Assembly: GCA_030642205.1 (NCBI GenBank)
Contig: DAOWOF010000002.1
Coordinates: 1-47,171 of the forward strand
From: Desulfobacteraceae bacterium
GTDB lineage: Bacteria; Desulfobacterota; DSM-4660; Desulfatiglandales; Desulfatiglandaceae
Reading direction: 5' to 3'
DNA: 47,171 nt
How positions within the stretch are numbered: the stretch's first letter is position 1; each line of letters opens with the position of its first letter. This document shows positions 1 through 47,171 of this stretch, one piece after another. The notes under the pieces were generated by a model. The model searched no databases. It was given only the letters and a program-made list of their open reading frames with translations, and was not told the DNA's origin. Both the position numbers and the translations under genes were made by a program.

Positions 1-1104
1 ATAATCAACGGCCGAATAATCGATGCCTCGACTGAGGATACTTTTATCCCTACTGTAAGTCTTTCTCTCTTTGAGGGAATCAATCAGACAACAGGAACGG
101 CCATCGATGCACAAACATCGGCCGACGCAGACAACATCACCACCTATGAGTTTACAGATGTAGCACCTGGCTCTTATACTTTGCTCGCTCAGAAGGCTGG
201 CTACGCGGACTCCTTTATAAATGTCGTCTCAATTGGTGAATCAACAAAGATATTTCAGATCAGTATGTCCAGTGATATTACTGCTGAAGGAGGGCTAAGA
301 ATAGTCCTCAGCTGGAATGAGCATCCCAGGGATATTGACAGTCATCTTATTACCCCTGCAATTGAAGGTGAATCATCATACCATGTGTATTATGCCGATC
401 CCGGTTCTTTGGAAAATGCTCCTTACGCTGGTTTGGACAGGGATGATGTAACAAGCTATGGCCCTGAAACTGTTACAATTGATCAATTTTTTCCGGGCAC
501 ATATATATACTCAGTTAGATATTTTAGTGGCGAAGGCGCCCTGGCAACCTCAGGAGCGATTGTAAAAGTTTATGATATAAATGGACTCCTGCATACATTT
601 AATGTCCCACCCACAGTAGGCAGTATTCCATCAGAGTTTGACGACGAATGGGTAGTCTTTTCCCTTGATGGCGACACAGGACAAATCACCAGTTCTTCAG
701 GAGAAATACTGGTTCCTGATGAAGAATTAACTCCGGTGGTTTCAACTGTTCCACCCCAACAACAGGGCGGCAGCAATAGCGGCTGTTTCATTGCTACTGC
801 CGCCTTTGGCTCTCCTGTGGAAAAACATGTTATGACTCTCAGGGCTTTTAGGGATCAATATCTCCTGCCCAATAAATTAGGCAGGATTATTACAGGGTGT
901 TATTATAAGTACTCTCCACCTTTGGCTAATTGTATTGCCAAACACAATACGCTTAGAACATTAACCCGTATTTGTTTATTATCATTTATTGTTACCTGCG
1001 CCTTCATGGCGCATTACGGTATGTATATTATAATTTTTGGCTGTTTTCTAATTATATCGCTATATTTGATTAAAAAAGAATCGATAATCCAACATATTCT
1101 ATAG
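1..1104 (+). CDS. CFI-box-CTERM domain protein (5' truncated by window edge)
   Basis: Frame 1 is open from base 1 and in frame with the 181 ORF; C-terminus [29 protein letters not shown]...[15 protein letters not shown] matches the CFI-box-CTERM pattern, followed by a hydrophobic helix. Confidence 0.8.
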
Positions 1105-1183
1105 CTTTTTCAGCATCTTTTATATGAAAGAACTGCTTTAGAGGCAGGGACTAAAATTGTTTAAGTATGGGAGAGTTAATATA

Positions 1184-1894
1184 ATGTTCAATAAGATCTC
1201 GTTAATTTTATTTATTTTTATAATAATGATTTTTAATCATGCCTTTGCCCATGGCAATGATCTCTTTAGGGATAATGCCATTTCATTTAAGGTGGGTTAT
1301 CATCTTTACCCCAAAAGCGACTTTATGGACGCTTGGGCAGGTAATTCCAGTGATTTCAATGGATTTGCCTTTGAAGTTGATTATGATAAAAATATTTTTA
1401 AAAATTTGTCTGTTGGCTGTGCCCTTGGCTTTTTTCCTAAAGGGATGAAATATGAAAGTGCTTTTCTCTTTGGTGATACACCTGATATTGATATCAAAAA
1501 TATATACTTCAATCTATCCGCCAAGTACCATTTAAAGCTCACAAAAAGACTTGAATGTTATTTGGGCATTGCCCCTCATTTTTATCATACAAACATCGAT
1601 TGTGTTTATAAATTTGGTTCATTTGAATCTAAGATTTCTGATAAACATAAAACATTCGGCATCCATGGTTTGGTTGGGATTGAATATGTATTTTGCAGAT
1701 ATCCAACAAAACAAGGGCTTTTGGATATACCCACAGGGATTTTTATCGAATATGCCTATTCATCAGTCAAAATAAATAATGTTGATGAAAAACTTATAAA
1801 TGATATCAATAATGAATATGGCCTGGCCTTGCCTTTTCATGATCTGGATGTAGGAGGACATTTAATTTTCAGCGGCATAAGGTGGCGCTTTTAG
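1184..1894 (+). CDS. outer membrane beta-barrel protein
   Basis: Signal peptide MFNKISLILFIFIIMIFNHAFA; alternating aromatic/polar strands ending in WRF; start moved from 1157 to ATG at 1184. Confidence 0.6.
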   Translation: MFNKISLILFIFIIMIFNHAFAHGNDLFRDNAISFKVGYHLYPKSDFMDAWAGNSSDFNGFAFEVDYDKNIFKNLSVGCALGFFPKGMKYESAFLFGDTPDIDIKNIYFNLSAKYHLKLTKRLECYLGIAPHFYHTNIDCVYKFGSFESKISDKHKTFGIHGLVGIEYVFCRYPTKQGLLDIPTGIFIEYAYSSVKINNVDEKLINDINNEYGLALPFHDLDVGGHLIFSGIRWRF

Positions 1895-1935
1895 TCTTTT
1901 CTGTGGATAAGGAGTTGTCTGGACAATAAATGTTA

Positions 1936-2754
1936 CTATTTTTGTTTAAAGACCACTCTCCTGTTCCTGGCTCGCCCTGAATCCGTGCTATTGACAGCAA
2001 CCGGACGGGAATAATCAAAGCCCTTGATGAATAGCCTGAATGGCTTTATCCCATGCTGAAGCAAAAAGGACTTAACACTTATGGCCCGTTTAATAGAAAG
2101 ATCAACATTATATGCCTTTGTCCCATGATTGTCGGTATGCCCATCAATTTCCAATACAAAATCAGATTTCTGTCGTAAAAATAAGAGCAACTCAAAAAGT
2201 TTTTTTATCGCACCCTGTTTTAGATTATATTTGTCAAAATCAAACAGGATAGTAAATCTCTCCAAATTAAATCCGGCACTGCCAATTAAAGCACTTTGTC
2301 CTTTTTCTTCTATAATATCCAGAATATAATGCCCCTTTTCGGCAAAGACCTGACACCAAACAGTACCACCTTCACTTTTGGAGACATTAAAAGAAAGTCG
2401 TTTATTTCTTTCCCATAATAAGATGCCTTTTTTTTCAAGGGCCAAATCCCGATAATGTTCGATAATTTCCAAAGGAGAATATACTCCTTCTTTTTTTAAT
2501 ACATCTTTATACTCAATCAGATATTCATACCTTAGGTACAGGCCCCTAAGCTTTAAATATTTAATCTTATTATCTTGTATATTATAATGAGGCATCTCAT
2601 AAAGAAAATTCTTTTGTTCCGAATAGTCTATCAACGTGGAACGAATGACTGATTCTATAATAGGATAATCCTTGATTTCCGCGGAGGCAAAAAGAATTCT
2701 GAAAAATAACACATGACAAAAAAGGGTAATGATAATTATGATATTTTTTTTCAC
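1936..2754 (-). CDS. OmpA family protein
   Basis: C-terminal OmpA signature FVLEIDGHTDNHGTKAYNVDLSIKRAISVKSFLLQHGI...GRARNRRVVF; signal peptide. Confidence 0.85.
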   Translation of the reverse strand: MKKNIIIIITLFCHVLFFRILFASAEIKDYPIIESVIRSTLIDYSEQKNFLYEMPHYNIQDNKIKYLKLRGLYLRYEYLIEYKDVLKKEGVYSPLEIIEHYRDLALEKKGILLWERNKRLSFNVSKSEGGTVWCQVFAEKGHYILDIIEEKGQSALIGSAGFNLERFTILFDFDKYNLKQGAIKKLFELLLFLRQKSDFVLEIDGHTDNHGTKAYNVDLSIKRAISVKSFLLQHGIKPFRLFIKGFDYSRPVAVNSTDSGRARNRRVVFKQK

Positions 2755-2970
2755 AATTTCTCCTCGAAAATATTTCCGTCCCTGTCCCTTAAGGAGTTGT
2801 CCGTAAATAACTTGAACATCTTATGATAAAATTTAAATTTTATTTATGGCATAAATCTTGAAGGATTTTTATCAAACTCTAATTAAAAAATCTTCTTCTT
2901 TCTTCTTTAAAATATATCAAGTCGACCTGAAGATCGAGATTTTTTTCATATAACAAACATCTAAAAAGGA

Positions 2971-3981
2971 ATGATCATAATGAAATTATCTATAAGCGTC
3001 CTGCTTTTTTTCTTATGTACCGCTATTTCAAACACCTCTTTCGCCTCAGACAATCAGACAAATCTGGATATATACACAGAGATTGGATTGGAAAACAGGT
3101 ATATTAATGGCGATACTACATACCGTATCAGCTTTGAGGACACATGGGATAATGGGGGTCATGGTGAGAGTGAGCTGGAATTCCCTTTTGATAACTACAT
3201 GAGTGGAATAAGGATCAACATCGGAAGTAGAGATAAAAAGAATAATAAGTTATCCCGTGGAATATTTAAATTCTCCTACCTTTCATCTATAGATAAAAAA
3301 GCCGGAAAAATGAAAGATTCCGACTGGATTGAAAATGACGCGGCTTATGATCAGCCTCCTCATCCTGGACTTGACTTATATACCGAATCAGATGCCGAGT
3401 ATAAAGGCACTATGATTGATATTTCCTATGGTTATAATTTTATGATAACCAACTCATGGGTCATTGGTCCTCTGCTAAGATATAGATATCATAAGGCCGA
3501 ATATGACATCTATGGCTTAAGCGGATATTACTATACCTCCCCTGTTTCAGGCACTGAAAAGGCCCTGGAATATGAAATTAAATACAATATCCCTTACGTT
3601 GGTCTTGACACAACTTTTATTTTTGGAAAAAAACAGCAATTTGAAATCAATTTAAATTATGCTTTCTCTGACTGGGCAAATGCTAAAGATATCGACAACC
3701 ATATATTGAGGTCAAAGGAGTCTAAAGGTGACTGTGAAGGAGAATCCTATATGGCAAATATCAATCTTGCATGGAAACTGGCCTCCAACTGGACTATTAG
3801 CCTTGGGGGAAGCTATATGGATATTGATACCAGGGGAACTCAAACGCAAAAGTGGTACGCGGCCCCCTTTTTAGGCGCGGAAACTGATGATATAGACGAT
3901 AAGATCACATCCCGTTTATGGTCGGGCAGTCTTACAATCACCTATAGATTTAATAATCAGATTAATGATTCCTGGTATTAG
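2971..3981 (+). CDS. outer membrane beta-barrel protein (omptin-like/porin-like)
   Basis: Signal peptide followed by amphipathic beta strands, terminal TITYRF; ATG at 2980 is an alternative start. Confidence 0.6.
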   Translation: MIIMKLSISVLLFFLCTAISNTSFASDNQTNLDIYTEIGLENRYINGDTTYRISFEDTWDNGGHGESELEFPFDNYMSGIRINIGSRDKKNNKLSRGIFKFSYLSSIDKKAGKMKDSDWIENDAAYDQPPHPGLDLYTESDAEYKGTMIDISYGYNFMITNSWVIGPLLRYRYHKAEYDIYGLSGYYYTSPVSGTEKALEYEIKYNIPYVGLDTTFIFGKKQQFEINLNYAFSDWANAKDIDNHILRSKESKGDCEGESYMANINLAWKLASNWTISLGGSYMDIDTRGTQTQKWYAAPFLGAETDDIDDKITSRLWSGSLTITYRFNNQINDSWY

Positions 3982-4021
3982 AGCTTAGAAACGCGAAAAA
4001 AATAGACGGCAATTAAATCAA

Positions 4022-4945
4022 TTATCCAGACTTTCTTTCTTCCATTCTTTTCTGAATAACTTTAATTCTGGCTTCAAGGTTTAAAAGATAAGCTGGTTCC
4101 TGTTGCTGCGGGCCAGGTTTCCCGTCATATTCGAACTTTTTAATCCTGGACATTATTCGCTTTAAATCACCTTTCTCTTCCTGTACGCAAGTTTCTACCA
4201 GTTGTCGAAATGCATCACACTGAACAAGGGATTTTTGAATATATTCACTCGCATCCTTTCCAGTATAGGCGTAATGATGTCCAAGACAAAGGATTTCAAC
4301 ATCCAAAGAAGCAAGTTTTTCCATGGAATTTAAATACATATCATAATCAATCAAGAAATCTGAATTAATATATCCGGTTTTATCAGGGACACCCAGGGCT
4401 TCCGATGAAAATAAAATCTTTTGCTCCGGAATATAAAGACTAATAGAATCCCTTGTATGGCCTGGTGTCTCAATAATCTTGATACTCAGGGTGTCAGAAA
4501 TCCGAATAACATCATTTTCCTTAACAACCATGTCCACATTAAATGCTTCAAAGGAACCTGTAAGATCTGCAACCATACCACCTTTTTTTGATGCATCCTC
4601 TGCGCTTTGATTAAGCCTATAGATTAATTCAATAGCCTTTGGTCTCTGAAGGATTTTTTTTGCCTTTTCTGAGGCTATAACCTGCAGCCCGGGAAAATTC
4701 TTTTTAAAGAAAGAAACAGCGCCGCAATGATCATAATGTACGTGGCTCAAAAACTGATAAGCCGGCTTCCGATCGACAAGGACATCGACAATGCCATTAA
4801 CATAACGCTTGCCAACAAAGGCAAAACCAGCGTCAAGGAGGGCTGGAAAGTCTCCGTCGATAAGGTAAACCGGAACCCCGGGACTGCCAATCATATAGAC
4901 AGAATCTGTTATTTTCCCAATCTGGTCGATAATCATATTAATCAC
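4022..4945 (-). CDS. MBL-fold metallo-hydrolase
   Basis: HVHYDHCG motif, ETPGHTRDS, LGHHY. Confidence 0.85.
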   Translation of the reverse strand: MINMIIDQIGKITDSVYMIGSPGVPVYLIDGDFPALLDAGFAFVGKRYVNGIVDVLVDRKPAYQFLSHVHYDHCGAVSFFKKNFPGLQVIASEKAKKILQRPKAIELIYRLNQSAEDASKKGGMVADLTGSFEAFNVDMVVKENDVIRISDTLSIKIIETPGHTRDSISLYIPEQKILFSSEALGVPDKTGYINSDFLIDYDMYLNSMEKLASLDVEILCLGHHYAYTGKDASEYIQKSLVQCDAFRQLVETCVQEEKGDLKRIMSRIKKFEYDGKPGPQQQEPAYLLNLEARIKVIQKRMEERKSG

Positions 4946-5047
4946 ATGAAAGCAAGATAAATTTGAAACCTCATTCTGACATTATACCTTGGAAGGTTAA
5001 TCACTTTAAAAGGCAGGGGAGAGTATAAATTCTTAAAGAGCCAAAAT

Positions 5048-5080
5048 AAATAATCCCATCCTGCAGGATAGGGATTATTT
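5048..5080 (-). terminator. stem-loop terminator candidate downstream of the 5110..6459 gene
   Basis: AAATAATCCC-ATCCTG / CAGGATAGGGATTATTT, one bulge; T-rich on the minus-strand exit side. Confidence 0.55.
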
Positions 5081-5109
5081 ACAAAATATAAGGAAACTGG
5101 AAAACCAGA

Positions 5110-6459
5110 TCAACGAGAGAGAAAATCTTTCTTTAAAGTATCCATTGTAAGATCATTTGTAACAAAATCCTCAGCCCCCGAATAGGCAAATAACGCCCTG
5201 GTTGAGTGTTTTCTCAGGATATCAATGGACGAATCATTATACATGGTATAAAACCAGTGCTTATCCCTGCCCTGACAAATCAGCTGTACAATCCAGTCCC
5301 TGCCTTTCATGTCTCTGTCAACAGAATAGCAGGCGGAAAACAATAGAGGATCCAGATATAGCACAAGATCAGTCATATTGATAGGCTTCTTGTAGGTTCC
5401 CTTGATAATATAACAATTCCGTTTTTGATAATACTGGTCAATCCCGTTACAATGGCCGTTGGGATTATAATATGCATGAGAATGGCTGCTTGATGGCATC
5501 AGCAGCTCTTTTCTACCCAGATAATACCAATTAAAACGAACCACATGACCCTCAAAACCTTCAGTGGAATCATATGTCCAGTCCAGTCCTCCGGGAAATC
5601 GGTCCTGATGCTGGTTTGTAGACATCCTTCTAATCCTTCTGATGGATGGAATATAAACCCACATGGCATCATCCCGATCCGGATCATTATAACGATAATA
5701 CAAGGGGATGGTTCCCCTTAGATTATATGGCGCAATATAGGGTGTGGCATAGACAAAATCCAGATTCTCGGGGTTGGGCTGATATAGCCCATCAGGCGTA
5801 TGTGCATCTACCCTGACTCGGCCGCTAAATTGCATTCTTCTATTAAGTATCAAATTATGCCTTTCATGCCCGTTACGATCCTTTGTTGAAATATCCATTC
5901 TTACATATCTGTCATTATCCTGATACCTCTTGATATAATTCCAGATTAATTTATCAGCAGCCTTTGGATCCTTTTCATCAATAAGAGGAAAAGGAATGCC
6001 ATATTTATAATTTCTCATCCACCCTTTTTCATCAAGATATACTTCCTTTTTGTTCTTCTCGGTTTGCGCCATGAATTTTTCCCACATCATTCCACGTGGT
6101 TTAACTGGCTCAAAAGCGGTTTCATTTATTCGGAAGGTGCCCCAGATCTCAGGATGAGAATACATTTCATAATGTCTTTCCGGCAGCAGATCCTTAATCT
6201 CGGACATTGGTCGCGCCTTATAGCCCCATGAACGTAATACCTTCTGATATTCAGTTATTTCATTATATCCACCCCTTGGAGGGTCACACTTAATCATTCC
6301 TTTATTCCAGCCATCAACTTTGCTTGAGATATCTTCGTCTACAAGCCAATCAGGATCTTGTGGCAGTCCTTCAATCTTAAAAGCTGCCCATGAAGTTCCA
6401 TAAAAGATGATAACCAAGAAGAATACACACAAACAATATATCCGGTTGCTTCTATTCAT
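5110..6459 (-). CDS. DUF1329 domain-containing protein
   Basis: Signal peptide; YNLRGTIPLYYRY, DAMWVYIPSIRRIRRMS, DRDMKGRDWIVQ motifs typical of DUF1329. Confidence 0.8.
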   Translation of the reverse strand: MNRSNRIYCLCVFFLVIIFYGTSWAAFKIEGLPQDPDWLVDEDISSKVDGWNKGMIKCDPPRGGYNEITEYQKVLRSWGYKARPMSEIKDLLPERHYEMYSHPEIWGTFRINETAFEPVKPRGMMWEKFMAQTEKNKKEVYLDEKGWMRNYKYGIPFPLIDEKDPKAADKLIWNYIKRYQDNDRYVRMDISTKDRNGHERHNLILNRRMQFSGRVRVDAHTPDGLYQPNPENLDFVYATPYIAPYNLRGTIPLYYRYNDPDRDDAMWVYIPSIRRIRRMSTNQHQDRFPGGLDWTYDSTEGFEGHVVRFNWYYLGRKELLMPSSSHSHAYYNPNGHCNGIDQYYQKRNCYIIKGTYKKPINMTDLVLYLDPLLFSACYSVDRDMKGRDWIVQLICQGRDKHWFYTMYNDSSIDILRKHSTRALFAYSGAEDFVTNDLTMDTLKKDFLSR

Positions 6460-6628
6460 ATTAAAAACCTCCTTTAATAATGATGAACTTGCAGCAATAA
6501 TTTTTTAAGAATTTATAAACATATATCGCATGTATTTTATCGTGTGTAGTCAATGAAGGACGCCAAAAATCGAATGATTTTATTTCTGCAAGAGGCTCAA
6601 TTTTTCAATGTAATTGTAAATAAATTTT

Positions 6629-6882
6629 GTAACTGATACCTTTCTAAGTTATAGATGTTGGGGAGGCAAGCGAGCCCCTTGGATTAAGCTTAGCTTCGTC
6701 TCCCCAACTCTTTAACTCAGGGCATCATTGGAAATTTTGTTTGTAGCTATTCAGCTATCTGTAGAGTTCTCTAGCGTATCATTACATAGTTATAATTTAG
6801 CAGGTTCTTTCTTTCCGACCTATTAGATGCGTTTTTGGTTTAATCAGATTAGTGTTACAGTGGATATTAGTTGAATAGTTAC
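6629..6882 (+). repeat. dispersed intergenic repeat, copy C (left boundary uncertain)
   Basis: GGTTCTTTCTTTCCGACCT core at 6803 and TTTAATCAGATTAGtGTTaCaGTGGaTATT...AATAGTTAC end. Confidence 0.5.
6657..6709. other. strong stem-loop (GTTGGGGAG.../...CTCCCCAAC)
   Basis: gttggggaggcaagc pairs with gcttcgtctccccaac with one bulge. Confidence 0.6.
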
Positions 6883-6904
6883 ACTGATTTTTAAGAATTT
6901 TTTT

Positions 6905-8257
6905 CTACCGGCTTTGCAGTTCTTTTCTTAAATTTGTCATGGTTAAATCTTCAAATAAAAAATCTGAACATCCTGAGTAGGTAAACTGTACCCATGTTGA
7001 ATGCCTGCGGATAATATCAATAGCGTAGTCATTATACATTGTGTAAAACCATTCCTTGCACCTTCCCTGGGTAATTAACTGGATAATCCAGTCTCTTCCC
7101 TTTATGTCTCTATCAACTGAATAACACGCGGCGTACAAGATTGGGTCCAGGTATAGGACCATCTCCGACATATTAACAGGGTTTTTATACTGAGCCTTGA
7201 TTACATATGTATTCCTGCGCTGATAATACTGGTCATTTCCATTCATATAACCTTTAAGGGTATGATAACAATGACTATGCCCAATAATGGGTATTAGCAG
7301 CTCCTTTCTGCCAAGGAATGTCCAGTTAAAGCGAGTCACATTCCCTTCAAAACCTTCGGTATTATCAAAAGTAAAATCCAGTCCTCCAGGATACCTGTCC
7401 TGGTGTTGGGCAGTGGACATTCTCCGAACTCGTCTTATGGAAGGGATATAGATCCATAAATCATCATCTCTATTATAATTATAACGGTAGTACAGGGTTA
7501 TTGTTCCCCTCAGATTATATGGCGCAATATAGGAAACATTATACAAGAAATCCGTACGAGTGGGGTTAGGCGTATACAGGCCATTATTAGTATTTTCATT
7601 CTCTCTTAATCTGCCGCTCATTTGCAAGCGTTTGCTAAGAATCAGGTTGTGGCGCGAATGTGCCCTGCGATCCTTTGTTGACAAGCTCATTGGCACATAT
7701 CTGTCATTATCCTGAAATCGTTTATAATAATTCCAGACCAACTTTTCTGCTACACGAGGATCATTCTTTGGATCAATAACAGGAAAGGGAATTCCGTATC
7801 GATAGTTTATGAGCCATCCTTCTTCATCCAGTGAAACTTCTTTTTTATTTCTCTCGGTTTGGGCCATAAACGTTTCCCAATAATGCCCTCTTGGCTTAAC
7901 TGGTTCCCAGGCAGTCTCATTTATCCGAAATGTGCCCCATATTTCAGGATGCGTATACATTTCATAATGAGGAGCAGGCATAAGGTCCTTAATTTCTTTA
8001 AAAGGCCTTGCCTTATAACCCCAGGAACCAAGGATTGTCTGGTTTTCAGTGATTTGATTATAACCTCCTCTTGGAGCCCTGCATAATAATTTCCCCTGGT
8101 CCCATCCCTGTATATCTTGAGCAATTTCCCGATCGACCAACCAATCAGGATCATGCTCCATACCTTTTACTCTATATTCAACAGCCCCTGCAGGCAGATT
8201 CAACAAACAAACCAAGAGAGAGGAAACAAGACAAAATAACAAAGTTTTAATTTTCAT
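6905..8257 (-). CDS. DUF1329 domain-containing protein (paralogue of 5110..6459)
   Basis: Collinear, highly similar to the neighbouring protein throughout; signal peptide. Confidence 0.8.
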   Translation of the reverse strand: MKIKTLLFCLVSSLLVCLLNLPAGAVEYRVKGMEHDPDWLVDREIAQDIQGWDQGKLLCRAPRGGYNQITENQTILGSWGYKARPFKEIKDLMPAPHYEMYTHPEIWGTFRINETAWEPVKPRGHYWETFMAQTERNKKEVSLDEEGWLINYRYGIPFPVIDPKNDPRVAEKLVWNYYKRFQDNDRYVPMSLSTKDRRAHSRHNLILSKRLQMSGRLRENENTNNGLYTPNPTRTDFLYNVSYIAPYNLRGTITLYYRYNYNRDDDLWIYIPSIRRVRRMSTAQHQDRYPGGLDFTFDNTEGFEGNVTRFNWTFLGRKELLIPIIGHSHCYHTLKGYMNGNDQYYQRRNTYVIKAQYKNPVNMSEMVLYLDPILYAACYSVDRDIKGRDWIIQLITQGRCKEWFYTMYNDYAIDIIRRHSTWVQFTYSGCSDFLFEDLTMTNLRKELQSR

Positions 8258-8723
8258 AGTAATAACCTTTCTTTTTATTAAAGATACTTTTATAAATCAC
8301 TATTATTTTTTTAAAGTTGATTTTGTAGATATTGCCTGATTTAAACCAGCTATATTCTTTATAGTTAATAATTAAGTTAAGCTCTGAAACAAGACCTATT
8401 TCTTGAAAACGAGTTTAAAGCAAAATAATTATTTAAAAGAGTAGGTTATAGGCAAAAGGTAAGGTTATTTGTGTAGGATAAATTACAAGTATATCAAACT
8501 TTTTAGTGCATCTGGTTAGTAAGTGAGGCAGATAAAAACAGGAGTCCAGGTAATCTAAAATTATTTTAAGTAATTAGGGCTAAGGATTGGAACATGATTG
8601 CCTGCTATATCAAACAAGAAAAAACATTAAGGTAATATGTCTTATTAATATCTTTAAAGTTTATTAATGTCAAATAATTAAGTTATACTTGCCAAGAGCA
8701 GCTGCAATTTTTTCAAGAGTCTC

Positions 8724-9314
8724 TTACAGGGATGGGTCATAATATATATCCTCATTCTTTGCCAATGTTGATAAATGGGAGGGATGAAAATTAAGTTTTT
8801 TAAAGAGTTTCTTTTCTACTTGCAGGCATAGTTCAAAATTTTTTTTAATGCCATCACGGATCTGTTTTTGATTTTTCCCATAGCGTTCTAAAATATAGGC
8901 CAATCGATCATCAACAGAAACAATTTTATCATGGTTGACCCTTTTATCTGAATAAAAAACAATCTCTTTTTCTGAATATCCTGAATTTAAACGGTAGTTT
9001 TTGAGCCTTACATGTTCTGCTACCAACGGATAGATTTCATGAAGATTATTCTCGATGCAGATCTGTTTTCCCATTTCCGCGTGATCTTCGCCGGATTTCA
9101 AGCATGCTGTTTTTCCAATATCATGCAGCAGAGCTCCGGCTGTAACTTTAGGGATTGATATTTCAATCCCTAAGGCATTCATTTTTCTGGCAATTAAATG
9201 TGCTGCTTTGGCGACAGTTAATGAGTGGTCTTTGATATTTGAAAGCATACTATATTGTTCCATTAGAAGAAAACAGGTCTCAATCTTAGGTATCATTATA
9301 ATTCCCGGAATCAT
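8724..9314 (-). CDS. HD domain-containing (HDIG-type) protein
   Basis: H(S)LTVAKAA...GALLHDIGKTACLKSGEDHAEMG motif. Confidence 0.8.
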   Translation of the reverse strand: MIPGIIMIPKIETCFLLMEQYSMLSNIKDHSLTVAKAAHLIARKMNALGIEISIPKVTAGALLHDIGKTACLKSGEDHAEMGKQICIENNLHEIYPLVAEHVRLKNYRLNSGYSEKEIVFYSDKRVNHDKIVSVDDRLAYILERYGKNQKQIRDGIKKNFELCLQVEKKLFKKLNFHPSHLSTLAKNEDIYYDPSL

Positions 9315-9471
9315 ATTATTTCAATTTAAAAGATACGTCCTCTGTGCATAGTCAGAGTTAAATGGCTATAGTTAAATCCACAATTTAATGGTTAGACACT
9401 TGCAAAAATATTTATTCATATATATATTGTTTCAAATCTCTAAGACACTCGTTAAATTCAGGAGAATAATT

Positions 9472-9702
9472 ATGGCTATTATAAATATGAGAAAAATGAA
9501 AAAAAATCAATCAGGAATTATTACCGCGATCAAGGTTAATGGAGAGCTCGGCAGACGGATCCGTGATATGGGCCTCGTGCCCGGAACAGAGATAATGATA
9601 CAGGGACGCGCCCCTTTATACGATCCTGTATCCATTAGAGTGATGGACTTTAAATTGGCCTTGCGCAATAGCGAAGCAGATTATATAGATGTGGAGGTAT
9701 AA
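9472..9702 (+). CDS. feoA: ferrous iron transport protein A
   Basis: GELGRRIRDMGLVPGTEI...RVMDFKLALRNSEADYIDVEV; start moved to ATG 9472 preceded by aggag. Confidence 0.9.
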   Translation: MAIINMRKMKKNQSGIITAIKVNGELGRRIRDMGLVPGTEIMIQGRAPLYDPVSIRVMDFKLALRNSEADYIDVEV

Positions 9703-9710
9703 AAAACAAG

Positions 9711-11933
9711 ATGGAATTAATGCTTGCCTTGGCAGGAAATCCAAATTCAGGAAAAACAACTCTATTCAATGAGTTAACCGGATCCCGTCAGCATGTTGGA
9801 AACTATCCCGGGGTAACCGTAGAAAAAAAGGAAGGAGAATATAAGTATAATGGACAAAAGATAGCAATTACAGACCTTCCAGGAACCTATTCGCTTACAG
9901 CATATTCTGAAGAGGAAGTGGTTGCCAGAGATTTTTTGGTTAATAAAAGGCCTGATACAGTTGTTAATATTGTTGATGCTTCCAATCTGGAACGTAATTT
10001 ATATCTAACTGTCCAGTTTCTTGAGCTGGGCATTCCGGTTTGTATTGCCCTGAATATGATTGACGTAGCCAAAGATCGTGGGCTTATAATTGATGATGAA
10101 AAGCTTTCTTCTCTTATGGGAATACCGATTGTGCCTACAATTGCCAGATCTGGCAAGGGGAAGAAAGAGATTATTGCCGCGGCGGTCAAGATTGCAAAAG
10201 AGGGCAAAAAACGGGAATCATTGCAGATATCATATGGCGATGATCTTGATAATATCCTCCTTGAATTTGAAAAAAAGATTCAAGCAAATAATTTCATGAC
10301 TGACATTTATCCTGCTCGCTGGATTGCCCTGAAATATCTGGAAAAGGACAATCAAATTATTGATAAAGGACGTCTGGAAAATTCAAGGCTTTCATTATCC
10401 CTTGAAGAAGACACAAAAAAAATCACAGAACATCTTGGCAAAACTCTGGATACATACCCGGAGGCGATGATTGCCGATTATCGTTATGGTTTTATTAAAT
10501 CCATCTTGAAACAGGGAGTAATAGAACGAAAATATGATCATAACAGGCTTTATGCATCCGATCAGATAGATAAGGTCTTGACTCACCGGCTGCTTGGCCC
10601 TCTTATCATGCTGACTATCCTTATGGGACTTTACCATATTACTTTTACCTATGGCGCAATCCCTATGGGCTGGCTGGAATCATTTTTCGGCTTGCTTGGA
10701 GACACTGTTTCCAGGCTTTTGCCTGACGGACTCTTTAAATCCATGATTATCTCCGGAGTAATTGACGGAGTAGGAGGAGTTCTTGGTTTTGTGCCCTTGA
10801 TTATGCTTATGTTCTTTGGAATAGCCATTCTGGAAGATTCAGGATACCTGTCCAGGGTCGCCTATATGCTGGATCGTGTCTTTAAGATATTTGGTCTGCA
10901 CGGTAATTCTGTAATGCCATTTATCGTCTCAGGAGGAATTGCCGGAGGATGCGCTGTGCCTGGAATTATGGCAACCAGAACACTTAAATCCCGCAAGGAA
11001 AGGCTGGCAACCATGCTTACCGCTCCTTTTATGAACTGCGGCGCAAAATTGCCTGTCATGGCCCTCTTGATAGGAACCTTCTTTTCAGAAAACAGCGCGT
11101 TTTTAATGTTTATGTTAACTTTGCTTTCCTGGGCAGGCGCCTTGATAGCCGCGAAAATATTGCGCATGACCATTATAAGTGGAAAGGAAACCCCTTTTGT
11201 TCTGGAGCTTCCACCCTACCGATGGCCCACGCTTAAGGGCTTGCTTATTCATACATGGGAAAGATCATGGCAGTATATTAAAAAGGCAGGCACCGTCATT
11301 TTAGGAATTTCAATCATCATCTGGGCCATGATGACATTTCCCCAAATGCCAACATCAAAAATAGAGGAATTCAAACAAAAACGTGAGTTGGTCTATTCCA
11401 GTTTTCCAGCTCCTGTGATAAAAGAATTGAAATCAAAGGATGAAGACTCTATCCTGTCTGAAAAGGCTCAAGAACTTGGAATACAAATCCTTAAAATCAA
11501 TAATACGGAATCTGAAGAAAAGCTAAAGAATTCTATCGCTGGAAGGATCGGAACATCCCTTGAAAGCATCACAAGATTCACCGGTTTTGATTGGCGTACC
11601 AATATAGCTTTGGTAGGCGGTTTTGCCGCCAAAGAGGTCGTAATCTCCACTCTTGGAACGGCCTATTCCCTGGGAGAAATTGACTCTGAAGACTCCGCGT
11701 CACTAGGCGAAATACTTGCGAAATCACCACATTGGAATCCTGTGGTGGCCTTAAGCCTGATTGTTTTTACCATGTTTTATGCCCCCTGCTTTGTAGCAGT
11801 TGTGGTAATTATAAAAGAATCAGGATCCTGGAAATGGGGGGCTTTTTCAATTATATTTAATACGGTGATAGCCTTTATTTTATCAATAATAATCTTCCAG
11901 GGTGGATTATTCCTTAATTTAACAGGTGGATAG
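9711..11933 (+). CDS. feoB: ferrous iron transport protein B
   Basis: G-protein motifs GNPNSGKTTLFN, DLPGTYSL, NMIDVA; FeoB Gate motifs VPGIMATRTLKSRKERLATMLTAPFMNCGAKLPV. Confidence 0.97.
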   Translation: MELMLALAGNPNSGKTTLFNELTGSRQHVGNYPGVTVEKKEGEYKYNGQKIAITDLPGTYSLTAYSEEEVVARDFLVNKRPDTVVNIVDASNLERNLYLTVQFLELGIPVCIALNMIDVAKDRGLIIDDEKLSSLMGIPIVPTIARSGKGKKEIIAAAVKIAKEGKKRESLQISYGDDLDNILLEFEKKIQANNFMTDIYPARWIALKYLEKDNQIIDKGRLENSRLSLSLEEDTKKITEHLGKTLDTYPEAMIADYRYGFIKSILKQGVIERKYDHNRLYASDQIDKVLTHRLLGPLIMLTILMGLYHITFTYGAIPMGWLESFFGLLGDTVSRLLPDGLFKSMIISGVIDGVGGVLGFVPLIMLMFFGIAILEDSGYLSRVAYMLDRVFKIFGLHGNSVMPFIVSGGIAGGCAVPGIMATRTLKSRKERLATMLTAPFMNCGAKLPVMALLIGTFFSENSAFLMFMLTLLSWAGALIAAKILRMTIISGKETPFVLELPPYRWPTLKGLLIHTWERSWQYIKKAGTVILGISIIIWAMMTFPQMPTSKIEEFKQKRELVYSSFPAPVIKELKSKDEDSILSEKAQELGIQILKINNTESEEKLKNSIAGRIGTSLESITRFTGFDWRTNIALVGGFAAKEVVISTLGTAYSLGEIDSEDSASLGEILAKSPHWNPVVALSLIVFTMFYAPCFVAVVVIIKESGSWKWGAFSIIFNTVIAFILSIIIFQGGLFLNLTGG

Positions 11934-11935
11934 AA

Positions 11936-12085
11936 ATGGACTTACTGATTATTGGTATCATTATTATAGCCGCAGGTTTTTTTATTATTAGAAATATTGT
12001 CAAAAAGATTCAGGGGCAAAGCAACTGTTCATGTGGCAGCAATTGTTCTGAATGCAGCAATATCCATGATAAAGATCTTTTTTAG
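11936..12085 (+). CDS. small FeoB-associated Cys-rich membrane protein
   Basis: Hand-translated MDLLIIGIIIIAAGFFIIRNIVKKIQGQSNCSCGSNCSECSNIHDKDLF*, starts 2 nt after feoB stop; absent from the ORF track because it is short. Confidence 0.8.
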   Translation: MDLLIIGIIIIAAGFFIIRNIVKKIQGQSNCSCGSNCSECSNIHDKDLF

Positions 12086-12092
12086 AGATAAA

Positions 12093-12156
12093 TTATACCT
12101 CGGAAGGTTATAAATTGAGTCTTTTTCGGCGAGCTTTGCGGCCTTTCGGGGTATAA
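12093..12156 (+). ncRNA. structured leader candidate upstream of the sigma54 activator
   Basis: TTATACCTCGGAAGG pairs with CCTTTCGGGGTATAA over 15 bp with two G-U wobbles. Confidence 0.4.
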
Positions 12157-12177
12157 ACAATTTAGGAAATTGATATC

Positions 12178-13536
12178 ATGGAAATACGAGATCAAACAGA
12201 GACTATCCTGGCCAGTATTGCTGACGGAGTTTTTACCGTTGATCCTGAATGGAAGGTAACCTCTTTTAATCACGCGGCTGAAAAGATCACAGGGATAAAG
12301 AGAGATGAAGCTATTGGCTGTTATTGCTGGGATGTCTTCAGGGCCAGTATCTGTGAAAGATCCTGTTCTTTGCGACAGACGATGGCAACAGGTAAGCATA
12401 TACTAAATAAGGCAATTTATATCGTCAACTCCCATGGTAAACGCGTTCCTGTTAGTATCTCAACTGCTCTTTTAAAAGATAAGAATGAAAAAACAATCGG
12501 CGGAGTAGAGACTTTTAGAGATCTTAGTCTGGAAGTTGAATTACGTAAAGAATTGGAGGGTCGCCATAGCTTTCTCGATATTATTAGCAAAAACCCGGAA
12601 ATGCATCGTTTATTTGGTATTCTGGAGCAGGTATCTGAAAGTAATTCAACTGTCTTATTAAATGGAGAAAGCGGAACAGGCAAGGAGCTTTTCGCCAAGG
12701 CTATCCATTCCCTGAGTTCCAGAAGGCAATGTCCGATGATTACTATTAATTGTGGTGCCCTGCCTGATACCCTGCTTGAATCTGAGCTATTTGGCTATAA
12801 GGCAGGAGCATTTACAGATGCCAGAAAAGACAAACCTGGTCGTTTGGCCCAGGCAGAGGGAGGCACTCTTTTCCTGGATGAAATCGGAGATATTTCACAG
12901 GCTATGCAGGTACGTATGCTGCGTGTACTGCAAGATAAGATCTACGATCCGCTTGGCAGTACCAAACCACAAAAAGCAAATGTACGCATTATAACGGCAA
13001 CCAACCATGATCTTGAACAGTTGGTTGCTAAAGGCACATTTCGTCAGGATCTTTATTATCGGATCAATGTCGTTAAACTTGAACTGCCCCCATTAAGGAA
13101 TCGGAAAGAAGATATTCCTCTTTTAATTGAGCATTTTATCCACAAATTTAATATCTTGAATAACAAGGAAATTCAAGGTGTTTCGCCTGATATTTTACCT
13201 GTTTTGATGGCTTATGATTATCCTGGCAATATTCGTCAACTTGAGAATGTCATTGAATATATATCTGTGGTTTGTCGTGGTAATCTGGTATGCAAGGAGC
13301 ATCTTCCGGATTATCTAAAGAAACAAATCAAGACAGACCCTTGCCCTTTAACTGAAAATGCCCGGCCTGAACATATACCTTTTTATGAACTGGAGAAACA
13401 TTTTCTCCTGGAAATATTAAATAAGAATAAATGGAATAAATCTGCTTCTGCCAAAGAGATGGGCATACATCCAAGCACTCTCTGGCGGAAACTAAAAAAG
13501 TATAAAATCCATCCTTTAAAGACTAGCCTTTCTTAA
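12178..13536 (+). CDS. sigma54-dependent Fis-family activator with PAS domain, OrpR-like
   Basis: PAS; AAA+ motifs GESGTGKE, ESELFGYKAGAFTDA; Fis HTH at C-terminus; Cys cluster CYCWDVFRASICERSC in PAS. Confidence 0.92.
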   Translation: MEIRDQTETILASIADGVFTVDPEWKVTSFNHAAEKITGIKRDEAIGCYCWDVFRASICERSCSLRQTMATGKHILNKAIYIVNSHGKRVPVSISTALLKDKNEKTIGGVETFRDLSLEVELRKELEGRHSFLDIISKNPEMHRLFGILEQVSESNSTVLLNGESGTGKELFAKAIHSLSSRRQCPMITINCGALPDTLLESELFGYKAGAFTDARKDKPGRLAQAEGGTLFLDEIGDISQAMQVRMLRVLQDKIYDPLGSTKPQKANVRIITATNHDLEQLVAKGTFRQDLYYRINVVKLELPPLRNRKEDIPLLIEHFIHKFNILNNKEIQGVSPDILPVLMAYDYPGNIRQLENVIEYISVVCRGNLVCKEHLPDYLKKQIKTDPCPLTENARPEHIPFYELEKHFLLEILNKNKWNKSASAKEMGIHPSTLWRKLKKYKIHPLKTSLS

Positions 13537-13630
13537 AAAACAGTACACTTTTTATATTCTCCTTCCTCATGACTTAATCCTTATAAATCCTTCTGTCACT
13601 TTCGGTATTTAAGTAAAGAGCAAAAAATGC

Positions 13631-13694
13631 TATTGCAATAGCGCAATTAAAATCAATGTTTATATTGCAGTATTGCAATATTGCAATAACTCAA
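13631..13694. promoter_or_regulatory. octamer array/palindrome, candidate upstream activator site
   Basis: TATTGCAA at 13631, 13671, 13679 with degenerate copies at 13639, 13663, 13687; perfect 18-bp palindrome TATTGCAATATTGCAATA at 13671-13688. Confidence 0.6.
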
Positions 13695-13776
13695 TATGCC
13701 TTGTTTATGTAAGCCTATTATGGTTTGATTTAGTTTAATATAGTTATAATTAACCATGCAATATATCAAAGCCTCC

Positions 13777-13792
13777 TGGCATGAATAATGCT
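13777..13792 (+). promoter_or_regulatory. sigma54 (-24/-12) promoter
   Basis: TGGCATGAATAATGCT: GG and GC with the canonical 10-nt spacing, about 90 bp downstream of the palindrome. Confidence 0.65.
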
Positions 13793-14000
13793 GAAGTCTA
13801 TAAACATAATTAGAGAAAATCTTACAGGAACAGTTTTCAACAAGTTATATATTAAATTATTTTTTTGCCTTTGGTTATCAACTATTATATTATATGTTTT
13901 GAAAAAAACGAGAGCAAAACCCTGTCGAAAAAATGATCCTATAATGTTTTTTTCGCTGAATAGTTACATTATTTTTTAAAATAATTAAGGAGACAAAAAA

Positions 14001-14564
14001 ATGAAGATTGCTTTAAGCGCCAGCCAAAAAGATCTTGACTCCACTATTGATCCACGCTTTGGCAGATGCGCATATTTTTTGATAATCAATCCGGATGATA
14101 TGAGTTTTGATTGTTTTGAAAACGAAAGCGCTAATCTGGGTGGTGGCGCAGGTATTCAGGCAGCTCAATTTGTTGTCTCCCATGGAGCGACTGTTGTTAT
14201 TACCGGTAATATGGGGCCCAATGCCGTTAATGCCCTTAGTTCAGCAGGCGTAGAGATTATAACCGGTATCAATGGCTCGATTAAAACAGCAGTAGAACAA
14301 TATATAAAAGGTAATTTTGATAACACTGTTGAACCCAATGTTCCGGAACATCATGGAATAAACAGTCCTCAGGGGACAGGAGCCGACATGGGGACAGGAG
14401 CTGGCATGGGTACAGGTAGAGGAATGGGCGGAGGTAGAGGAATAGGAGGCGGAGGTAGAGGAATGGGTGGTGGTGGAGGTAAAGGAATGGGCGGTGGCAG
14501 TGGCATGGGCGGCGGCAGAGGAATGGGTGGAGGTGGTAGAGGCGGAAGGAAATCCAGCAGATGA
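14001..14564 (+). CDS. NifB/NifX (ORP-like) family protein with Gly/Met/Arg-rich tail
   Basis: DPRFGRCAYFLIIN, GGGAGIQAAQFVVSHGATVVITGNMGPNA; low-complexity GMGGGRG tail. Confidence 0.88.
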   Translation: MKIALSASQKDLDSTIDPRFGRCAYFLIINPDDMSFDCFENESANLGGGAGIQAAQFVVSHGATVVITGNMGPNAVNALSSAGVEIITGINGSIKTAVEQYIKGNFDNTVEPNVPEHHGINSPQGTGADMGTGAGMGTGRGMGGGRGIGGGGRGMGGGGGKGMGGGSGMGGGRGMGGGGRGGRKSSR

Positions 14565-14902
14565 ACTTGGGTATTCCGGTCTGGGAAGATAAAATTTCAC
14601 CAGTCTTTGACACCTCGATCAAATTGCTGGTCCTCCAGATAGATGGTCAAAAGGAGATTGCAAGAACAGAGATCAATCTTGAAAGAGAGGATATAATGAT
14701 AAGGTGTCAACAGCTACAGGAATTAAAAATTAATACCCTGCTTTGCGGCGCTATTTCCAGAGATTTATTCAGGTTGCTTACTACAGCCAATATTGAAGTA
14801 ATTTCCTGGATTTCCGGCCCTCTGGAAAAAATAATCAATTCGTATTTAAATGGAGACCTTTCTTTTTCTGAATATCATATGCCAGGATACAGGCCTGATT
14901 AA
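14561..14902 (+). CDS. NifB/NifX family protein
   Basis: LGIPVWEDKISPVFDTS..., INTLLCGAIS; ATGA overlap with the upstream gene. Confidence 0.8.
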   Translation: MNLGIPVWEDKISPVFDTSIKLLVLQIDGQKEIARTEINLEREDIMIRCQQLQELKINTLLCGAISRDLFRLLTTANIEVISWISGPLEKIINSYLNGDLSFSEYHMPGYRPD

Positions 14903-15096
14903 CAGGGAAACCTTTTTCGCCAAGGCATACCACCTTAATTATACAAAGAGGCGGTCGATCAAAACATATAGAATTGCTGTATTTACCTGGAATACAAATT
15001 GGAAAATATTTATCTATGCGCATATGGGTACCTGTTAAAAAAGGCGGGTAATCTTTCAACCCTGAGAATCTGAAAATGCCGGAGGTTTAAATATTA

Positions 15097-15957
15097 ATGG
15101 GAACAATAAGGAAAAAGGATGGGTCCATTCTCAATAAAGAAATGCGTGACCAAAAGGAAATAAGAATCAAGAACACCTTGAATTTGATTAAGAATAAAAT
15201 TCTGGTTATGAGCGGCAAGGGTGGAGTTGGGAAGAGCAGTATTGCCGCTTATCTGGCAGTTTCCCTGGCTGCCCTGGGCCATAAAGTGGGATTGATGGAC
15301 GTGGATTTACACGGGCCAAGCATCCCTCGAATGTTAGGACTTTCGAGCAAGATCAAGCCGGAAATAGCCGCAGGCAAAATGCTGCCAATAAGGCATTCAG
15401 CAAATTTACATGTTATATCAATTGAATCTCTAATGGGCGATGATAAGGATACCGCCACAATCTGGAGGGGCCCTTTAAAGATTGGAGTCATAAAACAATT
15501 CATTGGCGACATTGAATGGGGCAATATGGATTATATGATAATCGATTCTCCGCCAGGCACAGGAGACGAGCCTTTGACAGTGGGGCAAACCATTCCGGAT
15601 GCCAAGGCCCTAATTGTTACGACACCCCAGGAAATCTCGTTGGCAGATGTGAGAAAATCGATTAATTTTTGCCGCGAAATAAACATGGAGATTCTTGGCC
15701 TGGTAGAAAATATGAGTGGCCTTATCTGCCCCTATTGTGGTAAAAGAATTGAGGTGTTCAAGGTTGCAGGAGGGGCGCGCACTGCAAAAAACAAGAATTT
15801 ACGACTTCTGGCCAGTCTGCCATTGGAGCCCGAAATTGTTAAATCATGTGATCAGGGAAATCTGGAAATCCTTGATCATGAAGACAATTTATTTGTCATG
15901 GAATTTAACAAAATGGTCCAAAAAATCGTTCAATTAACTTCGGAAAAGACTGGCTAA
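15097..15957 (+). CDS. Mrp/NBP35 family P-loop ATPase
   Basis: MSGKGGVGKSSIAAYLA, DVDLHGPSIPRML, IDSPPGTGDEPL, CPYCG. Confidence 0.93.
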   Translation: MGTIRKKDGSILNKEMRDQKEIRIKNTLNLIKNKILVMSGKGGVGKSSIAAYLAVSLAALGHKVGLMDVDLHGPSIPRMLGLSSKIKPEIAAGKMLPIRHSANLHVISIESLMGDDKDTATIWRGPLKIGVIKQFIGDIEWGNMDYMIIDSPPGTGDEPLTVGQTIPDAKALIVTTPQEISLADVRKSINFCREINMEILGLVENMSGLICPYCGKRIEVFKVAGGARTAKNKNLRLLASLPLEPEIVKSCDQGNLEILDHEDNLFVMEFNKMVQKIVQLTSEKTG

Positions 15958-15980
15958 AAACTAAAAAACAGGATTTTTTT

Positions 15981-16817
15981 ATGATTATTAGTATCGCAAG
16001 TGGAAAGGGGGGGACTGGCAAGACCACTATAGCCTGCAACATGGCTGTTTCCATAGGTCATGATGTCCAGCTTCTGGATTGTGATGTGGAAGAACCAAAT
16101 GCCCATCTCTTTCTACATCCCATAATTGATAATATTAAAACTATTACCACCCCGGTTCCAATAGTTGATGAAGAAAAGTGCGACCTCTGTGGTAAATGTG
16201 TTGAAATATGCCAATTTAAGGCCATTGTAATCCTTGGGGATACAATATTGCCTTTTCATGACCTCTGTCATAGTTGCGGTGGTTGTGAACTTGTATGTCC
16301 GGTCAAGGCTATTACGGAAACAGGTCGGGAATTGGGCGAGATTGAGGAGGGCCATTTAGATGGACTCCAGTTTGTGCATGGAAGGTTAAGGATTGGAGAA
16401 GCTATGTCTCCCCCACTCATAAAAAAGGTAAGGACTTATTGTGATGCTGATAAACTTGCCATCATAGATGCCCCGCCTGGCACATCATGTCCGGTCATTG
16501 CTGCCATGAAAGGGACTGATTTTGTCTTGCTGGTAACAGAACCGACCCCCTTTGGCCTCTATGACTTAAAGCTTGCGGTAGGAGCAGTCAAGATCCTGGG
16601 AATTCCCTGCGGCCTGGTTATAAACAGATCTGATATAGGAGATGACAAGGTCATGGAATATGCCAAAGAAACCGGGATTCCTGTTTTGATGGAAATCCCT
16701 TTTGAAAGAAAAATTGCAGAAGCCTATTCAAGGGGTGATCTTATAGTGGAAATAATGCCTGAATGGAAGAATAAATTCCAGGAACTATATGAAGCTATAA
16801 AGGCAATTGTATATTAA
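15981..16817 (+). CDS. MinD-superfamily ATPase with inserted ferredoxin domain
   Basis: SGKGGTGKTTIA plus CDLCGKCVEICQF and CHSCGGCELVCP. Confidence 0.92.
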   Translation: MIISIASGKGGTGKTTIACNMAVSIGHDVQLLDCDVEEPNAHLFLHPIIDNIKTITTPVPIVDEEKCDLCGKCVEICQFKAIVILGDTILPFHDLCHSCGGCELVCPVKAITETGRELGEIEEGHLDGLQFVHGRLRIGEAMSPPLIKKVRTYCDADKLAIIDAPPGTSCPVIAAMKGTDFVLLVTEPTPFGLYDLKLAVGAVKILGIPCGLVINRSDIGDDKVMEYAKETGIPVLMEIPFERKIAEAYSRGDLIVEIMPEWKNKFQELYEAIKAIVY

Positions 16818-16835
16818 TCAGGAGCTTGCTTTTTC

Positions 16836-17711
16836 ATGAAAGAACTAGTAATTATCAGCGGCAAGGGAGGAACAGGCAAGACCAGCCTGGTAGCAGCCTT
16901 TGCTTCATTGTCCAGTAATCATGTGCTATGTGACGCAGATGTGGATGCGGCTGACTTGCATCTTATTCTTGATCCTCAGATAAAAAAACAGCAAGACTTT
17001 ATTAGCGGTAATTCCGCCTTTATCGAAAATGAAAAATGCATTCAATGTGATATTTGCCGTGATCTTTGTCGTTGGGACGCGATTGGAGCAAATTATGAAG
17101 TAGATCAAATCGAATGCGAAGGTTGTGGAGTATGCGTCCACTTTTGTCCGGAACAAGCAATTGCCTTTCCGGAGAATCACTGTGGAGAATGGTTTATCTC
17201 GGAAACCCGCTTTGGCCCTCTGGTTCATGCCAGGCTGAAAATAGCCGAGGAAAATTCAGGAAAGCTTGTATCCATTATAAGACAGGAGAGTAAAACTCTT
17301 GCCGAAGAGAACAATATTGATCTTATGTTAACTGATGGACCTCCTGGCATAGGATGCCCTGTGATTGCCTCCCTGGGAGGAGCCACTGCGGTACTAATTG
17401 TGGTTGAGCCTACTGTTTCAGGAAAACATGATATGAAGCGGGTTTTGCAGTTGGCAAACCATTTTAAAATCCCTGCCCTGGTTTGCGTTAATAAATTTGA
17501 TCTAAACATTGAACAAACTCTTGAAATTGAAGCCTTTTCGCAGAAAAATAATCTGGATGCCATTGGCAGGATACCTTTTGATCCACAATTTACAAAAGCC
17601 ATGATTGAAGGTAAAACAATTATTGAATTCAATAATAATTCTGAGTCATCTCAAGCGATACGCGACATTTGGAAATCTTTGGAAGACAGGTTTCAATTAA
17701 GGGAGGTTTAG
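16836..17711 (+). CDS. MinD-superfamily ATPase with inserted ferredoxin domain
   Basis: SGKGGTGKTSLV plus CIQCDICRDLCRW and CEGCGVCVHFCP. Confidence 0.92.
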   Translation: MKELVIISGKGGTGKTSLVAAFASLSSNHVLCDADVDAADLHLILDPQIKKQQDFISGNSAFIENEKCIQCDICRDLCRWDAIGANYEVDQIECEGCGVCVHFCPEQAIAFPENHCGEWFISETRFGPLVHARLKIAEENSGKLVSIIRQESKTLAEENNIDLMLTDGPPGIGCPVIASLGGATAVLIVVEPTVSGKHDMKRVLQLANHFKIPALVCVNKFDLNIEQTLEIEAFSQKNNLDAIGRIPFDPQFTKAMIEGKTIIEFNNNSESSQAIRDIWKSLEDRFQLREV

Positions 17712-17712
17712 A

Positions 17713-18747
17713 ATGCAACAAAAAGGAATCGGGATTACAATCACACAACATATATTAAACCAGCAAAGGGAAAATCCTGAGGCCACGGGGGCATTTACTA
17801 CTCTTCTCACGGAGCTTCTTGTAGCGGGCAAGGTTATTTCAAGAGAAGTAAACAAGGCTGGTTTGGTTGATATACTAGGCGATACAGGAAAGATTAATGT
17901 TCAGGATGAAGAGGTTCAGAAGCTTGATTTATTTGCCAATCAAGTAATAATCCAGCGTATGCAGCATATTGGCCAGCTTTGTTGCATGGGTTCCGAGGAA
18001 GATCCTGAACTCATTAGAATTCCATCTGATTATCCGAAAGGTAATTATATCCTCCTCTTTGATCCTTTGGATGGTTCATCCAATATTGATGTTAATATAA
18101 GTATTGGCACAATTTTTGGCATTTACAGGATAAAGGATTCAGATCATAAGGGAAACCCCACTATAAAGGATGTCCTTCAACCTGGAATAGAGCAGGTCGC
18201 GGCCGGCTACTTCATCTATGGTTCAAGCACTATCATGGTATATACTACAGGAAAGGGGACAGGTGTTCACGGTTTCACCCTCTTTCCAAGTGTAGGCGAG
18301 TTCCTCCTTTCGCATAAAGATATCCGGATTCCTTCAAGGGGTAAGATTTATAGCGTTAATGAGAGTTATGTTCATTATTGGGATAATAAAACCAAGGCCC
18401 TTATTGAATATTTCAAAACCAGAGATAAAGAGACCTCCCGACCTTATACCGCCAGGTATGTTGGAAGCCTGGTAGCCGATTTTCATCGAAATCTTTTAAA
18501 GGGCGGCATATTTATGTATCCAGCCGACCAAAAGGATCCCAAGAAACCAACAGGGAAATTAAGATTGATGGTTGAGGCCAATCCTTTGGCCATGGTAGCC
18601 AGGGAGGCTGGAGGGTATGCCAGCGATGGTCATGGCCCGATTCTGGACATAAGTCCCACAGCCTTACACCAACGGGTTCCCCTCTATATAGGCAGTAAAG
18701 AGGATGTATTACTGGCAGAATCATTTATTAGCGGCAAAAGGAGCTAG
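17713..18747 (+). CDS. fbp: class 1 fructose-1,6-bisphosphatase
   Basis: FDPLDGSSNIDVNISIGTIFGIYR, YVGSLVADFHRNLLKGGIFMYP, KLRLMVEANPLAMVAREAGG. Confidence 0.96.
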   Translation: MQQKGIGITITQHILNQQRENPEATGAFTTLLTELLVAGKVISREVNKAGLVDILGDTGKINVQDEEVQKLDLFANQVIIQRMQHIGQLCCMGSEEDPELIRIPSDYPKGNYILLFDPLDGSSNIDVNISIGTIFGIYRIKDSDHKGNPTIKDVLQPGIEQVAAGYFIYGSSTIMVYTTGKGTGVHGFTLFPSVGEFLLSHKDIRIPSRGKIYSVNESYVHYWDNKTKALIEYFKTRDKETSRPYTARYVGSLVADFHRNLLKGGIFMYPADQKDPKKPTGKLRLMVEANPLAMVAREAGGYASDGHGPILDISPTALHQRVPLYIGSKEDVLLAESFISGKRS

Positions 18748-19715
18748 GATGATAACATCTCAATAAAAGTTTCAATCCTGAGGCCTGTCCGGCCATCAAT
18801 ACAACCAGGCCTGTCTCCTTCCAGGGTTAGTATTGGGATTCCAAGTTTTTCCTTTAACAGAATATCGTAAAGCTGTCTAAAACAAAAAGTCTGGGTGTAA
18901 TGAATCAGACCATCCAGTTCTCGTTCTCTGACAGCCTTTTTGATATCCTGAATCCTGCCATGGATACCATAGGGATAGGTATAGGCAAGGTAGAGATCAA
19001 TGATATCATGGTGATCAAAGGGCAAACTAAACTGTCTTTGTACTTCATTAAATACAATCCTGGAACCTTTGGATTCAATGAATTCATAGAATTGATTAAA
19101 GATAGGAGGCACTCCCAGGTAACCAAGTCGCACATTTTCTTTAAAAGGAGTTCTTTGGCTAATCTCTATTAAAAATTGATCCAAATTATGATCAAAGGCC
19201 TCGGGGTCGCCATTAAAATCAGAACTGCTTACCATAAAAAGATGGTTTTCCAGACCTGTGACAATATTTTCACGGTAGGTTAATTCGTCTATTTTTCTTA
19301 ATTTTTTTCGGATCCTGGCCAGGCGATTTTTGGTTTCCTCAATCGCCATCCAGGTTGTATTTAGCCTTTCCCTCAATTTATCCATCTGGAACAGGAGAGA
19401 CTCTCTTTTACGCTCAAAGGGGTATTGAAAAGGGATTATTTCCACTCCTTTATTTTCCAGTAATTCGCTCATGGCAATCGTATTGCTGCAATCACCTCCT
19501 GTTACAGCAATAACCTTTTTTATATCATGGTTAATAACAGTAGAATAGATTCCCTTGATCCATGAGCATATACTAGGTGCAAAGCCAGATAACTCTGCCT
19601 GATTAATTAAATCAGCAGGGCTGGATGAAGTGATAAAGAGATTATTTAAGTCAATCGGCTTTTGGCCAGCCGCGAAGACGATCTCTACAGGAATGGTTGT
19701 TGTAATTCCAATCAA
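18744..19715 (-). CDS. 2-hydroxyacyl-CoA dehydratase D-component family protein
   Basis: ITTTIPVEIVFAAG, VTGGDCSNT, YTQTFCFRQ, PILTLEGDRPG. Confidence 0.85.
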   Translation of the reverse strand: MIGITTTIPVEIVFAAGQKPIDLNNLFITSSSPADLINQAELSGFAPSICSWIKGIYSTVINHDIKKVIAVTGGDCSNTIAMSELLENKGVEIIPFQYPFERKRESLLFQMDKLRERLNTTWMAIEETKNRLARIRKKLRKIDELTYRENIVTGLENHLFMVSSSDFNGDPEAFDHNLDQFLIEISQRTPFKENVRLGYLGVPPIFNQFYEFIESKGSRIVFNEVQRQFSLPFDHHDIIDLYLAYTYPYGIHGRIQDIKKAVRERELDGLIHYTQTFCFRQLYDILLKEKLGIPILTLEGDRPGCIDGRTGLRIETFIEMLSS

Positions 19716-20395
19716 CGAGGGGCCTCAACAGAATGAAACCGCATTTCCGGAATTTCAAGACAAGTTAATTTATTTCCATAGACAGCTCCAGTATCAATGC
19801 CTATTTTATTATCCATGATACATGGTTCCTTGAATGGTGTATGCCCGTATATAACCTTTTTCCCAAAATTATATTTACTATAAATAAATAGATCGCGGAT
19901 CCAGAGCATATCCAGGTGTGTTTGCTTTGTTATTGAAATATTTGGTTTGAAACCGGCATGAACTATATAATAATCATCCAGTTCCAGAAATAATCTCAAA
20001 CCCTTAAAAAACTTGAGGTGATCTTCAGGCGCTTCCTCTTCATTATCCGGATTATCTTTCCTATAGCTTTTTATAGTTTGCTCCCCTCCATTTACAATAA
20101 ATCTTGAACGATTTCTGTTTGCCAGATAATCAAGAAACATCATTTCATGATTTCCCATAAGAAAATCAACCTGGGGGGATATATCTGCCAGTTCGAGCAA
20201 AAAGTTCACAACACCTTTGGCGTCTTCTCCCCTGTCAATATAGTCGCCTAAAAAAATAAGGCGATCCTGATGCGGCTGCCATGAAATTTTATCAATTAAC
20301 CTCTTTAGCATATTGAGACAACCATGGATATCTCCTATGATAAAGGTCTTTCCCTTGTTCATTAAATTCCAAACATTAGCCTTGGTCCCTGTCAC
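19712..20395 (-). CDS. metallophosphoesterase (PPP/Ap4A-hydrolase-like)
   Basis: GDIHGCLNML, FLGDYIDRGEDAKGV, LMGNHEMM, YGHTPF. Confidence 0.9.
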   Translation of the reverse strand: MTGTKANVWNLMNKGKTFIIGDIHGCLNMLKRLIDKISWQPHQDRLIFLGDYIDRGEDAKGVVNFLLELADISPQVDFLMGNHEMMFLDYLANRNRSRFIVNGGEQTIKSYRKDNPDNEEEAPEDHLKFFKGLRLFLELDDYYIVHAGFKPNISITKQTHLDMLWIRDLFIYSKYNFGKKVIYGHTPFKEPCIMDNKIGIDTGAVYGNKLTCLEIPEMRFHSVEAPR

Positions 20396-21291
20396 GAATC
20401 AAGTCTGGTTAAACCTATTTTTCTGGCCGTCAGAATGGCATCCTGATATTCTTTGATAGTCAGCCGCCGGCCAATCATTTTATCTGTATTTGCTGTCCCA
20501 CAAGGCCTGTATTGGCCCATAATATTAATATAAGTATCCATAGAAATTTCATTTTTGATAAATCGCAAGATATTTTCTATACTGGATACATCATTAGGCA
20601 TAACCAGATGCCTTAACAATATTCCCCTGGCGGCAATTCCTTTATCATCCAGGACAAGATCCCCTACCTGGCGATGCATCTCCCTGACAGCCTCAATTGC
20701 AACTTCCCTGTAGTCAGATGCCTTACAGTATTTTTCAGACATCTTATGGTCCCAGAACTTGAAATCAGGCATATAGATATCAAAAATTCCATCAAGCAAC
20801 TGTAAGGTCTCTATTGAATCATATCCACTGGAATTATAGAGCAGGGGAAGATCAAGGCCTTGCTCAATAGCTAAAACAAGGGCCTCTATTATCTGTGGAA
20901 CCACATGGGTTGGAGTAACAAAATTGATATTATGGCACTTATATCTATTTGCAAGAACAAGAATAATTGAGGCTATTTGTTCCGGTTCCAGTTCAGAACC
21001 TTGTCCATTACAGCTAATATCATAGTTTTGGCAAAAACTACAACGGAGGTTACAGTAACTAAAGAAAATGGTTCCGGATCCGTATTCTCCTGTCAACGGA
21101 GCCTCTTCTCCAAAATGGGGACTATAACTGGCAATCCTGGCCTTCCGGCCTGTACGGCAATAACCTGTTTCACCGGCAATGCGGTTAACACCGCAGTTTC
21201 GGGGACAGAGATGACAGTCCTCAAGTAAGCCCAAGGCCTTTTCCTTGAGAAGGATAAGGTCTGAATAATCAAGTTTAAGATAGGCTGGCAT
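20392..21291 (-). CDS. radical SAM protein (PflA-activase-like)
   Basis: FFSYCNLRCSFCQNYDIS (CxxxCxxC), CHLCPRNCGVNR, MGQYRPCGTA. Confidence 0.9.
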   Translation of the reverse strand: MPAYLKLDYSDLILLKEKALGLLEDCHLCPRNCGVNRIAGETGYCRTGRKARIASYSPHFGEEAPLTGEYGSGTIFFSYCNLRCSFCQNYDISCNGQGSELEPEQIASIILVLANRYKCHNINFVTPTHVVPQIIEALVLAIEQGLDLPLLYNSSGYDSIETLQLLDGIFDIYMPDFKFWDHKMSEKYCKASDYREVAIEAVREMHRQVGDLVLDDKGIAARGILLRHLVMPNDVSSIENILRFIKNEISMDTYINIMGQYRPCGTANTDKMIGRRLTIKEYQDAILTARKIGLTRLDS

Positions 21292-21309
21292 AATACATGT
21301 TTAAGCTTC

Positions 21310-22011
21310 CTAATCCCGACTTACTCCCATTATTCTGAGAAAAAACAAGAAAAGATTAATAAAATCAAGATAAAGTGATAGCGCTCCTAAAATCGCGCCT
21401 TTTCTAATAGCGCCTCCATCAAGATCCCTGGGTTGAGTAAGGGCCATATTCTTTATTTTTTGTGTATCATAAGCGGTTAAGCCTACAAATATAAAGACTC
21501 CGATGTAGGATATCATCATAGACAGCATAGTACTGTTCAGGAACATATTTACAATAGTAGCAATAATAATCCCGATAAGACCCATTATTAAAAAACCACC
21601 AAAGGAGGTTAGATCTTTTTTTGTAACCCAACCATAAATACTGCAAGCAATGAATGTTCCGGCACAAACAAAAAAAGTACTCGCAATAGAGGTGCTGGTA
21701 TAGATAATAAATATAAATGAGAGGGTAATTCCGTTTAATGCCGCATAAATGACAAAAAGTGAGGTCGCAGTGGCTGAACTCATTCGATTCACCATACCGC
21801 TAATAGCGAAGACCAGACCTAATTCAGCAATAACAAGAAATATTAATAGAATAGGATTACTGAAAAAATGCAGCAACGCAGGATTACTGGAAACATAAAA
21901 AGCCACAAAACCGGTTAAACCGAGACCAATGGCCATCCAGTTGTAAACACTTCTAACAAAATTATTTACTATTACACTTGTTTGTGCGCTGGTGGTGGAT
22001 ATTTGAGCCAT
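21310..22011 (-). CDS. Bax inhibitor-1/YccA family membrane protein
   Basis: Seven hydrophobic segments, VGLTAYDTQKIK, GALSLYLDFINLFLFFLRI. Confidence 0.9.
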   Translation of the reverse strand: MAQISTTSAQTSVIVNNFVRSVYNWMAIGLGLTGFVAFYVSSNPALLHFFSNPILLIFLVIAELGLVFAISGMVNRMSSATATSLFVIYAALNGITLSFIFIIYTSTSIASTFFVCAGTFIACSIYGWVTKKDLTSFGGFLIMGLIGIIIATIVNMFLNSTMLSMMISYIGVFIFVGLTAYDTQKIKNMALTQPRDLDGGAIRKGAILGALSLYLDFINLFLFFLRIMGVSRD

Positions 22012-22182
22012 AATATAAATTCCTCCCTAATTTGTATAATACAAAAAATGGCCAAAAATAATTATTTCCAGAAAAATCAAAAGAAAATACTATAGAATGT
22101 TATATCAATAAAGTTGTTCTAATTATATTATAATTTATTTCAGGAAAAATTCAACCTATAGGCAGTTAGAAAAGGAGTCCAT

Positions 22183-23406
22183 GTGAAGTCACAGAAACTA
22201 TACATTGCCATGGTCGGTTTACCTGCCAGAGGAAAATCGACTATTGCCAGAAAACTTAAAGAGCATCTTACTAAGGATACAATCAAAACCAGAATATTTA
22301 ATAATGGTGACCTTAGACGTAAGCTAACCGGAGAAAATACATCCCACCCTGAGTTTTATGATTCTGCAAACACTCAAGGAATGGCCTTAAGAGAAAAAAT
22401 AGCTCATATCAATTGCCTAAACGCAAAAAGATATCTTCACACAAATGGGAATATAGCAATATTAGATGCAACAAATTGCAGCTATCAAAGGAGAAAAAAG
22501 CTTATTCATGAATTGACAGGTTATCCTATCCTGTTTATCGAATGTATCAATGATAATAAAGAGATACTAAAAGCAAGTATTCAAAGAAAAATATCAATGC
22601 CTGAATTTAAGCATCTAAAACAGGATGAGGCTATTAAGGGCTTTGAGCAGCGTATTATTTACTACAATCAGATTTATAAACCTCTCAAGAAGGAGGAAAA
22701 TTTTGTCAGACTGGATTCATTAAATAACCGTATTATAGAAGAGGAGATAAGTAATGGAATCCCTTATTATGATAGAATAAGAGATTTTTTGGTGAGTGAC
22801 GCAGTCAAAAATCTGTATTTAATTAGACATGGAGAGACCTATTTTAATCTGGAGAACAGGATTGGTGGCGATTCAGGTCTGACCATAAATGGAATATCCC
22901 AATCCAGGGCCCTGTCTCAATATTTTATCAGTAAAAAGATTCCCATTATTTTTACCAGCGAAAAAAAAAGGACAATCCAAACAGCTACGCCTATAAAAGA
23001 ATCACAAGAAAACAGCTTGATTATTCCAATTAAGGAATTTGATGAAATTGATTCGGGAATTTGTGAATGTATGACCTATAAGGAAATAAGGGCAAAGATG
23101 CCTCAAGTCTATTCAAACAGGAAAAAAGATAAATATAACTATATTTATCCGGAAGGTGAAGGATATGTTTCAATGAAAAAAAGAATAAATCATGGTATAA
23201 AAAAAGCTCTGTATCTAAGTGGCTACCCACAAACTATTATGATTATTGGTCATCAAGCTGTAAACAGAATGATTCTTTCTCATTTCCTTTTTCGGCGTGA
23301 GGAGGATGTTCCTTATACTTATATTCCTCAAGATAAATTTTACCATGTGGTGGCAACGCCAAATAAAAAACTTTTTCAACTTATAAAATATAATAGTCAA
23401 CCTTGA
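22183..23406 (+). CDS. bifunctional 6-phosphofructo-2-kinase/fructose-2,6-bisphosphatase-like protein
   Basis: GTG start with aaaggag SD; PFK-2 GLPARGKST, FNNGDLRR, LDATN; FBPase-2 LIRHGETYFNLENRIGGDSGL, EIDSGICECMTYKEI, YIYPEGEGY, IIGHQAVNR. Confidence 0.9.
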   Translation: MKSQKLYIAMVGLPARGKSTIARKLKEHLTKDTIKTRIFNNGDLRRKLTGENTSHPEFYDSANTQGMALREKIAHINCLNAKRYLHTNGNIAILDATNCSYQRRKKLIHELTGYPILFIECINDNKEILKASIQRKISMPEFKHLKQDEAIKGFEQRIIYYNQIYKPLKKEENFVRLDSLNNRIIEEEISNGIPYYDRIRDFLVSDAVKNLYLIRHGETYFNLENRIGGDSGLTINGISQSRALSQYFISKKIPIIFTSEKKRTIQTATPIKESQENSLIIPIKEFDEIDSGICECMTYKEIRAKMPQVYSNRKKDKYNYIYPEGEGYVSMKKRINHGIKKALYLSGYPQTIMIIGHQAVNRMILSHFLFRREEDVPYTYIPQDKFYHVVATPNKKLFQLIKYNSQP

Positions 23407-23434
23407 TGGACTCGTAAAAAGTCCATCAAGGTTG
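23398..23434 (+). terminator. perfect 15-bp stem-loop overlapping the stop codon of the PFK-2/FBPase-2 gene
   Basis: CAACCTTGATGGACT-cgtaaaa-AGTCCATCAAGGTTG. Confidence 0.6.
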
Positions 23435-23546
23435 ATTATCTTTTAAAGGAGATACCACTTTTAAAATTTTACATATATCGCGATTTCAGATACAATATAT
23501 TGTGTGTTTTTTTATGCCATAGCAACCTGTCGAGGTAGAATCTTTC

Positions 23547-25001
23547 ATGTCTGACTATCATTTTCCATCATGGGATCTACTGCAATGGGTCCTGATTATT
23601 CCAAATATATTACTGGTAATAACAACTGCCGGTCATGCCCTGCTTTATAAACGAGATCCAAGGGCCTCTTTAGGCTGGATTGCAACTTGTATCTTCTTTC
23701 CCATTATTGGACCTTTCTTATACTTCCTTTTTGGCATCAACAGGGTACAAACGCGAGCCAGGCAAATGGATAAACGTTCGCTTAATATGATCAAGATCCT
23801 TAATGAAGAAACAGAAAAAACCGAGATGGAAATATCCATTGATAATCTTCCAGTGGAATCAAGAGAAATTGCTCTGATCTCAGAAAACATGGCTGGATAT
23901 CCCCTTCTGGGCGGCAATCAAGTCGAATTAATGCATAATGGAGAAAAAGCCTATCCGGCGATGCTTGAAGCCATAGAAACGGCCAGTCAATATATTTTCT
24001 TTTCAACTTATATCTTTGAAACAGATAGTCAGGGGCATCTATTTATTGATGCTCTGGCAAGGGCGGTAAAAAGGGGTGTGGATGTGAGAATTATCATCGA
24101 TGGAATTGGCGAACTTTATTCTTTTCCATGGGCAGGAACACTTTTAAAACGTAAAGGAATACGAGTTTCCCGATTTATTCCTCCAAAGCTGATTCCCCCA
24201 ACATTACACATAAACTTGCGTAACCATCGTAAAATTCTGGTAGCTGATGGCCGTATTGGCTTTATCGGAGGCATGAATATAGGGTACCGCCATTTGGCTG
24301 AAAACTATCAAAATAAATCCCGCGTAATTGATACCCACTTCCGCCTGAATGGGCCGATAGTGACCCAGCTTGAACATGTTTTTTTAGATGACTGGCGTTT
24401 TAGCAGAAAAGAACTCAGACCTGGAAACATTCATCCTATAAAAAAAGCAGGCAACACTATTTGCCGAATAATTCCTGAAGGTCCCAATACAGGTGACAAC
24501 AAGCTGGAAGCTGTCCTGATGGGAGCAGTATCCGCTGCGCGTATGGAAATACTAATCATGACGCCATATTTTCTTCCTTCGCGCGAGCTTATCGGTGCCT
24601 TGCAGACAGCTTCGCTTCGCGGCGTCGACGTAAATGTGATCCTGCCAAAAAAAAACAATCTCCCTTTTGTTCAGTGGGCCACATACAACATGCTATGGGA
24701 ATTGTTAAAAAATGGCATTAAATTCTATTATCAACCACAACCCTTTGTTCATAGTAAATTATTCGTGGTTGATGATCACTACGCCCAGGCAGGATCGGCC
24801 AATATGGATACCAGGAGTCTACGTCTGAATTTTGAGTTGGTCATAGAAATCTATGGCAAACATGAAGTTACGGTAATCGCCGATCATATTCATCTACAGA
24901 TAAAAAAATCACATAGAATAACTCTCCAGGAAGTAGACAGCCGCAATCTATTTATAAGAGTACGAGATGCAATGGCCTGGCTGTTTTCGCCTTATCTCTG
25001 A
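23547..25001 (+). CDS. cls: cardiolipin synthase
   Basis: Two HKD motifs (HRKILVADGRIGFIGGMN; HSKLFVVDDHYAQAGSANMD), N-terminal TM/PLDc_N. Confidence 0.93.
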   Translation: MSDYHFPSWDLLQWVLIIPNILLVITTAGHALLYKRDPRASLGWIATCIFFPIIGPFLYFLFGINRVQTRARQMDKRSLNMIKILNEETEKTEMEISIDNLPVESREIALISENMAGYPLLGGNQVELMHNGEKAYPAMLEAIETASQYIFFSTYIFETDSQGHLFIDALARAVKRGVDVRIIIDGIGELYSFPWAGTLLKRKGIRVSRFIPPKLIPPTLHINLRNHRKILVADGRIGFIGGMNIGYRHLAENYQNKSRVIDTHFRLNGPIVTQLEHVFLDDWRFSRKELRPGNIHPIKKAGNTICRIIPEGPNTGDNKLEAVLMGAVSAARMEILIMTPYFLPSRELIGALQTASLRGVDVNVILPKKNNLPFVQWATYNMLWELLKNGIKFYYQPQPFVHSKLFVVDDHYAQAGSANMDTRSLRLNFELVIEIYGKHEVTVIADHIHLQIKKSHRITLQEVDSRNLFIRVRDAMAWLFSPYL

Positions 25002-26245
25002 GACAGAAAATTAACAGCCGATTTACCTGCCAGCCAACCTGAGGAAAAAGCCCACTGTAGATTAAAACCACCGGTATCTGCATCAAGATCAAGGATCTCC
25101 CCTGCAAAAAAAAGGCCTTTCACAATACGAGAACCCATTGTACGTGGATCTATTTCCTTTGTAGAAACTCCCCCGGATGTAATTATAGCCTCGCTAAAAG
25201 GACGAAATCGAATTATCTCCAAACGAAAGTCTTTCAACCACTGACCAAGCCTTTTTCTCTCCCTGGAAGTAACCTGATGAGAAGCTTTATGAATAGAAAT
25301 TTTAGTCATAGAGATACAAACAGGAATTAGTCTCCCTGGTAACAAGCCCTTAAGCAAACTTTGAAATTCTTTTTTGCCATTCAAATCCAGATCCCTTCTT
25401 AATCTGGCATCCAGCTTCTGTTGGTTAAGAGCAGGTTTTAAATCAATAGAAATATATACCTGTTTGTTAGAACAAAGGGCTTTTACAGCCATACGGCTTA
25501 AGGATAAAATAGTGGGTCCTGCCAGGCCATAAGGTCGAAACAACACCTCGCCAAAAGCCTCTGCCGTTTTTTTTTCATCAATCCATAGGGTGGCTCTCAC
25601 ATTGCGTAAATTCACATCACTTAACTGCAATACAATATCACCTGCTGTTTCCATCGGCACTAGAGATGGTTGAACAGGAACAATATAATGGCCATGAGAT
25701 TCTGCCATCAAATACCCATCTCCTGTTGAACCTGTAGCGGGATATGACGCGCCGCCTGTGGCAATAATTACAGCATCAGCAGTAATTATTTGATCGTTTA
25801 GCGCTATTCCTTTAACATAGCCCTGATCTACCAAAAGGCCGCTGACAGACGCTCTTTTCCGGATAATCACACCACAATCACCAGCCCATTTTAAAATAGA
25901 AGCCACAATCTCTCCTGCCCGCCCGCTTTCAGGAAAAACACGCCCGCCACGCTCCACAATTGTGGGAACCCCCAGTTTATTTATAAAGGCAATTAAATCT
26001 GTACTAAAGAAACGGGCAAAGGCCTGCCGGCAAAACCCTCCATCAGGATTAAAGTGTGACAGAAAATCGGAGTAGTCTGCTGTATTTGTAAGGTTACAAC
26101 GGCCTTTACCTGTAATACCCAGTTTAATAGCCGCACGACCCATTTTTTCCAAAACCAGCGTTTTAGCACCTAATAAGGAAGCCTGTCCAGCCGCCATTAA
26201 GCCTGCTGGACCAGCTCCAATCACAATTATCTGATAATCCGACAT
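24992..26245 (-). CDS. HI0933/BaiN-family NAD(P)/FAD-dependent oxidoreductase
   Basis: IVIGAGPAGLMAAGQASLLG, GKGRCNLTNTADYSDFL, GGVSTKEIDPRTMGS, GEILDLDADTGGFNLQWAFSSGW; start likely MSDYQ at 26245. Confidence 0.9.
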   Translation of the reverse strand: MSDYQIIVIGAGPAGLMAAGQASLLGAKTLVLEKMGRAAIKLGITGKGRCNLTNTADYSDFLSHFNPDGGFCRQAFARFFSTDLIAFINKLGVPTIVERGGRVFPESGRAGEIVASILKWAGDCGVIIRKRASVSGLLVDQGYVKGIALNDQIITADAVIIATGGASYPATGSTGDGYLMAESHGHYIVPVQPSLVPMETAGDIVLQLSDVNLRNVRATLWIDEKKTAEAFGEVLFRPYGLAGPTILSLSRMAVKALCSNKQVYISIDLKPALNQQKLDARLRRDLDLNGKKEFQSLLKGLLPGRLIPVCISMTKISIHKASHQVTSRERKRLGQWLKDFRLEIIRFRPFSEAIITSGGVSTKEIDPRTMGSRIVKGLFFAGEILDLDADTGGFNLQWAFSSGWLAGKSAVNFLSQR

Positions 26246-26465
26246 CGATACTCCATTAATATCGACTGGCAATATAGATAAATAGCATATGGCCTCATTT
26301 TTTGACAAATAATAGACATTATTTTATGGTACCACTATAAAGATTATATAAAAGAACTGCTTTCACGGGAATAATGGAAAACGGTAAAATTTTCTTTCTT
26401 TTCTATTATGCCTGCCAGGGCATAGGGTTAATAAATTGATTTACAGGAGGTCTCTGAGAAAAAAT

Positions 26466-27221
26466 ATGCAACAATACAATATTCATCCGATCGTAATGGG
26501 AACTAAAGTCTTCGATAAAGGGATGATGACCTATCAATACGATTATGGCAAACCATATACTATTCCCATATATTCCTGGTATATAGAAGGCGGGGATAAA
26601 AAAATACTTGTAGATACCGGAGAAATGAGTCCTATCTGCTCTGCAGAACGAGAAAAATCAATTAATGGCAAGATCTATACCTTTGAAGAAGGTCTAAAAC
26701 GTTGGGGACTAAACCCAAAGGATATTGACATTATCATTCATACTCATCTTCATAATGATCATTGTGAAAATGACTATAAATGTGAAAACGCAACCATTTA
26801 TGTTCATAAAAAAGAATTAGATCACATACATAACCCCCATCCACTGGATTTTCGCTACCTTGAGGATTATATTGAGGATGTCGAGGCAAATAATCAGCTC
26901 CATATTATTGATAAAGACACGGAGATTATGCCTGGGATACGGGTGATCCATACGCCTGTTCATACCGAGGGAGGACTCACTGTGCTAATTAATACCTCCA
27001 TGGGTCAGGCTGCTATAACCGGTTTCTGTGTAATCATGGAAAATTTTTTCCCTCCAAAACAGATAACCGCCATGGAGATGGATATTATCCCCCCGGGAAC
27101 GATACTAAATCCATACCATGCCTATGATATAATGTTAAATGTTAAAAAAATGGCCGATATCCTTCTGCCATTACATGAACCCGGTTTTGCGAACATTGAT
27201 ACAATTCCAGAGTTAAAATAA
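26466..27221 (+). CDS. MBL-fold hydrolase, N-acyl-homoserine-lactonase-like family
   Basis: IIHTHLHNDHCEND motif and overall architecture; start moved to MQQYN (26466). Confidence 0.75.
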   Translation: MQQYNIHPIVMGTKVFDKGMMTYQYDYGKPYTIPIYSWYIEGGDKKILVDTGEMSPICSAEREKSINGKIYTFEEGLKRWGLNPKDIDIIIHTHLHNDHCENDYKCENATIYVHKKELDHIHNPHPLDFRYLEDYIEDVEANNQLHIIDKDTEIMPGIRVIHTPVHTEGGLTVLINTSMGQAAITGFCVIMENFFPPKQITAMEMDIIPPGTILNPYHAYDIMLNVKKMADILLPLHEPGFANIDTIPELK

Positions 27222-27249
27222 AAAACCTGACCCAGAGAACCAGGTTTTT
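27221..27249. terminator. bidirectional terminator between convergent genes
   Basis: AAAAACCTGacccagagaacCAGGTTTTT. Confidence 0.7.
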
Positions 27250-27302
27250 CAAGACTGAATAAATAACAGTAATTTTACTAAATATCGTTAGCGCTACCAG
27301 CA

Positions 27303-28412
27303 CTATCCTTTCAATAAATCCTGGAGTGTATTAATATCATTCATAATTTCCTTTTTTAGTAACATTTCTTTTTTAACTCGTTTGACAGCATAAATAACAG
27401 TCGAATGATCTTTATTGCCAAATAATTTCCCTATCTGTCCAAAAGAGAGCATTGTATATTGTCTACTAAGATACATTGCAACTTGTCTTGGATAAGAGAA
27501 TGCTCTTTTCTTTTTATTTGATATAAGGTTGGAAAGAGATACATTAAAATGTTCTGCTACTACATTTTGAATGTATGAAACACTAATTTCTTTTAAAGAT
27601 CGATAAGTTAAGGCTGATTTGACTAAAGTTATATCTATTTTATTATTATTCATAGATGCTTTAGCTTCAATATTAATTAATGATTGGGTTAATTGCTTTA
27701 AATCATTGGTAGAATTTGAAAGAAAAAGAATGACATCACCAGGTATAATAAAATTGTCATTTTGGGCTAATTTTTTCAATATGTTAATTTTTATTTTTTG
27801 ACCAGGAACTTGGATTTCTGACAATAGACCACATTCTAAACGCGATTGAAACTGAGGTATAAACCCTTGAATTTTATTTGGAGTACTTGTTCCGGCCAAC
27901 ACAACCTGTTTATTTTGACTATAAAAAGAGTTAAAAAGAAGAATTAATTCTTCTTGTGTCTTTTTTTTTCCACTAAGTAAATGAATATCATCCATAAGAA
28001 GGATATCTAAGCTTAAATAGCTTTCCATGAATTTAGTAAGCTGGTTGTTTTTCTTTGCTATTGAAAATTTTTTAGAAAATGTATCAGCTAAAATATATTT
28101 TGATTTTAATAAAGGTTTTTCATTAGATATATAATTATATATAGCTTTCAATAAATGAGTTTTTCCAAGACTTAATCTAGAATATAAAAAAAGAGGGTTA
28201 TAAACCTTTGAAGGTTTAATGGCTACTTTCAAGGACGAAGAATATGCAAGATTATTGGTTTTGTCTATAATAAAATTATCAAAGTTCTGAATACGTTTAT
28301 CTTGATTGTCATGCTTATTAAAATTTAATTTCGTATCTTGATCCTCCTTTATTTCAGCATTTCTAATTGAAAAAGAAATTCTAGGTGAAATATTGATGTG
28401 ATCCTTAATCAT
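27303..28412 (-). CDS. DnaA-family replication initiator paralogue (AAA+ and domain IV)
   Basis: LGKTHLLKAIYNYIS, LDILLMDDIHLLSGKKKTQEEL, SRLECGLLSEIQVP, FGNKDHSTVIYAVKRV; domain IV motif present, Walker A altered. Confidence 0.85.
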   Translation of the reverse strand: MIKDHINISPRISFSIRNAEIKEDQDTKLNFNKHDNQDKRIQNFDNFIIDKTNNLAYSSSLKVAIKPSKVYNPLFLYSRLSLGKTHLLKAIYNYISNEKPLLKSKYILADTFSKKFSIAKKNNQLTKFMESYLSLDILLMDDIHLLSGKKKTQEELILLFNSFYSQNKQVVLAGTSTPNKIQGFIPQFQSRLECGLLSEIQVPGQKIKINILKKLAQNDNFIIPGDVILFLSNSTNDLKQLTQSLINIEAKASMNNNKIDITLVKSALTYRSLKEISVSYIQNVVAEHFNVSLSNLISNKKKRAFSYPRQVAMYLSRQYTMLSFGQIGKLFGNKDHSTVIYAVKRVKKEMLLKKEIMNDINTLQDLLKG

Positions 28413-28500
28413 ATTTTGGAAATTTGTAATATAATTATCTTTAATCCAATGTGCCTCATATTTATTAGGTACCTCTATTCTAAGAAATTCTGAATACAGA

Positions 28501-28584
28501 TTAATCAGTTTTTGTTTGAGATAACCAAGTCATGAATTCAGATTCATTAATTTCAAGTCTTAGCTTTGAATTATCTGATACCAT
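28501..28584 (-). pseudogene. 5' fragment of the same DnaA-family gene (domain I start), out of frame with 27303..28412
   Basis: Hand translation MVSDNSKLRLEINESEFMTWLSQTKTD*; domain I continues in the other frame as LINLYSEFLRIEVPNKYEAHWIKDNYITNFQNMIKDH. Confidence 0.6.
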
Positions 28585-28878
28585 AAATTTTAGAAGAAAT
28601 ATTGATGAAGATCAACAAAAATTTTGGATTAGCCCTGGTGTTGATAAACTTTTTACAAGCTACAAGCCCATCATCTGTCTGATTTTATAATAATCCTTTT
28701 GCCTGATCTCTGTGCTCTTATAAAAAAAATGAAGTCGCCCCCCCAGGTGATTAATTTTCTTTGTCTGCATTCTTTAAAAGACATATTGCCTTTTTTTAGG
28801 ACAAAATGATCTTTTGTGGGTTTACAGTATATTTTTGTAATTTAATATCAATGTTGACCTATAAAAACATTATTTATT

Positions 28879-29037
28879 GTAACTAGTTAGGTAATATTCA
28901 CCGCAATACTAATCAAATAGCTTCAGCCCTGAGAGGTTCTTTCTTTACGTATATCTGATTACAGTCATATACATTTCAAATGTTTAATCAGATCTGTATG
29001 TCTGAAACCAGCATCCTTGAAATAGCTTAATAGTTAC
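28879..29037 (+). repeat. dispersed intergenic repeat, copy A
   Basis: GTAACTAgTTAG...GAGAGGTTCTTTCTTTACG...TTTAATCAGAT...CAGCATCCTTGAAATAG.TTAATAGTTAC. Confidence 0.65.
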
Positions 29038-29219
29038 TTATTATTTTATAATATATATATATAATAATAGTAATATGAGGCTGTGAATTTGTTCGAAACT
29101 GACTAAACGTATTGAAACTCTTAATGAAATAACTTTAAAAGTTTCTTTAAAAGTAGTGTCAATTCTATAAATTTATATAAAACTGGTGTGATTAATAGTT
29201 TATTTAGTGTTAATTTAAA

Positions 29220-29263
29220 GTAAATTGTTAGTAAATTGTTAGTAAATTGTTAGTAAATTGTTT
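29220..29263. repeat. 4 x 11-bp tandem repeat GTAAATTGTTA
   Basis: gtaaattgtta x3 + gtaaattgttt, ending 16 bp before the cooC ATG. Confidence 0.9.
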
Positions 29264-29279
29264 TTATATGGAGGACATT

Positions 29280-30023
29280 ATGGCTTATACTGTTGCTTTG
29301 GCAGGAAAAGGTGGGACTGGAAAAACAACTATGGCTGGTTTTTTAATTAAATTTTTTATCAGTAAAGGTAAGGCACCAGTGTTAGCTGTGGATGCGGATG
29401 CTAATGCAAATTTAAATGATATATTGGGTCTTGAAGTATATAAAACACTGGGTGATGCCAGAGACGATATGAAAAGAAATGTTTCCCAAGGCATGACCAA
29501 GGATGTTTTTATGGACATGCGATTACAAGAAGCTGTTATTGAAACAAAGGATTTTGATTTAATAGTAATGGGCCAACCTGAAGGAGCAGGATGCTATTGT
29601 GCTGCTAATACACTTTTAACACAATACCTGGATAAACTAATTGATAATTATAAATATGTAGTTATTGATAATGAAGCTGGAATGGAACATCTGAGTCGTC
29701 TGACAACAAATAATGTTGATGTTTTATTAATTATATCAGATTCAACCAGGAGAGGGATTAAGGCAGCGGCCAGAATTGTGGACCTAACAAATAAATTAAA
29801 CCTGAATATAAGTAAAAAATTGTTAATTGTTAATAGAGTAGAGGAAGATCAAAAGGACTTACTTGAAAAGGTTGCCATGGATTTTCAATTGGAGCTTATC
29901 GGTTTAGTACCTAAAGATAAAGAATTGGAAGAATATGATTTGCGTGGACAAGCTACTATTAATTTAGAAAATGATAATAAGGCTATTCAAACTGCGTTTG
30001 AAATTTTTGAAAAAATATTTTAA
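29280..30023 (+). CDS. cooC: CooC/AcsF-type nickel-insertion ATPase
   Basis: AYTVALAGKGGTGKTTMAGFLIKFF, GAGCYCAANTLL (CxC), IDNEAGMEHLSR; start at ATG 29280 with ggagg SD. Confidence 0.92.
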   Translation: MAYTVALAGKGGTGKTTMAGFLIKFFISKGKAPVLAVDADANANLNDILGLEVYKTLGDARDDMKRNVSQGMTKDVFMDMRLQEAVIETKDFDLIVMGQPEGAGCYCAANTLLTQYLDKLIDNYKYVVIDNEAGMEHLSRLTTNNVDVLLIISDSTRRGIKAAARIVDLTNKLNLNISKKLLIVNRVEEDQKDLLEKVAMDFQLELIGLVPKDKELEEYDLRGQATINLENDNKAIQTAFEIFEKIF

Positions 30024-30307
30024 ATTCACTGTGTACTATATCTTGTTATTATTGTTTTACGCTAACCACATCTTGTTCTTTTAAAAAAAAGAACTCTTTG
30101 GAATCCTTGTGAAAATCACTTGACAAGTTATTGTTTTTAATTTAAACATTTGATGTATTTATGAAAATAAGGAGTATTCTATACTAATTTGATTGTTCTT
30201 TTTTTCACAATTAAATTTTCTAAAAAAGAAACTTATTATATTACATTATTTAATTTCAAATGAAATATGTAACTTATTAATAAATCTAGATTAAGGAGGT
30301 ATAGGAA

Positions 30308-31855
30308 GTGGCCTTTAATATTCCTAAACAACCCTACGCAGGAATGATAGGGGAAACAACCCTTGGGAAGGGCGATTCTGCTCTTACTATGGGAGGTCAG
30401 AATACATACCCATTTCATCTATTTGAAGGAGAAACTCCAAATGCTCCTAAGATCGCAATGGAAGTATGGGATTATGATCCTTCAGAGGAATGGCCAGCAG
30501 CTGCGATAGAACCATTTAAGGATGTAATTGCCTCGCCTGATGCATGGGCCAAAAAAAATGTAGAAGAAAATGGTGCGGATATGATCGTGCTTCAGCTCAA
30601 AAGTACAGACCCTAATGGCCTTGACAGGGGAGCTGATGAGGCGGCAAAAGTCGCAAAAAAAGTTGCTGACGCTGTTGATGTGCCTTTAATATTATGGGGT
30701 ACAGCTAATAATAATAAAGATGAAGAAGTTCTAAAAAAAATATCAGAATTATGTGAAGGGATGAATGTTACTTTAGGACCAGTTGAAGAGGGTAATTATA
30801 AGGGTGTGGCTGCTAGTGCCATGGGTTATAACCATACAATAATTTCATCTTCGCCAATTGATGTTAATTTGGCAAAGCAGCTTAATATTCTTCTCACCAA
30901 TCTTGGTCTTAAATCAGATAAAATAATTAAAGATCCTACAACTGGCGGGCTAGGTTATGGCCTTGAATATAGTTATTCAGTCATGGAACGAATCCTGATG
31001 GCGGCCTTAACCCAGGAAGATGGTAAATTACAATTCCCAATGATAAATAATGTTGGTAATGAAGTCTGGAAATCTAAAGAGGCCAAGCAAACCATTGATG
31101 AGGCACCAACATCAGGTGATCCCGAGAAAAAGGGTATCATGATGGAGACTGTCGCGGCAGTTGCTTATCTTTTGGCTGGATCCAGTATTGTTATTCTCAG
31201 ACATCCGGAAAGTGTACGTCTGGTTCGTAGTTTTATTGATCTTATGATAAATGGCGGGTCTGCCGGGGATGTAGCTGGCATCAACAAGCTTCTGGACATT
31301 CAGGAAGCTGATTTAATAGCCCTTGCTCCTGAACCAAATCTGGAAATTCCTGAAGACAAGAAAGCTCCAAAGGCCAAAGCAGCTCCAAAGCAGGAAAAGA
31401 AAGCTGCGCCGGAGCCAAAGGTTGAAGAGGTAAAGGCGGCTCCTCCAAAACCTGCAGCAGAGCCAAAGACTGAAGTCAAGGTTGACGAAAAAGCTAAAGC
31501 AGAACTGGAAGCCAAAGCAAAAGCAGAAGCAGAACTTAAGGCTAAGGAAGAGGCTGAAACCAAAGCAGAAGCAGAAGCCAAAGCAAAAGTTGAACTGGAA
31601 GCCAAAGCAGAGGCAGAAGCCAAAGCAGCGGCAGAACTTAAAGCTAAAGCAGAGGCTAAAGCCAAGGCAGAAGAAATTGCCGGGCGAGATGCTGAAGAGG
31701 CAGATCTTCGTCAACAACGCGCCAAAGAAAAAGAAGATCTTGCTGCCAAAAGGGCGGCAACCACAAAGTCTAAAGCAGCAAAGACTGTATCATCGGTAAA
31801 GAAAACAAAACTAGAAAAAATGATGGGTAAATTAAATAAAAGGAATAAACGTTAG
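30308..31855 (+). CDS. acsD: CODH/ACS corrinoid Fe-S protein small (delta) subunit with Lys/Ala/Glu-rich C-terminal extension
   Basis: GTG start after aaggaggt; KIAMEVWDYDPSEEWP, DPTTGGLGYGLEYSYSVMERI; residues from about 345 on are KAE repeats. Confidence 0.93.
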   Translation: MAFNIPKQPYAGMIGETTLGKGDSALTMGGQNTYPFHLFEGETPNAPKIAMEVWDYDPSEEWPAAAIEPFKDVIASPDAWAKKNVEENGADMIVLQLKSTDPNGLDRGADEAAKVAKKVADAVDVPLILWGTANNNKDEEVLKKISELCEGMNVTLGPVEEGNYKGVAASAMGYNHTIISSSPIDVNLAKQLNILLTNLGLKSDKIIKDPTTGGLGYGLEYSYSVMERILMAALTQEDGKLQFPMINNVGNEVWKSKEAKQTIDEAPTSGDPEKKGIMMETVAAVAYLLAGSSIVILRHPESVRLVRSFIDLMINGGSAGDVAGINKLLDIQEADLIALAPEPNLEIPEDKKAPKAKAAPKQEKKAAPEPKVEEVKAAPPKPAAEPKTEVKVDEKAKAELEAKAKAEAELKAKEEAETKAEAEAKAKVELEAKAEAEAKAAAELKAKAEAKAKAEEIAGRDAEEADLRQQRAKEKEDLAAKRAATTKSKAAKTVSSVKKTKLEKMMGKLNKRNKR

Positions 31856-31994
31856 ATTGCCTGATAGACAGATTTGCCTTTTAAGAAAAAAACATCTTGG
31901 CAATACTTTTTTCTAAGAAGACGTACATGCATCTAACCTGCTGAAATGATGCCATTAAATTAATGGATCAGAATAATTATGAGGAGGAACCTCT

Positions 31995-34028
31995 ATGACA
32001 GAAGGAAAAGTAAAGGCAGTTAAACTGGAAAAGAAGCAAAAATTGGCTAATCCGGTTGAGGCTTCAATTGATATTGCATCACAGGAAATGATAGCTCAGG
32101 GCCAAAAACTGGGAGTGGAAACTATCTTTGACAGGGCAGTAAAAATGAAGCCCTGTAATATAGGCGTTCAGGGAACTTGTTGTAAAAACTGCTCTATGGG
32201 ACCATGCCGCCTTCCTCTTCCCAAGGGAGGAATAGAAGGTGAAGATGAAAGAAAAGGTCTTTGTGGGGCAACCGCAAATACAATAGCTGCACGAAATTTT
32301 ATCAGGATGATTGCCGGTGGAGCCGCGGCTCATTCAGATCATGGAAGATGTGTTGCGGAGGTCTTTCTGTCAGTTGCGCGAAAAGAAACAGATGCTTATG
32401 AAATTAAAGATTATGATAAATTATTAGCAGTGGCAGAATATCTGGGTGTAGAAACAACAGTAGAAATAGATGGCGAGATAGAAGATCGTGATCTGGATGA
32501 AGTTACTCTTGAAACGGCAGAAGCTGCTATAAATGAATGGGGTAAGCCTGAAGGGGAGCTCTTGACTCTCAAAAAGGCGCCGAAAGCCCGTTATGAGATA
32601 TGGAAAAAACAAGGCGTGTTGCCACGAAATATTGACAGAGAAATTGTTGAGATAATGCATCGTACCCATATGGGCGTTGATCAGGATTATAAAAACCTTA
32701 TCAAACAGGGCACCAGGGCAGCTATCGCAGATGGCTGGGGTGGTTCAATGCTGGCAACAGATATACAAGACATCCTTTTTGGCACACCATATCCTGTACA
32801 GTCAGAAGCTAATCTTGGCGTTATGAGAGAAGATCATGTTAATCTTATTGTTCATGGACATGAGCCTGTGTTGTCAGAGATGATAGTAGCAGTTGCAGAG
32901 ACACAGGAAATGATTGATTACGCAAAAACAAAAGGGGCCAAAGGCATTCAGTTAAGTGGGATATGTTGTACTGCCAATGAAATGCTTCAGCGTCACGGAA
33001 TTCCCCTGGCAGGCACATTTCTCCAGCAGGAACTGGCTATTATAACCGGAGCCTGTGATGCCATGGTGGTGGATATTCAATGTATTATGCAAAATCTTGC
33101 CAATGTAGCAAAATGTTTTCATACAAAACTGATAACAACTCACCCTATTGCCAAAATGGAGCAGGATAATGTTATTCATATTGAGTTTGATGAACATCAT
33201 GCACTGGAAGATGCCAAACGTATTGTAAAAATGGCTATTGATAATTTTGAAAAACGAGGCGCCGAGGTTATGATTCCTCAACATAAAGCGTCCGTAGTGG
33301 CCGGTTTTGGCGTTGAATCCATTGAATACCATCTTGGCGGGACTTTTCGTGGCACCTATTATACCTTGAATGATAATATAATAAATGGTCGTATTCGTGG
33401 TGTTGCCGGAGTTGTAGGCTGCAATAATGCGAGAACAAGACATAATGAGGGACATTTACTTGTTGTCAAGGAACTCATTAAAAATGATGTAATTGTTCTT
33501 ACAACCGGATGCACTGCCATTGCATGCGCGATGGAAGGTCTTCTAACGCCTGAAAGCGCTGCTGTTTATTGTGGTCCTGGACTTGCTGAGGTTTGTGAGA
33601 CGGTTGGTATTCCTCCTGTGCTTCATTTGGGCTCCTGTGTTGATAATAGCAGAATCCTCCTGGCAGCAACAGAAGTAATCAAGGCTGGTGGACTTGGAAA
33701 CGATATAAGTGATTTCCCTGTGGCTGGAAGCGCTCCTGAATGGATGAGTGAAAAGGCAATAAGTATTGGACATTATTTTGTTGTTTCTGGTGTATATACA
33801 GTTTTTGGCGTTACCTTGCCTACATCGGGAGCTCCTGTATTCCATAATTATATAACTAAGGAACTTGAAGATATTTATGGCGGGATGTGGGATGTCGAGA
33901 CTGATCCTATTAAACATGCCCATATGATGATTGCTCATATAGACAAGAAACGTAAAGAACTCGGTATTGACAGGGCAAGAGAGAGAGTTATGATGGACAT
34001 GGCAAGTCGCCAGGCCCTTGAAACATAA
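31995..34028 (+). CDS. cooS: Ni-containing carbon-monoxide dehydrogenase catalytic subunit
   Basis: VQGTCCKNCSMGPCRLP, GRCVAEVF, HGHEPVLSEMIV, GICCTANEMLQRHGIP, HLGSCVDNSR (acsA equivalent). Confidence 0.96.
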   Translation: MTEGKVKAVKLEKKQKLANPVEASIDIASQEMIAQGQKLGVETIFDRAVKMKPCNIGVQGTCCKNCSMGPCRLPLPKGGIEGEDERKGLCGATANTIAARNFIRMIAGGAAAHSDHGRCVAEVFLSVARKETDAYEIKDYDKLLAVAEYLGVETTVEIDGEIEDRDLDEVTLETAEAAINEWGKPEGELLTLKKAPKARYEIWKKQGVLPRNIDREIVEIMHRTHMGVDQDYKNLIKQGTRAAIADGWGGSMLATDIQDILFGTPYPVQSEANLGVMREDHVNLIVHGHEPVLSEMIVAVAETQEMIDYAKTKGAKGIQLSGICCTANEMLQRHGIPLAGTFLQQELAIITGACDAMVVDIQCIMQNLANVAKCFHTKLITTHPIAKMEQDNVIHIEFDEHHALEDAKRIVKMAIDNFEKRGAEVMIPQHKASVVAGFGVESIEYHLGGTFRGTYYTLNDNIINGRIRGVAGVVGCNNARTRHNEGHLLVVKELIKNDVIVLTTGCTAIACAMEGLLTPESAAVYCGPGLAEVCETVGIPPVLHLGSCVDNSRILLAATEVIKAGGLGNDISDFPVAGSAPEWMSEKAISIGHYFVVSGVYTVFGVTLPTSGAPVFHNYITKELEDIYGGMWDVETDPIKHAHMMIAHIDKKRKELGIDRARERVMMDMASRQALET

Positions 34029-34102
34029 TAGGATTAGATCAATAAAATCTATATTAATAACGAAATAATGGATTCAATAAATCCTCAACGAAGGAGGAAT
34101 AT

Positions 34103-36316
34103 ATGTCAAAATTAGTAGCATTTGCGGCCATTCAGGGCGGGTATAAGGTAGTGTCTAGCGTTGAAGGTGAGCTTAAAAAAGCCTTGGACACTTATGATGC
34201 CAGTACAAAAATCGGGTTTCCCAATACAGCTTATTATCTTCCTGTTATATATTCTCTTACCGGAATGAAATGTGAAACTCTGGAAGACTTGCTAATGCCT
34301 ATGGAATTTGCAAGGGGTTTATTACCGGCGCATGTTAAAAGCAGAAATCACCTGCCTTATCTGGGGCCTTTGCTGGATGCTGGTATGGCAGCGCTTTTTG
34401 CTTATGAAGTTAAAGAAGCAATCAGAATACTTAATGAGCCTGATTTTTATATACCACAGGAAGATCCTGATATTGAGGCGGGTAAAATATGGGTAGGACC
34501 GGCTGATGACACTATCCTGCGGAAAAGGGGCGTTGAGTTTGTTGATGGTTCAGCTCCCGGTTTTGCTGCGATAGTTGGTGCTGCGCCTGATATTGAAACC
34601 GCAAAAATGATAGTTGAAGATTACCAGAAAAAAAGTCTTTATATCTTTTGTGCGGCAAATCATAATGGAAAAACACTTACAGAGCAGTGTCTGGAAGCCG
34701 GTATGCAAATTGGCTGGAATACCAGGATTGTACCTTTTGGGCCTGATATTTCCTCTGCTATCTTTGCCCTTGGTTTTGCAAATCGTGCCGCAATGACATT
34801 TGGCGGTGTTGAACCTGGCGACTATAAAGCCATATTACATTATAATAAAAACCGTATATTTGCTTTTGTAAATGCCCTGGGAGATATTGGCACAGAATGG
34901 GCTGTTGCTGCTGCCGGTTGCGTAAATTGGGGCTTTCCTACTTTGGCTGATACAGATATACCTGAGATTTTACCTACAGGTCTCTGCACCTATGAGCATG
35001 TTGTAGCCAATGTGTCCCATGATGAAATTTGCCAGAGATCTGTTGAAGTAAGGGGTCTTAAGGTTACAATTTCTGAGATTGATATACCTTGTGCCTTTGG
35101 ACCGGCATTTGAGGGCGAGCGTGTCAGAGGTGCTGATCTTTACTGCCAGATGGGAGGTGGCAAGACTCAATGTACAGAGCTTGTAAAAATGGCAGAGATG
35201 AATGAAATCGAAGATGGCAAGGTCACAGTGGTTGGTCCTGATGTTGGAGATCTTAAAGAGGGAGATACTCTTCCTCTTGGTATATATGTGCAGGTAGCTG
35301 GACGGGAGTTTCAACCTGATTTTGAGCCGATTCTGGAACGCCAAATTCATCATATGACTAATTATATTCAATATATAATGCATATTGGACAGCGCAATAT
35401 CGCCTGGGTCAGAATTAGCAAGTCAGCGATTGAAAAAGGTTTTACATTAAAGGATATTGGCGTTGTTATACATGCTAAATACCATCAGGATTTTACAAAT
35501 ATTCTGGACAAGGTAGAGGTTACATTATATACAGAAAAAGCAGATGTTGATAAATTAACCAAGAGGGCGAAAGCGGAATATAAGACCAGGGATGAACGAG
35601 TTGAAAATATGACAGATGAGGATGTGGATACATATTATTCATGTACTCTTTGTCAGTCTTTTGCCCCTAACCATGTATGCAGTGTAAGCCCTGAAAGAAC
35701 AGGACTTTGCGGTGCATATAACTGGATGGATTGTAAGGCATCCTTTGATATTAATCCTACAGGGCCGAACCAACCTATTGAAAAGGGTGAATGTCTTGAT
35801 CCTGTGCTTGGGCAGTGGAAGGGTGTCAATGACTTTATATATAAAGCTTCCAAGGGTAATGTTACTCACTATAATTTTTATTCCATGATTATTGATCCAA
35901 TGACAACTTGTGGATGCTGTGAATGTATTGCAGCTGTATTACCTATTTGTAATGGTGTTATGACCGTTTCAAGAGAGTATACAGGCGAAACACCTTCAGG
36001 GATGAAATTTACAACTTTGGCTGGTGTTATGGGTGGAGGCGCTTCTTCACCTGGCTTTGTGGGCCATTCAAAATTTAATATTACTCAGGGAAAATTTATT
36101 GTTGGTGATGGTGGACTGCTTAGAATGGTTTGGATGCCAAAGATTCTTAAGGAAGAGATAAAAGAGAGGATTGAAAAACGAGGCGCAGAAATGGGTGTTC
36201 CTGATCTTTATGACAAGATTGCAGATGAGACAGTTGGAATTACCGAAGATGAAATAATGCCCTTTCTGGAGAAGGTGGGGCATCCTGCCTTGAAAATGGA
36301 TCCTATTACAGGATAA
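34103..36316 (+). CDS. acsB: acetyl-CoA synthase (CODH/ACS beta subunit)
   Basis: YSCTLCQSFAPNHVCSVSPERTGLCGAYNWMDCKASFDINPTGPNQP, TTCGCCECI, A-cluster cysteines. Confidence 0.97.
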   Translation: MSKLVAFAAIQGGYKVVSSVEGELKKALDTYDASTKIGFPNTAYYLPVIYSLTGMKCETLEDLLMPMEFARGLLPAHVKSRNHLPYLGPLLDAGMAALFAYEVKEAIRILNEPDFYIPQEDPDIEAGKIWVGPADDTILRKRGVEFVDGSAPGFAAIVGAAPDIETAKMIVEDYQKKSLYIFCAANHNGKTLTEQCLEAGMQIGWNTRIVPFGPDISSAIFALGFANRAAMTFGGVEPGDYKAILHYNKNRIFAFVNALGDIGTEWAVAAAGCVNWGFPTLADTDIPEILPTGLCTYEHVVANVSHDEICQRSVEVRGLKVTISEIDIPCAFGPAFEGERVRGADLYCQMGGGKTQCTELVKMAEMNEIEDGKVTVVGPDVGDLKEGDTLPLGIYVQVAGREFQPDFEPILERQIHHMTNYIQYIMHIGQRNIAWVRISKSAIEKGFTLKDIGVVIHAKYHQDFTNILDKVEVTLYTEKADVDKLTKRAKAEYKTRDERVENMTDEDVDTYYSCTLCQSFAPNHVCSVSPERTGLCGAYNWMDCKASFDINPTGPNQPIEKGECLDPVLGQWKGVNDFIYKASKGNVTHYNFYSMIIDPMTTCGCCECIAAVLPICNGVMTVSREYTGETPSGMKFTTLAGVMGGGASSPGFVGHSKFNITQGKFIVGDGGLLRMVWMPKILKEEIKERIEKRGAEMGVPDLYDKIADETVGITEDEIMPFLEKVGHPALKMDPITG

Positions 36317-36325
36317 TAGTTATAT

Positions 36326-36368
36326 TTTAAGCTTAGGTAATTGCTATAATTTATTACCTAAGCTTAAA
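36326..36368. other. perfect 16-bp inverted repeat between acsB and acsC
   Basis: TTTAAGCTTAGGTAAT-tgctataattt-ATTACCTAAGCTTAAA. Confidence 0.85.
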
Positions 36369-36463
36369 TAAAATTTCCTTAGGGATCGCCCAAAGCAGTG
36401 TTTATGAAATAAAAAGATAACTTTTTAAGTTATTTTTAGCGAACCCTTTTCGAGGAGTAAATT

Positions 36464-37807
36464 ATGGGACTATCTGGAATACAGATTTTTAAATTATTAC
36501 CAAAAACAAATTGTACTGAATGCGGGGTTCCTACCTGTCTGGCCTTTGCCATGAATTTGGCCTCGGGCAAGGCAGAATTAGATGCCTGTCCATATGTTTC
36601 AGATGAGGCTAGGGATCAGCTTAATGAAGCATCAGCGCCACCTATAAGACCGGTGGCTATTGGAGCTGGTGTGCGGGCGTTGAAGGTTGGTGGGGAGACG
36701 GTCATGTTCAGGCATGAAAAGACCTTTTATAACCCTACCGGTTTAGCTGCTCTTGTAAAATCAGATATAGCATTGGATGAGCTTGATACTAAGCTTAAAA
36801 CATGGAATGCCCTGCAGTATGAAAGGGTTGGCCTTAATTTAAGGCCGGAATTGGTTGCCCTAAAGGATGTTAATGGTGATAGTGCAGCTTTTGCGGCTGC
36901 AGCCGCAAAAATTTCAAAGGAAAGTGAATTTGGTATCATTTTGATGAGCGATAATATCGACGTTCTTAAGTCTGGCGTTGATGTGTGCACCTTTAAAAAA
37001 CCAATCTTGTATGCTGCAACCGCAGAGAATGCTGATGAGATGGGTAATCTTGCCAAGGAATCCGGGGCATCTTTAGCCATAAAGGCAGATAATATAGATG
37101 GGCTCATTGCTTTGAGTGATAAATTAGCAGGCATGGGTCTTAAAAATCTTATCCTTGATTCAGGCGCCAGGGAAATGAAGCAGCTGTTTACGGATCAGGT
37201 AGCCATCAGGAGGTCTGCCCTTAAAGATGCTAACCGTTCTTTAGGTTTTCCAACTATTACCTTTCCGTGCGAAATGGCCAGTAACCTTGAGGTGGAAACA
37301 GTAATAGCTTCCATGTTAATTGCGAAATATGCTGGGATTATAGTTCTTTCAGATTTTAAAGGTGAGTCTATTTTTCCATTATTATTAGAGCGACTTAATA
37401 TCTTCACAGATCCTCAGAGGCCAATGACTGTCACCGAAGGAATCTATGAAATTGGGAAGCCTGATGAAAATTCGCCGGTGCTTGTTACCACTAATTTTTC
37501 ATTAACATATTTTATAGTAAGTGGTGAAATTGAAGGCAGTCGTGTACCTACTTGGCTGCTTATTAAGGATACAGAAGGTTTGTCAGTTATGACAGCCTGG
37601 GCCGCTGGTAAATTTGCGGGTGATGAAGTTGGAGGTTTTGTTAAAAAGAGCGGGATTGCAGACAAGGTTGCGCATAAGAAAATAGTTATTCCCGGTTATG
37701 CTGCTTCAATTAGCGGAGAGATGGAAGAAGAGCTTTCAGGCTGGGAAATCCTGATAGGGCCAAGGGATGCTTCCTTGATTCCCAAGTTTCTTAAAGAAAT
37801 GGTATAA
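36464..37807 (+). CDS. acsC: CODH/ACS corrinoid Fe-S protein large (gamma) subunit
   Basis: FKLLPKTNCTECGVPTCLAFAMNLASGKAELDACPYV, C-terminal corrinoid domain VIPGYAASISGEMEEELSGWEILIGPRDA. Confidence 0.95.
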   Translation: MGLSGIQIFKLLPKTNCTECGVPTCLAFAMNLASGKAELDACPYVSDEARDQLNEASAPPIRPVAIGAGVRALKVGGETVMFRHEKTFYNPTGLAALVKSDIALDELDTKLKTWNALQYERVGLNLRPELVALKDVNGDSAAFAAAAAKISKESEFGIILMSDNIDVLKSGVDVCTFKKPILYAATAENADEMGNLAKESGASLAIKADNIDGLIALSDKLAGMGLKNLILDSGAREMKQLFTDQVAIRRSALKDANRSLGFPTITFPCEMASNLEVETVIASMLIAKYAGIIVLSDFKGESIFPLLLERLNIFTDPQRPMTVTEGIYEIGKPDENSPVLVTTNFSLTYFIVSGEIEGSRVPTWLLIKDTEGLSVMTAWAAGKFAGDEVGGFVKKSGIADKVAHKKIVIPGYAASISGEMEEELSGWEILIGPRDASLIPKFLKEMV

Positions 37808-37843
37808 TTATTTTTAGTCATCAACAAATAAGGGAGAGGATAT

Positions 37844-38746
37844 ATGTTATTAATTGGAGAAAACTTGAATGTTATTAATACTATTATAGGCAGGGCATTC
37901 AGGGAAAAAGATCCTGGACCTATTGCTGAGGAAGCTATTCGGCAGAAGGAAAAAGGGATGGATTGGATAGATATTAATTTAGGCCCTGCTAAAAAAGGTG
38001 GACCTGAGTTAATGGAATTTGTGGTAAAAACTGTTCAAGAAGCCATTGGTGATAGTATTCCTCTCTGTCTTGATACATCCAATATTGAGGCAATGGAAGC
38101 TGGTTTGGCTGTACATAAGGGAAAAGCTATTATTAATTCAATTATGGTAAGGGCCGAACGCTATGAAAAAATGATTCCTCTGGCAGTGAAATATAAGGCA
38201 TCCATGGTTGCCCTGATGTGGGGTCCGGATGGATTACCCAGAGATGAAAATGAGCGGGCTGCCTTGGCGGTAGAGCTTATGTATGCTGCCAATGAAGCAG
38301 GTGTTCCTAATGAAGACATGTTTTTTGATGGAATTGTAACACCTGTAAATATTCAGCAGCCTCAGTTAATGAGCCTCTTGGCCTTTCAGGAAATGTTGCA
38401 GGATATTGCTCCTGGTGCTAAATCCACATGCGGTCTTTCAAATATATCTAATGGCCCACCGGAAGAACTAAGGCCCATATTGAATACCGTATATATGGTA
38501 ATGCTTGAGAGAAAAGGTATGTATTCATGTATTGCTGATGCCTATGATGATAGTCTGGTGGCAGTAGCAAGAGGAAAAAGGCCAGATATCGTTGAGTTAG
38601 TTCACAAGGTTATGGATGGTAAAAATGTCGATGACAAATCTTTGCCTGAGGATCTAAATCATGGGTGGAAACTGGCTGACTATGTAAAGACTGCTCGCGT
38701 TATACTTGGGGAATCCCTTTATTCTGATTCCTGGTTAAAAATTTAA
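37844..38746 (+). CDS. acsE: methyltetrahydrofolate:corrinoid/Fe-S protein methyltransferase
   Basis: LLIGENLNVINTIIGRAF, MDWIDINLGPAKKGGPELM, STCGLSNISNGPP. Confidence 0.93.
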   Translation: MLLIGENLNVINTIIGRAFREKDPGPIAEEAIRQKEKGMDWIDINLGPAKKGGPELMEFVVKTVQEAIGDSIPLCLDTSNIEAMEAGLAVHKGKAIINSIMVRAERYEKMIPLAVKYKASMVALMWGPDGLPRDENERAALAVELMYAANEAGVPNEDMFFDGIVTPVNIQQPQLMSLLAFQEMLQDIAPGAKSTCGLSNISNGPPEELRPILNTVYMVMLERKGMYSCIADAYDDSLVAVARGKRPDIVELVHKVMDGKNVDDKSLPEDLNHGWKLADYVKTARVILGESLYSDSWLKI

Positions 38747-38875
38747 ACTATTTGGATGGTGTTACCAAAAACTTCATTTTATTTAATATCAAGTAAGTCT
38801 AAAAAATCATTATAAGCTTGTCATATATGCTGAGCTAATTGAAATACCATCTGAAAAGATTATATATTAATATTT

Positions 38876-38914
38876 AAAACCTTTCCTAACCATATATGGT
38901 GGGAAGGTTTTTTA
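38876..38914 (+). terminator. intrinsic terminator candidate downstream of acsE
   Basis: AAAACCTTtCCtaaCCATATATGGtgGGAAGGTTTTTT. Confidence 0.6.
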
Positions 38915-38927
38915 AGAGGCATTATTT

Positions 38928-39755
38928 ATGGAAAGTGGAAGTAAGGTAACTCCTGGTGACATTGAAAGGTCATATCAGGAGAAAATGATCAAAGAAAAAT
39001 TATCTAATATTGGAAGAAAAATTCTTGTTATGAGTGGGAAAGGGGGTGTTGGAAAAAGTACTATAGCGTCATATCTTGCACTTTCTTTAGCAGATAAGGG
39101 ATATAAAGTTGGATTGCTTGATGTTGATCTTCATGGCCCAAGCATTCCACGTATGCTGAATGTAAAAGGTGGCTTTGAGATGCCTGAAAAGGATATTATA
39201 AAGCCTTATGCTTTTTCTGAAAACTTAAAGATCGTTTCAGTTGAGATGCTATTAGACGATAAAGATACAGCTATAATATGGAGAGGACCCCTAAAGATAG
39301 GTGCCATCAATCAATTTATTGGTGATCTTGATTGGGGAACTCTGGATTATTTAGTAATTGATTCACCTCCAGGTACAGGAGACGAGCCTCTTACCGTTGC
39401 CCAAACAATAACAGATGCAGAGGCAATTATTATAACGACTCCACAGGAGGTTAGTCTGTCTGATGTTAGAAAATCGATAAATTTCTGTCGTCAGGTTAAG
39501 ATAAATATGATAGGTTTAATAGAGAATATGAGCGAATATGTTTGTCCTCATTGTGGCGGCAAAAGTGCTATTTTTGGGACAGGAGGCGGAGCTAAAATGG
39601 CAGCTCAAATGGATATTCCATTTTTAGGGACTATCCCTATCGATCCCAAGGTAGTAGAATTGGCAGATCAAGGGCGTTTAGATACGATGTTGGGTCAAAC
39701 TGATAATGTAATAAACAATGTGTTTGATGTCATTATTAATAAAATTACAACTTAG
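38928..39755 (+). CDS. Mrp/NBP35 family P-loop ATPase (paralogue of 15097..15957)
   Basis: MSGKGGVGKSTIASYLALSLA, DVDLHGPSIPRML, CPHCGGKSAIFGTGGG. Confidence 0.94.
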   Translation: MESGSKVTPGDIERSYQEKMIKEKLSNIGRKILVMSGKGGVGKSTIASYLALSLADKGYKVGLLDVDLHGPSIPRMLNVKGGFEMPEKDIIKPYAFSENLKIVSVEMLLDDKDTAIIWRGPLKIGAINQFIGDLDWGTLDYLVIDSPPGTGDEPLTVAQTITDAEAIIITTPQEVSLSDVRKSINFCRQVKINMIGLIENMSEYVCPHCGGKSAIFGTGGGAKMAAQMDIPFLGTIPIDPKVVELADQGRLDTMLGQTDNVINNVFDVIINKITT

Positions 39756-39770
39756 TTATTATATTTAATA

Positions 39771-39954
39771 ATAAGTACCCGACCACAAGTTTTTCGTTTG
39801 AATCCGGATCTTTAATATAAGAGATCGTACACTACAGCCTGCATATCTTATCCTATCTAATCACAATATATGGGCACCTTAGACGTAGCAATAACTTATA
39901 TTGAATATTTGGCTTAAATTTATTCTAACAAAAAACTTATGGTCGGGTACTTAT
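39771..39954. mobile_element. 184-bp MITE-like element with 24-bp terminal inverted repeats, no ORF
   Basis: ATAAGTACCCGACCACAAGTTTTT ... AAAAACTTATGGTCGGGTACTTAT (23/24 complementary). Confidence 0.6.
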
Positions 39955-39967
39955 AAAGGGGAATAAA

Positions 39968-40345
39968 ATGCAAAATGGAAGGATAGCAATACCATCAAAT
40001 GCGCCTGGTGGTTTGGATGCGCAAAGAGCTGGTCATTTTGGCCACTGCGATGTATTCACTTTTGTTGATGTTGAGGATGGTAAAATTAAAAATGTTACAA
40101 CCCTACACAATCAGGAACATGTTCAGGGCGGTTGTATGGTTCCTGTTAATTTACTGGCTGAAAATAACGTAAACGTGCTTATTGTCGGAGGAATAGGAAT
40201 GCGACCTCTGATGGGCTTTAGACAAGCTGGCATAAGAGTATATCATGATGATATAAGGCCTGATATTCGTCCTGTAGTAGAAGATTTAATTGCGGGATCA
40301 TTAAATGAAATTTCTGATAATCAGGTTTGCGGTGGAGGAGGTTAA
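39968..40345 (+). CDS. NifB/NifX family protein
   Basis: GHFGHCDVFTFVDVEDGKI, NVLIVGGIGMRPLMGFRQAGI. Confidence 0.9.
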   Translation: MQNGRIAIPSNAPGGLDAQRAGHFGHCDVFTFVDVEDGKIKNVTTLHNQEHVQGGCMVPVNLLAENNVNVLIVGGIGMRPLMGFRQAGIRVYHDDIRPDIRPVVEDLIAGSLNEISDNQVCGGGG

Positions 40346-40350
40346 GTGTT

Positions 40351-40779
40351 ATGTCAAACCAGGAACATAGTGAAGATGTTTATGAAATACTGAAAAATAC
40401 AGGATATTCTGATAAGGCTATTCAATATTTCCAAACAAATGAAAATACTGGCATTATTGAGAATGCTGATCAGATAACCGATCTTACAGGTCCTTGTGGG
40501 GATGCCATGAAGATATCCCTTAATATTGAAAGTGGTAAGATCAGTGATGCAAAAATACAGGTACTTGGATGTCCAGGAGCTGTTGCGTCAGGGTGTGCGG
40601 TTGTTAATCTTGCTAAAGGAAAAACCATACAAGAGGCTAGTCAGATTGATCTAGACTTATTATACGCAGAGCTTGAGAAACTTCCGGAAAAGAAAGTACA
40701 TTGCGCACGGCTGGCAATAAAGATATTACAAAAGGCATTAGATGAATATAGTAAAAAACAGCAGGAATTACTACAATAA
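40351..40779 (+). CDS. NifU/IscU N-terminal-like iron-sulfur scaffold family protein
   Basis: TGPCGDAMKISLNIESGKISDAKIQVLGCPGAVASGCAVVNLAKGKTI, KVHCARLAIKILQKAL; start moved to MSNQEH. Confidence 0.85.
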   Translation: MSNQEHSEDVYEILKNTGYSDKAIQYFQTNENTGIIENADQITDLTGPCGDAMKISLNIESGKISDAKIQVLGCPGAVASGCAVVNLAKGKTIQEASQIDLDLLYAELEKLPEKKVHCARLAIKILQKALDEYSKKQQELLQ

Positions 40780-40821
40780 CAATGATCTTAGGCCAGTAAA
40801 ATATCTTAAAGGGTGGAAGAC

Positions 40822-41181
40822 ATGAAAATAGCTATTACATCAACTGGGAAGGATTTAGGTTCAGAAGTTGATCCGAGATTTGGTAGGGCCTCTTATCTTT
40901 TGATTGTTGATTCAGAGACACTCGATTTTGAAGTGATTGATAATACGGAAAATAAAAATTCTTTTAAAGGTGCTGGTATTCAGGCAGCCGGGCTTATCAG
41001 TAAAAGCGGGGCCAAAATATTGTTGACTGGATATTGTGGTCCTAATGCCTTTAAGGCCCTAAAGGCTGCTAAAATTGGAGTAGCCAATGATGCCAAGGGA
41101 ACTATCAAGGAGTCTGTTGAGGCCTATATGGATGGCAAATTACCTTTAACTGATGAGGCAGATGTCAATGGTTATTGGTAA
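40822..41181 (+). CDS. NifB/NifX (ORP-like) family protein
   Basis: DPRFGRASYLLIVDSETLDFEVIDN, GAGIQAAGLISKSGAKILLTGYCGPNAF. Confidence 0.9.
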   Translation: MKIAITSTGKDLGSEVDPRFGRASYLLIVDSETLDFEVIDNTENKNSFKGAGIQAAGLISKSGAKILLTGYCGPNAFKALKAAKIGVANDAKGTIKESVEAYMDGKLPLTDEADVNGYW

Positions 41182-41280
41182 ATTGAAAGTTGCATCCGCA
41201 GGAGAACTTTTTGAGCTTGTCAAAGGTTTTATTGAGGGTGGACAATTTAATAACCACAGGTGAATAAGAGGAGATAAAGG

Positions 41281-41526
41281 ATGCCTGTTTATGAATTTGA
41301 ATGCAAAGATTGTGGTTATGTGACTGAGCTACTAATAGCCAGAAATGAGATAGAACTAGTTGTATGTGGCAGTTGTGGTGGGAAAAATATTAGCAAGCTT
41401 ATTTCAACACCTTCCTCATTAAAAATCACCAGGAGTTTTCCTGGTGACCCTGCTGATAGATGTTGTGGGAGTGATGGACCTCCTGCTTCTTGTGCCGGGC
41501 CGGGAAGTTGTTGTGGAAGATCTTGA
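41281..41526 (+). CDS. FmdB-like zinc-ribbon protein
   Basis: MPVYEFECKDCGYVTELL...CGSCGGKNISKLIS. Confidence 0.88.
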   Translation: MPVYEFECKDCGYVTELLIARNEIELVVCGSCGGKNISKLISTPSSLKITRSFPGDPADRCCGSDGPPASCAGPGSCCGRS

Positions 41527-41538
41527 TTATATATAAAT

Positions 41539-41889
41539 CTAGTTGTTAATGTTTTCATTAACATTACTCTTTAAAAATAAGCTAAGAATTGTAGGATACC
41601 AAGTCACATCTGCATTGGTATACACCATAACATCCATATTAATGGCTATAGATGTCAAAGCTATGGCTAACATTTCTTTATTATTTGTATCTTTAAAAAC
41701 AAACCATTTTTTTGTAAAAGAGGGTGGGGTATCAGTATCTGTCAATTTAACCAATATTTGGCCTGTTGTAGATGAACCTGCCATATCTACTTTACAGGTA
41801 TACCAATCCGTTTCAGCCTCTGCTATATGAGCGTTAAGACTAAAAGCAAGCATTATTGCCATAAAAATTAATAATCTAAATTTTATCAT
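41539..41889 (-). CDS. small exported hypothetical protein
   Basis: Signal peptide MIKFRLLIFMAIMLAFSLNAHIAEA; the overlapping plus-strand ORF looks spurious. Confidence 0.6.
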   Translation of the reverse strand: MIKFRLLIFMAIMLAFSLNAHIAEAETDWYTCKVDMAGSSTTGQILVKLTDTDTPPSFTKKWFVFKDTNNKEMLAIALTSIAINMDVMVYTNADVTWYPTILSLFLKSNVNENINN

Positions 41890-42148
41890 AATTGTTTAAC
41901 TCCGATTCGAAAAGTGCAAACTACTTTTTATTGTTTATGAAGGATGCCTAATTTAGATTAATATTTCTGCAAATTTAGGGCCATAATGTTTTAATTTATA
42001 AATGAGGTGTCAATAACTGCTTGCAAACATTAACATAAAAGGGGAAAAATATTAAATACTAAATTTTAACTTAATAGGCTCTTAAGAATATTTAATAAGC
42101 TTATTGTATTATTTTCCTTACATTTTAAGCTGTAATATTATCAAGACA

Positions 42149-43279
42149 CTAACAATTCTGCTTAAGATTAAAGTAAGTTTTAACCTTATCCAGTAATACT
42201 TTATTTTGTTTATCTAAAAATTTTGATTTTGCAATTTGAATCCTTTTTATGGATTGATGTAACCGATTAATGTGAATTTTACCAATAAGAAATCTATTCC
42301 TAAGAGCGTGAATTGTTTTTACAACTACATTTTGATCTTCACAAATAAGCAAAATGTCAGCGCCTGCATCAAAAGATGCCAATGCACCTCCAGTAACCCC
42401 CCACTTATTGACAATGGCCCCCATTTCCAGATCATCAGTAATAATGAGACCTTTGTAGCTTAAAGTATTTCTTAAGAGGTCTGTAAGAATTATTTCTGAA
42501 AGGCTGGCCGGTCTTTCAGGGTCAATATTAGGGTAGATTGCATGGGAGGTCATAATTCCTGCAACATCCATTTGTATTGCTTCCTTAAATGGTAGTAGAT
42601 TGATTGATTGAATTTCTTCCTCAGTAATATTAATTATAGGGAGTTGATGATGAGGGTCCTGGGACGTTTTTCCAAGACCTGGGAAATGTTTTGCTACGGC
42701 CATAACATTATTTGACTGGAGACCTTTAATGATGATACTTCCTAGAGAGGCAACTATTACAGGATCAACCCCAAAAGATCTTTCCTGAAGATGTTGTTCC
42801 GGCTCTCCGTGAATAACATCCAAAACAGGTGCCATATTCATATTTAGGCCCACTAACGACATTTCCTTAGCCGTTATTGTGGCAAATTCTCTGGCTTTTT
42901 CCTTTGATCTTGCATCCTTACTGATCGCCGTATTTCCTGGAAAAATCGTAAAAGGCTTTTGTAATCTGGCAACCCGGCCTCCTTCTTGATCAAGTGCAAT
43001 GAAAAGTGGGATACCATGATATTTTATGGACACTTCCTGTAAATCATTACAGAGTGTGGCCAACTGAACCGGATTTTCAATATTACGTTTAAAGAGAATT
43101 ATTCCATTTAAAGAATAATTGGCAATTAATTTTTCTGTAATTAAATCAAGTTTAGTACCAGGCATACCAGACATGAAAAGTTTGCCTATCATTGTATTAA
43201 GTTCGGAGAGTTCAAGTGTGGAATTCAATATGCTATTGTCCTTATTATATCTGTTTAAAGGAGTCTTTTGCGTCAGCAA
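42149..43279 (-). CDS. nagZ: beta-N-acetylhexosaminidase (GH3)
   Basis: ALDQEGGRVARLQKPFT, AVAKHFPGLGKTSQDPHHQLP, LIITDDLEMGAI. Confidence 0.93.
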   Translation of the reverse strand: MLTQKTPLNRYNKDNSILNSTLELSELNTMIGKLFMSGMPGTKLDLITEKLIANYSLNGIILFKRNIENPVQLATLCNDLQEVSIKYHGIPLFIALDQEGGRVARLQKPFTIFPGNTAISKDARSKEKAREFATITAKEMSLVGLNMNMAPVLDVIHGEPEQHLQERSFGVDPVIVASLGSIIIKGLQSNNVMAVAKHFPGLGKTSQDPHHQLPIINITEEEIQSINLLPFKEAIQMDVAGIMTSHAIYPNIDPERPASLSEIILTDLLRNTLSYKGLIITDDLEMGAIVNKWGVTGGALASFDAGADILLICEDQNVVVKTIHALRNRFLIGKIHINRLHQSIKRIQIAKSKFLDKQNKVLLDKVKTYFNLKQNC

Positions 43280-43516
43280 CTAATTTTTTTACCTGGAACC
43301 TTAACCAAATCCTTTATTTTAAAAAAGCTATATTGATCAAATCAAATTGATTTAGGAATCTTTTGACATATCTATATCATTACTTTAGCCTGTTTACTAG
43401 GAGCCTATCAGAGAAACAATATTTTTTGTAATCTAAATATTAAATTAATGGTAGCCTTTCTGGAAATTAATAATCCATAATTTTTAATTGATAAGCATTA
43501 TAGACAAAGGTGTTTT

Positions 43517-44419
43517 ATGAAGGCCATGATTTTAGCAGCTGGTCTAGGTGCCAGGCTTAGACCCCTAACACTTAAAAAGCCTAAAGTTTTGGTCCCAGTG
43601 GCTAATAGGCCAAACATAGATATGTTAATTGCGTATTTAAAAAGCCATGGAGTTCAAGATATTATAGTGAATACTTATTATCTCCATGAGCAAATTATTG
43701 ACCATTTGAATGATAATTCCAAATTTGGAATTAATATTAATACTGTAGTTGAATCTCAAGTATTGGGAACAGGTGGGGGAATTAAAAATACTGAGGATTT
43801 CTGGGGAAAAGATCCGTTTATAATTATTAATGGGGATATTATAACTAATATTAATCTTACTGATGCTATAAATAAACACATAGAAAAGGCTAATCTGGTT
43901 ACTTTAATACTTCATGATTATAAAATGTTTAATCAAATAAAAATAGATTCCAATCTAAATATCCTCGATATTTCATCTAAAGTATCTTTTGGGCGTTTTG
44001 CCTTTACCGGTATCCATATCATAGACCCTTTTTGTTTAAATTTTATTCCTGATAATCAATTTTCAAACATTATTGATTGTTACCGGAAAATAATAAACTT
44101 AGGCTACACAATAAAAGCCTATACTTCTAAGGGTCACTATTGGAGGGATCTAGGAACTCCAAAAGATTATATACTGGCAAACAAGGAAGCCCTTAAAAAT
44201 AAACTTTTTCTACTAGCACCTGATTCTAAAGTCTCAAGCTCTGTTAAGTTAAAAGATTGGGCAGTGATTGGTAATAAAGCTGAAATAGGAGATCGGGTTA
44301 TAATTAGTGGATCCGTACTATGGGAAGGTGTAAAGGTCAAAAATGGTATTAAAATTATAGATAGTGTCGTGAGCTCTAATAAATATGTAAGCTCTGATTT
44401 AATAGGAAAAATAATATAA
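43517..44419 (+). CDS. murU: sugar-phosphate nucleotidyltransferase, MurU-like
   Basis: MKAMILAAGLGARLRPLTLKKPKVLVPVANRP; adjacent to an AmgK-like kinase. Confidence 0.75.
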   Translation: MKAMILAAGLGARLRPLTLKKPKVLVPVANRPNIDMLIAYLKSHGVQDIIVNTYYLHEQIIDHLNDNSKFGININTVVESQVLGTGGGIKNTEDFWGKDPFIIINGDIITNINLTDAINKHIEKANLVTLILHDYKMFNQIKIDSNLNILDISSKVSFGRFAFTGIHIIDPFCLNFIPDNQFSNIIDCYRKIINLGYTIKAYTSKGHYWRDLGTPKDYILANKEALKNKLFLLAPDSKVSSSVKLKDWAVIGNKAEIGDRVIISGSVLWEGVKVKNGIKIIDSVVSSNKYVSSDLIGKII

Positions 44420-44429
44420 GGATATTTAG

Positions 44430-45455
44430 TTGTTTATGATAAAGCAGCTTCCAAACAAAATATATGATTTTTTTAAAGGACACGGTATTAATGCTGACGA
44501 AATAATAATAGAAAAGCTTCAGGGGGATGGATCAAATCGAAATTTTTGGCGTATGAATAGCCATGAATCAAGGGGGTATATCCTCATGATTAATCCTCCT
44601 GAAAATATATTTGCCAGGAAAGAAAACCAGGCCTATCTTTTGATTGGCTCTCATCTTAAAAAAAAGGGAATCCCTGTGCCGACAATTTATCAATATGATC
44701 TTGATGAGGGTTGGTTTATTATGGAGGATATGGGAGTAAAAAGCCTTAAGGATGTCATTTTAAACCATAAGAACCCGCATTTTTTCTATGAGAAGGTTTT
44801 AGACGTTCTTTTTCGATTACAAACTGAAGGAGTTAAAGAGTTTAATCCTGCTTGGTGTTGCCAGACTAAGAGCTATAATTTGAAAGTAATGAGGGAAAAT
44901 GAGACGGATTATTTTAAAAAAGCATTTCTAATCCAATACCTTGGTTTGAAACGAGAATGGCCGGAATTGGAGGAGGCTTTTAATCATTTGGCTAATATGG
45001 CTGCTAAAGAAGATTCTAATTTCCTGTTACATAGAGATTTTCAATCAAAAAACATAATGATAAGGCATGGTGAAGTTGGAATTATTGATTGGCAAGGGGC
45101 CAGGCTGGGTCCCCTTGGATATGATTTAGCCTCTCTTTTAATTGATCCCTATCCAGAGCTATCTTTATTGCAGAAAAATGAAATCTATAACTCATATTTA
45201 GGATTAATTGAGGAATATGATTCTAAAAGGCTTGATTCTTTTAAAATAATATTGCCATATTTTTTAATTTTGAGAAATTTGCAAATACTTGGAGCTTTTT
45301 CTTATCTAACGAAGATTGCGAAGAAAGGGTATTTTGAGGCCTATATTCCAAAGGCTTTAAAATCGCTTAAATATGTTTTAAATATAATTAATGATCACGT
45401 TTTAGATGATCTGAAAAATCTTGTTACTAATTTATTGGATTCTTCAAACAGGTGA
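44430..45455 (+). CDS. amgK: aminoglycoside phosphotransferase-family sugar kinase, AmgK-like
   Basis: FLLHRDFQSKNIMIRHGEVGIIDWQGARLGPLGYDLASLLIDPY. Confidence 0.8.
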   Translation: MFMIKQLPNKIYDFFKGHGINADEIIIEKLQGDGSNRNFWRMNSHESRGYILMINPPENIFARKENQAYLLIGSHLKKKGIPVPTIYQYDLDEGWFIMEDMGVKSLKDVILNHKNPHFFYEKVLDVLFRLQTEGVKEFNPAWCCQTKSYNLKVMRENETDYFKKAFLIQYLGLKREWPELEEAFNHLANMAAKEDSNFLLHRDFQSKNIMIRHGEVGIIDWQGARLGPLGYDLASLLIDPYPELSLLQKNEIYNSYLGLIEEYDSKRLDSFKIILPYFLILRNLQILGAFSYLTKIAKKGYFEAYIPKALKSLKYVLNIINDHVLDDLKNLVTNLLDSSNR

Positions 45456-45757
45456 ATTTAAAAATGAAGAAAAAATTGTTTGAACCAGGTGAAATGGTTT
45501 CTTCTATTACTGGGCAGGCTGGTATGGTTATAACCGTCAACGAGTTTGAGGAGATCAAGGGAATGCTAAAAGAGAAAAGACGTCCAGGCTATTTTTTTGC
45601 CGCTGGATGTTGTCATCGACCTGATTATATTATTCAAGTGCCTGTATTATTTGAGGACGGTACTTATGATGTAATGAAGTCTATGAATATTAAAAAAACT
45701 TCTGAACCATCAAATGAAAAAAGAAAACAAATACAAAGAATTCTTGATAAACATTGA
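45452..45757 (+). CDS. conserved hypothetical protein
   Basis: GTGA overlap with the amgK stop; compact ORF with FFAAGCCHRPDYIIQVP; ATG at 45464 possible. Confidence 0.6.
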   Translation: MNLKMKKKLFEPGEMVSSITGQAGMVITVNEFEEIKGMLKEKRRPGYFFAAGCCHRPDYIIQVPVLFEDGTYDVMKSMNIKKTSEPSNEKRKQIQRILDKH

Positions 45758-45789
45758 GCTATAGGTAAGTATTTTTTACAGGGGTTATT

Positions 45790-46206
45790 ATGGAGAATTG
45801 TATTTTTTGTAAAATTATTGCAGGGAAACTGCCTTGCATTAAAATTTATGAGGATGAACAGGTATTGGCTTTTAGTGATATTAATCCTGTATCAAATGGG
45901 CATACCTTGGTAATTCCTAAAAATCATGCGGAAAATTTATGGAAGATAGCGGCGGAAGACCTGACAGCTGTACATCTTTGCTCAAAAAAAATAATTCAAG
46001 CAATGAAAGATGCTTTAAATTTAAGCGGAGTGGCTTGTGTTCAATTAAATGGCAGTAGTGTAAACCAAACAGTTATGCATTATCATTTACACTTGATTCC
46101 CAGGGCAGTTGATGGCCCAAGTCTGCCATTGGGACCATGGAAGATGCAACAGGGTACTCTTGAGTCTATACAAGATACTGCAGATAAAATTATTGCGGCC
46201 CTATAA
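45790..46206 (+). CDS. HIT family protein
   Basis: CIFCKIIAGKLPCIKIYEDE, MHYHLHLIPR (HxHxH). Confidence 0.95.
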   Translation: MENCIFCKIIAGKLPCIKIYEDEQVLAFSDINPVSNGHTLVIPKNHAENLWKIAAEDLTAVHLCSKKIIQAMKDALNLSGVACVQLNGSSVNQTVMHYHLHLIPRAVDGPSLPLGPWKMQQGTLESIQDTADKIIAAL

Positions 46207-46227
46207 AATGAAGTCTTGTGGGTGGTC

Positions 46228-46752
46228 TTATTCCAATAACTCCATGTTCCAATATAAATAATCACGCCAGGACTGCGGTATTTCTTTGAACCTTATGGTT
46301 ATTTGAAAGGCTGGAAGCCAGTTTGGACGGTTTGGTTTTTTAAGGAGCTTCATCCTTGCCTCTTTTGGCGTACGGCCTCCTTTTTTCCTGTTACATTTTA
46401 TACAGCAGGTTACAATATTTGTCCAACTTGTTGTCCCTCCGCGAGATTTTGGAATAATATGATCATAGGTTAAATCGTGGAGAGGAAGTTCTTTTCCACA
46501 ATATTGGCATTTATTTTTATCCCTGGCATAAATGTTTTGACGAGAAAATTTTACTTTATTTTTAACTCTTTTTATAAATTTCAAGAGGCGTACTACGGCT
46601 GGTAATTTAATGGCAAAGGAGATAGAGTGAATTTCCTTGTTATATTCTTCAATGACTTCTACCTTGTCAAGAAGAAGCAAGGTAATTGCCTTTTTCCAGT
46701 TGATAATCTTCAATGGCTCGTAAGTAATATTAAGTAAGAGTACCTGTTCCAT
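46228..46752 (-). CDS. HNH endonuclease
   Basis: CQYCGKELPLHDLTYDHIIPKSRGGTTSWTNIVTCCIKCNRKKGGRTP. Confidence 0.93.
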   Translation of the reverse strand: MEQVLLLNITYEPLKIINWKKAITLLLLDKVEVIEEYNKEIHSISFAIKLPAVVRLLKFIKRVKNKVKFSRQNIYARDKNKCQYCGKELPLHDLTYDHIIPKSRGGTTSWTNIVTCCIKCNRKKGGRTPKEARMKLLKKPNRPNWLPAFQITIRFKEIPQSWRDYLYWNMELLE

Positions 46753-46803
46753 TTGTTAATCTCTGAAGATTAAGTGATAATATTTTTTCAATCAATTTAT
46801 TTT

Positions 46804-47042
46804 GTAAACATTTAGCGAATACCCACAGCAACGCTAATCTGATTAAACCATGAAAAACTCAGAGGTCGTAAGGAAAGAACCCTCTGAAAAGCATGGATAT
46901 GTTAGAGAATTCTACTAATAGGCCATTAACTCTGATGGGTTCTTTCTTTACGACCTCTAAGTCTCAAACAGTTTCAAAGTTTAATAAGACCATGTCTGTT
47001 ACGTGTATTAAATCAGCATCCTTGAAATAGATAAATAGTTAC
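46804..47042. repeat. dispersed intergenic repeat, copy B (palindromic version)
   Basis: GTAAAC...AATCTGATTAAA...AGAGGTCGTAAGGAAAGAACCC / GGGTTCTTTCTTTACGACCTCT...CAGCATCCTTGAAATAGATAAATAGTTAC. Confidence 0.65.
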
Positions 47043-47171
47043 CTTTATTTTTTATTAGCTGAATTGATTTTAAAGTTCAAGGATAAAGTAGAAAAAGCAT
47101 TATATAATCAATTTGCCTTATAGGGTGATTATGTTTACCTGCATTCAGTGAAAATTTTTCTATAATTCAGC

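Follow-up and report, generated by a model that had tools for sequence, protein, structure and literature searches.

In animals, plants and fungi, a two-headed enzyme makes and destroys the signal fructose 2,6-bisphosphate (F2,6BP), and class-I fructose-1,6-bisphosphatase (FBPase) is inhibited by F2,6BP in eukaryotes. The 47,171-nt stretch of DNA analysed here (the window) encodes a protein for which a preliminary description proposed the same two activities, those of a bifunctional PFK-2/FBPase-2 (PFKFB). The locus raises the question of whether a bacterium may both make and break F2,6BP and, if so, which enzyme this metabolite would control. The open reading frame was found exactly where it had been described, and each of the motifs quoted for its product is present in the translation of 22183–23406. 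The gene and its features are as follows.

22183–23406, + strand: PFK-2/FBPase-2 open reading frame, 407 aa, GTG start
22172–22177, + strand: ribosome-binding site AAGGAG, 5 nt upstream of the GTG (from the sequence)
22186–22743, + strand: kinase domain PFK-2, residues 2–187 (Pfam 6PF2K), with the Walker A motif GLPARGKS at residues 12–19
22813–23367, + strand: histidine-phosphatase domain FBPase-2, residues 211–395 (Pfam His_Phos_1), with RHG at residues 215–217, the catalytic Glu at 288 and the second His at 357
23397–23435, no strand assigned: inverted repeat of 17 pairs overlapping the 3' end of the PFKFB gene, terminator-like by pattern match only

Pfam places a 6PF2K domain (E=4e-38; 131.4 bits against a cut-off of 27) N-terminal to a histidine-phosphatase domain (His_Phos_1; E=1e-31; 110.5 bits, above the cut-off) on a single chain. 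When the PDB was searched by sequence, the top matches were PFKFB3, PFKFB4, PFKFB2 and PFKFB1 at about E=1e-59 to 1e-56, aligned from residue 6 or 7 to residue 383 or 389, followed by isolated FBPase-2 domains at about 1e-31. The alpha-ribazole and phosphoserine phosphatases aligned with the C-terminal half alone, at E=2e-10 or worse, and PFKFB was the best match for both halves of the protein. An AlphaFold2 model was built with a 22-row alignment of homologues (mean pLDDT 81.6), and every one of its 26 best PDB fold matches was a PFKFB. The global TM-score against PFKFB structures was about 0.5 with an rmsd of about 17; we read the low TM-score as a sign that the domains are placed differently, or uncertainly, with respect to one another.

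For the active sites, 82 bacterial sequences were aligned with the chains of PFKFB3 and PFKFB4 (84 sequences, 378 columns). We checked 21 functional residue positions of the PFKFB crystal structures. These include the fructose-6-phosphate (F6P) contacts R82, R106, T134, R140, K176, R197 and Y201 (PFKFB1 numbering) and 12 residues of FBPase-2 covering the phosphohistidine, the acid Glu and the F2,6BP contacts. The window protein is identical to human PFKFB3 at all 21 positions, comprising the F6P contacts (7/7), the kinase catalytic residues (2/2) and the FBPase-2 residues (12/12). The Walker A lysine and the catalytic Asp of the kinase are the same as in PFKFB3 and invariant across the 82 bacterial copies. 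Overall, 18 of the 21 positions are invariant in all 84 sequences as compared with 45 of the 378 columns, and the hypergeometric P of about 7e-16 is indicative only because conserved residues cluster. Six of the seven F6P contacts are invariant in 82/82 bacterial copies, while the seventh, T134, is replaced by S, A or N in 13 of them; in the phosphatase half, Q395 is changed to R in 59 copies and Y340 to P in two. At a phosphatase-site position where human PFKFB3 has Ser and PFKFB4 has Arg, all 82 bacterial copies have Arg, which fits an active phosphatase.

Two further kinase positions depart from this pattern. C162 (PFKFB1 numbering) is found in mammalian kinase sites, although it is inessential for the reaction and not strictly a defining residue; it is Asn in the window protein and in 80 of the 82 bacterial copies, and this change may alter the kinetics of the kinase. 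The position of R138 is variable among the bacterial copies. Identity to human PFKFB3 is 36% overall, with 64/199 residues in the kinase half and 68/166 in the phosphatase half. With both Pfam domains present, PFKFB as the best PDB match and the F6P contacts complete, the bifunctional assignment is upheld. Judged by sequence, the window protein is confirmed as a full-length fused PFK-2/FBPase-2 in which both active sites appear intact, and its homology makes it very likely that it would catalyze both the synthesis and the hydrolysis of F2,6BP.

The distribution of this enzyme was examined by two approaches. A search with peptides of the window protein, which for that reason was restricted to close relatives, returned relatives at 40 loci with 55–80% identity over the best matched segment. 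These were from Desulfobacterota MAGs, strain NaphS2, and the anammox Brocadiaceae and Scalindua. A profile scan covered 396 genomes of Desulfobacterota, the phylum of the window. With a 6PF2K match above 100 bits defining a carrier, it detected PFKFB in 58 genomes (about 15%) and 10 of 108 families. The carrier frames are about 400 residues or more, bar one of 326 residues (G359). Every genome sampled from the window's own family (ten) and from its sister family (five) is a carrier. Among 246 genomes of the anammox phylum, the seed genome alone gave a match. No relatives were found among the viral contigs and plasmids searched, and carriage by a virus or plasmid was rejected on this ground. 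The earlier statement that such fusions are uncommon in bacteria does not agree with these frequencies. The bacterial PFK-2/FBPase-2 family is fairly widespread and long-established, and the window adds a member to a known family.

The comparison with eukaryotic PFKFB that the preliminary description had called for was made in a tree with two animal sequences (IQ-TREE quick search, support by SH-aLRT only). In this tree, 81 bacterial copies form a single clade separated from animal PFKFB by a long branch. Each of five families (f15, f21, f31, f40 and f63) makes up a single group, and members of the window's own family and of its sister family are interspersed among related MAGs. The anammox copies, four in number, cluster together with a support of 100, nested in a set with a support of 99 whose remaining rows come from the window's order and from deltaproteobacterial MAGs, as expected for transfer into anammox bacteria. 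The tree apparently reflects an old bacterial clade that was passed on to anammox Planctomycetota; with only two animal sequences, it does not inform on the direction of exchange with eukaryotes. One diverged copy (G350, locus L042), on a long branch and of unsure placement, falls beyond the main bacterial clade. This copy (G350:C17, 7022–8221, − strand) represents a second, diverged PFK-2/FBPase-2 type that keeps the C162 cysteine and has 34% identity to the window protein and 39% to human PFKFB3. The label "eukaryote-like in a bacterium" is therefore apt for the PFKFB architecture but not as a sign of oddity or recent transfer, given a deep bacterial clade and carriage by about 15% of the sampled genomes.

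Among known systems, mammalian PFKFB1–4 (2axn, 1bif, 1k6m) are the best matches by both sequence and fold, sharing with the window protein the two domains, their order, the Walker A motif, and the F6P-contact and phosphohistidine motifs. They differ from it in sequence (36% identity for human PFKFB3), in having C162 rather than Asn, and in lying across a long branch from the bacterial clade. The window protein, a bare catalytic core of 407 residues, lacks the regulatory extensions that animal PFKFB carries at both termini. Plant F2KP bears a long N-terminal extension. It has the same catalytic core and carries out the reactions predicted for the window enzyme (PMC12965863). Single-domain histidine phosphatases of the TIGAR, CobC and PspA types have the phosphatase fold and the RHG...H motif in common with the window protein but no kinase domain, and the CobC and PspA types match it far more weakly than PFKFB does (E of 2e-10 or worse). 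A PFK-2/FBPase-2 of Desulfovibrio desulfuricans, cited since 2004, is mentioned in PMC9721465 with reference to Rider et al. 2004. That enzyme comes from the same phylum and in all likelihood belongs to the same family; the window differs in its lineage, whose order has Desulfatiglandales-type relatives (NaphS2 is one), and in having its own FBPase-PFKFB block.

This block consists of the PFKFB gene and the following genes upstream of it.

17713–18747, + strand: class-I FBPase, the proposed F2,6BP target (NCBIfam NF006778)
18744–19715, − strand: 2-hydroxyacyl-CoA dehydratase D-component (HGD-D)/double-cubane-like protein, part of the conserved block
19712–20395, − strand: calcineurin-like (ApaH/PrpE-like) phosphoesterase, part of the conserved block
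20392–21291, − strand: radical SAM protein, part of the conserved block
21310–22011, − strand: Bax1-I family membrane protein, part of the conserved block and divergent neighbour of the PFKFB gene

A class-I FBPase had been placed about 3.4 kb from the PFKFB gene, and it is indeed encoded there, matching NF006778 at 475.6 bits (cut-off 368) and separated by a gap of 3.4 kb. Since four opposite-strand genes fill this gap, the two genes do not form one operon. Most loci of the window's order have the same arrangement, FBPase (+), HGD-D-like, metallophosphoesterase, radical SAM and Bax1-I (all on the opposite strand) and PFKFB (+). Of the 15 carriers in this order, 11 have FBPase and PFKFB on one strand with 3.3–5.4 kb between their starts; for the remaining four, two have contigs ending nearby, one has the genes 35 kb apart and one has them far apart. 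Beyond this order, FBPase and PFKFB genes are not neighbours. Two ferredoxin-bearing ParA-like ATPases are encoded upstream of the window FBPase, and an AI-2E-type transporter and a response regulator in relatives. In other families, same-strand neighbours read by eye vary by family and show no glycolytic theme, with examples such as 3-dehydroquinate-synthase-like, selenophosphate-synthetase-like and ABC-transport proteins; functional hints from them were rejected on this account.

Other features observed in the window are listed here.

5110–6459 and 6905–8257, − strand: adjoining, similar secreted-type proteins, the first matching DUF1329
14001–14564, + strand: dinitrogenase iron-molybdenum cofactor-type protein with a Gly/Met-rich tail
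27303–28412, − strand: DnaA-like protein of 369 aa, best NCBIfam match TIGR00362 at 314 bits, below the cut-off of 343.9; its N-terminal region is seemingly missing, as the match begins at profile position 86
29247–38746, + strand: CO dehydrogenase/acetyl-CoA synthase cluster near the FBPase-PFKFB block, with a CooC-like ATPase, CdhD, a Prismane-type CODH, ACS beta and apparent further subunits
30308–31855, + strand: CO dehydrogenase/acetyl-CoA synthase delta subunit, with the CdhD domain at residues 17–301 and a long Lys/Ala/Glu-rich C-terminal tail beyond the Pfam domain

We considered whether the gene might be something other than a working bacterial PFK-2/FBPase-2. The fused protein could act on another sugar or acid phosphate, its likeness to PFKFB being one of fold and mechanism only. 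P-loop kinases and histidine phosphatases shift substrate readily, alpha-ribazole and phosphoserine phosphatases also align with the C-terminal half, and both the change of C162 to Asn and the variable R138 position would be in keeping with such a shift. It is nonetheless improbable, as all seven F6P contacts and every checked FBPase-2 residue in the window protein are those of human PFKFB3, six of these contacts are invariant in 82/82 bacterial copies, and both halves, not one, are best matched by PFKFB. Still less likely is that the gene is a relic kept without a physiological role: its patchy distribution over the phylum would fit, but 82 diverged copies have kept their frames intact and their catalytic residues unchanged, which indicates continued selection. 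Least likely is that the gene came recently from a eukaryote or that eukaryotic DNA contaminates the assembly, even though PFKFB is best known in eukaryotes and the assembly containing the window is MAG-like, with 294 contigs. The gene lies inside a block conserved among relatives of the order, its close homologues are all from Desulfobacterota or anammox bacteria (about 68% full-length identity vs 36% to human), and the tree shows one deep bacterial clade, several of whose families are each a single group. A recent eukaryotic origin or contamination was rejected on gene order and the tree.

If the enzyme is a PFK-2/FBPase-2, class-I FBPase is a candidate target of its product. A class-I FBPase is encoded by 57 of the 58 carriers as compared with 177 of the 338 non-carriers (396 genomes), and the one carrier without it is an 80%-complete assembly. 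By genome, the Fisher P is 1e-13, which overstates the association because genomes within a family are not independent; the family-level P of 0.005 is fairer. The residues of FBPase that bind F2,6BP are N212, E213, R243, Y244, Y264 and K274 (pig numbering). Comparison with mammalian FBPase indicated that the window FBPase keeps the equivalents of all of them, a conservation that is not diagnostic of F2,6BP control because it occurs with or without PFKFB. In the AMP site of the window FBPase, Lys112 is replaced by Asn. Lys112 is replaced in most of the Desulfobacterota FBPases examined (L136–L175 and the window), carriers and non-carriers, and Arg140 is often Lys. These replacements suggest that AMP control of Desulfobacterota class-I FBPase may be weak regardless of PFKFB. 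Loss of the AMP site was rejected as a sign of takeover by F2,6BP since Lys112 is also lost where PFKFB is absent. The co-occurrence in 57 of 58 carriers and the conserved neighbourhood make FBPase the better-supported target by association, and its control by F2,6BP is plausible on that basis.

F2,6BP could instead be made and broken to act on a phosphofructokinase, namely a PPi-dependent PFK as in plants, and not on FBPase. F2,6BP activates the PPi-PFKs of plants (PMC12203962), and a PPi-type PFK (GGDD...PKTMDND) is present in all 14 other PFKFB carriers of the window's order. On the other hand, this PPi-PFK subfamily occurs in only 19 of the 58 carriers vs 57 for class-I FBPase, and was rejected as a universal partner for this reason. 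The window's own MAG (80.5% complete) has no PF00365 match, and a bacterial PPi-PFK, that of Clostridium thermocellum, was unresponsive to all 11 metabolites tried (PMC12203962). PFK of any kind is uninformative on the target because it is near-universal (361/396 genomes). A phosphofructokinase target in place of FBPase is a tentative alternative, with clearly lower odds. At locus L106, from position 1501, a PFK-superfamily protein was observed with GGFDN and PKTIDRD replacing GGDG/GGDD and TIDND in the active site.

We propose, with a probability of roughly 0.7, that the window encodes a bifunctional PFK-2/FBPase-2 that sets the level of F2,6BP, most likely to restrain class-I FBPase. Its N-terminal P-loop kinase would use ATP to phosphorylate fructose 6-phosphate at C2, yielding F2,6BP, and its C-terminal histidine phosphatase would strip the C2 phosphate through a phosphohistidine intermediate at His216, such that the balance of the two activities would determine the F2,6BP level. 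F2,6BP would then most likely bind to the active site of class-I FBPase and restrain it, which could let an anaerobe that has the CO-dehydrogenase/acetyl-CoA pathway alternate between gluconeogenesis and the use of hexoses. Phosphofructokinase may be a second target.

A 2026 preprint describes the control of PFK by F2,6BP as apparently confined to eukaryotes (PMC12873801). In the open-access literature searched, we found no biochemical test of a bacterial PFK-2/FBPase-2. The odds are about even that F2,6BP is a working regulatory metabolite in bacteria, in a system long kept by Desulfobacterota and passed to anammox Planctomycetota, where PFK-2/FBPase-2 would control class-I FBPase in gluconeogenic anaerobes. 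A bacterial PFK-2/FBPase-2 also bears on the question of where eukaryotic PFKFB originated. If our proposal is true, control by F2,6BP would not be specific to eukaryotes. A conserved bacterial enzyme that is linked to class-I FBPase through gene order and co-occurrence makes the claim of eukaryote specificity testable by ordinary enzyme assays.
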